Source: Thuidium tamariscinum
Taxonomy: Eukaryota; Streptophyta; Bryopsida; Hypnales; Thuidiaceae
DNA: 64,000 bases
NCBI GenBank assembly: GCA_947034885.2
Contig: OX344749.2
Span: 64,501-128,500, forward strand
Direction of reading: 5' to 3'
The notes below the pieces were generated by a model. That model was given only the letters and a program-made list of their open reading frames with translations. It did no database searches and was not told where the DNA came from. A program made the translations under genes and the position numbers. Positions 1 to 64,000 of the stretch are shown in pieces. The stretch's first letter is position 1. Each line of letters starts with the position of its first letter.

Positions 1-3000
1 TTTGGAGAATCTTTTTGTTACCTTTGAAATATAAAGGACTAGGGATTTTTGAGATGAAAATTGAACTATAGGATTGTTTTTGGAGATTTTTTGATTGAAA
101 ACAATTATAAAAAACATAGTAATTGGTAGTTTATAGAATTCTTTAAAAAAAATTCAAGTGTACTCTTATCCTTACTAACTAATGAGTCTTAAAAATTTTA
201 TACTTAGATTTCAAGCTTTTATTCACCAATAAATTTGTGTTAAATTTTAAAAATGTCTAAATTTTATTTAAATGTTTTAGAAAATTATTTTACACTTGTT
301 ACTTGTACCACATTAAGTTCAATGTTGATGAAAAAAAATCTATTTTGTCAATTTATTTATAGTAGTATTAAATCTATGAAACTTATAAGAACCATTGTTT
401 GTCAAGTGTATGACTTATTTCTGACAATATTAAGTATTTATGCATATGTCTATTTGAATGATGATGAGTAGGATAACTTTCTTCTATAAAAAAATAGTAA
501 TAATGAAGATTACACTCTTTTTTGCTAATTTTTCATCAAATCTAGAATTGGTAAAAATTTAAAAAATGTAGATTATTGCTTGACTCGTTCTTAATGTATA
601 GGCAAACCAATTTCTAGGAAGAACAAAATTGAAATGTATTATTAAATGGTGTCAATGTGCTATTCATTATACAACAATGAAGTTGCTAAAACACATCACA
701 TTTTCCTCATTCACAAAAATAAGTCACCTTAATGTGTGCAAATGGGACCCTTATCAAAAGCCTTAGTGTCATAATCAATATATACTATCTAATGTTACAA
801 TTAGAATTGATATTAGGTAATTGAGGTTGGAGCTTTGGATGATACACTTATTTTAATATTTCTGTAATTTTCTCTGACACAATTTATGTCTGGTTGAAGG
901 ATTAGTTTATTCAAACTGTGAAAATGGAGTGTGACTGGGTTCCACAGGAGATAAAATAAGCTTATATCAGGAACCAAGTAAAGTTGACTTTACTCATATA
1001 TATAAGAAATCATTTTGCATGCACTAAATAATTATATTTTTGAAGTACAAATTATTGAATGTGATAATTTTCTGGGATTAAAGAAAGCTCTAATTTGAAG
1101 TACACCAACTTCACTTGCCAATGGGAATCAACTTTTGTGTAGTCTTGTCATGATTGATTGTGGTCATTCACTTGAGTGACTATAGGGGATTTATTCAATT
1201 TTGATGCATACAAGTACAAATTTAATTGTATACAAGGGTACATCAAGCTCTAAATATCAAAGTGGGGAAAGTTTGGAAAAGGGGAAGCGGTACTCAAAGA
1301 AGACATTTTGGGTTGGATTTGTGTTGGGGATTTTAAGTAGTTGATTTCCATTAATCCTACCTTGACAATCTATTCATCTCATAAAGAACCAACAATCACC
1401 AAATCTTCAAAATACAACCACGTTGCTACTATCTAGATGCCTCATTCTTTGACTTCCAATACAGAAAATAGACATGAGTTACTACTATGAGACAATGCTC
1501 AACCACAAACTACATCACTTGAAACATAGGCTTGGGTTTAACAATTGACATATTGTATGAAGCCCCTACAAAATGCCTTCTTAGCACCCCTCATATTGCT
1601 TCCTAAAAATGTAGGTGCAAATGTATCTTAAGGTCTTACTAATAGATGACAGAATAATATTAGATATCATTCATTCCTCAATTTCATTCAACATTAACTA
1701 AAGTTACCAAAACAATCTTGCATCTTTATTGGAAGTAAGAAATCCATAAATGGACTATGTAAAAAGAAAATTCTCTTTTGTGGAAGAATTTGTAGAATCT
1801 TTGATTTTTGAAATATTTTTCTTTGAAAGAAAAAAGAAAATAGTGCATATGTAGTTTAAATAGAAATTATCCACCTTGACAATAATTACATATACTTTTC
1901 TAAAGTGGTAGGAGAGTAGGTCCCTATTATTGCTTGTAGTTAGGAATAGTAACCAATGATAGAAAAATCATGAATGAGCCACTACACACCAAGCTTAAAA
2001 AAAAACTACTTGATTCCTAGAAAAGAACAATAAGGTAGGTACACCCAAAATGGGACTTGACCTAAAAGCACCATCTACAATGTACATACATTTTCAAAAT
2101 TAGTCATGTACCCAAACTATAGATGACGCTTTCAAAAACAAACTTTGACAATTAATAACTTTTGCATACGATATCCAAATCCTCCGTCCTTTGGTGTGTT
2201 GGAACATGCTTTCACTCACCAACAAGACTATAAAAATCTGAACAGCATAATTACAGTTACTAGGCACAGTATGAATAAGCGGCACTTTTAGGTGTACCCA
2301 CCTTAGACATGTGTGCCATCTTTCCGCAGTGAAGTCCCTTCAGCTAAGAAGAATTTATTGCACTCATTAACTGCATTTCACTTTTTGCTCAATGTAATTC
2401 ACAACTCCTCCATGGTTGAAAAGCACACATTCTAGTCAGGTCTCCCACACCACGAACACTCTGAAACCATGCACGCTGGACGGCATCTCCTCATTGCACA
2501 CTCCGTTTCATGTAAAGATCTTTGAGCTCCATTTAATGCACTTTTGTAGGGGCGGTTGATAATGCCCGGACGATTTCTGAGTCTTCTCCTACATAGGAAA
2601 TCTTCAATAAAGAAAAACCCTTGGGGTGTTGTAAACTGAGGTGTTCTAAACACCTGAGAGTTAAGCACATCATAAACATGTCGATGTCATTAGAATTAGT
2701 ATAGTTGATGGATGGCTCTACACTCACGGAGACAAATTAACCATTACTGCAGTATGATCCGAAGGAAATAGAAACAGAAAGAAACAAGGAAATGAAAAGA
2801 GACAAATGTACAGCAGGGACCCATTTCATAAATTGACCTGCATGAAATTCAGGGGAACCATGAACAGAGCACCAGCTACAACCCAAGACGCAGGATCCAG
2901 ATTAAAACCCTACAACGACAATTTCAACATTAAAATCAAAAGTTCTGAAGCAGCAACCTTCAGTACTGAACACAAACCAAACTTTTCAAACCTACCGACT

Positions 3001-3372
3001 CTACCGAAGATTGTAACCCAGCATAGGCCATAAAAGAGAAAATAGATCGGCTAAAGCCAAAATTGGACATCCAAAATAACTTTAGCCTAAACTGTCCAAA
3101 ATGTTGCCTATGTATCTGTACAAATTTCTAGTCCGTCAACTATCCCGGAATACTTGAGCAGAATTTCCAACCTTTTAACATTAACATGACCGACCACTCA
3201 ATGATAGAATTCGTGACCAACTCATATCAGTTTGCACTGATCCTGAAATGGACAGAAAGATGCCAATCCGTGGGTATCAAGAACTTGGTCCTTCCACTTT
3301 GCACTTCCAAAGCCATCCCCCAAAGGCTGAACCCTCTGTTTCACTCTTGATGAAAGGTGCGCCAGTCTCTAC
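1..3372. other. AT-rich intergenic stretch
   Basis: No gene is recognised here. The few short open frames have no family resemblance and no splice-supported continuation. The last few hundred bases before 3373 should hold the 3' untranslated region of the minus-strand EDC4 gene. The stretch from about 2.1 to 2.9 kb is less AT-rich than the rest but I cannot assign it. Confidence 0.5.
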
Positions 3373-6300
3373 TCATTTGCAAGATGTTAATAAGGAATGA
3401 ACCACATGTATAACGAGTCTCAAGTTCGCTTGCTCTCCTGGAACAGCTTGTGCTACTTGTTTGTGCAAGTTCTGATATAGTTGCTGAAGGAAAGGTCGCA
3501 TGTGAGGAGCCAACAAGGGGTCATCCGGGTTCAATGCCAGTGCTGCCTCCCGGATCCAAGAAAGCTTGCGAGCTGTGTCTTTACCTAGATCACAACCCAG
3601 CTGCTGCACTAAGGATAGCAGCACTCCCTGACTCAGTGGCAGTGGCACCGTACTGAAAAGATGAGTCTCATCCATCTGCCAAAAGTAGCAAGAAATATAA
3701 ATGAACACATATTAATTTCTTGTGGACATGCACTGTACAAACGTGCGTCTACTTGACAGCAACCGACAAAGAACCTTGAAACATACTCCACTACAAACCT
3801 TTCCCTACGAGAAGTATCACATAAACGATAGCAGAATTATGTACCTGCATGCAAAGCCAGGATACCACAGCTACATCACTGAGAGATAGGGCTTTGTTAA
3901 AGGCCTCTTCAAGCTTGCCCTCTTTCAAAAGTCTCGAAAGCTCTATCGTAGGATCCAGCGACTCTTCAAGATGTTGTAAAGAAAGCACCTGTGACAAAAA
4001 AAACTACGTCAAGTAAATATACTCCAAATTGAAACACCAAGGCACTTCATTGGACGAGGCTACTCATTTTATGAGTTCAGTTCATACATGGATACGGACC
4101 TTGTCAGGAAGGCCGCCATTAATCTGATTGTTAACTGGTAGAGTGCGGGCTGCATTTGCACTTTCTGCAAGTGACAAAAGCTTCTTCTGACCATCTGCTA
4201 ACTCGCCCTTCAAGGAATCTGCAAGCATAGTTGCAGATGCCACTGTATCCTGGCAGAACAAACAAGCAAGACTCAATAAGTTATAAGGCTTCATTCAGCT
4301 AACACTTCAAAACCTAAAGATTCAATATATAATAAATCCAATCAACCAACAGAGTTCCACGTACGACCACGTAGATGCGGGTAACGGTGGGTGGGGCAAA
4401 CCTTCAGTGTGGAAGCAAGATCAGAGTGAGAGGTAAGTAATTGTTCTTGAGCGTGCTGTGTATATTCAGCCATGCCGTGCTGAAAGGACGACTCCACATG
4501 GTCGAACATGCTTCGACAAGTTCGCTCGAAAGCTGGAAGTACAGAGCTTTCAAAGCACGTCCGCAGCGCTTCCTGCAACGATAAACAAGGAACTCCTCTA
4601 GATTATGAAATCACTAACGACCATCGAAGGAAAAACATAACGCTACCAGAATGACACGAACTACATTTTTCAGTCAATTTAATTGGGGCTAAATTAAATA
4701 TACATAATGTAGGAAAATATAAGATGATGTAAAACAGAATGTAAAAGACAAATAGACCACAGCAAATAGAAAAAACAGTCTAGCAGCTTCTACTAAACTA
4801 TCTAATCACCTGCAAGACTTGTCGACCAATAGTTTGGAACTGGGTCTGTATCTGCCGGGTCACGGTCCCCTCCAACTTCGCACCCACCAATTTTTCTAGT
4901 TGGGGTAACATCTTCTCTGTAAAACCCTGCGGCACGGAAACCAGCCAAGGATTCAATCTTTTAGAATGCGCTACCGTACCCAAGGTTGAACATGGGAGTA
5001 AAAATTAGTAGCTGCATTACAAAACGTCTAAGCAAAACACAATTCCGAGCATGAAACGTGAATTTCAAGAGCCACTGCTAAAGGATAAGTTACAGATAGA
5101 TATTAAGAGAAGCGGTAAGCCAACTTTCTTGAAACAAAGAGAAGCAACACTAAACTATGAGGTCCAACTAATAGCTACCTGGAACGACTCGGCAACAGTT
5201 GTCGAGACCGCTTTGTGAAGAGGAGGAAGAACCGCCTGGGCAACAACCGGACCGATGGTGGCGAATTCCTTCTTAAAACCTCGCTCCAAAGCAACTGGCA
5301 TGTCTTTGCTCACAAAATTCGTAAGAAGCATTGTAACCTGCTGGACTCTTTCACGCTCTTGCTTCTCTCTCCGTGCGTTTTCTTCTGCCAACCGTGCCCA
5401 CATAGCGTCTACATGTGCTTTCAGGACCTTCTCCATCCGCTGCCCTAGGGCACCTGAAACCAAATTCAACATTGGAATGTTACTAAAGTCTCCAATTTTC
5501 ATGCTTTACTCTTTATATATATATTCATTATTGAGAGAACCCTGTTTATAAAAACAAATTGAATAAAAAAACGAACGAACGCATGTTTGTATCTGATTAA
5601 GAAAACTATACCTGTTATGGAAACTAAAAGGTTTGTTGACCTAATTGCGACATCCAACAGGCTTAGTCATTTTGACTCAAAAATCTTGGTGGCATCATGT
5701 TCTGTGTTACTATTAGGTTGGCGTCACAATTACATATTCCTAGCTAATCAGTTTAGGGAACAGGTTAGAAGCATATGCACTTGCCCTAGGAGAAACTTAA
5801 CAACTAAGTGCTCGCAGGAGAGTTGGAGGCCCCCAGAATTCTTAATTAGCTGTCTCAGAAGCAAAACCAAATTTCATCTGATGATCATTCAATACTCTCA
5901 ATAGAGGAACCATAATGCCACACAACAGGTAAAGCGTGTGTACCTTCCATCCGTTTCCCCTCCTTGGCCACGGGCACAGCCACCATAACAGTCATCTGCT
6001 TCTGTATCTCCTTCTGCATAGTCACCAACTGTGACAAACCCAGATAAGAGCTTTATAAGTAAAGAGTTTGTACTTACAAACCCAGATAAGAACTGGTGAC
6101 TCCGACTCAGTTATAAATGCACAATTTCAAATGATTTACATGCAGGGTAGACCAAGTGGATTACACCCATGTCGGCAAATAACAAATTAAATACCTGGTT
6201 CAGCGACTCTTGCATTGAAGCCACCTGGGCAAGGAAAGCAGGGTCAATGGGAGCAGGAGCAGGAGCTGATACTGGCATCGCCAAAGAAATTGGATTCCCA

Positions 6301-9300
6301 ACATGGCTTGTTTCACCTTCAGGTTTAGATCCTGATATCGATAAGTTTGGTGACTGTGAAGTGGGAAGTACAGAGCCAGAGCCAGAGCCAATCCCACCAA
6401 CGTTTGTCTTATTCTTGTTCTTCCTCCCCTTCGCAATTGTTGCCTGCGGGGGAGGCAAAGGCAAGTCGCCACTAGCATCCCTGAAAGTGAGGTCTCGTAG
6501 CTTTTCATTGACTTCATCCGTGACAATCAAGGGCCTGTCCTTGTGCTCAGAAACTTCACCCTCTTCAATCTGTGTGTTTCCCCCTGCATACCGATCGGAT
6601 AGGTATCCAGGAGTAGCATTGGTTTCCTGGGGCGCTGAGGGCTCTCTGTCAATATACTCGTTGCCGATTTGAGTTGCTTCGAATGAATCCAATAAGGAAG
6701 ACACCAAAACCTCCTTCCCAGTGGTTTCGCCTTCAACAACCAAGCTTTCTGCCTCCGCTACCTCTTTCTCCAAAACAAAGCTGGAATCAGCGGCAATAAA
6801 CCCGTCAGTATTACCAATAGATTTGAAAGCCGGTATCTTTGATTGTTTGGTACTTTGCTCTTGCCCAGAAACTGAAACCGATGCACCGTAGGCTTCTGAG
6901 TGCTTAGAACCAGCTGCGAGGTTCATGAGCTCCGAAGGGGTTATCAGATGGTGAGCCTGATGGTGACCACCTTGCTGTGCTACATGGGAAGGCTTAGCAC
7001 TGCCTGAGTCCGCAGATCCGTCCTTCTCCTGTCTATCTGGAAGCTCTTCTGCAGAAGTACTGCTCGAGGAGGACTGAACCCTGTCCAGATTTGAAACATT
7101 AAGAGGTAGCATCAAAGGAGATGACTCTGGACTAACCTCGTGAATATCTTCTCCCTTCTTAGACCCCACGGAGACATGATGAGCATCAGGAGTTCTAGTT
7201 GGACTCCTCGAGCGCGATCGCCGTAAATTAGGTGGCTTAATGTTGCCCTCAGGTGATATGACCTCAGATTTATTAGACAATTGTGCAAACAGCTCTGCAC
7301 TATTCTGCACGGGAGCTTGCAAAAAGGTAGCGAAATCCATTGCTATGCTTTTCTCCACGTGATGTGCAGTTGAAATCTCCAAACGACCAACTTCAACTGG
7401 ACTCCCAAAAGCAGAAGAGACAGCTGGGGTTCTCACTGAAACATTGACGTTGGGAACAGTGGAAGCTCGAGTGCTTGCACCAGATTTAGGCCCAGGCCCC
7501 ATATCTATCAAATCAGGAACACCAACATCAGATCGGCCAGAATCCTGAATAGCTGATAAACCAGAGAGTTCAGGAGGTCCTAGAGATTCGGAAACCGTTT
7601 CATTCGCGGGCGGCAAACACTGCGAAACATCTAACCCATATTGTTGAATAGCCTGTGTTTGAACACAGTAAATCTGGACCTTGCCTTCACCAGTCTCTGT
7701 GACCGCCTCTTCGGTAACTGTTAAGCTAAGAATTGGCATTGTAACAGAGAATTCTGCCAGATAGTTCATTCGTGCAGCCGCCGGGTTGTGGCCAAACTCA
7801 ACATGAACTGCATATATTGCATTTTTCTTTGCATTGGCCAGTAAAATCAGGCTAGCACGAGGAGCTACGACCAGCTGGTTGAAAAAAGCATTATCGTTTT
7901 TGCCGTCAGGGGCATCCGAGCTCTGGAACTCGAGTGATTGTATGCAGCGCCATGTTCCAGCATCAGACTTTGAGGGCGACTCCTCCGAACCACTCGTTGG
8001 GGCCCAAAGTTTCAGCTCTCTATTCAGAGGTCCCTACAAAAAGTGCATGTCGATTCAGCTTCAGCGAAAATAGAAACGTCCTACTCTCATCAGATGTAAT
8101 ATATGTCTCGAGCAATCATTCATATCCGTTTGTTGTGCAGAATGATGCTAGAGTTGCATGCTCTAGCATTCTAGCATAGAAGACAGGAAAAAGACGAGAC
8201 ATACCGCGGTAAGGAGAACGTGATGATCAGGACGCCGCGGTGGAGACAAAAAGGCCACTGAAGCCACTGGCTCTCCATTATGAGGCAGTATACTCAACAA
8301 TGGGTTCCGATTGTTATTCCCCCATATGCGCATCTGAGCAACGTAACAAAAGACTGTCAGGAATACAGGTAGAATGTGTGCAAACTGCAAACATGAATAT
8401 TACACAACGATAAAAAGAAATCATGCCTCAGGAAGCGGATAAAAATAAGCAGAGGATGATTTCCACACCCGAAAAGATATAGTACACCGCTACATACCGT
8501 GCCATCTTGTGAGGCTGATGCCACTCTGAAAGTAGAGAAGGATGGCACTGCCAAATCCGTGACAGTCCCATTGTGTGCACCCACTACATGTATACCTTCC
8601 AGTGGATTATCCACTTGACATGTAAAAGGTTGATCGGGCGAAAAACCTCCTTGAGGTGCGGCCTGCTGTACCTTAACAACATTAATGCTAAGAACAACCT
8701 TCCCAATCGCGACTTCCAACACATCCTGCGCCAAATATGAGCATGCCACTTTCAAAGAAACATAAACAAAAAGGATACAAAAGCGATCTCCAGCAACACC
8801 ATATTGACTATATATATATATATGTGTGTGTGTGTGTGCGCACGTGTATGTGTGTGTTCAAAAGCAAATGGCAAGAATCATTTAATAGCACATTAAAGCT
8901 GATCAAACTAAAACACATCGTTCGAGAAAACATATGTTTCATAAACATGAAACATGACTGGTAGATTCTCGTCTTCACAAGACCTAACATATACCTGCGT
9001 TTGCAGATTCCAACACACACGTGGATGACACGACTCCCAGTCCCCAAGAATTTGTATGGCCAGCAATATCTGCTCTGTAATAAGTATCTTGCCACCCTCA
9101 GTAGACGGTCCCTCTAAAATTCTTCGCACATAAATGCGTCCATCTACACTTGCGCTGCAACATAAAAAATATCGGTAAAAACGATAGCCAACGAATGAAT
9201 GTGGTTAATACAATGCCAGCTCTATTACCCTTCCATTTTTGATAATTCTGGAAGTAAGTCTTAAACCATGGTAGAGCCTCGTGCAGTAGTGCCACGGTAT

Positions 9301-10556
9301 ACACTACGGCTAAGCAAAAAAATAAAGGATTCACATTTAAAAAACCGAGTTCAACTTTCAAATGTTGGAACAACAAGCCATACTCATATACAGACTCCCG
9401 AACTGAATAAGGTTTCTAAGGTGGTCAAGCGGCAAAAGTACACAGATGAGATGAGGAGTCCGAACCTTGCAAGCAGGTGCTGATCTTCTGATAGGAAAAC
9501 CATGTCCGTTACTCTCTGCCATCATGAATGAAATAATGAATATTGCACACACAACAAGTTCCAGGCATCCCTCAGCGCAAATAGTAAAAGACATTAAGGC
9601 TCAAAATTTTCCAGTACCTGTGTATGACCTCGTAGCAGCGCTCTTAATGCCGTGTTAATGTTCAGAATGCGAATCGTGCCCTGCCGCAAACCATAGCAAA
9701 TGTACCTTTTGTTCACAGCTATTTGCCGTCCAACGACCAAAAGTGGATCCGATCCATAAACTGTGATAGGACTAACTTCCAGCTGAGGCTGCGCCTCTCC
9801 AGGTTTACGAACATCCACATCATAGACAACACGGTCTCCCCAAAGAGGCCTACCCCTCGGTTGCTTGTCACTAGACGGTCTCACAGACGAAGAGGAGGTT
9901 GCTTGAACAACTGGGGCTGGTGGAGCTGTGGGCAAAGCTGGAGCCAATGCAGGTGGAGGTATAGATATATCTTGAATAATTCCCTGAGAGGAACGGGGTC
10001 GTTCACCGGCACTCTGCTGAGTTCCTGAAAGGAAAGAACCATCGTCACTGCTAGGTGCCTCAGCTCCAATATTTGTTGTTAAAAGAGCCATAAGGCGGGC
10101 GCCATCCAAAGGAGAGGTTGATGCCTGGTTTGGGCCGCCGCTGCCTTGAGACGACGAAGACAATGGGAGAGATGAAAGAGGAGGGTTAGGATGTAGGGAA
10201 TTAAGAGCACCCGAAGGAGGAAATTGCTGTGGTGGTGACTGCTGCTGCTGATTGTACGGAACAGCAGTGTAGCTGGGTGGTCGCAAACCGTGCTCCTGCT
10301 GATAGTGCATGTATGGATGAAATACTTGAGGCTGCCCAGGTTGCTGTGGTGTACTATACTGAAAATTTTGAGGAGGCATGCTGGGAAAAGAAGTACCAGG
10401 GTTTGTAGGAAAAGAGCCTGGATTCTGAGGAAATTGATTAGGAGGATACGGTGGATGAGAAGCGTATTGAGGAGGAGGAGGAGGATAAGGGCCCGGAGGA
10501 GCCTTGTTGAAGAAATTATGAATGTCAAAACCTCCTGACGGTCCAGTGGCGCCCAT
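3373..10556 (-). CDS. VCS: Enhancer of mRNA-decapping protein 4 (VARICOSE/EDC4), complete, 13 exons
   Basis: Scaffold of the cytoplasmic mRNA-decapping complex (P-bodies), which links DCP1/DCP2 for 5'-3' mRNA decay. Exons read on the minus strand: 10556-9618, 9515-9466, 9154-8995, 8725-8498, 8333-8205, 8033-6195, 6028-5944, 5453-5179, 4926-4810, 4572-4402, 4249-4100, 3988-3845, 3675-3373. All introns are GT-AG, phases agree, and the total is 4590 nt (1529 aa plus stop). Residues 1 to ~130 are Pro/Gln-rich; ~235-600 are the WD40 propeller, starting with the family's [15 protein letters not shown] and YGSDP...[10 protein letters not shown] blocks. About 600-1090 is a Ser-rich, low-complexity linker with an [12 protein letters not shown] patch. 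The rest is the helical C-terminal domain ending in HSLLTSCK. It is somewhat longer than Arabidopsis VCS, mainly in the linker. The start fits the family ([12 protein letters not shown] resembles FDLQKLFKP). The name rests on recognition of the family, without a database search. Confidence 0.95.
8810..8857. repeat. TA/TG microsatellite
   Basis: An (AT)n run passes into a (GT)n run within the third intron of the EDC4 gene. Alternating purine-pyrimidine DNA of this kind is length-variable and could serve as a marker; no regulatory role is implied. Confidence 0.9.
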
Positions 10557-13500
10557 AATGTTGATCCACTGTAGAGCTTAATAGACCCTTCACTTTTCGG
10601 TTCTGGCATCCCAATCAAAAGAGAAGAATCAGATCAAAATTGAAACGAAGATAACGACCATCAACTCACAAACACTAGGATCACAATTCCTGCCCGACGA
10701 GATTCTTACTGGTCGTCATGTCAATTTGCAATGGAGAACATAGAACCAGCAGACAGTCTCTCCGTCTCCTCCATCTCTCTATGGCACGGAAAAGCACAAG
10801 ACAAACTTGACTTTCACCATAATACTTACTGTTTCTTAAGTCATCAAATATTCCCAGGAGAGTACAGTTACAGAACTATCCAATATTCCAAACAAGCAAG
10901 CATACCTGAAGAACAAAAACGCCCCCAAGAAGGCGACCGACCTTAACGTACATCTAGAACAGTACTGCTCTCATACATTCTACAAACAAGGACATCCTTC
11001 TTCGAATTATATCAAGACGCTCGGACAGCAAGGCATATCCACTGTAGAATGATCAAGCAAACGAAACACATCTCACTTGTATTCAGACCACTGCAATCCT
11101 TGGCACGTGAGAAAAAACTTTCTTCAGAAATAAAGAAAACAGTGCTTCCACCAACAAATCGATTAATATGAGCGTCTTGCCATTCTCCAAATCCAAACCC
11201 CCTTCCTTTCCAAAGCAAGCGCCCACGGCCTGGGGAAACCCAACATGACTCCTCAAAACCCCAAAACAATCCCTATCTTTTAATCGACATCACCTGCCTC
11301 AACAATCCTCCGTGTCAAAAACCCAAAACTCTAAAACGCAACCCCCATAAGCGACCTAAAGCCAGGCCTTAACCCACCCGAACCACACTTGAAGATAACC
11401 CAACTCACCCTACCTAAAAATTCAAGAATTGAAAATTCGGAACCCACCCCCACGTTCCTGTACCTACCCAAAACGCTCAATGGATCACACCATCCAAACG
11501 ATGCTCGTTCCCGCAAAATTTCCTCGAGTGAAGTCACAAGCCGCTCTGCCAGAAACCTCTTGAATGTGCCGCCTCTTCCCACAACCTTCTTGTAAACCTC
11601 CAACGCTGCAAGTTCTGGTGCTCAGCTCCCAAGCATGAGTGTAAAAACCTAAGTGACCTCTACTACGGGCTGTGCTCGCTGTAGATGCCGTTGCGAAACC
11701 AACTGAGTTTATAACTAAGTGTAGTAATTGCTCAAAGGAAGACAGAAGCATCCGAATCCCCAAGTGGATGATCGCTCCAGTAGCGGCGAAACAACGGAAG
11801 GGAGGCTGACCTTAGCAAGGCAGGAACGCACTCAAGCTCCCGATTCTTCGCGACGTTCCTTGCTAACTTAACTTTAGACGGGCTCAGGCAGGGTTTGTTT
11901 CATTTCGTCTACGTTGGTCACGGAAGAAAGCGCCGGATCTTTCACAGGCGTGATGAGGCAACTTTCATCCACGGTCATGGATGAAATATCATGGAAACAC
12001 GAAGGAGGACGATAGTCATCCAAACTTGGGTACATTCATTCATCCGAAAGAACCGTACTATCACAAGATTTGGTAGCAGTTTGGTCCTGGAATTGTAGCG
12101 TGATCCTGGATTGTATGGTAAGCTCCTCAAACACAAGCTGATCTACGTTAGGACTTGCGGGATAAGATCGGAGATTCAATGAAACTTAATCAGTCTGAAG
12201 CAGGGGATTTTTTTTTTGGGGAGGGGGAGGGGGGGAAAAACAGTTTCAGATTGCTCCAGGGAAAAAAAAATCTGGCTAGAAAATGACAAGAAATTGTGAA
12301 GTATTTTTTTTTGCCAGAAAACTTTAGAATAAAAAAATATAAAAAAATAAAATCTGGGATGAATTCACTAAAATCTGGCTAGAAAATGACAAGAAATTAA
12401 GAAGTATTTTTTGCCAGAAAACTTTAGATTATAAATAAATAAATAAATAAAATCTCGGATGAATTCACTAGTTTGTGGATGGAAACAAAATTATGGACAT
12501 GTGACATGTGCAATGTGATATTTTCTATCAAATATATGGATGGCACTTATTAAAAAAACACAATTTGAAGATTAATCCTCAAACGTCTCAATCCTTTTTT
12601 GAATTTTTGTACATTTTCACTTATAGTTTTGTACAAATATATCATTTACCAGAATTTAATGAATTTGGTCATTAAGGAAGGTTGTCTTCTCTAGATTCAT
12701 GTGTTATATTTGATAAATTAGAAGTTAATTGGATGAAACAATGCCTTGAAGGCCTCTATTCATCATCTAGAATATGGATGTCGAAGCGCTTCAGGGTTAA
12801 GCTTGAGACAAGAGTGTTTGAAAAACACTTAAACTAAAAACCCTCAAAGGATAAGCTAATGAGCTTCATTACATATGACTACTATTTTGCAACAAGAAAC
12901 AAATGAAAATTTGTATATTTATTATATGTAAATGAAGTCATATGTTGCAAGTCATAAAATTTTCAAGAAAAAAATGAATTTTCTGAAAAAAATTTAATGA
13001 ATTTTTAAGAAAAAAATGAAGAAAATTCATTTAAAATATGGAATATATTTTTCACTAAAAATATGTATATAGTAATGGAAAACATTATGATATAAACCTA
13101 AGTTACCTTGACACTTTAACATCATAAAATTAAACAATTGACTAACCATGGATACAAGCCCAAACTTCATATTGCTTTCAAATATTGAAATTTACAATTT
13201 TTTCAAAAGTTCCAATTGGAGTAAGAGTTGCATTTGAAAATAGTCATTCCAATAGTTAGAATGAATACAAAAAATGTCATTTTAGTGCCTAAAATAATCA
13301 TCAAGAGTAAATAACAAGAATGAGACAAAATACACTACAAGGGTTATCTATAGACCACACATCTTCATCTATAGAAAAGTGAATTACAACATAATGAGGG
13401 AAGTTGCACTACTATTCCATCCTACAGTCTTGAGCATCCCAAGGAACAAAAAACATTCGCACCATACTTTATAGGGGTTAAGGTCACTTTGTGGACCTTA

Positions 13501-13796
13501 ATAAGAGGGCTAAAATTCTACCTTTACAAGTTGATAAAAGAGCACTGTCGCACTGACTGATAGATTAAAAACCACTCTGATTGCAGATTGATCTATAAGA
13601 CCACACAAAGTGAAACGCAGTTGATGACTTCTGAGCTGGGTTTACAGTCAATGCAGAACACTTCATGCGCAAGGGCAACAACCACATTCCAACTGTTGCG
13701 ATTCAGTGTTGAACACTTCAAGACAATTCCCTCAAATCGGTCGAATCTTGCAGATACAAGAACTCCACTGTCCTCGAAACAGACGAAACTCTAAAT
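10557..13796. other. EDC4 upstream region and AT-rich spacer
   Basis: The first ~1.2 kb is of moderate GC and should hold the EDC4 promoter and 5' leader (minus strand). An upstream ATG at 10618 opens a frame that overlaps the EDC4 start out of frame for 179 codons. From about 12.2 kb the sequence turns very AT-rich and shows no gene apart from the local duplication at 12271. Confidence 0.55.
12271..12475. repeat. Tandem duplication, two ~103-bp units
   Basis: The block beginning TCTGGCTAGAAAATGACAAG and ending GATGAATTCACTA occurs at 12271 and again at 12374. The copies differ mainly in A/T-rich tracts (a short TAAA-type microsatellite in the second). A G-rich run lies just upstream at 12210-12236. 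This is a local, recent-looking duplication in non-coding DNA. Confidence 0.85.
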
Positions 13797-16796
13797 CTAA
13801 TCTTTCTTGTCTGAAACAGTGTTAGACCCTGCAATGCCTCTTGATTCTAGTGCACTCGACCCTTCACCACTTGGGGGTGCGCCTGCTGTTTGAGTCTCTT
13901 GCCGAAGAACAGCCCCTTGTTCCTTGTTCTTTCGAAACCACTGGAAAAATAATGCGCCCACAAGAGCGAGAGCTTGCCACATCTGAGTGGTGTTCTCCGT
14001 GGCCTTCTCGTACAACGTGGGACCTTTCACTTTCTGAAGCTTGATTGTGTTCTCTCTATACCCTTGCAACAGCCCTGTCAGGCTTGTTTCTAGCTTGTCT
14101 CCAACGAAAGCATCCACTTTTTCACTCTAATAAAAAGAAACGTTAGAACGCAGGAATTGATGGGAATAGAAAAGTCTCCTTCCGAGATTGAGATCATGGC
14201 ATTAAAGATTCCAGGAATATAAAGTTCTGTCGCAAGTTTTGTTTGAAAGCCTCACAATTAACCTCTAAACATCACAATGGACAAGGGCTTTCTGCTGTTC
14301 AACTCTATATTTAACCCTGTTCATAAGTTGAAGGGAAGATGAAAAAGAGAAAAGAATTGCACGCGCCAGATCCGTGGAGTAAGTACGTAATCATCTTCTC
14401 TTGAATTTTCCAATTTGAACTGAATTTGCATACGAGCCGAAATGGCCCAAAGTGGAAAATTCCATATCTATAGGAGTTAGATTAAACCCTTTAGAGAGCT
14501 TCATGGAAGGAAACAAAACGTAAGAATTTGAAAGAATAAATAATACTCCTACATTTTAAAGCGATGGAGACATGTTTCGAAAGTTACAAAAATCGACCAT
14601 TAGCTTCCAAAGTGGCTTTCTAAATTTTGGATTGCAAGCCCACTAATATCACATTGCTCCTTCTCATGACCTACGTTATATAAAAATTAGAGACTCATCA
14701 AGACCTTCCCTGTAATGGACAGTAGATTCCTTAAATCTCAGATTTTGAGAATTACTCCAGAAGTTTAAAAAAGTTCAGGCCCGAATCGAGAGGAAAAGAT
14801 TCATCTAGCAAAGACATTAAAATAGAAACATTTAGGCATAAAGGTAGGCGTTCGATTATATGGCTAGAGCGCCTGACGATGAAGGAGTTAAGTAAAAGGT
14901 GTGTTCAGAATGACTTACTTTAGCATAAAATTGTTTGTCCCAGATAATCACAGTGGGTAGCACAGGCTTTTTGCCAAGAGCAAAAGGCCGCACAAATTTC
15001 GGCCATTCGGAGACAACCACACTTGAGAAAACGAAGTCCCGATTGGTCTTGGCAGCCACTCTCATCTTCTTGAGAAAGGCATCAGTTTCAACTGACGAGT
15101 AGCTATGCAAGAAGGTGACGACGTTTGGTCTCCCGTCTCCCGTCAGGAACTTCAAGCTGTCAGAATTCAACGGTGTCACCAGCGCCAGCAAGTTCCGCTT
15201 CACAAAACTGGTTAGCTCGGGACCTGGGCGGAAACAAGCAAGCAGGGGCAAGAAGGAAGTCCGTTACGGTTGCGTCGAAGAAAAGGGCGAGATTATTGTT
15301 CACCATCCCATCCCATCGCCCCCCCCTCCCCATTAGATTGACAACGCTCTTAATAACAAGGTAATAAGCACTAGATTCACATAACCCTAATGTTAATTAT
15401 TTCCAGGGTAACGCAAATAGAGTTAATTTATATTGTGTCATGTTAGTATGTTGTGTCATGTTTATGTATATTACTGATTGATAGTCCATATAACATTAGC
15501 AACTACTAAGTTAACATTTGTAACTTTGTTAATGGGGATTACTTGAGATGAACTCCTCACACTCTCCGTCCTACTTGGGTCACTAAGGACTCCTAGAAAA
15601 TAGGTTATATTACCTTCGAAAGGACCGTAAAAAACGTCTTGAACTTCGTCTTCTCCTCGCAGCACTACCAGCGCATGCCTTTCGTCAAACTGGAAGTCCT
15701 CATGGGCCTTCTCGGAGTACTCTCTTACCACAGAAAACCAGCCCTTGTTTCTGTATTTATGCGCCAACTTCTCCAATGTGGGGGCTTCCAGCCCAAATCC
15801 TACAAAGATGGGCAACTCCGACCCGTGAGTGTTGAGGAAGTCACGGAACCGAGACTCGGAGGTGTAAACTTCAATGGCCGGAGCTGTTAAACGTCTGACA
15901 TGTGTGATCAACGCATGGGCGTTGTGAGGGCCGTCGTAATCTGTAGGATATCCATTGGCGAAAAACTTCAGCGTCGGGTAGAAACTGTAAACACATGGAA
16001 TCACATTCACACAACAGAGTGACTACCTCGGTCCAATGACCTCCAATATCTCTCGTCCAGACTCTTCCCAGAATAGCTCGGCGAAATAAGTCGTGACATC
16101 ACGATACACCTCATTTCATTCAAGGAACACATGCCAACTAGACTAGATCGAACGTCAAAGACAAAACTTCAGACGTAAAACAAAACAGATTTGCAAGACA
16201 AGAGCTAATTCTGACATGCAAATTTAATGTTTAGACTAGAAATCGGATAAATCACAGAGTGAAATATGCTCGAGATATTAGAAAATGAAGAGAATAATGG
16301 ACCTTATATCGTATTTTGCAGCGGCACTTCGGTACTTGTCAGCGTTGATCTTCGCAACCATGATCGGGGGTTCACCATCTGCTAGCATAGGAGCTGCTTG
16401 GTCCAACTGCACATTAGAATACCTCTCTCGTTAGTTAGAAACACTTCCAACTCAACACATGGAAACCTAATTGAACAAGAGTAAAAACATAATGCGCAAA
16501 CCTAAAAGTAAAACTCCGCAGCATCCAGTCAATGAAAATACAGAAGGACGGTGAGAAAGGGACAGAAGAGTCACCTCGGGGGACAAACTTTGGCAATGCT
16601 TGCACCACGGAGCATAAAAATCAACCAAAACATGGTCATGTCGGCTCAAGGCGGCATCAATTGTCGCATCGGTAAGTTCCAAAACGGTCCCCAAGTCAGA
16701 AGGCTGCTCTATATCATCCAGCGGCAGCCCCTCTATAAGCAAGGCAGCGCTGTGAAGCAGCAGAAATACTGCAAGAAGCTTCCCACGGCTAGCCAT
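13797..16796 (-). CDS. PDIL5-2: PDIL5-2-type membrane-anchored protein disulfide isomerase, complete, 5 exons
   Basis: ER thiol-disulfide oxidoreductase with a single thioredoxin domain. Exons on the minus strand: 16796-16575, 16406-16303, 15984-15614, 15223-14919, 14126-13797; all GT-AG, phases consistent, 1332 nt, 443 aa, close to the ~440 aa of the Arabidopsis protein. A cleavable signal peptide is seen at residues 1-23 (hydrophobic core VFLLLHSAALL). The active site CKHC is at 65-68 in the motif DFYAPWCKHCQSLSPE, followed by FYPTLKFFANG. Redox-inactive thioredoxin-like folds fill the middle. A transmembrane helix lies at about 383-398 (MWQALALVGALFFQWF), followed by a short charged cytosolic tail ending SDKKD, a dilysine-like ER retrieval signal set one residue off the classical KKxx register. 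One active site and the C-terminal membrane helix separate it from classical two-domain PDIs. Confidence 0.94.
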
Positions 16797-18042
16797 CGCT
16801 GCAGTAGCGACAATTCAAAACACAAGCAAGGCAGGCAACGCATACACTCACTTCTGAAAAGGCCGGATGGATGGATGATTCGAAGATGAATAGAACTTCA
16901 GTTATGATCGACAGATAGCCGATATCATCACGAGATGAATGAGCGTCCCGGTTGACGAATAAACTTAGATGAATGCAACACAGAGGATTTATACACTACT
17001 ACTAGATGAATGTCCTTTGGATGATCTATGGACGAATGAAGATGTGACCTCTTCTCAGAGGCTATGACTGTGGCCCATGTAGGAGCTCTCCTGGCCACAT
17101 ATTTTTTGGTTGGTGGAATTTTTCAAACAATATTAATTTTGAAATGTTGTTTTTTGTCTCCCATTTTTTTTTGGAGTAAAAATAAATGTGCTATATTTTA
17201 CAATATTATATGGGGAAGGGAATACTATATTTCCCATTTTTTTTTCGTTATATTGCTCTCAAAACAAAACTGAGTGAACTCAGTGAAGGGCAAGAACTAA
17301 TTTCCCATTTTTTTTTGCTAAGTTGCTATTCAAATTAAGCTGAAAGCAAAGCAAAAACTAACTCTATGATTGATTCTCAACTAATTTGCCATAATACAAA
17401 TGCAAATGTTCTACAGAACATGAAGACAATTTGTAGTTCCAAAGTGAAACAAAGACATTCAAATGGAAATTATATGTAACATATGATTCCAATATAAAGA
17501 AATTGAAGTATTACAAGTCTACAGATTGTTTGAAATCTAAATGCCCAATCTTACTTTATCTATCCTACCTAAACCTGCCACTAACAAGGGAATTGAACCC
17601 TAATACTGCCCAATTTGCAGTGTTAGTGCTCTGCACATCAAAGAACAAACAACACACATTAGAGGGTTAGGAAAAACACAAGAAAGCCAAACTCCATCTC
17701 CCGATCCAACTCTTCCCGCAACGCTGTCTTCATGCAGCCCAACCCCCAAAATCACCCACCATTCCGCAGCAGCAAACTCCATCAGTCTGCCCACAGCCCC
17801 CGAACATGACCCCAACAACGGGAAGCAGGATCCAAATCGGAGTAGCCTAGACAGCTCCGAACACCAAGCTCCACGACCCCAACAGCATGAAACAGGACCC
17901 AAATCAGAGAAGCCCAGATAGCATCCACTATCTCTAGAGTAAAGGAACTTGAGTTGCAACTCGGGCCTAATATCATGAAAACTAAGGGATCAAATTTCCA
18001 ATATAGAAATTGAGGATACTATTTAACTCTAGCTGCTCTACT
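16797..18042. other. PDIL5-2 upstream region and spacer
   Basis: The first ~250 bp should contain the promoter of the minus-strand PDIL gene. Beyond it the DNA is AT-rich. At about 17.82-17.92 kb two ~24-bp near-copies (CAGGATCCAAATCGGAG / CAGGACCCAAATCAGAG) are seen, probably inside the 3' part of the hAT element that follows. No gene is recognised. Confidence 0.5.
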
Positions 18043-21021
18043 TCATGCATCCCCTTGTCTGCCAGCCTTCACTGTACTTTTCCAAGACTGAATAGCTTCC
18101 ATATAAGGAAAATTGTCAAGAGAGAAGTAGTTTTGACTAAACATCTACACAACAAGGGGTAAGTGTTTACCTAATCGGTTTCTTTGACATGATTTGAGAA
18201 ATTTGAGATTAGAAAAACATCTCTCATCCTCCACAGAGCCAAGAACCATACAACATCCTATATCAGCCAATTTGAAATACTCTGAAATCAACTTCCGCAA
18301 ATGCAATGACTGATCTAGTTTTTTCCACAACTTAATGACAGGATTTATGTGAAAAGGAGGCCCACAAGCAGCTTTCGCATTAAACCTCATGGTGATCTTG
18401 AACAAGTGCTGCTGGTTGTCCAAGTTGGACGCTAAGAGCATTTCAGGAGCCGTGTAAGGATTCTCAGAGCCAGAAACGGGTTGCCCCTTACTTACAGCCT
18501 TTGGAATTGCAAAAAATTCCTTTAGGATTGCCAAGTGATGGCTGAAACTCTCCTCAGCACCATCTTGGCGCCAATATTTGGAATATATAATCCCAAAAGC
18601 ATCCAACAGAGACTGCTGTGGAAACCTGCGGCCAAGCTCAACGATCAAAGACTGGGCAATCTCTGCACAATAAAGGCCAACAAGTTAGAAACAATGTCAC
18701 CAAAGACTAACATGTTCCCAAAAAGCATTATTCCTGCCCTCCCGCTGCATCATTCCCGCCCTTGTTACGACTGCAACAGACCAAGGCCCCCCAAAAAATT
18801 CTAAAGAAAAAAAAATGGGAGTTATTACATCAGCCCCGCCTCCGCAAAGAACCTGCCACAATACAAACAAACTGAAGCAACCAACGAAGAAGCGCACAAA
18901 AAAGCTACAGGAACTGAAACAAACACATGCCCAAAATAACCCCAACAAAAAAATGGGTTTTTGTGATCGTCTCCAACCCTGCTTCACTTAAAACCTGTAG
19001 CTCAAACAGACATCACAGAAGCAAAAACAATTTTGCACAAATGAAGGCATAATTTCAGAACTGAACTTACAAGCAAAGGCAATACAAGAAATACCATATA
19101 CAAAACAAGGAAACTAAACACAAAACAAGAAGAGAATGAAAGAATTACTTGAAAATTGTCGCTCGACATTCTCCTGCACCCTATCGTACTCCATTTGGGT
19201 GACAAAGAGATGTGCCCCTGTCAACTTGTCATGGCACCTTGCAAACATTTGGGCATACTGAAAGTTGAAAAGCAAATGGCACATGCCACTATCCCCAGCC
19301 AAAGGCCGCCAGAACAAAGGAATGTCTGAACTGGACAAAAAAACTAAGTCACAGTAACACAAAAAATCCACTTTGTCAAAAGCAGTGGATGGTTCCACAA
19401 ACATCCGAGACAGTTCAACTTGGCAAAGCTTCAAGGCTTGCATAAAATCGCCAATGAAGATGTCACAATCTTGTGACAACTTTATCAATGAGTGCACAAC
19501 ATTTACCAATGGGATAAAGCATGTTAGAGATAAAAGTAGCTTAATATCAGAGAGAAGATCAAAATTATCAGCTGCCCCAGGTATGGGCTTCGATCCAGGG
19601 CCAAAGGTCATATCGGCCCCCATTTTTACCAATAGGGTGCGGTACTCGGACAAGGTTCGAGCTATAGGACTCCAAATTGAAATCCATCTGGTTTCTACGT
19701 TTCGGAGCATTTTATTGCCCTTAGTTTCCATGAGATCAGCTAGTCTATGCAGCTCAGCGTGGCGTTTGTTACTTTGACAAAAGTAACTATAGATCAATTG
19801 GAAGAGGCCCTCAAGCCATGAGACTATAGGAAATTTAGAGATAGTCTCTACAACAAGATTCAAACGGTGACTGACACAAGAAGCACCTATGAGAAATGGT
19901 GCCCATTTCTCTCTGATCTGGGTTGTCACTCCCGTTTTTGGCCCCTGAAAAGTGCTCACACCGTCCGCTCCAAAACAAATCAACTTCCTAGAAATTTCCT
20001 CACGCGTTAATCTTCCCTCATTCAACAGGCCATGCATGATAAGATCAGTCAAATGATCTGCCCTTCTACTCTCAAAGACGCAAGACAACAACAGAAGATG
20101 TGGAATACGCTCCCATGAAGACATGGCATACACATGAACCCCCAGCTAGGAGGTCCCATCGACGGTAGTTACCTCATCGGCACTCAACGAGATGAAACTA
20201 GCAGACTGTATAATCGACTTCAAGCCAGACAACACAGACAAGTGAAGATGTTCTCTCATTTCCCACCCTGTAGTCTCGCTCTAGTGCTTACGGGGAAGAT
20301 TTTTTACCTTAAGTTGTTTTAGCAAGTTCTCGTGCCATTCATAATCGCACATAGGGCGGCCGTGAGTCAAAATGTGGAGTAAAGTACAGAATTGGACCTC
20401 TTTACGTTTGTACCCACCCTCCAGGCCTCCTTGGAGTTGATCGGCCACCGTCGCTATCTTTTGTCTCGCCCAGAGCTTCACGTACTGGAGGTGTTGGCAG
20501 TCTGTTTTCACAAACACATCACCTTTCTTGAGATGTGCAAATAGAACACCATCCTCCCGACAAACCCGCTTCCCCTCGTGTTTCTCCAAATTATCGACCT
20601 TTGGAACCAACAGCTTCCGCCTCCCCGAAATGGAAGTGCAGCTTCGACAGATGACGCTCGTAATATCGCCGTCCGCGTTGAACTCGCCCTCAGCCCAGGC
20701 GAATTAGCACGCCCAGACTTCTTGCCACCTTCGCGTGATTGTGCCGGATGCCATTTTGGTGCGTTTCCGCCCACTCGTAGCACCCTTTGCCGATCTTTTG
20801 GCCAATTGTTGCCCATTGCCATCACTCCCAAGATCGATGATCGGAGAGACAACGGTCACATCAGACCCTGGAAGCTTAAGAGCCGTGGGATCAGAAACGA
20901 GTTGTGAGAAGCACGTCTCTGTAACATGGGTGATCTCCACCTCCACCTCTGCGCCAGGGCCTCCGTCTTTGCCCAACGTCGCATTTGCGTTCGGGACCAA
21001 GTATTTGCCCACCCCGTTCAC
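18043..21021 (-). pseudogene. hAT-superfamily transposase gene, decayed
   Basis: Minus-strand transposase of the hAT class (cut-and-paste DNA transposon). One reading frame runs from about 21021 to 19149, has a GT-AG intron at 19148-18663, and resumes 18662-18043; the splice restores frame exactly (QFS|KIAQSL). Order: a zinc-finger-like DNA-binding region (WQEVWA, then CRSC near 20.66 kb, KVDNLEKHEGKR); the RNase H-like core (SLSADEVT, FGADGVSTFQG, ETRWISIWSP); and the hAT C-terminal dimerisation block (VEDERCFSNLKFLKS, then FPYMEAIQSW). Four in-frame stops interrupt it, near 20.70, 20.31, 20.15 and 18.14 kb, yet no frameshift is seen. Two stops replace tryptophans expected from the family pattern (KHW-SE, TSW-LG). 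The protein start is uncertain: no ATG precedes the 21.0-kb region in frame, so an upstream exon may exist. I did not find terminal inverted repeats or an 8-bp duplication, so element ends are unknown. Confidence 0.85.
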
Positions 21022-24000
21022 GTTTCAGCTCGACCCAAACATCTTTACCTGAAAATTTTCGAGCAATCTCAAGCGCGGTGCCATCTTGTACAAGGCTGCA
21101 ATCCTGTACCCCAACCACCAGAAGCCCACAACACCCAAAGCAACGTATATAGAAAAGAAATTGACAACAAAGATCAAAAATAGGAACAACACAAGAACCA
21201 CCGATTTGGAAACTGCAATCTTGCACCAAAACCTCAAGACCCCAAGCCCACCCCAAGCCCAGAAGCTTGCAATCCCATACATCCAACACCCAAAGACCAT
21301 CGTCAGCAAAGGAAGCGCAGCAAAAAAAAATGGAAACAAAAGCAAATGCAAGAGGGCAATTAGCGATACAAACACAATGAAGGAATTACAAACCAGAGGC
21401 TTCAACTACGATCGCCCAAGAGCACAACTCAAATGCACAACTCCAGCACCGATTGTACAACAACAATTCTCAATTGCACAGGTATGGAAGACACACAGAA
21501 AGAAGAGCACCAACAGCGCAAAATCAAGCGTGGCGAAGAGAAAACAAAGACCCATTTTATGTCGAATCATGGCACTGTTTGATCGCCTCAACGCGCCTCC
21601 AATTCCAGACTGTTGTTAATGCAAGAGTCAGGGACCCAGAGCATCTGATCCCCAAACTGTCCAAGAATTTGACAATAGGAGGGAAGTGGCATTGGCGCGA
21701 TGGCGCTTGAAGATTGAAGAAAATGCATTCCTAGTTTCAAATTGAGGAGCGAGTGAGCAACATGGCGGCTTTCCTAAGCAAGGAGGGAAACCAAATTTGA
21801 AGCACAACGTTATCATGGAAGGATCCAAGGATTGCAATCAGTGCAGGAGTTAATGCGCTCTTTGAGAGAGGAATCATACAGTAAATGCTACTGGGGGGAT
21901 GCTCAGGGAGAGAGATGAACTATCCCCCCTAGTGATCACCAAAACCCTCACCCTAAACCCCAGGCTAATTTGGGCCCTCAGATCTCGCAGTGCCTGCGAT
22001 CTGCAGCCGTCTGATCTGGCAGGCCTGGGCTAATCTTAGCCGTCAAATGAAGCCGCCCGGCTCACAAATCGACGATTCAAATCGCGGGAAGGCGACTGCT
22101 TGAGTTTCGGGTACAAAATGTATGCTACACCTGGATGCACAAAATCTACGTAATGGCGAGTTTCTCCGACGGCCTTTCAGGATTCTGGCTCAAAATCTTT
22201 CTCAGAGATTTAATTTTCCAATATACCTGTAGCAGTAAGATTTGGTTGGTAGCAATCCTGCGAAAATTAGCCAGTTTGGTGATCACTGGTTGCGACTTGT
22301 GAGGAATTCCCCCAAAGACGTCAAAATCATCACAGAGGCCAATTTGCACCTACACCTACTCCATATCCTTGAATTCTACTGCAGCAAGAGCAAATCACGC
22401 TTCAATTGAATAAGTTGTGCTCAAATTCACAAGAACACACTCAACTTGTCATCGACTTGTGCAGAATTCCAACTAATTTGCATAGCGCGCGTTGAATCTG
22501 TATAGTCACGGCCATGAGGTTCCGTTTCTTTATCCCAATTTTCGTGCATGTGATGCTCGCGTGCACTATACGTCTGAGAGATTTGTATGCAAGATTGGAG
22601 AACCTTTTGATTCCATTTCAAAGTGACGATGCTCGTAGACAAGCCTAGTGGCCTAATAGGTTAGTTTTCTGAACTGCTCTTTGGTCGTCGTAACATCAGA
22701 TGAATATGTGCACTGTAATGTAGAATAGATATAATGCTGTGTGCAGATTCTTGGCGGAACAAGGGGACAACAAGCTACGGCTACAATGTCCCTAGCTGCT
22801 TAGGATTCTCTACTACCGCCTGTGATTTAAGCTAGTAATGACTTGGAAGTACCGGTGCTCACTCAAAGCGCATCATTCAGTTGCAATTTCTGACATTCAA
22901 TTAAATTGTAGCATTGGGAAGAAAATTATAGTGGAGAATGGGGAAAGGAAAAAGAAGCGGGAGCTAGAGATGTCCACAGGGTGGACGTTATTGCTGAAGA
23001 TTGGAAGGTATCCGTGACCAGTGCATTGAGCGTAAAGCCCTCTGTTTCTTCAATGAACGGAGGTTGATTTTCGACAATAGGTCTCTCTAATTAAGACCTA
23101 CACCAGTTAAGATGTAAAGAAGATTCGGAGGTTCGTGTCATGTCCATTGATATGCTTAGAGGGTGTGAGAGACACGTTCTTAGAGTGACGCGGTGTGGTC
23201 GCCGTTCTCTAAGTATGCGCGAGAGTCACTAGTACAAAGAACGATCATTTGTTGATGTACAAGGGCTAACAGTAGAGTCACACGGTACGAGCTATGATGA
23301 TTGGCACGAGTAACATATCTTGAATACTGCAATGTCGGAGTATCGATTTTCGAAAAGAATTCTTTCGCTCGCTAGAGAAAGACAGACTCTGAAATGACCA
23401 CACTGAGTGACCATGTGCTTTCCATTATTAACCGATATTGGAATCAAGCCAGCTATGCTGAGTGCCAATTTGTCCGGGTAGCCAAGTTCTTCAATCTACC
23501 ATATGCCTTCGCATCTAGCGTATGGAGTGTCGCGTTCTCAACCACCTCTCCATAAAGTAGGAAGCCTGATGACGTTTGACAGAAGGGAAATCGACGGATT
23601 TGACCAGATCGATGAGCGCGAGTTAGAAAATTGTTTGGCCCGATCGTACGTATTCTCAACGCCACGCGAAGGTCTGCACTTCAAGGTTGATAGTGCTAGG
23701 TCAAACGTTCTTCTCACCACATAGCCCTTCAATGTTCTTCACCTATGGTTATTCTGCAAGAGGCAACACCCTACTATCATCGACAAGGAAAAATCGTTTC
23801 TACTGTCGAGCCAAAACCATTGAAGACTCCATTGACCACATATTGGCTGGGAATACTTCTGTATGCGGGATTACGCGGGCATCATCAACTACAGATCTAC
23901 GGATGTGCTGATTCAAAATTTCCCTTGCGTACTCGGTATCGGTCCACTCATGTTGCAGGCAAGGAATTTAGGGTTTACGTCGACTATGTTCAAGGGCTTT

Positions 24001-26647
24001 TGTGGTTCCTGCTGGACACTCTCAACTATATTGCATATTAGAAATGGAAGTTTGCTAATAGTTGGCGTCAAGTATTTCTTCAACACCTTTACTTGGTTGT
24101 ATCTATACGAAAGTGCAATAGTTCCGCAATCCTACTGTGACTTGTTAATTGTGACGGGTCGAGGTTCTACACAATCAACGGCCAGAGATCGTTGTTGAAC
24201 ATGAACTGTATTAGAACCATGGGAATTGTTGAAATCTCTTCATCCGAGGTGGGGAGGAGTAAGGGGAAACTCTGGCCAAAAAAATCTCGTGTGTCAAAAA
24301 TTCTTGTCCAAAGTAGACTAAGCAAAGCTAAATTCAGTTGCTTTGTGTGTTACCCAGTGTGCATCCCAGGAAGATGACTGAGAGCAACACATTTAACTGG
24401 CCTCTGCTCTTATCCAAATCACGCCCTCTGTTTTCAAGATAACGTGATTCAGTCGTAGAAGATGTCTGTCCAGATGCTAATCATGTCATTTTTCCTATAA
24501 GAAAGTAAAATTTTGCGTGGTTTCAATTCACCAACGATTGAACAGAGTACACGGTCATTGTCATTAGGGGTTGTCACGGCACCTTGACTTGCACGGGTTA
24601 GCCCTAAGAAAGTCCAGATGGCACGTTTTCATTTGTTTTTCGTGTCACGCGTGGGATTCATTCCCTCGGAAATTCACTGTAGCTCTGTTCACCTCCGCAG
24701 GTGCTTAATTGTTCCCAGGGATTCAAAATCCTTGGGAAATTTTGATCTTCCGCTTTGTTGTTTTTCCGGTGCACTATTTTTGCCCTTTCACAAATTTCAT
24801 GTCATTTTGTTGCTCGGTGTGTACATTTTGTCGTCGGCGCCGTCGTCCATGGTGCCTGGAGACCTTGCGGTGGTACCTTGCTTGGAGAGCTCATTCGTTC
24901 TCAAGGTATTTCTTTGTCGTATTTAAATTAGGTTAACTTGTGTCACGCGAGTCTTTATTCTTTTTCTTGAACATTGATTTGTAAAAAAGCTTAATAGAAG
25001 ATTTTGTAGGCTTGTGGGAAGGATCAAACCCTATGTTGATCCACGAACAAGCTTCAGCGCTTCATTGCTGCACTTGAATCCATCTCGTCAAATCCTTCCA
25101 CAGTTATTATACTTCGATTCCATGCCGAGTTTTTTTCACCGCTTCTTCTTTCTTTCGCCTCTGTGAGAGGGTTTGTGCCGTGAGCTTCTATAAAGTGGCA
25201 GCTTCTTTGCTTTTGCTAATGTTCTGAGTAGGGTTTAGGGTTTGTTCTTCTAGCTCATGTTTGAAGTTCTCCGGTGAGGACATTAGTTTTTCGAATTTTT
25301 TGGGGGTTCTTTAGGTACTTTGTTCTGAAAATTATTTGCTGCTATGAAATTTTGATGAAATATGAGCTACAATCATTAGGGTTCACAATCCTTTGGATCA
25401 TCAGACCTTTCAATTTATAGAAATTCATACTGAACTTTTACATTTATAATTCAGCACTTCCACTCATAATTCAACACTTCTACTAATAGACGATTTTGTA
25501 GGCTTGTGGGAAGGATCAGAGACTGAAATACAAAACTGTAGACGGTGTTTGTGGTCGGCTTTATTGACATTGTCAGCTCCAGGATTAGCCATTCGGCATT
25601 GGGGTTTACGGTATGTGCTCTTGTATTGCTACAACAATCTGCCCTCCACTCTCAACTTGCTTGGATTTGGCCGAAGGTGTTGTAGACCAGGGTTTTGTCT
25701 TGTAACTCCTAGGGAAGTGGTATTGGAGACCAGAATATTGAGGAGTTACGTAATCTCTAAAGCTAATGTGGGTAGGGAGGGGTCCATGTTGCTATAGAGG
25801 GCCAGACACCATTCCGTTTAGAGTGTAGCAAGATTCCTCAAATTGTGACTTCCACTCTCCTGATTATGATTACGAGCACCCTATACAGATCCTTGGACAA
25901 GCTTCAGCGCTTCTAGGCTGCACTTGAATCCCTGTCGTCGAATCCTTCCATAAGTATGGTACTTTGATTCCATGCCCTTCTTTGTTGATGTTACCGCTTC
26001 TTCTTTCTCTTGCCTCTATGAGAGGGGTTGTGCCGTGAGCTTGTATGAAGTGCCAACTTCTCTACTTTTGCTGATGCTCTGAGTAGGGTTTAGAGTGTGT
26101 TCGAGTTGGCTCAGATTTGAAGTTCTTAGATGAGGACATTAGGATTTTGGGTATTTTTGGGGTTCTTTTGGTACTTCATTCTGAAAATTACTTGCTGTTG
26201 TGAAAGTGTGATGTATTTAATGAAACATGAGCTATAGTCATTACCGTACACAATACTTTGGATCATAATACCTTTTAATCTTAGTTTATATGTACTGGAC
26301 TTTCAGATTTAAAATTCAGCTTTTCTACTCAAAATTCAGGGTTTTCGGTTGAAAATATGAAGCTACATTGTCTTTAAATTTTTAACATACTCAACTCTGG
26401 GAACAAAAAGTTGCACCAGAACAATCCTCCTCGGAATTTGTTGTTTAAGTATAGGGTTCAGATTTCATTAAATTTCTTTCAACCTATTCAGAGTATGTTG
26501 GGCTTCAGATTCATTTCATTTAGGTGATGGGGATACATTGCAGATACTTTGGGTATACTGATGAATTCTTCTTTTTGCATACACTCTAGAAATGGAGTCA
26601 TTTTCTTCACTTCTAGGGGTTGGGGTCAATTCCTTGTAGTCTTCAAG
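21022..26647. other. Unassigned region, no recognised gene
   Basis: 21.0-22.1 kb is GC-richer and could be the 5' leader of the hAT gene. An open frame of 177 codons on the plus strand there is Lys/Thr-rich and resembles no family. 22.1-24.5 kb has moderate composition and several short frames, none recognisable. 24.99-26.35 kb holds a diverged duplication described separately. Confidence 0.4.
24985..26350. repeat. Diverged direct duplication, ~850-bp period
   Basis: The stretch from about 25.04 to 25.37 kb (ACAAGCTTCAGCGCTTC ... GAGTAGGGTTTAG ... GAGGACATTAG) recurs at about 25.89-26.23 kb in the same order and strand with scattered changes. A further ~27-bp block, ATTTTGTAGGCTTGTGGGAAGGATCA, occurs at about 25.00 and 25.49 kb, placing the duplication junction. 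The second copy lies just upstream of the Myb/SANT-like gene and may be part of its promoter or of the element that carries it. Confidence 0.7.
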
Positions 26648-28113
26648 GACTCCACAGGGACCACCTCAGCAGCAACCCCAACAACGGAAGCGTCCTCGTA
26701 TTCCATCAAAGGCTCCTTCATCGCACTCCCATGACTCTCTCAGTTCCATCGCTTCACATCCTATAGAATTGGGCAGTGCATTAGAAGCACCCCCAAAAAT
26801 TTCTTACAAAGCCTAGACTTATGCCACTGAAAAACAATTGTTTGAGTGGTTGGAGTTACCTGGTAATTATGAGAAGTGGAAATGCGTAGGGATCAAGACC
26901 TCCAATGGATCTACAAGGACCTCGAGACTCACTAAAAGAGCTGTTACATGCCTCTTTTTAGTTTACCTGGAAACATTAGGCACAAGGAAGAGCCCAAAGC
27001 AAGTGATGAACAAGATGCGGTATATTGAAAAAAAATTTAAAGAAGCAGAGGATTTTCTACGGAATATTGGTGAAGGACTAACCTCGAATGATGAAAAATT
27101 GGGGATCAGGGTCATTCGGGAAAAGGTTCTTTCCATTTGCCCATTCTACTTATTGGTTAAACCATTCATGTCTGAAAGTGCGTCAATCAATCCGCCGTAC
27201 ATTGGAGAGGCTCTTATAGATGAGAACGTACCGGAAATGCTTTTTGGAACATCAAGTGCCAGGGGACTCAACAATTCTACGGAAGAGGATGTACCAGATC
27301 ATTCGGATGCAAAAAATTCCAACGATGATGAATACCGAGATTTTGAAGATGAAATTCTTGAACAGTCGGAACCACTTCCACAGCCTACTTCCGAAGGTAA
27401 TATTCTTTGCTACCGATTTCAATTATTAAAAGATGCACTTCTTTATATCTTTGTTGTTCATGACTTTCTTTTTGTGGTTCACTGTGGACCGTGACTATTT
27501 AGAATTTTGACAAGTTTTGGGATCTCATGTCGGAAAAATGATTAGGGTTTAGAACTTCATACCTTCACTTGACAAGTTACTTTGCAACTGCTTGAAGTCT
27601 TAATGAACTAATAATTTAATAAACATAGATGAGTTGATACTCATTGTCAGTTTTTGAAGACCGTTTCTATTTACTTTGTGCTTTTAATGTTTGTATGTGC
27701 AGGTATACATATAGCTACAGGACCTGAACCAACACAATCCCGAACTATTCCTAATGCGAAAGCAAAGGAGAGAAAAAAAAAACCTAAGTCTTTCCAAGAA
27801 TCGGTTCAAGACATCCAAGAGCAGAATCATGTACTCATGGAAAAAAAACTGGACATGCAGGTCTCCCACCAAAGTGAAAAGTTACTGTTTTTGAAAGAAG
27901 AATCAAAGGACAAGTTGTCATTTCTGAGGGATGAAATTTGCTTTGGAATCTCGGTGTCTGGATTTGGAGTTCCTGAGATTGGAGCAGCAGCGTCAAGATT
28001 CCCACAACCAAGGATTAGCTTTGCAAGTTCAGCTTGACCAGCAACGTCAAGATGGTCGTAATCGTGAATTAGCTTTGCAGCTGGAGCTCGAAAAGCTACG
28101 TTGCAATTCCTAG
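26648..28113 (+). pseudogene. Myb/SANT-like (trihelix) DNA-binding protein with C-terminal coiled coil, broken
   Basis: Two exons: about 26648-27396 and 27703-28113, joined by GT-AG splicing (SEG|IHIATGPEP). The protein begins with a Gln/Pro-rich part and a basic patch QQRKRPRIPSKAPS that looks like a nuclear localisation signal. A helical block follows (LFEWLELPGNYEKW, KSPKQVMNKMRYIEKKFKEA), resembling the Myb/SANT-like modules found in plant transposon-derived or trihelix proteins. Then come an acidic linker and a long coiled coil rich in Gln, Glu and Leu. One in-frame TAG sits near 26.81 kb where tryptophan would fit (SYKA-TYATEK). A frameshift near 27.93 kb separates FLRDE from the continuing coiled coil (LESRCLDLEFLRLEQQRQ). 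It could be a decayed domesticated gene or a transposon accessory gene. The family call is moderate; the breaks are clear. Confidence 0.6.
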
Positions 28114-28402
28114 TTCTTGTCATTACCATGTCAGTTTGATTATACTGGTATTTTTTTGTGGTTATTGCATTTAGAAATTGTCCACTGTTTGAGCACGCAA
28201 AATCATAGATGGAAACCTTGTATGAAATTATGGATTGTGATTATTTTTTGATAAAATCCCTTCCATCAAAGGTGGAAACCCTAAACCTTTGTACTTCTTT
28301 GTGACTACTACCTTCCTGGTGCTGTTTTGGACATCGTTAAGGCTGTTGAGGTTTACAACATTGAAAACTTGATGAAGCTTTATTTATTCGCAAAGGTATG
28401 AT
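28114..28402. other. Spacer with a possible exon remnant next to the CACTA insertion
   Basis: A short stretch around 28.30-28.396 kb reads LPGAVLDIVKAVEVYN and ends at a good splice donor (GCAAAG|GTATGAT) only six bases before the CACTA element. It may be an exon of an unknown gene whose intron took the insertion. No further support. Confidence 0.3.
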
Positions 28403-28713
28403 CACTAGTAGAAAATGGCATCCAAATTAACAAAAAATCAACACTTATTTGTTGATTTAGGTACCGGATTGTCCATTTTAATAGGTAGGTGTGAACTATA
28501 TAAGTGTTGATGATGTATGCAACATATTTTTGTTGATTTTGACACTACATATTTGTTCAAATAAAACTAACTTGCAGGATATGAACATGGTATCGCAGGG
28601 TATCAATGTAGTATCCAATAGAAAGTCGGTCTTCTTTAGTAGCTTCAAACTTTGGCAGCAACAAAATAAGCTACTATAGAAATGAGGTAAGCTCTACCCT
28701 AGCATTCTCGCGG

Positions 28714-28921
28714 ATGAAAATGAGCTCCGATGGGATTTCACCCGCAAGGTCTACAACGTTCTCAACATTCAAGTGTTATTCACGATTTCCGTGTCGCCAT
28801 TTGTGGTGTTCACGCCCGCCGTCGTGGAATTGTTTTTGGCCTATGGCTGGATTCTCATCTCTTTTGTGCCTCTCATCTGTGAGAGCTTGTAGACCATTAC
28901 ACGACCAAAATTGGAGGGCAA
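28714..28921 (+). pseudogene. LIFEGUARD / Bax-inhibitor-1-like (TMBIM) gene fragment inside the CACTA element
   Basis: Translation gives ENELRWDFTRKVYNVLNIQV followed by a hydrophobic stretch (LFTISVSPFVVF). This matches the start of the first membrane region of plant LIFEGUARD proteins (ELRWxFIRKVYxILxIQLLLT), which sit in endomembranes and modulate cell death. The match fades after about 60 codons and runs into a stop. It is a captured, decayed exon and not a working gene. Confidence 0.65.
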
Positions 28922-29846
28922 CCAGTATGTTCTGCAGTTGTGAATCCTTAGGTACCTTTTTGTGCATTCAAAGTTGGATGATCTCTCAGTCTCAACGTTA
29001 ACCCTAAAAGTCAAAGAGGCCTAAATTATAGCTACAGTTGTAGTGCAAAGTCTGGGCATCCGAGCGTTTTGGGTTGCGAAGTCTGCCATTGGCTGCGTTG
29101 CTTTCAATGAGTGTCTTAGCTGGTCTTGCCAAGGAGTTTTAGATTCCACGGGGTCACAATTGCATCAATTTTGCATTGGTGGTTCATTCAGTTTTGTCCG
29201 TCAATCAATTGCCGTTCATCACTTCAAACCATGGCAGGTCCATCACGACACTCACTGCGGTTGTTCTAGGGAAGTGAATTTTTTTTTGTGAAAGTAAAAT
29301 TTCGTGGCCACATGGTTTCAGAGCAACTCTCGTCCAGCAACTTGTCGTTTGCCCGGTGGTGAGCTGGCGAGTGCTTGGGTTTGAACGATTTTAGGGTTGC
29401 TTGTTGCGGAATTCTAGTGGTAGAACAAGATGTATGTGATGGAGGTCTTGGGTGACAATTTCTTGGGTCTTGATCGAGAGTACTGTGCTGGAGATTCTAC
29501 TTCGTGAAATGTTCACTTCGGGTGCATTGACTGCATTCTCTATGTAGTCGCTATTTCATTTTGCCATTCAATTTCTTTTCGTTTCAGACTTTTGGTCCTT
29601 GCAAGTCCAATCCTTGTGTCTATGTTTATTCTTGATTTTTGTTATTTTGTATTTGCAGACTAGCAGTTCTGATCCTAAGCCTTGGAGCATGAGGTCATTT
29701 ATCAGTCTAGGTGTATATTGATTGCATGAGATTAAGAACTCAAAAGGACCCGAACTTTTCCATTTTTTTTCTAAAAGTAGAGATCACTATATCGTTGCGT
29801 ACATCTTAGTACAAGCCTCAGCATTTTGTATTGTCTACATGTGCAG

Positions 29847-29979
29847 GCTAAAGAGCTCAAGAAGGCAATATTGGTTGCTTTACATGAAAAGTTGTGAGGG
29901 AGAAGATGACGTAGATGTCAAGATGAGCTACAAGTAGGCGCTGAAGCTATACAATATGAAGATTGGGCTACCGATTACA
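29847..29979 (+). pseudogene. Exon-like fragment of unknown origin inside the CACTA element
   Basis: After a good acceptor (TGTGCAG) the sequence reads AKELKKAILVALHEKL, then in-frame stops. The composition and splice acceptor suggest a captured exon. I do not recognise the source gene. Confidence 0.35.
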
Positions 29980-31533
29980 GTTTGGTTAGTTGTTTGTCAC
30001 TGAATTTTTATATTATTCACATGATTCCAACATATATCTACAGAAAACTCTCAAAACTAGGACTGGTATAGATTTATGTCTCAGACCACATAGTGCCAAA
30101 GTCGTGGAATTCTGCCAATTCAACGATACTGCCGTTTAGCTTTCAGCTCATGTCAAATACCGTTGATGTTGTTTTCTGTGGTATTGTCTTCAGCTTCACA
30201 TTGGCGAGAACCTTGGAACAGGTTCGACCAACCGATTGTTCAAGGCAACATACTTGTCTCAAGATGTATAGTAGCAATTTAAATTATTGAGATAGCTCAA
30301 TGTAACGATAGTGGGGCGGATGCATGATGATACATGTCAGCCTTCTCCAACTATTAAACTCTTGCAAATTTACCAGCAGGAAATATCGATCATGAGGTGA
30401 GAAACATGGTACATATTTTTTGGCAACATAAATATTGATTGGAATTGTCAAGTTGATTTCTTTCTAGTCTTTAAATATTGTTTTCGATTCATTTTGCTTC
30501 TCATATGCCAGTGTTGAGGTAGCACTAAGGATACTTTCTGGATTCAGTGTTGACATATTGGTTTTAGTGTTAATCTCAATTCTCCGCTTTTTGGATTCAG
30601 TATTGGAATATTGGTTTTAGTGTTAATCTCGATTCTCCGTTTGAAGTACACGCATTCTTTTGCAATCTTCTTAGTTATTCAATTAGGTGAAATGTTCCCT
30701 TGTCTCTTCAACACAAATCAAGGTAAGTGAACATAGTAAAACCTTGAGAACCACACCGAGTTATGACCCCCGGACTGTCATGAAATGCTGTCTGTGGGGC
30801 GAATGCTGTTGAACAAGAATTTGGACTACTTCTTCTACAAGAACGAGCAACTTGCATCCTCCTAGGGAATTGTGCCCCCCGGTATCTTCTACTAAAGCTC
30901 AACTACGCTTCTGGCTTAAATTTATTAGGTTTTTAATGAAAGAACTAATGTGATTCTTGTATAGAAATTTTCAAATTTTTTGGTATGAAATGAACTAATA
31001 GAACCTTTGAGAGTACTATTGGAAGCTGATGAGAATTGCGCATCACAACTGGATTCTTCCTCGATGTGTACAACCTTCGATGAATGGCAGAGTGTCAAAT
31101 CACTTGTAATTACTTCAGATTACTCCAGATGTTTTTGTTGATCGTTAATTCAATTTTGAAATTCACCTTCAATGTAGATTTCTCAATTAATTTTCCCTTA
31201 AGAAAATGAGTTTTCACAGTGAAGTAGGGTTACAAATAGAAAGCTTGTAATGTTCCTCAAACAATCTAATGTTATTGATAAGCCCTCCTGAGATTTTATG
31301 TGACGACGAAGGCAAGTTGTTTCATTCTTCATTTTGCAATTGAATTGGAAGATATTTCGTTTGATTGCATGCAGTTCCTTTTAGAATAAAATTCGTCCCT
31401 TAAAACTTGCTTGCATGAGTCTGCATGCATTCGTAGTCATTATTGTCACTGCCATGATGTTTCATTCTTAAGCCTGCTTGTTTTGATTAGCGTTGTACTT
31501 GTCAGCTTTATTTATTAATATTCCTTTTTGCAG

Positions 31534-32130
31534 GATCTCGTGGAAAAGACCTTTTTTAAACTTTGCTTTGATGAACCAGCAGGCCATTACACCCATTACT
31601 TGAGTGATGAAATAGCAGCTCCTCTGGAAATTGCAGGGAGTGCTCAACAAGTAGTTGATGTGCTTAGAAATCTTTGAAGCCACCAAGTTATGCTCTCTAT
31701 TATAAAGCACAGTCTATCCTTAGACTTTTAATCTCAAAGCGTAAAAAATTCAACACTGATTGTGGTGACTGAAGCTGCTGTTAGGCCTTATTGTGAATTG
31801 ATTTGCAAGTGCTTGTTGGAGAGTGCTGTGAAGGTAAGTTCGGTGTTCTTTTGATTTGTAAGTTTTTAAAATAGCGGATGTGGATGGTGTAGTTTCAAGT
31901 GTTTTTGTGCTACGAAAACTATAACCGAAGCATTTTATATCATAACGTTTTATCACACATGTGCATACCCGCAAGTAGAAAAAACAGCTACAAATGATAC
32001 ATGTATTTGATGTTTACCTTATTTCCAAGAAATACATGGATTCTGCACCGTTGACTCTACCTTGTGCGCTCGACCGTTAGATGCATCGCTTTGCCGTATC
32101 TGTCTAGCCTCATCTCAGAACCGAAGTATG
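31534..32130 (+). pseudogene. Cohesin-loader SCC2 (NIPBL-like) gene fragments inside the CACTA element
   Basis: The exon at 31534-31833 is preceded by TTTTTGCAG and followed by GTAAGT. It reads DLVEKTFFKLCFDEPAG, then PLEIAGSAQQVVDVLRNL and, after breaks, ELICKCLLES. Plant SCC2 has the same order: KTFxEFWFEEPxG, PLExAKKTEQIVxMLR, CELMCKCLLER. A second piece at about 32042-32130 reads TVDSTLCARPLDASLC, matching the following SCC2 block VDPTLCAPxTDPSxF. SCC2 loads cohesin onto chromatin. The copy has several stops and frame changes and is a decayed capture retaining part of the parent intron layout. Confidence 0.7.
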
Positions 32131-32638
32131 TTAATTGCTTTCTTTTATTGTAGAACTGATGCGTTGAATGATTGAGGGTGTTAACCAATTTCATATGTTT
32201 GTTCATTCTTGTAGAACTTATAGCAGTTATGTAGTTATTTCCTTAAGAGTCCTATTAAGAGTCCTAGAATGCATTGCTTTAGGGTGGTATAGTCAAATAC
32301 AGAGCTGACTGACTCAGTTTGCATGTAAAAATGTGGGAACTTGATAATCTGAAATCATGCCTACAAAGTTGCAGAATACAACATCAACCGTGAACACTAG
32401 ATTGGTCTGGGCTAAGCAAACAGAATTGAAAACCTCTTGGTCATTCATGGTTTTGATTTTTTGTTTGTTTAGAAATGCTGCAATAATACTTGGGCTTAAG
32501 GTTCTTAAATGCATAAAGTGAATTTTGGTTATCTCATTCCAGTTATTTTTTATATTGTTGTTCTAGTGATGTTTGTTAAAAGTTATCTATTTTATGTAAG
32601 TGCAGAACATCTTGTGATGCGTGTTTTCTTTGGGTTAG

Positions 32639-32773
32639 TTTGCTGGATTTGGAGCCAAAGCTTTACAAGCTTTTGACAATGAAGATATCAACATAAACCA
32701 GCTTGTGGAGTTGTACAAATATTTCCTTGGATAGAATGATATTCATTATATAGTTCCGCACTGCAAGTGGGAG
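32639..32773 (+). pseudogene. Exon-like fragment of unknown origin inside the CACTA element
   Basis: Between an acceptor (TTGGGTTAG) and a donor (GGGAG|GTATGT) the plus strand reads FAGFGAKALQAFDNEDIN and NQLVELYKYFLG before a stop. It looks like coding DNA with one break. The parent gene is not recognised. Confidence 0.4.
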
Positions 32774-33834
32774 GTATGTATGTATATTCAATTTCCTCTA
32801 ATTGTCTCTCCGTATTTTGCATGGGTGGGTGAATGCAAGAAACACTTGTACTATTTTCCGTCACAAGCTAAATGCTGATTTGTTTTCTGGCCATAACTTT
32901 TGCATTTTTGCACGAAATGACTCAAGATTTCTAAAGAAGGTACTCATGTCTATTATACACGTTGCATAATTTTTTCATAATTTTCAAAAATAGTTTAATA
33001 CTAAAATAGTACTAGTGATTAAATGTCACAAATGAGAATTTGGAGGTTTTTAGTACTAAGGAGTACCTTTTATTAATGATTTGAGATGAAATTTGGATGA
33101 GACGGTCTTCTAGTAGATTTACATCTCTCCACATGAGGGATTTTGAAAAAAGTTATTTTTATGTGGTGTGGAAGTCTACAAAGTGAGCTTCTTTTTGCTT
33201 GAATTTTGAAACATATAAAATATTATTATTTTTTTTTTGTGAATGACCATCTCCATAGAATTGTTGCAAATGGCCACTTTTTATTTTTTGTATTTACTTA
33301 TTTTTACTATTTTTCCCGAATTAAAACATGAAGGTATGTATTTTCTTGAGGTTTGGAGCTTTTTAAATTCTCCTACTTAGAGAATTTTTCTATCAATTTC
33401 CTTTGGTGAAAACCTTTATCTTAGAGGTCTATACATTGTTCATATTTTTCAATTTTTTTTCAAATTAATTTTCTAATTTTAAAGTACTCCAGAATAAGTC
33501 ATCAGTATTGTAGTAAAACGCAACAAATAGTACAGGTGTTTCTTGCATTCACCTGGGTGTACTCTGCATGTGTGAGAAAAATTATGTGGAGTAGACAGTG
33601 CTACAGAGAGAAGACTTGTGAGTTTTGGTGATGCATAATGTGAATAGGTCATGCAGTTCTTTTGATTACTAATTTTGTATATCATTAGAGGATTTTGTTT
33701 TTCATAAATGAGAAAGTGGCATCATTAGCTGGCTTATCATTGATGTCTAAAGAGGATGGCTTACTACTTTTGTTTCCATATTTGGTTACGTTATTTATAT
33801 TGTAAGGAATTATCGTTTGTGTGGTGCACTGTAG

Positions 33835-33941
33835 GCTTTGCCATGGGTTTCATATTTATTGCAAAGCTTGAATTTGAGATGATCAAGTACACGGACGAAA
33901 TTCTGAAACCACTCTGTACCACTGGTGATTCTTACTTCAAG
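33835..33941 (+). pseudogene. Exon-like fragment of unknown origin inside the CACTA element
   Basis: Flanked by an acceptor (CACTGTAG) and a donor (TTCAAG|GTTCG), this open stretch reads AMGFIFIAKLEFEMIKYTDE and then ILKPLCTTGDSYFK without a stop. It looks like a captured exon. The source family is not recognised. Confidence 0.4.
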
Positions 33942-34671
33942 GTTCGACTACTGGGCAGTATGGAGTTTAATAGGATTTTCAAATTTGTATAGTAGTGCCA
34001 CCTAAAATTTTTTTTAAGTTGGACATGGTTTAGTAGGTACCAGTGCAATTTGCAACATGATGTTCAATAGATTTAGGCTTACGTTCTATAAAAAATGAGT
34101 TCAATGTTTCCTGAATGAAATGGAAGTGTGGTAGTTAGACATGTCCCCAATATTGAAATGTGGTGTTATATAACTGAATGCAAATGGAATACTTTTATAA
34201 ACAGGTCCCTACTTGTACATGTTTGAGTTTCTAGATTGTCAGTAATGGTGTGCAGCTTATGACCATGATTTCAGGAATACAAAAGGATTTGTACATGGCC
34301 AATTTGCAAAGGAATCCTTATTTGTGAGCACCGAAAAGTTGTTGTGGGCAACAAGCTCTTCAACATTTTTTTGTTAGAAATCAACATTTTTGTGTCAAAA
34401 TGAACAACAATATTAAACACTAATCAGTTATTGAACAACACAAAAGTGTTGATGACAACAACCAAATCAACACTTTTTAGTTGAACAATGTCCAGGTCAA
34501 CACATCCTAATTAACAAAAAAATTCAACACTTTTTTGTTGGAATTTTGTTAATTTGGACACATATTTTCTAGTAGTGGATGTGTGCAGGTTTTAGTATAA
34601 CGTGATTTGAGGTCATGTTGGACTGATGTGTTCTTTTTCATAAATCAAATGTAATTGTAGGAGTTTCCTTG

Positions 34672-37600
34672 TGTGGCAACCTAGAATTCACCTAAGCGGG
34701 TTCTTAAGCAAAATACGGGAAGAGGGATCTATTCAATCCCCATTTTTTTGTTGTTTTCTTAGTTGTTACGCACAATTAGGACCAAGACCGTAAACCGGGA
34801 AACCCCAGACCGTAAACCAGAAACTACGTTAAGGGACAGCATATGAAATCCCGGATTCCGCCCACCTAGCGACCGAGACCGGATAGGCAATGAGTGGCTA
34901 CCGAGTCTAGAGATCGTCGGGATCTCTCCCACGTGACCAGACTGGTTTAAACCTAACGGTCAGTAATTAATGCCGGGGGGGGGAAAGTATAAGACCAGGG
35001 AAGCAGGGCCAGGTCCTGCCACTTTCTTGCACGCAGTTCGAGAAAGGGTTTCCGGCCGGAGATAGAGTATTCGGTCTACAGACAGAGAGAGGGGATAGAT
35101 AATCTGTCAATCCGGTCTGGTACATAGTTGAGCGATTAGCACTAGGCTAGCTGGTAGGTTCTTGAGCGCGGGAGGTTTAGTTAAGTTGGACCGCGCCTAG
35201 ATTGTGTAGGTGTCAAGTGAGAGATGGCAGAAGAGGTGCAGGAAGGAAGGATTCTAGCCTTCCGGAATGTGAATCCGGTCGTGCCAACTGACGCACAAGA
35301 CAAGCGGGAGCTGGAGGAAGACCTCAGGCAGATGGGCTGTGAGGGGTTCATGGCTCATCCCTGGAACCTGAAGGATGAGGCGATGGTGGAGGAGCTACTG
35401 GCCGGCCAGACCAACGAGTGGAAAGGGACGGTCCGGGCGCTGCCAAAGGAGTGGAGTGCGGCGATGTGGCGCAAGGTGTACGCCTTCGAGCAAGGAGGAG
35501 ATGCGACGGGCACCCGGACGGACAAATTCCACCAAGGGAAGTTCCGCAGGCCCACCAACCCGAAGGACGGCTTTACGGTAGCAGAGTGTGTGTCTGCTAG
35601 ACACAAGAGGCTACTGCGGTTCATGATGGCGATCTTGAACTCGGATAGACCTAGTAGGATTACGGTCACCGTAGCCAACACCGTCTTTGGTGCACTGTCG
35701 GGAGACAGGAAGATAGATTGGGGGTTAGTTATGAGGGACCGGATGGACCGAATGGTGAAAGGAATTGGGAAATCTAAACCCTCTCCCATTTCACCATTCC
35801 TGTTTCATCTGTATCATTCGTTAGACCTCTTGAGAGAGAAGGAGATGGAAGCTTACGAGGTAGGGGCTGCATTGATAGAGTATGAGATTGTAGACCCGGA
35901 AGCTGAAAATGACCAAGATGAGGAGGACTCCGAGGATGAGAGTCAGGAGGGGCATCAAGGAGGCACACAGGAGGTAGATGAGGTTCTAGAAGTAGGAAGG
36001 GAGGATCCACCTCTAGAAACCCCTGTAGTAGCCGGGGAAGCCCAGAGGTCAGATCCGGTCTGGGAACAGGATCCCTTGCTAAGGATCCTGCGAGACCTGG
36101 AGGATTTCAGAAAGCACCACCTGGAGGAGAGAGGGTTATTGCGGGGCATAAGCCAAGCCCTAGGCTCTATTCCCCCCTCCAAGATCATGGAGGTGTTGGG
36201 AGAATTGATTCAGGAGGCTCATGATAGTCGGGACAGAGAGGAGGTACTCCGGCTGACGAATCAGGTCTCAGCCCTGAGGAGGGAGCTCCATCACACTCAG
36301 GAGGAGCTGGATGAAGAGAGACGCCTCACCACGCAGGCCCGGAACACACTCGGAGAAATCCGAGAGTTCATCACGCATCCGGGTGAAGTCGTCAACAAAG
36401 CCATGCTTTTCGACAGGAAGGTCTTGGAAGCAGGCAAGATGGTGGGTCCCCAGATGCTTACAGCTCTGGTGGCCTACAACAAGAAAATGGAGGCAGCGCT
36501 GGAGAAGTGGCGGTCAGTAGTCACGGAGGTCCAAGCTAGTTCTGCTCCGGTCTCAGGACCGGAAGAGCCAAAGATGGAGGAGGAGCAGTCGAAGGATCAG
36601 CCACCACCAGAAGCTGTCGAGGTAGAAGCCGGCACATCCGAACCAACGAAGGAAGAGGAAACCAAGACCGACGCAGTGGCGGAGGAACCTGTCCCACCGA
36701 CCCGGATTAAAGAGCCCAGGGTTTCTCAACCTGAGAAGACCAAGGAGCCGGAACCCGAGCCGATTGTGTTGAGGGAGATAATCCGAGGAACGACACCACC
36801 AAGGGAGAAGACCAAGTTCATCACCTTGCTGGACGATTCTCCAAGCAAGTCGCCACCCACGGTCTTCACACAACCAAAGACCGGAGGGGAAGCGAAGGCA
36901 ACGGTGCAGGTCCGCTCCATACTGAAGACCGGATCTGGATCCGGGTCACCAAGCAAGGGACCAGCCCGGACTGCCGAGAAAGTGGGAGAGCAGACCCCGC
37001 AAAGCAAGATAGTGCACCACCCGCCCATCACCGGATTCAAGAAGAAAACCGCGGAGACATCCAAGGTGAAGCGGAAGGCCCGGGATGAAGAGGAAGAGGA
37101 GTCAGATGAAGAAGATGAGGACTCGGAGGAAGAGACCGACTCCGGTGATGAGTCGGAACAGTACTCAGATGCGGACCAGGCATTGGCGGAGACCACGAAG
37201 ACCAGGGCCAAGGCGCGGGGTAAGACCAAGCCAAAGCCGCGACCCGTCAAGATGTACCGGTCTCCGAAGAAGCAGCCAGCCCGGAAGGGTGCATCGCCTG
37301 TCAAGAGGGCGAGGAAATAGGGGGCATTAATTACAGGTAGATAGGAAGGCGGCTAAACCAGGATATATTTAGGTTAGGAACTTTTGAACTTAGATCGAAT
37401 CCAGATATGTAGGATCTGTGATCCTATTTTGTTGGTATTTTTGTAGTTTTGTGGAAGTCAACCCGCCCAAGTTGTAGAGGAATGTTATGTGGCATTCTTG
37501 GCGGCTGGTGTTGATTCCATTTGTACTTTTAGGTTTTCTTGTAGTTTAGTATTTAAACCCGGTTCGTAATTGAATCCGGGGGCGCATTATGTTATCTTAC

Positions 37601-38587
37601 TTTCACAAGTTTTTGTGTTGCAAATACAAGTCAGAACCTTTCTGATTCACTCTGAAGTGGACTGTGTGCATGGGACCTTGTCAAAGTCTTATGGTGATGG
37701 TTAGGATTGCAGCCTTGTGTGGATAAGTGTGTGCCCGGATGTTCAGTTTATCCGGTCTCTGGACTTAAAGTGAATTCGGTTTTGATAGGGAATTTGTGCA
37801 GGATCCCACGGTGTTTTTTGGAACAGGTCTAGGGAGTATTCGATAGAGATAGACACTTGTAGAGTCTGGGTTTGAGATCGGGAGCGTCCGGCCAAATGCC
37901 AACGGAATGGTGATCCGGTCTCTGTAGAAGAAAGAAGGACTAAGTGAGGAAATTCAGCTCTCTTGCATAAGCTACCGCCTTTATTCTACCAGGGATTAGA
38001 CTAACTGGGTACTCCGTCGTTGTAGTCTTTGTTAGGATTAGGCAGGAGTGCTTGCGTGACCTGTTGGGTCGGATTAGTCCTGGTCCAGTTGTGAGGTATT
38101 CCGGTCTGTTTGTAGTAGTAGTTTCTTTTTATTTATAAGTGGAACTTCTGACACTTTAAAACTTGAAGGGTAGGAGTAAGCTTCCTTCCTAAACGCCCAA
38201 ACAAGCAGATCCCTCTTGTTATCGAGGTAAAACTTACACTTGGTTACTATACTAGGGACTGGACCAGCTACTAGTATCCGGTCTTTAGTCCCATATCTAG
38301 TGAGCGTAAGCATCAAGGTGGTAAACATACTGGTATAAATAGATAGACTTAGTTTTGAAGGATAAAGGATTGATCTGGTAATCAGGTCCAAGGAAATCTT
38401 AGGAACTTTGGAGACCCAGACCGGATCAGTCTTTTGCTTGGGTTTTGTTGTAATAACCACTAACGTATTCCGGTCTTTCGTCAGCTTTCGACCAAATCCT
38501 TTGGGAACGATACACGAGTCACTTTAAGGCTAATTTAGTACATTCTAACGCCTTAGAGAAGGAATTGTGCTTTCCTGTGCTACGACA
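34672..38587 (+). mobile_element. Giant LTR-like unit A: TG...CA, 5-bp duplication, one intact coding region
   Basis: The unit starts TGTGGCAACC, ends TGCTACGACA and is bordered by the same 5 bp, CCTTG, at 34667-34671 and 38588-38592. Those are the ends and duplication expected of an LTR integrated by a retroelement integrase. Length is 3916 bp. A TATA box (TATAAG, 34988-34993) sits ~316 bp in, and the coding region starts ~230 bp after it. A short hairpin (CCCGGTTCG...GAATCCGGG) lies near 37.56-37.58 kb, downstream of the coding region. No direct repeat joins the two ends, and no primer-binding site, protease, RT or integrase was seen. Either this is a solo LTR with a gene inside it or an LTR-less element of unknown type. 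It looks whole. It sits 94 bp past the CACTA right end. Confidence 0.8.
35224..37320 (+). CDS. Unknown protein encoded inside LTR-like unit A, 698 aa
   Basis: A single uninterrupted frame starting at the first ATG after the TATA box. Residues ~10-225 form a conserved block with GCEGFMAHPW, KVYAFEQGG, RTDKFHQGKF, PTNPKDGF, RITVTVANTVFGA and SPISPFLFHLYH; it recurs in the diverged unit at 41.5-45.3 kb. An acidic linker follows. About 335-400 is a coiled coil (LTNQVSALRRELHHTQEEL), and ~405-450 is another conserved helical block (HPGEVVNKAMLFDRKVLEAG, LTALVAYNKKMEAALEKW). The rest is Pro/Glu/Lys-rich, with a Glu/Asp run (~620-650) and a basic, NLS-like tail ending PVKRARK. No zinc knuckle, DDE motif or polymerase motif is visible. 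A nuclear or chromatin-associated, or Gag-like, role is possible from the shape only. I do not recognise the family. Confidence 0.75.
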   Translation: MAEEVQEGRILAFRNVNPVVPTDAQDKRELEEDLRQMGCEGFMAHPWNLKDEAMVEELLAGQTNEWKGTVRALPKEWSAAMWRKVYAFEQGGDATGTRTDKFHQGKFRRPTNPKDGFTVAECVSARHKRLLRFMMAILNSDRPSRITVTVANTVFGALSGDRKIDWGLVMRDRMDRMVKGIGKSKPSPISPFLFHLYHSLDLLREKEMEAYEVGAALIEYEIVDPEAENDQDEEDSEDESQEGHQGGTQEVDEVLEVGREDPPLETPVVAGEAQRSDPVWEQDPLLRILRDLEDFRKHHLEERGLLRGISQALGSIPPSKIMEVLGELIQEAHDSRDREEVLRLTNQVSALRRELHHTQEELDEERRLTTQARNTLGEIREFITHPGEVVNKAMLFDRKVLEAGKMVGPQMLTALVAYNKKMEAALEKWRSVVTEVQASSAPVSGPEEPKMEEEQSKDQPPPEAVEVEAGTSEPTKEEETKTDAVAEEPVPPTRIKEPRVSQPEKTKEPEPEPIVLREIIRGTTPPREKTKFITLLDDSPSKSPPTVFTQPKTGGEAKATVQVRSILKTGSGSGSPSKGPARTAEKVGEQTPQSKIVHHPPITGFKKKTAETSKVKRKARDEEEEESDEEDEDSEEETDSGDESEQYSDADQALAETTKTRAKARGKTKPKPRPVKMYRSPKKQPARKGASPVKRARK

Positions 38588-39530
38588 CCTTGAGCATCAG
38601 ACAAGTCGTTCATGTATTGTGCATTCGCATGCTATACAGATTATTCTCAACAAACATGGTATAATAATGTAATATTTATGTGCTTGTGACTGGTTATTGA
38701 ACTTCATCCAACTGCACATGGCATATCGTATCAGCCATCAATGATCTTGTTGAGCATGCTTCGACAGAATTAGGCTTCAGAATTTGAACTGCTGGTGGCA
38801 TGCCTAGTAATTAATGGAATTGATTAAATCTTCCAAATTCAGGCTGCAAATATCGTAACTTACAAGGGCAGATTGTGTTGATGTTTTAAATATTATTTAT
38901 GCTTTTATATTGGAGGGTGTGGTTTTGCATACAGGCGACATTCGTTTTTCCTATTGTGGACTGAGATAGAAAGTCTGCGAATTGCTCATTTAAGAGATGA
39001 CATTCATTTTTTAAGAGGTGGAACTTCTTAAAACAGTTTTAAAAAGACTTTTGTGCATAGGTAAATAAGTGAAAGCATCTAATCCAAGTCGTTTCATATT
39101 TTTTGAAGCTTTGTGAAATTACCTATGAAAGTCATGACAAAAAGAAACGTTTTCAACATTTTTATTTTAAAACCATTTCATGTTTTTGGAATGCCTTAGT
39201 TGCCAAGACTTTAATCCCTAAAGCATTAAGAAAATTTGGCAGTTCAAATTTCCAAACAGAAATTTGGATTTTCATACCCCTACAAATATTAATTTCAAAT
39301 CAAAATAAAATATTGTACCTTTTTTATTTGAAAATTAGGAAAATAAAAATCTCTCTGAAAGTTTTATACATTTCCAAACATGAGGATCCTTAATCCTAAA
39401 TTAAACAAATTGAATCCTATTAAATTCAAAAAAATTCATATATTCCAAAAAAAAAATTTAAGTATTGCTATTATCTAAATAACAATGACTACCCTACATC
39501 ACTAAAGAAGGCCAGATGCAATAAGCATCA
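38588..39530. other. AT-rich spacer
   Basis: Contains the target duplication of unit A and AT-rich DNA. A short piece near 38.73-38.79 kb reads NDLVEHASTELGFRI, possibly an exon remnant, without other support. Nothing else recognised. Confidence 0.35.
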
Positions 39531-40137
39531 TTACATATCACCATAGTAGTTTAGAACTTGTGCCTTCATGAGTTCCCTTTTTCTACGAGCTATTATATCA
39601 TTGTATGGAAGTGTTTGATTCTCTGTCTCTGAAGTGTCATCAGTAGCAATTATGTCGGGGTCTTCTAATCCACTTTTCCAACTGGAATCATATCCATCTT
39701 GAAGTAGAAGGTTGTGTAGAACAACACAAGTTCGAATCCATAAGACTACAAGGGTGTGAGTTTCCTTGCTGGAAATTACAGTAGGAATGCCACGAAGGCT
39801 TTGAAAATGGCCCTTCAATTGACCAATAGTGTGTTCAGACCTAACACGAATAGAGGAAAGGTGTCTATTAAAACGTTGATTTTCTATTCTACTAGTTGTA
39901 GGTTGCTTGTATGGAGGTAAAGTAATAGAGGTAAGAGGGTATCCAGTATCTACTAGTAAATATTCTCCACCTTTAAAGAAATTGGTATATTTAAGCCATA
40001 TTTGGGAGTTCACAAATACCCGGCTATCATGAGCTGACCCAGAAAAGCCTGCTTGTACATGCGTGATTTTACAATTTTGATTGTTAATAAGCAAATAAGA
40101 GATGGAATACCGACTCTTCCTGTTGAAATATAGTTCT
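39531..40137 (-). pseudogene. PIF/Harbinger transposase, C-terminal part
   Basis: Minus-strand frame of the DDE_4-type nuclease of PIF/Harbinger transposons. It opens with YFNRKSRYSISYLL, then GFSGSAHDSRVF and GGEYLLVDTGYPLT (second catalytic Asp). Next come NRHLSSIRVRSEHTIGQLKG (catalytic Glu) and GHFQSLRGIP, a helical region VLHNLLLQDGYD, and a charged tail ending QVLNYYGDM. The N-terminal third, with the helix-turn-helix and first catalytic Asp, is not found upstream; the frame loses resemblance beyond ~40137. It may be truncated or lie beyond an unrecognised intron. Terminal repeats were not found around it. It could belong to the autonomous partner of the Harbinger element at 45.56 kb. 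Confidence 0.8.
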
Positions 40138-41538
40138 AATTCAAGAAGTGAAGAAATAAAAGTTTGTGTATTTATAAGGATTTATTTTCGTCATTGGAAG
40201 TTTAGATTGCAAAGAAAAAGTAATTGAAATTTGTATATGAATTACAAGAAAGCATTTTAGAATCAATTTTTTGATGTTGCTTCTTTTATGTTTTATAAAG
40301 GTTAGTTAATCTCTGAATGTCAACAGTATTATCTAAACTTTCTATTTAGCAACAATGAGAATAAAGTCTTATTAGGAATAATATTTTGGAATTCATATAT
40401 AAATATAATTTTACAAGTTCAAATGTAGATTTATCTCTATGTTTAGATTCACAAAGGTAATAGAATGATTTATTTTTATTATGCATTTAAAATTTCACAA
40501 GTACAAAAGCGGCATGGTGAATGACATCGTACCACATCTTTAAAAATTAACGATTAGCATGAAATATCCTTGCAAAGAATCTTAAGAATTTTTTTTAAAA
40601 TTTTTTTTCAAAAAAGAATTTTATATTGTAGAAGTAGACATAAAAAGATAATTTCTTAGTCATAGAGCATTTCAACACCTCTTACTATAAGAAGTTTGAC
40701 CATTACAATATCCTTAGATTATACGAGTGAACTTCTAAAAGTTTCTCCAAAGATACCTTCTCTACCTTTCTTGCAATCTCAAGAGTCATGTCTCCTTAAT
40801 ACTATTTTTCAATAATGAAATGGACTTTAGTGGCTATTTGTACCTTGCTTGTAGAGACCTTGCCCTGGGCATTTAAGGATTAACTAAAAATCTTTAGAAA
40901 AGTTAGTTTGAATTTTTTTTGTAAAGACATCAAAGATTTTGTCATTCTAATATTTGATTGCTTTAAACATTTAAGAGGCTGAAAAGCAGAAAAATAGAAG
41001 CTGAAAAATAGAAGCTGAAAAACAGAGGCTGAAAAGCACGTAGGGTTTTTACCCAGGTTTGACATGGGGTTGATTGAACCTCAGGGTTTCTTATGCCCGT
41101 CTGGGTTTCTTATTCCCAAGGGGTGTCACGGCACCTCCAGAATCCCGCAACCGCATTGGCTGGGATTTTCCTTCCATTCCCTAGGAAATCCTGGAACTTG
41201 GAGGTGCCGTGACAACCCCTATTGTAGCAGAGTCAACATCTCAAAAGAGCGGTGGGACAGGGCCTTGACAACTATAGAACAGTACAGGAGTACTAGAGTA
41301 CGAAAAACTCACCTTCACCAAGAAGACGAGCCCCAAAGGCTACGCCTCCGGAAAGCGCATATCTACGACAATTAACCACACTCTCCCGGGCGGCTGTTCT
41401 GAATTGTAGGCACGTGAAGGCAAGGGTTAGGGACACATGTAGTATCGGAGACCTCACCCACCCATCACCAAGAGAATGGCTGGGTACGAGCAATTTTATT
41501 TTTCTTAATGAAATCAAAAGCACTTGCTTGATCAACCT
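40138..41538. other. AT-rich spacer with a foldback element
   Basis: Mostly AT-rich with no gene. From about 40.98 kb there is a short AGGCTGAAAA / GAAGCTGAAAAATA tandem motif, and at 41119-41220 a foldback repeat listed separately. Confidence 0.45.
41119..41220. repeat. ~100-bp foldback repeat, ends AGGGGTGTCACGGCACCTCC
   Basis: The left arm AGGGGTGTCACGGCACCTCC and the right arm GGAGGTGCCGTGACAACCCCT are inverted near-perfect copies around a short loop. The same arm sequence (AGGGGTTGTCACGGCACCTT) occurs alone at about 24567-24586, so it belongs to a dispersed family. It could be a tiny MITE or a recombined pair of element ends. No clear target duplication was made out. Confidence 0.6.
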
Positions 41539-44500
41539 TGTCACAGTCCGAAAATATCATGTAAGTGAAATAGGAAGATAGTTTATAGAATAGTTCAAAT
41601 TTTCGAAATTTTTAGGTTTTAGATATGGGAAAGGAAGACATATAGAGTCTTTTAAATCCCAAGATTCGTCCAACCGGATTGACCAAGGGTAGTTTTCGGG
41701 CCGGATACCCTCAGTGTCCGGAACAGATCTATGCGGTGTTCAGAACGGATCTGTCCGGAAGACAGAGCGGATCCATGGCGGATCGGGTGCAATCCGGACT
41801 CGATCCGAACTAGTTCCGGATGGACGGCACCTATGGGTCTACGCCGCCGACCTACGGAAACTAGCGTAATGGCTCGGGAACGTCGCACTATTCCGATGAG
41901 AACCGAGAACGCAGAGTACCGACTGGTATATAAACCACTCCGCCCCCATTTCATTTTCACTTTTCGATTTGGCAAATCAAGGTACGCTTGTGTGCAAGTT
42001 TTGGAGCGCGTATAGAGAGAGAAAGAGTGGTGAGCAGTAGAGATTGGATTCGGGTTTAGTTCAAGGTTGGTGCCGACCGCACCGACACGTTCCGACTTGG
42101 GTGGAGAGATGGCGAGCTCCTCCAATCCGAAACGGATGGTGGTGATTGCCAAGTCAATTTCGCCGTTGATTCCTTCCGATCCGCAACATCGGAAGGAGCT
42201 AGAGGATGATTTAGTCTTCCTAGGGTGTGAGGGTCTCATCCGGCGTCCTTGGAGCGTAAAAAGTGACGAGATGGTGCAAGAACTCCTTACGGGAGTTCCG
42301 AATCAGTACCAGCTCACAATGAGGGGTAGACCAGGTTCCTGGTCACCGAAAGTCTGGGCGGAAGTTTACGGGTTTGATAAAACCGGATTAGGTATGGCTC
42401 TTCGGACGGACAAATTTGGTGTCTCGAGGTTCCAAAATCCACCCCACCCGAAGGACGGATATTCGGTTCCGGATTGCACAAATGACCGGCATAGACGGAT
42501 GTTGGAATCCCTGATTCCCATCCTCTATCCGGAAAAGCCTACCCGTGTCACTGTGACAGTAGCGAATACCATTTTCGGATGTTTCGAGAAGTAGATAGTC
42601 AACTGGAGCCTAGTCGTCCAGTATGTAGTCAATCGGCTAGCCAAACATGTTGGGCGGGGCAAGACCAGCCCTATCAGCACCTACTTGTTCCATCCGTACC
42701 ATCACAATGACGTATTGAGCGGACCGAAAATTCTCTCCTATGAGACCGGAGTTCAGATCCTGAAGTACGGCCTAACGAGGGAGTTGGACAAGGATCCGAA
42801 GGATTCGGAGGACGAGCGGATGGATGAAGAGCCTTAGCAGCAGCAACCGGCCAGCCGGAACGGAAAGCGGAACGGAAAAAAGCGACGACGCCGGAGAAGA
42901 GGGGAAATCCAGACCCGAATCCACCCGAATCGACTCCGGGTAAGAAGAAGAAGGATCACTTCGACGTCATCATCCGACAGGCCATAATGGCGCATGCAGA
43001 CAACCTAAGTCACCAAGGGATCCTCGAGCAGATCTCCGTCAAGCTAGGCGGAGTAAAGATCGAGGACATTCCGGAAGCCCTGGACCATCTTCCGACTCAA
43101 GAGGTATTACGGAAGAAGGACGAGGAGATCCGAAAGTGGGAGGACGAAGCTCGGATCCAAACGGATTGGATCCGGCAGGCAGAAGATTTGACCCGGGTGG
43201 CTGAAGAGGGACGGAAGAAGGCGGAAGAGGAGCGGAACGGGCTCCAAAGCAGAATGAACTGGCTGGAAAGCGACCTTCGTGTTGCTAACGGCAAGGTGAG
43301 GCTGGTGAGCGAGGCTACCACCCTGATTTACAACCTGCAAGGGTTGGTGGCCCAGCCGGCGAAAACAGTGGTGAGGGCCCAACTGTTTTCCGCTCGGTTG
43401 ATAAAAGAAGGGCACGTCACCGGATCAAAATTCCTCACCATCTTGGTGGATTATCAGGCCAAGATAGAGGGGGTGCTGAAGGAGATGAGGGCCTTGGTTG
43501 GGTCTTTCAATCTGGAAATGGGAGAGGGTCTTCCGAACTTGGTCAATCAGCAGGTTTACTCTGACTTCAGCCCCGGAGCACAAGGACGGATATCGACGGA
43601 TCAGAAACTCCTAGGTGATACGCCTATCATGAAGAATCTCGACGAACTTGGATCGGATCCAAAGACGGCCGGACCGTCAACAACCCCGACGGGTTCGCCC
43701 AAGAAGAAGACGGCGCCTCGACTTGACTTGGAGATTCGGATGAAGGCCCTACCAAATCCGGCCAAGGAGAATCCGAATAAGTTTGCCCACATGAAGGAGC
43801 CGGACAAGGTTCCGCACAACACACCGGTCATCTTGGATGACTCGGACAAGGAAGATGATCCGCCCACCATCATCCGTAGCGAAGCTGGGGAGCCGAGCAA
43901 ATTTCAGGGGGTGGAGCAGTCGGAGAGCTCGGAGGCGGAGTCGAATGATACCTCGACGGAAGATAGTGGAATGCCGCTAGTCCCAATTCAGAAGAGGCAG
44001 ACTCGTTCCGCCACTAAGAAGACTCCACCCGCCAAAGCAGTGACGCGGAGGAGTTCAATTCCGCCCGCGGGTACTACATTGAAGCGGGAACGTAAGTAGG
44101 ACACAGTAGAGTAGTTAGATAGTTTTGAGATTTTGGACGGAAGTTTCCGGAATGGATTTCCTAGATGTGGGCCCCAATTCGAAACTTTAGGAACAACTGG
44201 CCGAACCTTTCCGGATAATCCAGTTGGGCTCCGATTGGTTGTTTCGGATTTTCTTTTGCCTTGTTGGCATTTCGTTTCTGTTTTTAGGCTTTGACTTCTG
44301 TTTTGATTTGGGCTTTTAAGGGGCAGGTAAGTTAGTTGGCCTGTCATTCCCTCCTAGCGCATATTCATGTATTTTCATTCCTTTTTTTAATCTGAGCCGG
44401 CAGGTGAACATTCCAGCTCTGACTTTTGTGTTTAGGATTCTCTTGGTGTGTTTATTTGGGGTGTTGAGACCTAAGACGAACGGTGAGGAGGAATCCGGAT

Positions 44501-45335
44501 TCTTAGGCAACTGAGATCTGAACTGAGTGATCAACTTCCGAGAGCTGGGGTCTTGACTTGTGAGTTTGAGCGCAGAGCCTTTAATTTGCTGGAACGGTGA
44601 TCCGGTGTGAATCCAAGAGTGACACGGAGGAGGTTCCGGAACCACAAGGGTGGATCCGTGCGGAGTTAAGCAGCCGCCATAGGAAAGTTTCTGTCCACCG
44701 GAAGGTCTGCCAACCATTGAGTCGATCCGTGGAACTAGGGAAGTACGTCTTTTCAGGTTTGGGGGTCTTTTGATTTGTCATTGTAGTAAGAGCAAGTGAA
44801 GTAGTACTGAGTGACCTGCTAACCGGATTGGCTCAAATCCATCCGAAAAGTTGTGAGGATCCAGATCCGCCTCTACTACAAAATCGGATATATTTTGGTG
44901 TCTTTGTGTGTTTTGTATATTTTGTTTGAGTGAAGAGAGTGTGAGGTTTATGAGTGGTAAGTCCCTACCTTCTAAAGATCAAGAGAGGATCCCCTGAGGG
45001 TAAAACAGGGGTATCCAAAACCGATAATCGAAGTAACGGAACCGGAATCCGAATTGAGACGGATCCGGGTGGAAGTGAAATCCGGATCCGGGAAGGGAAT
45101 CCGGCAATAGTTGGGATATGGATCCGGAGAGAGGTGACGGATCCGGGAAAGGGATCCGGAAACTAAGTGGTATTCCGGATTGAGAGTAGTAACTTGGATG
45201 TTTTTGAGCTGGGAAACCTAGAAACCGGAAAACACAACTATTAATAACGTCTGGAATCTTCTGGGACAATATTTGTGTCATATTATCACGTTTGGGTGTG
45301 ATAAAGGTGCTTTCTGCTAGACTGCGCGTATGACA
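41539..45335 (+). mobile_element. Giant LTR-like unit D (second family): TG...CA, 5-bp duplication, broken coding region
   Basis: Starts TGTCACAGTCCG, ends GCGCGTATGACA, and is flanked by the duplication AACCT at 41534-41538 and 45336-45340. Length is 3797 bp. A TATA box, TATATAAA, lies at 41927-41934, ~390 bp in. One coding region (about 42.1-44.1 kb) has the same domain order as unit A: the N-terminal block with GCEGLIRRPW, RTDKF, PKDGYS and RVTVTVANTIFG; a coiled coil; a helical block; a basic Lys/Arg tail. Its sequence is clearly diverged from A and its non-coding parts are unlike A. It is broken, with about three breaks. The 3' part is packed with GATCCGG/ATCCGG words. No direct terminal repeats or polymerase genes are seen. 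Confidence 0.78.
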
Positions 45336-45559
45336 AACCTCAAGCCCCTTTTGATCAACCCTCAGAAGTTTTGTAGCTACATGTCTAACGGCACTTTACT
45401 ACAGCTCTAAACCCTACTCTTTTCACTACACAGGGTTTAAAATATTCAAAAATGCGAGTCCAACTATTCAACGGATGCTGTGGGTGAGGTCTCCGATACT
45501 ACATTCTATCCTGAGGTTACAATTCAATTCTAATGACACCAACTCAACTCTTAAACTAA
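45336..45559. other. Short spacer
   Basis: Contains the right target duplication of unit D and ends at the target site of the Harbinger element. No gene. Confidence 0.5.
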
Positions 45560-46454
45560 GAGCATCTCCACCCATTCACCGAAAAAGACGCCACCCCGGG
45601 CTAGGGCGGGCCCAACCTCCAAAACATGCGCCACTAATGACTCGCCTCGAGAGGAAATGAAGCCGATTATGCCAAAAATCTAGCTAGAAACTATAGGTTC
45701 TTGTTCCCTCCAAGCAAGTTGACCGAGAGGGTTTAATAACATGTCAGCTTCCAAATACAACTAAAGTACCACTGAACACAATTTTTTTTTATAAATTCAA
45801 ATTCTATTAGTAAATCAAAAATTGTGGTGAATTGTGCTTGAGGTGGACCTCAAACACACATCAAACACAATAATTTAGTTCCCATTGAATTTGGAATTAA
45901 GTTTGTTTTCTTTTTACTTTTATCAAATTGTGCTTGAGGTGTGCTTGAGGTGGACCTCAAGCACACTTCAAACACACTTCAAGCATAGTTTCTATGTTTA
46001 ACTTTTTATTTTGAATTAAATTTTTACAACTTCTAATATTTGAATGATTAATTTATTAGTCTCTTAAAGATTGTTTTTTTGTCTAAATAGCTTTCATTCA
46101 TTCCATTTGGATTAGTGTTGTAGGTTATGGAGCATCTTGTTTTGGAGCAAATAAAAGTGGATTTAGACCTAGAAGTGCATTTTATGGATCTTCAATTCTT
46201 AAACAAATTGAAGCTTATAACTTGTTTTGAATTTATCTCAATATAGTGTTTTTTCCCCTAGTTCCCGAAGTTCAACAACCCTAACAACCAACAATTAAAG
46301 CAACTGCATGAAAACATGTGATTCAACTCTTTGCATGTGTTGTCAGGGCGGGAATGGCTAGGGTGTCTCCCCGGCCAAGAGAAGCTTGGGACATAGAGGG
46401 CTTTGGAAAACCCATTTTCCCGTCTCAATATCCCGTGAATGGGTGGAGATGTTC
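45560..46454. mobile_element. Non-autonomous PIF/Harbinger element (MITE-like), 895 bp
   Basis: Terminal inverted repeats GAGCATCTCCACCCATTCAC and GTGAATGGGTGGAGATGTTC, flanked by the 3-bp duplication TAA on both sides (45557-45559 and 46455-46457), as is standard for PIF/Harbinger. The interior has no coding capacity. It contains repeated short palindromic words (TGCTTGAGGTGGACCTCAA, CAAGCACACTTCAAACACAC) between about 45.83 and 45.98 kb. It depends on a transposase from elsewhere. Confidence 0.88.
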
Positions 46455-47459
46455 TAATACAAGATAATTCAAATGATCTGACAAGAACAAAGATATCAAT
46501 ATATTAAATTAAGTCCTTTTTTTTTGGCACCATGGGGCCAAATTGCACCATTTCAAAACAAATGTCTTTTTCTTGCCAGATTAAAGTAATTTTTTTTTGC
46601 CAAAATTTCTTTAATTTCTCTTTAAATTATGGATGAAGTTGTCAAATTTGGATGAAAAATGTATGACTATGATGGAAAAGTGTGCTTAAGTCCAAAAGGT
46701 AGATGAATGTAGATATCCAATGCTTCAAAAAATGGGCTTATCAGATTAGATATCAGCAAAGGAGGTCCTAGCATCTCATACTTCTATAACTTACATAGGT
46801 TATAAGCTTCCCAACATGCCATACAATGAGTTTGTGAGCAGTCGCTTCACAACATTCAGTTATATCTGTAAATTTCAAGATGTTTTTCAGGCAAGCGCCC
46901 CGAAGTAAATTAGGACACTATTTTCAAATTGATCAAAACTGAAAAAAGGGTGGTGACAGGGTTTTGATTGGTGGTGACGGGGTCCTTGTTGCGACGGGGA
47001 CTGGAGAAATGGTGCCGGGATTTTCATTATCCGAAAGGGGCCGGGGCCTAGCAAGGCGTCCTAGTGGATAATCCTGGCGGGGGCATGCACCGATGGGCCA
47101 ATGGCAGGCGCCGTGTGGCCATCGGGATCGTCCGCTTTATCTTCGCGAGTGGGAAGCTTTTCATCCGGAACGGACCGGGATCGAGGGTGGATGAGGGCTC
47201 ATCGCCGCGCGACGGGCGCGTCTCCTCCACTCGCGTGGCTGCTGCAGATATCCGCCTGGCCTCCACTTCATCCCGGTAGCAGCAGCACCATCAAAACACA
47301 GGCGCGCCACATTGTGAGGGGAAGGAAGGATCAGCAGGCAGCCAGCCAGCCAGCCAGTGTAGTCTGAGTCTGAGCGTGGGTAACACCGGGCAGCGAGCGA
47401 GAGCGATCGCGTCGTGAGATAAGCTTCGAGTCCGACTCGACCCCACCGCGGCTGCAGCC
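46455..47459. other. Spacer and Lhcb4 promoter region
   Basis: AT-rich to about 46.9 kb, then sharply GC-rich. The last ~400 bp should hold the Lhcb4 promoter and leader on the plus strand. A CCAAT word is at 47098-47102 and an I-box-like GATAAG, typical of light-regulated plant promoters, at 47418-47423. A short CAGC-type run (GCCAGCCAGCCAGCCAG) lies near 47341-47357. No TATA box is obvious. Confidence 0.5.
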
Positions 47460-48716
47460 ATGGCTCAAGCGTTGAGGAGCGCCGGCATCGCTTCGTCGTT
47501 CTGCGGAACGAGCGAGTTCGTGGGCTCCGTGGAGCGCCTGGGGAGGTCGAATGGCGCCCGCGTGGTGGCCAAGTTCGCGGCCGGCACGAGGAAGGTGAAG
47601 CAGGCGGCGAAGAGCGCGCAGAAGAGGTTCTCGGGCTCCGGCGCCGACAGGCCGTTGTGGTTTCCAGGGGCGAAGGCGCCGGAGTGGCTGGATGGGTCTC
47701 TGGTGGGCGACTATGGATTCGACCCGCTGGCGCTGGGCAAGAGCCCCGAGTACTTGCAGATAGAGTTGGACTCGCTGAACCAGAACCTGGCGAAGAACCT
47801 GGCCGGTGACGTGATCGGGAGCCGAGTGTCAAAGAAGGCGGACATCAACCCGACCCCGTTCCAGCCCTACAGCGAGGTGTTCGGTCTCCAGAGGTTCAGG
47901 GAATGCGAGCTCATCCACGGCCGGTGGGCGATGCTGGCCATCTTGGGAGCTCTGTCCGTGGAGGCGCTCACGGGGGTCACGTGGCAAGACGCCGGAAAGG
48001 TGAGGTTTTCTCTGCTGGTGATTGTATTGCTAAATTGCGTGGAGCTGAACCCGCCTGCGGTGTGTGCGTCCGATTGATTGCGATGGTTGTCCGCTCGGTG
48101 TAGCAATGCAATGTGTATCCTGCGCTTTCGTGGGGTTCGGGGTCGTGCTTGGTGATTCTCGGAGTTCTCCTGGTAACGATCCCTATCCGCCAGCACGGTG
48201 TAGAAAGCAATAAAGAATGCTAGTGGATCGTGGCCACGAAGCTGGCTCTTCTCACTGAAAGGAATGGATGGTGTGGGTGCTTTAGTTGAGGCTTGTAAGA
48301 TAACATTGGAGTTGTGACACGGGAGTGTGGGATTGCGTCGCTCCGTGTGTTGGCAGGTGGAGCTGGTGGACGGTGCTTCGTACTTCGGTCTGCCCCTGCC
48401 GTTCAGCATCACGAGCCTGGTTTACATCGAAGCCCTTCTGGTGGGACTGATCGAGTTCTACAGGAACGGGGAGTTGAACCCCGAGAAGCGTCTGTACCCG
48501 GGTGGCAAGTACTTCGACCCGCTGAAGTTGGCCGACGACCCCGAGAAGAAGGAGGTTCTGAAATTAGCCGAAATTAAGCACGCGAGGTTGGCCATGGTTG
48601 CCGCCTTCGGGTTCGCCGTGCAGGCCGCCGCCACGGGCAAGGGCCCCCTGGACAACTGGGCCACACACCTTGCGGATCCCCTGCACACCACCATCTTCGA
48701 CACGTTCTCGAAGTGA
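47460..48716 (+). CDS. LHCB4: Photosystem II minor antenna CP29 (Lhcb4), complete, 2 exons
   Basis: Monomeric chlorophyll a/b-binding protein that links the trimeric LHCII to the photosystem II core in the thylakoid membrane. Exons 47460-47999 and 48357-48716 (GT-AG, phase 0) give 299 aa. Residues 1 to ~40 are a Ser/Arg/Ala-rich chloroplast transit peptide. The mature N-terminus carries the CP29 signature [19 protein letters not shown] and [17 protein letters not shown], absent from other Lhc proteins. Helix B has the chlorophyll-binding motif [13 protein letters not shown] (residues 148-159). Helix C lies near 200-215. Helix A has [12 protein letters not shown] (251-262). The C-terminus, [20 protein letters not shown], is typical of Lhcb4. 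Codon use is strongly GC-biased relative to the surrounding DNA, as expected for a highly expressed gene. Confidence 0.97.
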
Positions 48717-49300
48717 TTCGATTAGTTTCTTGTCTGTAGCTGCAACGTCAATGCTCAGGGTTTTATTGTAAGCATGCAATGTAATATTACACAAATTTTC
48801 CAAGTCAAGTCGGCATGTATCCGAGGGCGTTGGTGTGGGTTGTTTGCGACTGCTTGCGCGTCCTCGACTTTTCTGTTTCGGTTGAGAGCGCCCTTGATTC
48901 TGATAGTCATTCAAACGCTTGGAGGGGCCTCTTGGACAATTGGGATAACCGGTGACATGTCCGTGAATTGATTAGTTTCTGGTCTGTAGGTGCAACGTGA
49001 AAGTCAAGGTTGCATTGTAAGCATGCATTGTAATGCTCCACGAATTTTCCAATGTGCACCTCCTGGAGAATTGGGTCTGTGACAGGGTCGTGTGGATGGT
49101 GTGATTGTAAGGGTTCATGGGCCACTGCTCATGCGAGACCTCGCCATTGTCGCCGCCTGTGGTTTTGTACAATGTGGTATGAAACTAGTGGTTGTATACA
49201 AGTCTCTAATTTGGAAGATGAATCTGAAGTTGCTTGTGATGATTTTGGTTGGATGCATTAGGGGATGCAATAGGGGATGCCTGTACGCCCAATTTTTTCT
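48717..49300 (+). pseudogene. Decayed partial duplications of the Lhcb4 3' end
   Basis: The 3' flank (GATTAGTTTCTTGTCTGTAG ... GTAAGCATGCAATGTAAT) is repeated from 48970 as GATTAGTTTCTGGTCTGTAG ... GTAAGCATGCATTGTAAT. Just before the second copy, GGCCTCTTGGACAATTGGG (about 48926-48944) resembles the GPLDNWA codons of the gene. Near 49.13 kb, CATGCGAGACCTCGCCATTG and GTCGCCGCCTGTGGTTTT resemble the [13 protein letters not shown] codons. So pieces of exon 2 and its 3' UTR have been copied in tandem and decayed. None is translatable as an antenna protein. Confidence 0.6.
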
Positions 49301-52300
49301 TGAATCGACGATATCATCAACCCATCTTGCGGCATGACTGGAGGGTAGAAGGATTGGGAAGACTTGTCCCTATTCAATGGCGGGGAAGTTCTTCTGAAGT
49401 TGTCAAGCTAAACAGTGTGTTGACAAGAGTGCTAGCTGGAACTCACATCTCACAGAAACAGCAGGGTTGAAGAGTTGAACCCTGCCCTGCCCGCATGCCA
49501 ATTTGGCAAGCGAATTCGCTTTTTTTTTTTTTTTTTGACACAAAAGAAGCGAGTTCGATTGTAAACAACAAACCACCAGCCGCAAGTGGCCTCATGGGGA
49601 CACGACAAGCGAATTCACTTCCACTACGTCGAATGCATTCGGTCTCCCACGCTTGCGGGTTCACGGAACGTTTCGCGGTTCTGTTAGAATATGCACTTTT
49701 TAATTTTCTTTCATGAAGATTTGGATATGGACTTGAATGTGCTTTTCTTGTGATTTGGTGATATCATGGTGGTCAGTTTCAGATTGTGAGTAGTGATGGG
49801 TTCTGAAATTCTGAATAAATTTCATACCGTTTCCTTTACTTATTGTCTTTTCAAAGGGGCAGAACTGAATTGAAAGCAGAGTGTTTGCCCTTACGTGTGC
49901 AAGTTTTGTCCCCTCATAAATATGTATTGGTTTAATTAGTTTTTGATAAGGAAGGTGCGCTAGGTGTGAATCGTGTTTTTTCAACTCAAAGTAAAATGGC
50001 AATGAAAGACAGTGGACAAAATAACCCTAAACTTGAATGAAGTAGTGTATTTGTTTTTCCTCATTACCACCAAAAATTGTAAAACATAAGTTTCAAAATC
50101 GGTTAATCAATTTTGTCTCTACTCACATTAGTCAAAAGCAACTATAGTGAGAGTGTAATTATGAATAACTTTGAGGTTGCTTTCTAAAACATGTTCAACT
50201 TAGTAAGTTTGTTGTAAACATTAAGTGTTTGATGGTGACTCAAAATCTTTCTATGTATGACAAAAGTGCACTTGTTCATCCTTAGAATTTTGTATACAAA
50301 AGGAGAAGTCTTGTACAATAGTTTGACCTCCAATGATCATTTTGGAATTCATCAAGTAGATGATTGACATTGTTTCAAAAGGATGTTTTTCGTGTTGGTA
50401 TGTCCGTTTTTTCAAGATTATGTTCATTAGAGTAGAAGAATGTGGCTTAAAGAGGGTCAACAAATTTAAATCAGCATTGAAAACATTGTTGAAAAGAATG
50501 ATATTCAAATCGTTGCAATCTTACTTTTGAAACAATCATCTAGGTTGCAACGTGATTTTCAATATTTTCAATTGTTTTTAAAATAATTATTTACAATGTA
50601 GTTTTTTATTTATAGTTTCAATGTGAAGGAGCCTTCTCTAGACTTCATTCTTTTCCAAATGAAGTATGAATTAGAGATGAAAATGAACAAATCAATATTT
50701 GTCTCAATGTTTCATATGATTGAATAAATATAATACAAGTGCTTGTAATTTTTCCATTTGTTTTATATTCTCAATGTTCTTTTTATTGTCAATTCTTTAA
50801 AGTAGGAGCATAAATGTTCCAAAAACAATCACATAGTTTATTTATATAATTTGTTTTTTTATTTTTTAAACAAGTATTGAAAGCATTGTTATTTAGATTG
50901 TTTTTTGTTTTGACTAGTATAGGATGGAGTTGTCACTAGTAGAAAAACATGTTTGCCACAATTGACTAAAGTAGGACTAAGTGTTCTATGCAACTATCTT
51001 GTGACTTTAGATCTCTCTACTTGCACCAAATCTAAAGTCACTGTTTTACATCATTGTTTTAAATCATTACTGCATTGTTTTAGTTACAAAATAGTTGAAG
51101 AATGATGTGTATTAATTGTTTTTGTCTCAAAGTAGTTGTAGAATAAAGTGTAGAATTACAAGAGTTGTAATAGAGTTCAAATTTTTAATAAATCCTAGCA
51201 TTGTTGCTTGCATGTGAACCAGAAGCCTTAAGCTCATGAGCGTTGAGCAAGGAGTTTGTGAGCTAAAGCTTCTGAAACATATTATTTTTTTAGTAATTTT
51301 TTAAAAAAAAGTTTCAAATTTTGTCTAAAAATTCAAAAACTTTCTATTTATAGTAAATTTTGGGACTTCGGACTTCGGACTACTATTCCTACGACTATAG
51401 ATATTAATTATTTATAATATGTGCTTTGTCAATTGCCATTTTCAATTGGAGAGGATCTTCAAACTTTAGTGCATTGTTTGAGCACTTGATTCACACACTA
51501 CAATTCCTCTCCCTATAGAATTACAAATTTCTTATAATACACACTATAATAATTTGAACAAACAATACCTAGAAAATTACAAGTGGGTATAGTTTAGCCT
51601 TAAATACAACTACTTTAAACTAATTCTTATTATTAAATTCAAAATAATAATAATAATAATAATAAGTTCAAATTATTGTCTTAATAATTCTTATTATTAA
51701 GACAAGGCTTACCAATATAACGTGGAGTTTAATTTCATTCAAACCCAAGCCATTATATAAAGGTTTCATGGACCTCTTACATATAAACTCCAACATTATG
51801 GAGTTAATGAATGATCACTCCTACAAAAATAAAAAATTTAGAAGACATTGTCACAAAAATGGGAATAAATTTTTTATTTTATTTTTTTAAATGAAAAAAA
51901 ATAACAAAAGAAAATGGAAAACAAGTATAAAGAAATATCAATTTCTTTTTTATATGTGAGTTGATGATTTAGGAATAACAAATGTAGTTTTTAGCAATTT
52001 ATATCTTATTAGTTCAAACATTTGATTAATGACATGTATCCCTATATTTCATGAGTGCTTGAACATTATCCATTTGATATGCTTAAAATCATTTTACTCA
52101 TAGCAAATGTAGATTCATACAATATAAATAGAGTACATAGAAGAATGTCACAATGCCTACTCTAAAACAACAATGGTTCCTATGCAAACAAGAAAAAAGT
52201 TCAATTTATTGAAGCAATCACTTATTGCATGAATTAATTTATCTTCAAGGATATCTATCTTTGCAAAAGTTCATATACAGGTAGTACAAGTGCTTGCAAT

Positions 52301-52927
52301 TTAGATGTTGCTGATCAGCTCTAATAGTGGAAACAACTATTTTAGGAGGGAGGCTTCTACAGGGCCATTTCAATGTTTGTTCTCAAAATAGTGCAGAGAA
52401 CTGTTGATTGCTGTCAGCCAGCAACTACCTAAAAAAAAATTGGTCCCGAAGTACAAAAAAAAGTCCTATTTTTTTTTTTTGGCTTGATTTGGCATGGTCT
52501 CGGCTATGCTGGATTCCTATGTTTTTGGGTTTCCGTTGCAGTTTCAGCGTTCCCAGACTGCGGAAACGCACAATCTTGTAGAGGCCTCCAATAGTCCAAT
52601 ACTTCCTAATGTATTCGCAAAGTTTAGATATATGTATGTGGGGATTGAGGAACATACCTATTGTAATTTGATACCCATTTTTATTATATGTGAACCTATG
52701 TAGATATTATTTAAATTGTGGGTAATGTAAACAAATTGTATGAATTTTGAAGCTTAGAAGTGTTAGTTCCGTAAATTAAATTGCAACTATTAACAAAGAA
52801 TTTTCCTCTAGAGAGTATGGGGAACTTAAGAAAATTAGGATAAGAAGCTAGAAAATGCAATCAGAAGAAAATTAGGGGAAATTCTAGGAAAACAAATAGG
52901 TAAGATGATGATAAATAAGATTTAGTA
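49301..52927. other. AT-rich intergenic stretch
   Basis: No gene is recognised. A poly-T tract (18 T) lies near 49519-49536 and an (AAT)n microsatellite near 51643-51664. At 50934 the sequence CACTAGTAGAAAAACATG looks like an isolated CACTA left end whose subterminal DNA differs from the element at 28.4 kb; no partner end was found. Confidence 0.5.
51643..51664. repeat. (AAT)n microsatellite
   Basis: A run of about seven AAT units in AT-rich DNA, with the complementary word CTTATTATTAA nearby on both sides. Confidence 0.8.
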
Positions 52928-53135
52928 TACTACAAGAGAAAGGGATATTTTAAGTATAGTCTTAGAGACAATATTTTAAATAATGAACTTTTTAAGAGAT
53001 TTTAAGTAAAAAATTGTCTTTCTACTAAAATTTTACTAGAAAGACATGTATTTTTGCTTAAAATCTCTTAAAGAGTTCATTATTTAAAATATTGTCTCTA
53101 AGACTATACTTAAAACACTCCTTTCTCTTGTAGTG
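52928..53135. mobile_element. CACTA-type foldback MITE, 208 bp
   Basis: The ends TACTACAAGAGAAAGG and CCTTTCTCTTGTAGTG are inverted copies, and the pairing continues inward for most of the length (TTTTAAGTATAGTCTTAGAG / CTCTAAGACTATACTTAAAA). The 3-bp sequence GTA flanks both sides (52925-52927 and 53136-53138). The CACTA-like end and 3-bp duplication place it with CACTA elements. A transcript would fold into a long hairpin. Confidence 0.85.
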
Positions 53136-53138
53136 GTA

Positions 53139-53996
53139 GAATAAACAAATTAGGCTAATGATGAAATGGTGACAAAATAGAAACCAAAAATGCAAAAAAG
53201 TAAATGAAAACAAAATACTACAAGTAAAAAATGAAACTAGAATCAAATTGCAAACCAAAAAATTTTAAAAAAAATTGAATTTAAAATAATTTTTTTTTAA
53301 AAAAAAGACCAAAAATAAAATATGAAACTAAATGTAAGTTGAAAACTACAAAAAATAATGTAAAAGAAAAACACAAAAAGAATTAGTACAATCAAATCTA
53401 CTACAGGACTACTAGAATATGGAAGGGACCACTAAAATAATGAGAAAAATACCAAAATAGGATTTTTCAATACCTTAAAGTCTTTTATGGTAATTAAAGG
53501 AGTTTTGCAGTAAATTAGTACAATTTTCACCAAATTAGCATAGTTTGCAATAATTTGACCTTTTTTTCCACTAAAAATGGTGTTTTTACATTAATTTAGT
53601 AGTTTGTAGAAGAATTTCATTAACCCCAAAGGCGTTGAGGTGTGATTTTTGGCATTATAAATTTTTGGGGTAGCTCACTACAAATGGAGTTTTATTTTTT
53701 TTGCTAAAACTTTTACACAAGATGTGCCCGAGGAATAGCTTTAAGGCCCAACAATTTTCGTAACTTTTCACTTCGTAGTTAAGAAGTTATGGCATGATAT
53801 GTCATTTTCTTTACTCGGAGGGCAACCCGGGCAGCTGAAAAAACTTCTTTAAAAAAACTTTTTTTCCAAAAGTGAAATTTCAAATTGATTCTTTAGATTT
53901 TTATAGACATGGGAAGCTTTGTTTCATCCATTTGGATTAAGGAGTCAAAAGTTATGAGTAATTTTAGTTTGTAGGTAGGTATGGTTTTAAAAAATT
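53139..53996. other. AT-rich spacer
   Basis: Very A-rich up to about 53.4 kb, then a non-coding stretch reaching the break point of the truncated LTR-like copy. No gene recognised. Confidence 0.5.
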
Positions 53997-55592
53997 ATTG
54001 GTATTGATGAAGCTCCCTCTTCAAGGCTGAGACCTGGTTAGTTATCCGGGTTACTTCCTCCTTGTCCCGATTCCCATGTGCCTCCCGGATCAACTCTTCC
54101 AATATCTCCATGACCTTGGAGGGTGGAACACTGCCCAGGGCTCTGCACACTCCCTGCAACACCTTTCTCTCCTCCAAGTGGTGCCTCCTGAAGTCATTGA
54201 GGTCCTGAATGATCTTCATCAAGGGATCCTGTCCCCAGACCGGATCTGATCCTTGGGTCTCTCCTGTAACCACGGGGATTTCCAGCGGTCGACTATCTCC
54301 GCCTACCTCTGGTTCTTCCTTCCTTTCCTGAGGTTCCCTTTGTCCTTCGAGACATCATCATCCTGGTTCTTATTGGCCTTAGGATCCTCTCTCTCATATT
54401 CTATCATGGCTGCTCCTACCTCGTAAGCCTCTTTCTCTCTTTCTCCCTTAAGAGATCTAGTGAGTGGTACAAGTGAAACAAAAATGGTGAAATGGAGGAG
54501 GGTTTTGACTTCCCAATCCCATTCACCATTTTGACCATCTGGTCCCGCATGACTAACCCCCAATCTATCTTCCGGTCTCCCGATAGCGCACCAAAAATGG
54601 TGTTGGCTACGGTAACCGTGATCCTACTTGGCCTATCCAGGTTCAGGATTGCCATCATGAATTGCAGTAGTCTCTTGTGTCTAACCGAGATACACTCCGA
54701 CACTTTGAAGCCATCCTTCGGGTTGGTGGGTCTCCGGAACTTACCCAGGTGGAACTTGTCCGTCCGAGTGCCCGTCGCGTCTCCGCCTTGCTCAAACGCA
54801 TACACCTTGTGCCACATCGCTGTGTTCCACTCCCTCGGCAACGCCCGGACCGTCCCCTTCCATTCGTTGGTCTGGCCGTCCAGTAACTCCTCCACCATCT
54901 CCTCGTCCTTCAGATTCCACGGACGAGCCATAAACCCCTCGCAACCCATCTGCCTGAGGTCTTCCTCCAACTCCAGCTTATCTTGTGCATCCGTAGGCAC
55001 GACCGGATTGACATTCCGGAAGGCTAGAATTAGCCCCTCCTATACCTCACTTGCCATTGTTCGCTCTTCGCTTGTGCTAACTAGGTGCGGTCCAACTTGA
55101 CTGAACTCTCCGCGCTCAAGAATCTCTCAACAGGTCCCGTGTTACTCACTCAAGTCTGCGCCAGACCGGATTGATAGACCACCTATCCCTCTTCTCTCTC
55201 TATAGACCGGATACGCTCTCTCTCTCTGCCGGAAGACCCTTTCTCGATTTGTGAGCAAGAAAGTGGCAGGACCTGGCCCTACTCCCTAGTCTTATACTTT
55301 TCACTAAGCATTAATTACTGACCGTTAGGTTTAAACTAGTCTGGTCACGTGGGAGAGTTCCCAACGATCCCTAGGCTTGGTAGCCACTCATTGCCTATCC
55401 GGTCTCGGTTGCTAGGTGGGCTGGATCTGGATTTCTTTTTTCGTCCCTTAACGTAGTTTTCTGTTTCTGGTTTCCGGTCTTGGCCCTAATTGTATGTCAA
55501 ACTAAGAAAACAACAAAAAATGGGGATTGAATAGATCCCTTTTTCCCGTATTTTGTTTACGAACCTAGTTAGGTGGATTCTAGGTTGCCACA
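53997..55592 (-). mobile_element. Truncated LTR-like unit B (family of A), inverted
   Basis: Minus-strand copy of the unit A family. Its TG end (TGTGGCAACC) is at 55592, the TATA box (TATAAG, read on the minus strand) at 55296-55291, and the coding part from about 55.06 kb leftward. Similarity stops at about 53997, within the coiled-coil region, so roughly the last 60% of the unit is missing. The coding part is broken, with a few breaks. No target duplication can be checked because one end is lost. It faces unit C head to head across a 649-bp spacer. Confidence 0.8.
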
Positions 55593-56241
55593 ACCCCCCC
55601 TTGCTTTCCAATCGCAACCGCAACTTGGCATAAGTGTCACCAATGTGGCAATGAATTGGACCCAAAAGCTCCGGCCGCGCGCTCTCATCTCCAACACTGT
55701 ACAACTTAATTTTGAAATTCAAAGCCATCTTTCATGCCCACCTGCACACACCACTCTATCGCAGACTTCCAAAATTACTCAGATCTTGATCTGCAAGAAC
55801 TAAACCCTAAACTCCTCCACCATCACAATACAAATAGGAAGAATCCTCAAATCCTAATTGGTGAGAGAACAGGAAGAAGCCACAAACCCTAACTGGTGAG
55901 AGAGCAGGAAGAAGCTCCAAATCCTAACTGGAGGGGAGACAACCTGAATCGAGACCCTCATTGTCGATTTGCTCCCCATTGTCGATATGCTCCGCATCGA
56001 TCTAGGGCAATCTGACGGCCACCTAAGTAACAACTATCCAACGGATATACTAACGACCTGACGAGTTGATGACCTACCAATTGATAACCTAGCCACCTGG
56101 ATTAATTACCTAGCCAACTCACAAAGGCAGTTGGACTAATTAAGACTTTTAGTAGAATAAATGGATATTAAGGGGGGTATCCTAAGTCTAATTTTTTTCT
56201 AAATCACCCTATTAATCTACACCCTATAGTATTTATAAGAT
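55593..56241. other. Spacer between two head-to-head LTR-like copies
   Basis: Non-coding. A ~36-bp tandem repeat (AACTGGTGAGAGAGCAGGAAGAAGC type, about two and a half units) lies at about 55.85-55.94 kb. The right edge ends with the target duplication AAGAT of unit C. Confidence 0.55.
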
Positions 56242-59200
56242 TGTGGCAACCTAGAATTCACTCCAGTAGGATCTTAAACAAAATACGGGAAAAAGGGATC
56301 TATTCAATCCCCATTTTTTGTTGTTTTTTTAGTTTGACATACAATTAGGGCCAAGACTGGAAACCGGAAACAGAAAACTACGTTAAGGGACGAAAAAAGA
56401 AATCCGGATCCAGCCCACCTAGCAACCGAGACCGGATAGGCAATGAGTGGCTACCAAGCCTAGGGATCGTTGGGAACTCTCCCACGTGACCAGACTAGTT
56501 TAAACCTAACGGTCAGTAATTAATGCTGAGGTAAAAGTATAAGACCAAGGGGGCAGGGCTAGGTCCTGCCACTTTCTTGCACACAAATCGAGAAAGGGTC
56601 TTCCGGCAGAGAGAGAGAGCGTATCCGGTCTATAGAGAGAGAAGAGGGATAGGTGGTCTATCAATCCGGTCTGGCGCAGACTTGAGTGAGTAACACGGGA
56701 CCTGTTGAGAGATTCTTGAGCACGGAGAGTTCAGTCAAGTTGGACCGCACCTAGTTAGCGCAAGCGAAGAGCGAACAATGGCAAGTGAGGTATAGGAGGG
56801 GCTGATTCTAGCCTTCCGGAATGTCAATCCGGTCGTGCCTACGGATGCACAAGATAAGCTGGAGTTGGAGGAAGACCTCAGGCAGATGGGCTGCGAGGGG
56901 TTTATGGCTTGTCCGTGGAATTTGAAGGACGAGGAGATGGTGGAGGAGTTACTGGACGGCCAGACCAACGAATGGAAGGGGACGGTCCGGGCGTTGCCAA
57001 GGGAGTGGAATGCAGCGATGTGGCACAAGGTGTATGCGTTTGAGCAAGGCAGAGATGCGACGGCCACCCGGATGGACAAGTTCCACCAGGGTAAGTTCCG
57101 GAGACCCACCAACCCGAAGGATGGCTTCACCGTATCGGAATGCATCTCAGTTAGACACAAGAGTCTGTTGCAATTCATGATAGCAATCCTGAACCCGGAT
57201 AGGCCAAGTAGGATTACGGCCACCGTAGCCAACACTATTTTTGGTGTGCTATCAGGAGACCGGAAGATAGATTGGGGGTTAGTCATGCGGGACCAGATGG
57301 TCAAAATGGTGAATGGAATTGGGAAGTCAAAACCCTCTCCCATTTCACCATTCTTGTTTTACTTGTACGACTCCTTAGACCTCTTGAGGGAGAAAGAGAA
57401 AGAGGCTTACGAGGTAGGAGCAGCCATGATAGAGTATGAGATTGCGGACCCGGAGGCTGAGAACGACCAGGATGAGGAGGTCTCAGAGGAAGAAGGTCAG
57501 GATGAGCAACAAGGGGATCCACAAGAGAGAAAGGAAGAGCCAGAGGTAGGAGGAGATAGTCTGCCTCTAGAAACCCCCGTGGTTGCAGGAGAGACCCAAA
57601 GAGCGGATCCGGTCTGGGAACCGGATCCCTTGATGAAAATCATTCAGGACCTGGATGACTTCAGGAGGCACCACTTGGAGGAGAGAAAGGTGTTGTAGGA
57701 AGTGTGCCAAGCCCTAGGCTCTGTTACACCCTCCAAAATCATGGAGGTATTGGGAGAGTTGATTCGGGAGGCACATGAGAGTCGAGACAGGGAAGAAGTA
57801 CTCCGGTTAACGAACCAGGTCTCAGCCCTGAAGAGGGAGCTTCATCACAACCAAGAGGAATTGGACGAGGAGAGACAACTCTCCACTCAGGCCCGGAACA
57901 CTCTCGGAGAAATCCGGGAGTTCATCACCCATCCAGGCGAGATCCTCAACAAGACCATGCTGTTCGACAAAAGGGTGTTGGAGGCAGGCAAGATGATAGG
58001 TCCCCTATTGTTGACGACGCTGGTGGCCTACAACAAGAAGATGGAGGCTGCGCTGGAGAAGTGGTGAGCAGTGGTCACAGAGGTCCAGGCTAGCTCTGTT
58101 CCGGTCCCATGACCGGAAGAGCAGAAGATGGAGGTGGAGCAATCAAAGACACAGCCACCAACTGCAGTCAAAATGGAAGCCGGCGTGTCCGAGTCAGCAA
58201 AAGAAGAAGAGAAGAGGTCTGAAGCCGTGACGGAGGAACCCATTCAACAAACCAGGATTGAAGAACCCCGGGTTTCCGAGCTCGAAAAGACCAAGGGACC
58301 GGAATCGGAGCCAAGTGTGTTGCGGGAGGTCGCCTGGGGGACGTCACCACCAAGGGAGAAGATCAAGTTCATCAACCTGATCGATGAGTCTCCGAGCAAG
58401 TCATCACCCATGGTTATCGTGCAACCGAAGACTAGTGAAGAAGTGAAGACAACGGTGCAGGTCCTCCCGATATTGAAGACCGGATCTAGATCCGAGTCGC
58501 CAAGCAAGGGACCAGTCCGGATTGTCGAGAGAATGGGGGAGCAGACCCCGTAGAGCAAGGTAGCCCATCATCCGCTAATCACCGGATTCAAGAGGAAGGT
58601 CACGGAGACACCCACGGTGAAGCGGAAGGCCCGGGTAGAAGAGGAGGAAGAGGAGTCAGAAGAGGAAGATGAGGACTCAGAGGAGGAGACTGACTCCGGT
58701 GATGAGTCGGACCAGTACTCAGATGCCGACCAAGCACTGGCGGAGACCAAGAAGACTAGGGCCAAGGCGCGGGGTAAGACCAAGCTAAAGCCCAAACCAG
58801 TCAAGATGTACCGGTCTCCGAAGAAGCAGCCTGCCCGGAAAGGTGCCTTGCCTATCAAGCGGCCGAGGAAGTAGGGAAGCATTAACACCAGATAGATAGA
58901 AAGGTGGCTAACCTTTAGCCAAAGCAGGATATATTTAGGGTAGGAGTTTTGAACCTAGACCGGATCCAGATTTGTAGGATCTAAGATCCTATTTTGTTGG
59001 TATTTTTGGAGTTTTGTGGAAGTCAACCCACCCAAGTTGTAGAGGAATGTCACGTGGCATTCTTTGTGGTTGGTTTTGATTCCATTTTCACTTTTAGGTT
59101 TGCTTGTAGTTTAGTATTTAAACCCGGTTTGTAATTGAATCCGGGCGCGCATTATATTATCGTTTTTTCACAAGTTTTTGTGTTGCAAATACAAGTCAGA

Positions 59201-60152
59201 GCCTTTCTGATTCACTCTGAAGTGGACTGTGTGCATGGGACCCTGTCAAAGTCTTATGGTGACGGTTAGGATTGCAACCTTGTGTGGATGAGTGTATGCT
59301 TGGATGTTCAGTTTATCCGGTCTCTGAACTTAAAGTGAATTCGGTTTTGATAGGGAATTTGTGTAAGATCCGACAGTGTTTTCCGGAACAGGTCTAGGGA
59401 GTAATCGACGGAGATAGACACTTGTAGAGTCTGGGTTTGAGATCGGGAAGCACCCGGCCAAACGCCAACTGAATGGTGATCCGTTTTCTTTAGAAGAAAG
59501 AAGGACTAGTGAGGAAATTCAGTTCTCTTACACAAGCTACCGCCCTTGTTCTGCCAGGACTTAGACTAACTGGATAATCTGTCGTTGTAGCATTTGTTAG
59601 AATTAGGCAGGAGTGCTTGCGTGACCTGTTGGGCCGGATCAGTTTTGGTCTAGTTGTGAGGTATTCCGGTCTGGTTTTAGTATTAGTTTATTTTTCCTTA
59701 CAAGTGGAACTTCTAACACTATAAAACTTGAAGGGTAGGAGTAAGCTTCCTTCCTAAACGCCCATACAAGTAGACCCCTCTTGTTGCCGAGGTTAAACCT
59801 ACATCTGGTTACTATTCTAGGGACTAGAACAACTCTTAGTATCCGGTCCCTGGCCCCATATCTAGTAAGAGTAAGTAAGAAAATGATAAATACGATGGTA
59901 TAAGTAAATAAGTAATTCTCTTAAGTCGAAGGATTGATCTAGTATCAAGTCCAAGGTAAATCATAGGAACCCTTGAGACCAAGACCGGATCAGCCTTTTG
60001 CTTGGGGTTTTGGTGTGGTAACTACTAACGTATTCCGGTCTTTCGTCAACTTTCGACCAAATCCTTTGGGAACGATACACGAGTCACTTTAAGGCTAATT
60101 TAGTTCATTCTAACGCCTTAGAGAAGGAATTGTGCTTTCCTGTGCTACGACA
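56242..60152 (+). mobile_element. Giant LTR-like unit C (family of A): TG...CA, 5-bp duplication, broken coding region
   Basis: Starts TGTGGCAACC, ends TGCTACGACA, and is flanked by AAGAT at 56237-56241 and 60153-60157. Length is 3911 bp, almost the same as unit A and alignable along the whole length by eye. A TATA box is at 56538-56543. The coding part runs from about 56.78 to 58.87 kb with the same domains and basic tail as unit A; it is broken, with about four breaks. The 3' non-coding 1.3 kb is also well conserved with A, including the CCCGGTTTG...GAATCCGGG hairpin and repeated CCGGTCT words. No direct terminal repeats. The perfect duplication and high similarity to A argue for fairly young insertions of one family. 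Confidence 0.82.
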
Positions 60153-60157
60153 AAGAT

Positions 60158-61849
60158 ACCTCATGGTATTTTTTATACACTATAGTATATAAAATCATAT
60201 TATAATTTTTACCTTGAATATTTATTTGGCACCCTAAATTTGTTTGTACGTATCTTTGTACTTCTCACGCTCACTGCACCCCCCGAGCAATTTTGTATAT
60301 GAACAGCATGTGAGTGGAGTGATGAACATAAACGGAAGCAAGGCTAAAGAGAAGTTCATGAAAAGACTTGACTGACGACAATGTATGGTGGCCATTTCAG
60401 CTGTACTTGAGTATCTGAAGGGTGGTGCATTTCGGTATGCACTGTCCATGGACTTAGAGTTCTGTGAAGATCGTATGATAGTGGATGAATATGATGAGAT
60501 TAGCATATTGATGCTCGGCCCACAGGTTCTTACTCTTTAAGTTTCCATTAAAATTATAGCGAATGTTATTGCGTGGTGGTGCAGGACGGCCGTAGAATGA
60601 AAGATCACGTGAACAGTGTAGTTGTTATTGTGCTGTCTTTTTTGGAGGAAATTGCTAATTTAAGTGTGAATCTTAATGGGGACTTGAACTGTTAGAATCC
60701 CATGCATTTTTCTATGTGTGATGGATTGATTGTTCTTGTTTTTAGTTTACGGAGACTTCTCTCATGTGCAGTTGTGGGCAAGGATAGCAGTTCAAGAGAT
60801 GTACGACTGGAATGCAAAATTCTTTTCCCACATTCTTGTTCTTCCCTTTTTTCCTATGCTACCAATGATGTATAACAAGAATGCCGCTACTGAAATTTCT
60901 GAACATAGTGTAGAAGCAGTTGCGGAGCACAATTTTGTAAATAAGGGCAGAGTTGGAAGCGAACATATGTAAAAGCCGAATGCAGTAGTGAGTCATTTTT
61001 TATGTTTTATGTACTGTCTTGCAAACATGTGTAAGTGAATATTGACAATGTATTGGAAGTGCAGATTTGGCCAGATGTTGTGACCTCTATTTCATTACTA
61101 CGATATCAATGCAAGAAAACAAGGGAGCCTTTGAAGTTCAGACATGCACAAATGAAATGTGGAAATGATTGGATGCTGTTAAAGATATTTTCCTGAAAAT
61201 GCCATCAATGAATATGACTGCACAGTTAAGTATTTAAAGTGCAAAAGTAAGTAACCCTATAGAGGACACATGAGGAATTATGTGTTGTTGAAGGTTCTAT
61301 GCAGGATCGCGCTAGTATAGTAGTGGTCTGTTGTGGATAGTGGCAATAGTTTTTGGAATAAACAAGGATTTTTTTGTGGAAGGTGATATTTGCTTCATTG
61401 CACTCATAATTTAATCTCATACTGTATGTCATATGTGAACAGGGTGTTCAAGGATTGAATGCATCAAAACCTCAAATAGTAAGCATACAAAATGTAATAG
61501 CATTTTGTGTGCTCATTTATGGCATAGTTAGCAAGAGTAGGATGTACATAGTATAGGAAACAGAGACACATGGGTTAAGGATGAGTAGGTAGAAATTGTG
61601 TAATATAGTGACACTCTATCACCAATTGGAGCAAGTCGTGGACGTTTGTAAGCATTGTTTGTCCAAAATTGACTACCTTGTATTTTTCAAATAAATGTAG
61701 CCTGTCCAAGAAGACTAATTTTGAAGCTACGAATGTGGCATTATATGAAATGGCCGAAAAAAGTTGAATGTGATCAGAAATTAATGCTAGAGTTAGCGCT
61801 TAGCACATCTACATGTGGAAGTTTTTGAGCACCATTTAATCTTCAGTTG
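60158..61849 (+). other. Exon-like remnants, probably interior of a second CACTA element
   Basis: Two stretches look coding. About 60296-60531 reads EQHVSGVMNINGSKAKEKFM, then AISAVLEYLKGGAFRYALSM and DLEFCEDRMIVDEYDEISIL, with one stop. About 60771-60970, after an acceptor (CATGTGCAG), reads LWARIAVQEMYDWNAKFF and then KNAATEISEHSVEAVAEHNF. I do not recognise either source. Their position left of a CACTA right end suggests further captured exons. Confidence 0.4.
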
Positions 61850-62123
61850 GAGGTGTCAATTTAAACAATACAAATCTGTTTTTATGGTCGATTCAGTGAA
61901 CACTTTGTTGTTCTTTTTGAACATGAATGTATTGAAATGATCAACAAAATGAACATTCTTGTGTTCATGAACAACAAGAAAATGTAAAAATGAACAACTA
62001 AATCAACAAGTTTCAGTTAAGCAATGTCCAAATCAACACGTCCTAATTAACAAAAGAGTAACAAATAAATCAACACTTTTTTGTTTCATTTTTGTTAATT
62101 TGGACAGGGTTTTTCTAGTAGTG
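61850..62123. mobile_element. Right end of a second CACTA element, same family as 28.4-34.6 kb
   Basis: Ends TTTTTCTAGTAGTG at 62123. The preceding ~100 bp repeats the right subterminal region of the first CACTA element (CAATGTCCAAATCAACACG / CCTAATTAACAAAA, TTTTGTTAATTTGGACA). The 3 bp after it are AGA; no left end preceded by AGA was found in the window. The element is either truncated on the left or split by the insertions at 54-60 kb. Confidence 0.7.
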
Positions 62124-63907
62124 AGAAGACCTCAAACCTGCAAACTCCCTTGACAATTGGTGTATTAATTAGCGGGATTGGGAGCATATGACATCAAATT
62201 GAGACCTATTTTAGGTCTATTCCTACTCCCCTTTTACCTACTTAAGGGCCTAGTGAAGGAATTGGGTTCAAAAAAGTCAAACTCCAAAAGTCAGTGGGAT
62301 TTTCCTCCAACTTGGGTTCCAACCTACACTAAGTCACTAAGTTTTGTTGAGTGTTAGAGCATAGTTTAAGGGGTAAATTGTTTCCTTTAAACTAATTATG
62401 GCCTTCCGAATCCAACAGTGCAATTCATTTACAATTTAGAGTTAAATTCCAAAAGTTAGCATTTGGAGACAACAAACATTGAAGAAAATGGAGTTTGGGT
62501 CCTCTAATATGGAATTCGATGATTGGGCCCCCAATGGCTGTGGGGAACACGTGGTGAACATGTGGGGAACTTTGGAAGCACATGGGAGCAAAGCGAGGAG
62601 CAAAGTACATCTTAAAAAACAAGGAGATGTAAGCCCAAATACTTGGGTGTAGGTAAATTTGAATTTCAAGTAAAAAGTAGGTGGAAACATATGGGAACAA
62701 GTCCCATGTAAGAACTTGTAGATTTTGGGAAGACAAAAGTAGGTAAATTACAAGTTTTTGTAAGTATTAGTTGGAATTTGGATTCTAAATTCAAATTCCA
62801 TAGATCATAAATAGATAATTAGATTTAAGAAGTAGTCACATGTATGGCCAAGCTTTATTTTTCAATCTAGTTTTTCTTAATAGATTAAGGGGGAGTGGGG
62901 TGAATGCCACTTTTGGGTATAAAAGGGGTGGTTTCTCTCTCCTCATGATCTCTCTTTCTCATTCCCTACATTTTCTGGGAGTAATATTGGGCCCAAGTTA
63001 TATTGGATTTTCTTGGCTTATAGTGCTAAGAAACCTTTGATAGTTTTTGCTTGGGTTTTTACACCCTTGGGGCACTTTTTGTTGGCACCTTGGGAATTTG
63101 AGACCCCCCCAAGCTTATGTAATACTTTATAAAGTTATTGTTGAAGAATTTTCTGTACTTGTAGGCCATTTGAATGTTATTGTGGAAGAGATTGTGAGGA
63201 ATCGAGGGATAACTTGAGAGGTGACTTATAAGAGTATACCGCTTTTGTGTAACCTTCTCTTTTCCTCTTCCCTTGTTCACAATAATATAGGATTCTTATT
63301 GGGGATGGCGAAGCTTTGGCTTCCATAGGTCATTAGCAAACCAAAGGTCTTAGTCAAGTGTCAAAATTATCATTTTCATAGCAAAGCTTTGAACCTCTAA
63401 AGTCTTAGTGGGGCACTTGTCAAAAGCAAACCTCCTTGAACAAATCTCAATGTTTAATTTCCAACACGTTAAGCTTCCAACAAATTAGTGTTAATTAGTT
63501 TTTTTAGTAGGATAGGAGCTAAAACTATACATTTAGTTTAGCAAGTGTATAGTTAATTAGAGGTTAGAATAGTGCATTCAACTAAAATACTCCAGTCCAA
63601 TTGGAGCCTCCAACCGAACAAAAATCCCTTGCTAGGCACTGAAGCCGAGTACGGGAGCTATTAATCAAGGTCGGTCAAGCTGTAATCGAGGAGGTCGGGA
63701 TGTTAATCGAGGTGGGTCTTGGCTGCTCAACCACGGGTCTAAGGGTCTAGGGGTCTAGGGGTAAAAGGGGATAGAAAAATCAACATTAATATTAGAAAAG
63801 AGATAGTTTAGGGGTTAGGAAAAAATCCAACCCATTAGAGGAAATAGTCTAGAAAGTAGTGTAGGAATTTGAAGCCAATTAATTCAACAAAGGAGGAGCT
63901 GTAGACA
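62124..63907. other. Non-coding stretch with an LTR-like promoter
   Basis: No gene before 63908. A strong TATA motif (GGGTATAAAAGGGG, near 62917-62930) is followed by a CT-rich leader. The surrounding DNA, from TGTTAGAGC at 62352 to TTCCAACA at 63466 or 63482, has the look of a solo LTR. No matching target duplication was found, so it is not listed as an element. A short GGGTCTAAGGGTCTAGGGGT repeat lies near 63.74 kb. Confidence 0.35.
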
Positions 63908-63958
63908 TGGCGTGGAACGAGGTGGACCTTGAGGACGCTGCTACACATGCACTGAAGG
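63908..63958 (+). CDS. First exon of an unknown plus-strand gene, partial
   Basis: An ATG in fair context (GACATGGCG) opens MAWNEVDLEDAATHALK and ends at a donor, AAG|GTAGGT, at 63958/63959. The acidic short exon fits the start of a plant protein, but no family can be named from 17 residues. The rest lies beyond the window. Confidence 0.4.
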
Positions 63959-64000
63959 TAGGTTCTTAACTCTAGCTTTCTTCTTTTGATTTAAGTGACT

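What the first reader, a model, noticed from the sequence alone, without database searches (positions are those of the whole stretch)
34672..38587. A 3.9-kb unit with LTR ends and a 5-bp duplication that encodes its own 698-aa protein
Seen: TG...CA ends, perfect CCTTG duplication, a TATA box ~316 bp in, one intact long frame, no terminal direct repeats, no polymerase genes. Known: integrase-made insertions give TG...CA ends and 4-6 bp duplications; solo LTRs form by recombination; LTR-encoded proteins are rare (MMTV sag is the classic case). Inferred: this is a protein-coding giant LTR, or a new LTR-less class mobilised by an integrase in trans. Either would be unusual in plants.
Basis: partly seen in the sequence, partly recalled or inferred. 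Interest (0 to 1): 0.85.

Follow-up and report, generated by a model that had tools for sequence, protein, structure and literature searches.

The report
Giant retrotransposon LTR carrying a gene
The 3.9-kb unit is a lone end repeat left behind by a plant retrotransposon, and unlike almost all such repeats it contains a gene of its own that selection has kept, so many scattered leftovers could still make an element-encoded protein.

Summary
The 3,916-bp unit has TGTGG...ACGACA ends and a perfect CCTTG duplication; 17 of 20 copies read have exact 5-bp duplications, all different. It is a solo LTR: elsewhere in this 363-Mb plant genome the same LTR flanks a Ty3/gypsy element (primer site, gag, protease, RT, RNase H, integrase; duplication AAAAG). 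Solos dominate: 407 LTR 3' ends against 17 LTR-primer-site junctions.

The 698-aa frame inside the LTR behaves as a gene. Differences between families A and B fall 95/76/211 on codon positions inside the frame and evenly in the flanks. Variable sites among 19 family A copies fall 88/62/160 in the frame. A second family, also present in the window as a solo LTR (41539-45335), has a homologous 665-aa LTR protein (30% identity, E=6e-72), although the surrounding LTR DNA is hardly alignable. The frame begins at the first ATG after a TATA-like box, so it probably lies in R-U5, unlike MMTV sag in U3. Function is unknown; my guess is a nuclear trans-acting accessory protein that solo LTRs can still express. 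I found no published plant case.

The parts
34667..34671 (.). target-site duplication CCTTG, left
34672..38587 (+). solo LTR, family A, 3,916 bp, TG...CA ends
   Evidence: same sequence flanks gag-pol at G000:C1:47796179-47810092
34987..34993 (+). GTATAAG TATA-like box at LTR position 316, present in all 20 full copies examined; the likely U3/R boundary follows it
   Evidence: no transcript data
35224..37320 (+). 698-aa LTR-encoded protein; its ATG is the first after the TATA-like box; purifying selection
35251..35928 (+). conserved N-terminal region of the LTR protein (about residues 10-235), 41% identical between families A and C
36073..36543 (+). predicted long-helix / coiled-coil-like stretch (residues 284-440), low-confidence model
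36574..37317 (+). charged, probably disordered tail ending in a basic cluster (KGASPVKRARK)
   Evidence: sequence; disorder and nuclear-signal reading are inference
38588..38592 (.). target-site duplication CCTTG, right
41534..41538 (.). target-site duplication AACCT, left, of the family C solo LTR
41539..45335 (+). solo LTR of family C (3,797 bp); its homologous LTR protein is broken in this copy
42109..44099 (+). family C LTR protein frame, interrupted by in-frame TAG and a frame change; its 3' part is the open 370-aa frame 42987-44099
45336..45340 (.). target-site duplication AACCT, right
54005..55592 (-). truncated inverted 5' part of a family B-like LTR, with the 5' part of the protein frame
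56242..60152 (+). solo LTR of family B (83% to A), TSD AAGAT; protein frame 56778-58871 interrupted by stops

Best explanation
The unit is a solo LTR of a Ty3/gypsy retrotransposon (full length about 13.9 kb: two 3.9-kb LTRs around 6.1 kb with gag, protease, RT, RNase H and integrase). Shown: the LTR contains a frame that has evolved as a protein-coding gene under purifying selection in at least two element families. Inferred from the TATA-like box: transcription starts shortly after position 316, so U3 is only about 350 bp and the gene lies in R-U5. It would then be the first frame of the genomic RNA from the 5' LTR and, in a solo LTR, a self-contained promoter-gene unit. Inferred: LTR-LTR recombination removes gag-pol and leaves a solo LTR that still carries the gene, so the protein can act in trans for the family. 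Most likely role, not shown: a nuclear accessory or regulatory protein (activator of the LTR, protection from silencing, or RNA/chromatin binding). It has a conserved N-terminal region, a predicted long helical stretch, a highly charged tail and a basic C-terminus, and shows no resemblance to Gag. The confidence given applies to the anatomy and the selection; I put about 0.5 on a regulatory or anti-silencing role.
For: LTR identity: paired copies around gag-PR-RT-RH-IN with TSD AAAAG; the two LTRs differ at 4 of 3,552 aligned sites; 11 of 17 primer-site junctions pair with a 3' junction 6.08-6.90 kb away, eight of them at exactly 6,103 bp. Solo status: 17 of 20 exact TSDs around a single unit; 407 LTR 3' ends against 17 primer-site junctions.

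Gene under selection: A against B, differences by codon position 95/76/211 in the frame (chi-square p=6e-19) against 30/25/39 and 52/53/45 in the flanks (p=0.20, 0.68), omega 0.172 with shifted frames at 1.02 and 1.51. C2 (L046) against window C: 108/69/226 in the frame (p=2e-22), flanks flat (p=0.71, 0.91), omega 0.219. Variable sites among 19 family A copies: 88/62/160 in the frame (p=1e-11), 53/52/56 in the 3' flank. A against C protein: 139 of 465 identical, E=6e-72, while outside the frame the LTRs align only weakly. The frame is complete (695-698 aa) in 10 of 20 full copies (19 A, 1 B). Of the 111 family C matches scored out of 1,321 candidates, 41 (hand count, window copy included) have no stop over the matched 370 aa. 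In A, B, C and C2 the frame's ATG is the first ATG after the TATA-like box, 182-241 bp downstream. No similarity to the element's own Gag.
Against: No transcript data, so promoter, R/U5 boundary and expression are inferred. The youngest element read (C1) has the same truncated 577-aa frame in both LTRs and a pol frame interrupted by stops, so a full-length protein in cis was not needed for its last move, or gene conversion copied the defect. Ten of the 20 full copies lack the full frame. The omega values among close family A copies (0.17-0.42) do not argue by themselves: the non-coding flanks read as pseudo-codons gave 0.15-0.64, below 1 in all 18 pairs, probably because the changes are transition-rich and stop codons are dropped. 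The 5' flank of family A also shows a weak third-position excess (32/27/49, p=0.025). The A-C nucleotide comparison is saturated at synonymous sites. Only one family A element was read through its internal region, and no family C full-length element was read: its RT is placed by coordinates only. Function is a guess: no Pfam match and structure models of pLDDT 36-38.
Confidence: 0.9

Rival explanations
1. The 3.9-kb unit is itself a mobile, LTR-less (or single-LTR) element moved in trans by an integrase; solo units arise by direct insertion rather than by recombination.
For: Solo units greatly outnumber full-length elements (407 3' ends against 17 junctions; family C 376 against 7), TSDs are intact and the frame is often intact.
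Against: Full-length elements with the same LTR exist, so recombination is enough. The 19 family A copies in the tree have terminal branches of about 0.3-1.8%, longer than the 0.11% LTR divergence of the C1 element, as expected if full-length copies decay to solos. Longer LTRs go with a higher solo ratio (Du et al. 2012 as cited in PMC7251063, passage). I know of no mechanism by which one LTR is reverse transcribed alone.
Confidence: 0.06
2. The frame is an open stretch without function, for example a dead captured gene riding in the LTR, kept open by chance or recency.
For: Ten of 20 full copies have it broken; the youngest element read carries a truncated version in both LTRs; no recognised domain.
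Against: Strong third-position excess in the frame in three comparisons, absent or weak in the flanks, and protein conservation between A and C where LTR DNA is hardly alignable.
Confidence: 0.05
3. The protein is a structural accessory (a second Gag-like or RNA-binding protein, or packaging factor) rather than a nuclear regulator. This competes only with the role proposed above, not with the anatomy.
For: It would be the first frame on the genomic RNA; coiled-coil-like and basic regions suit assembly or RNA binding.
Against: No similarity to the element's Gag (best BLASTP E=1.2), no zinc knuckle or Gag domain in Pfam; the full-length protein was not needed in cis by the C1 element.
Confidence: 0.3

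Closest known systems
Ty3/gypsy LTR retrotransposons of plants, non-chromovirus side (survey PMC6317226, passages read)
   Same: 5-bp variable TSDs, gag-PR-RT-RH-IN, PBS that looks like a tRNA-Asp match (tRNA identity recalled; the survey lists tRNA-Asp among non-chromovirus primers), no chromodomain found in the one copy examined; LTRs of up to about 5 kb are known there.
   Different: [quoted passage not shown] here the extra frame is inside the LTR and conserved between families. The passages do not say whether any of the surveyed frames lay in an LTR, and I read no supplement, so a case could be hidden in that set.
MMTV and MMTV-like betaretroviruses, sag gene (PMC4667437, passages read)
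   Same: An accessory protein encoded inside the LTR, therefore present twice per element and preserved in solo LTRs.
   Different: sag lies mostly in U3; here the frame starts 182-241 bp downstream of a TATA-like box. The host is a plant and the element Ty3/gypsy; Pfam and PDB sequence searches report no relation.
Plant elements with additional ORFs (Athila, Bagy2, Grande, RIRE2, Retand; review PMC7264820, first of three parts read, plus a phrase search of the main text)
   Same: Extra protein beyond gag-pol, present in most copies of the family.
   Different: Those frames are described in the internal region, mostly between pol and the 3' LTR, sense or antisense; six phrases such as 'in the LTR' do not occur in the review's main text.
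Non-autonomous elements such as TRIM, LARD and TR-GAG (recalled)
   Same: Units without polymerase, mobilised in trans.
   Different: Those have two LTRs around a non-coding or gag-only core; the unit here is a single LTR of an element that has full-length relatives.

Membership tests
Ty3/gypsy LTR retrotransposon (solo LTR of) | TG...CA ends with short TSD around the unit | tested here: met
   17 of 20 copies exact, 2 with one mismatch, 1 none
Ty3/gypsy LTR retrotransposon (solo LTR of) | same sequence as a direct pair around an internal region | tested here: met
   C1:47.80 Mb element, TSD AAAAG; 11 of 17 junctions paired at 6.08-6.90 kb
Ty3/gypsy LTR retrotransposon (solo LTR of) | gag, protease, RT, RNase H, integrase in gypsy order | tested here: met
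   in L029: Retrotrans_gag 1e-10, three zinc-knuckle stretches, Asp protease 2.7e-4 (just below the curated cut-off), RVT_1 4e-12, RT_RNaseH 5e-35, rve 2e-12
Ty3/gypsy LTR retrotransposon (solo LTR of) | primer-binding site matching a host tRNA | tested here: inconclusive
   TGGCGCCGCTGCCGGGGA 8 nt after the LTR, TGGCGCCGTTGCCGGGGA in L044; the match to tRNA-Asp is recalled, and my tRNA pattern was mis-specified and found only 4 primer sites
Ty3/gypsy LTR retrotransposon (solo LTR of) | polypurine tract before the 3' LTR | tested here: inconclusive
   only a short purine-rich GAAAATGGGGTGA precedes the 3' LTR; 21 matches with up to 3 mismatches
Chromovirus | chromodomain after integrase | tested here: inconclusive
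   no Pfam match in the 141-aa C-terminal piece of one copy whose pol has stops
MMTV sag-type LTR gene | accessory frame inside the LTR | tested here: met
MMTV sag-type LTR gene | frame in U3 | tested here: inconclusive
   TATA-like box lies 237 bp (A), 241 bp (B) and 182 bp (C, C2) upstream of the ATG, pointing to R-U5; no transcript data
MMTV sag-type LTR gene | homology to superantigen | tested here: not met
   no Pfam match at E<=10 (that Pfam holds a superantigen model is recalled); best PDB sequence match E=0.12 to unrelated proteins
Plant additional-ORF elements | extra frame in the internal region | tested here: not met
   the frame is in the LTR; the long sense frames of the one internal region read (L029) are gag-pol pieces
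DNA transposon with gypsy-like integrase (Ginger type, recalled) | own DDE integrase and terminal inverted repeats in the unit | tested here: not met
   no integrase domain in the unit's ORF; the ends share only a few bases inverted (read by eye)

The most novel reading that the evidence does not exclude
A clade of plant Ty3/gypsy elements has moved an essential trans-acting gene into the R-U5 part of its LTR. Every element then carries two copies, reverse transcription begins by copying the gene into a strong-stop DNA of about 3.5 kb, and each of the hundreds of solo LTRs stays an independent helper gene. The solo LTR, usually the dead end of a retrotransposon, would be a working gene unit that supports the family in trans and a ready-made host gene for domestication.
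Probability: 0.35. Interest if true: 0.85.

Novelty: new variant of a known kind. Interest (0 to 1): 0.7.

Why it matters
LTRs are ordinarily non-coding (so PMC4667437, passage, which presents MMTV sag as the exception). A conserved protein of about 700 aa encoded in the LTRs of two plant element families shows that the LTR can be a place for a gene. It makes testable whether solo LTRs are inert scars or active genes, how a leader of about 3.5 kb with its own frame is handled in gag translation and first-strand transfer, and whether carrying a trans-acting gene in the LTR changes the balance between element and host. It also means that gene annotation of such genomes may list many LTR genes as host genes of unknown function.

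Tried and rejected
Rejected: (1) unit as internal region with short LTRs: no off-diagonal match inside the unit, and the unit itself is the repeat of a full-length element. (2) Gag origin of the LTR protein: best BLASTP E=1.2. (3) Known domain: Pfam gives none for the A and C proteins at E<=10. DUF5575_C appears at E=0.002-0.003 in one family B fragment only, below its cut-off, and Tropomyosin at 0.025 in the family C piece (a coiled-coil effect); both discarded. A resemblance of the N-terminal region to a 'putative plant transposon protein' family was recalled from memory; Pfam did not report it. (4) Structure: two AlphaFold runs gave pLDDT 35.9 and 37.5, too poor for a fold search, which I did not run. 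(5) tRNA-Asp gene check: pattern mis-specified. (6) PDB by sequence: best E=0.12. (7) The sigma-70 promoter scan does not apply to a plant and was ignored; no tRNA gene in the window. (8) First pattern for family C junctions found 0 because it required TATGACA; with TAYGACA found 9, of which 7 share CTTTTGGCG; the other two (C3:47014262, C5:27799778) were dropped as chance.

Literature (open-access library only): (at least 5 of 6 terms) 0 papers; 0; 2 papers, whose passages use 'LTR-encoded' for ordinary gag-pol proteins; 7 papers, of which PMC4667437 (MMTV sag) bears on the question, PMC3087523 and PMC11117352 do not by their passages, and the other four were seen in the listing only; 6 papers on MMTV, listing only apart from PMC4667437; 19 papers on additional ORFs, of which two were opened (PMC7264820, PMC6317226); (moss and bryophyte terms; 76 listed 12 of 921) brought no LTR-gene paper in their listings. 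'No published plant case' rests on these searches.

Correction: an earlier count gave garbled TSD counts; the right count is 17 of 20.
Full report
What was checked. The genome that holds the window is 363 Mb in 19 contigs and unnamed. A chlorophyll a/b-binding match in the window (Pfam E=1.2e-18) supports a green plant; I could not name the species.

It is a mobile sequence with fixed ends. The 5' end pattern occurs 312 times and the 3' end pattern 407 times with up to three mismatches, against 0 for the reversed control. Twenty copies were read across both ends: 2 in the window and 18 from 20 fetched stretches (L016 and L017 dropped, copies split). Seventeen have an exact 5-bp duplication, two have one mismatch, one has none; the 17 duplications all differ, and the flanks are mostly unrelated. 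Because the 18 were chosen among the best hits to 1 kb of the window copy, they are not a random sample.

It is an LTR. Two same-strand 5' ends on C1 lie 9,999 bp apart. The 6,083 bp between the two LTRs start with 8 nt and a TGGCGCC... primer-binding site and encode Retrotrans_gag with zinc knuckles, an aspartyl protease (just below Pfam's cut-off), RT, RNase H and integrase. The outer flanks carry AAAAG on both sides. The two LTRs differ at 4 of 3,552 aligned sites. Genome-wide, 17 LTR-primer-site junctions were found and 21 junctions before a 3' LTR; 11 of the 17 pair with one of the 21 on the same strand at 6.08-6.90 kb, eight at exactly 6,103 bp. With 407 LTR 3' ends, about 369 are neither 5' nor 3' LTRs of these elements, or 18-22 solo or truncated LTRs per junction; counted from the 312 5' ends the figure is 13-16. 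For family C there are 376 3' ends and 7 recurring junctions, the latter from an exact pattern and so a lower bound. These are pattern counts, so truncated copies are included. In PMC7251063 (passages) the regression for 15 plant species has an intercept of 2.69 solo LTRs per full-length element, and Physcomitrella is named among genomes with high values; the ratio here is high but of a known kind.

The frame in the LTR behaves as a gene. Against family B (83% identical) the differences fall 95/76/211 on codon positions 1/2/3 inside the frame (p=6e-19) and 30/25/39 and 52/53/45 in the 5' and 3' flanks of the same LTR (p=0.20, 0.68). Omega is 0.172, with shifted frames at 1.02 and 1.51 and flanks at 0.50 and 0.86. 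By section it is 0.098 in the N-terminal region, 0.226 in the acidic stretch, 0.141 in the coiled-coil-like stretch and 0.265 in the tail. Among 19 family A copies the variable sites fall 88/62/160 in the frame (p=1e-11), 53/52/56 in the 3' flank (p=0.92) and 32/27/49 in the 5' flank, a weak excess (p=0.025). Omega of the window copy against each of 18 family A copies is 0.17-0.42, with shifted frames at 0.50-1.24 and 0.88-2.06. The non-coding flanks read as pseudo-codons gave 0.15-0.64 in these 18 pairs, so among close copies omega does not separate frame from flanks, and the argument rests on codon positions and on the wider comparisons.

A second family repeats the pattern. The window holds a solo LTR of another family at 41539-45335, TSD AACCT. 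A genome copy (L046, TSD CTATT) has an intact 665-aa frame in the same place. L046 against the window copy gives 108/69/226 in the frame (p=2e-22) and flat flanks; omega against the window copy and 6 of the 9 other fetched family C loci is 0.165-0.226, with shifted frames at 1.07-1.95. The A and C proteins align over 465 residues at 30% identity (E=6e-72); the N-terminal region is 41% identical. The LTR DNA outside the frame shows only short weak similarity. The family C protein search scored 111 of 1,321 first-look candidates; by hand count 41 of the 111 have no stop in the matched 370 aa. At two of the seven family C junctions an RT 74-77% identical to that of family A lies 3.6-3.8 kb downstream (C3:26253541, C8:20001415). 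A further group, here 'D', has the junction GACA, 11 nt, TGGCGCCGYTGCCGGG at 15 places; 11 of these have an RT 75-76% identical to that of family A about 3.5 kb downstream, several with a 1,370-aa open frame. Two D copies lie 9,522 bp apart, which suggests another LTR of over 3 kb, but I could not read it.

Where the gene sits. A TATA-like box precedes the frame in all four LTR types compared (A 316, B 296, C 389, C2 410), and the frame's ATG (positions 553, 537, 571, 592) is the first ATG after it in all four, 182-241 bp on. C2 has a second, earlier TATA-like match at 46. If the box is the promoter, the frame lies in R-U5, at the start of the genomic RNA, with a leader of about 3.5 kb before the primer-binding site. 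That differs from MMTV, where most of sag is in U3 (PMC4667437, passage). There is no transcript evidence here.

Status of copies. The frame is complete (695-698 aa) in 10 of 20 full copies (19 A, 1 B). Stops against the window frame in the 19 others are 9 TAG, 3 TGA and 2 TAA, five of the TAGs opposite CAG, which looks like deamination at CHG sites (inference). The C1 element is the youngest read (0.11% between LTRs), yet both of its LTRs carry the same truncated 577-aa frame and its pol frame is interrupted by stops. It was therefore probably mobilised in trans, unless gene conversion made the two LTRs alike. Nine family B-like RT matches (82-83%) correspond to nine junctions; four of the nine show a 1,408-aa open frame and no stop in the match, so autonomous copies may exist. 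The 19 family A copies in the tree have terminal branches of 0.3-1.8%, longer than the divergence within the C1 element, as the decay of full-length elements to solo LTRs predicts.

Function. No Pfam family matches the A or C protein, it is unrelated to the element's Gag, and structure prediction failed (pLDDT 36-38). The anatomy (conserved N-terminal region, predicted helices at 284-440, charged tail, basic C-terminus) fits a nuclear or RNA/chromatin-binding accessory protein. I put about 0.5 on a regulatory or anti-silencing role, 0.3 on a structural or packaging role, and the rest elsewhere. The 0.9 confidence of the best explanation applies to the anatomy and the selection, not to this role.

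Known or new. Large LTRs, extra frames and solo LTRs are each known in plant Ty3/gypsy elements (PMC6317226 passages; PMC7264820 first part). An extra frame inside the LTR, conserved between families, was not found in the searches; the survey's own set of extra frames was not checked for LTR location. The classic parallel is MMTV sag. I file this as a new variant of a known kind.

Noticed in passing
G000 matches; window 42109-44099: Among broken copies TAG is the commonest in-frame stop (9 of 14 in family A/B copies, 5 of them opposite CAG; also by far the most frequent in the table); this looks like 5-methylcytosine deamination at CHG sites in silenced elements.
   Followed up: partly
G000:C1:47796179-47810092 (L029-L031, L042, L043): A very young full-length element (4 differences in 3,552 between LTRs) has stops in pol and the same truncated LTR protein in both LTRs, suggesting movement in trans.
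   Followed up: partly
G000:C11: 51 of the 111 scored family C protein matches (hand count; ranked by similarity to the window copy) lie on contig C11, whose highest match is at 17.35 Mb; it may be a repeat-rich or sex chromosome.
   Followed up: no
G000:C2:8442468-8453864 and 13 further junctions of the same form: A further group of related elements, several with 1,370-aa open pol frames, with the same LTR-primer-site layout; two copies lie in tandem 9,522 bp apart. Whether its LTR carries the gene is unknown.
   Followed up: partly
L016, G000:C5:9713000-9722900: Three family A LTR pieces abut in alternating orientation.
   Followed up: no
window 47460-48077: Open frame with a chlorophyll a/b-binding domain match (Pfam E=1.2e-18), probably part of a gene with introns.
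   Followed up: no
window 9594-10556 (-): Frame with a weak Ge-1 WD40 match (E=0.36, below cut-off), possibly part of a decapping-enhancer gene.
   Followed up: no
window 34457-34577 and 61993-62123; 25028-25473 and 25878-26338; 12267-12370 and 12370-12470: Other repeat pairs in the window (80%, 78% and 89% identical), probably further small repeat families.
   Followed up: no
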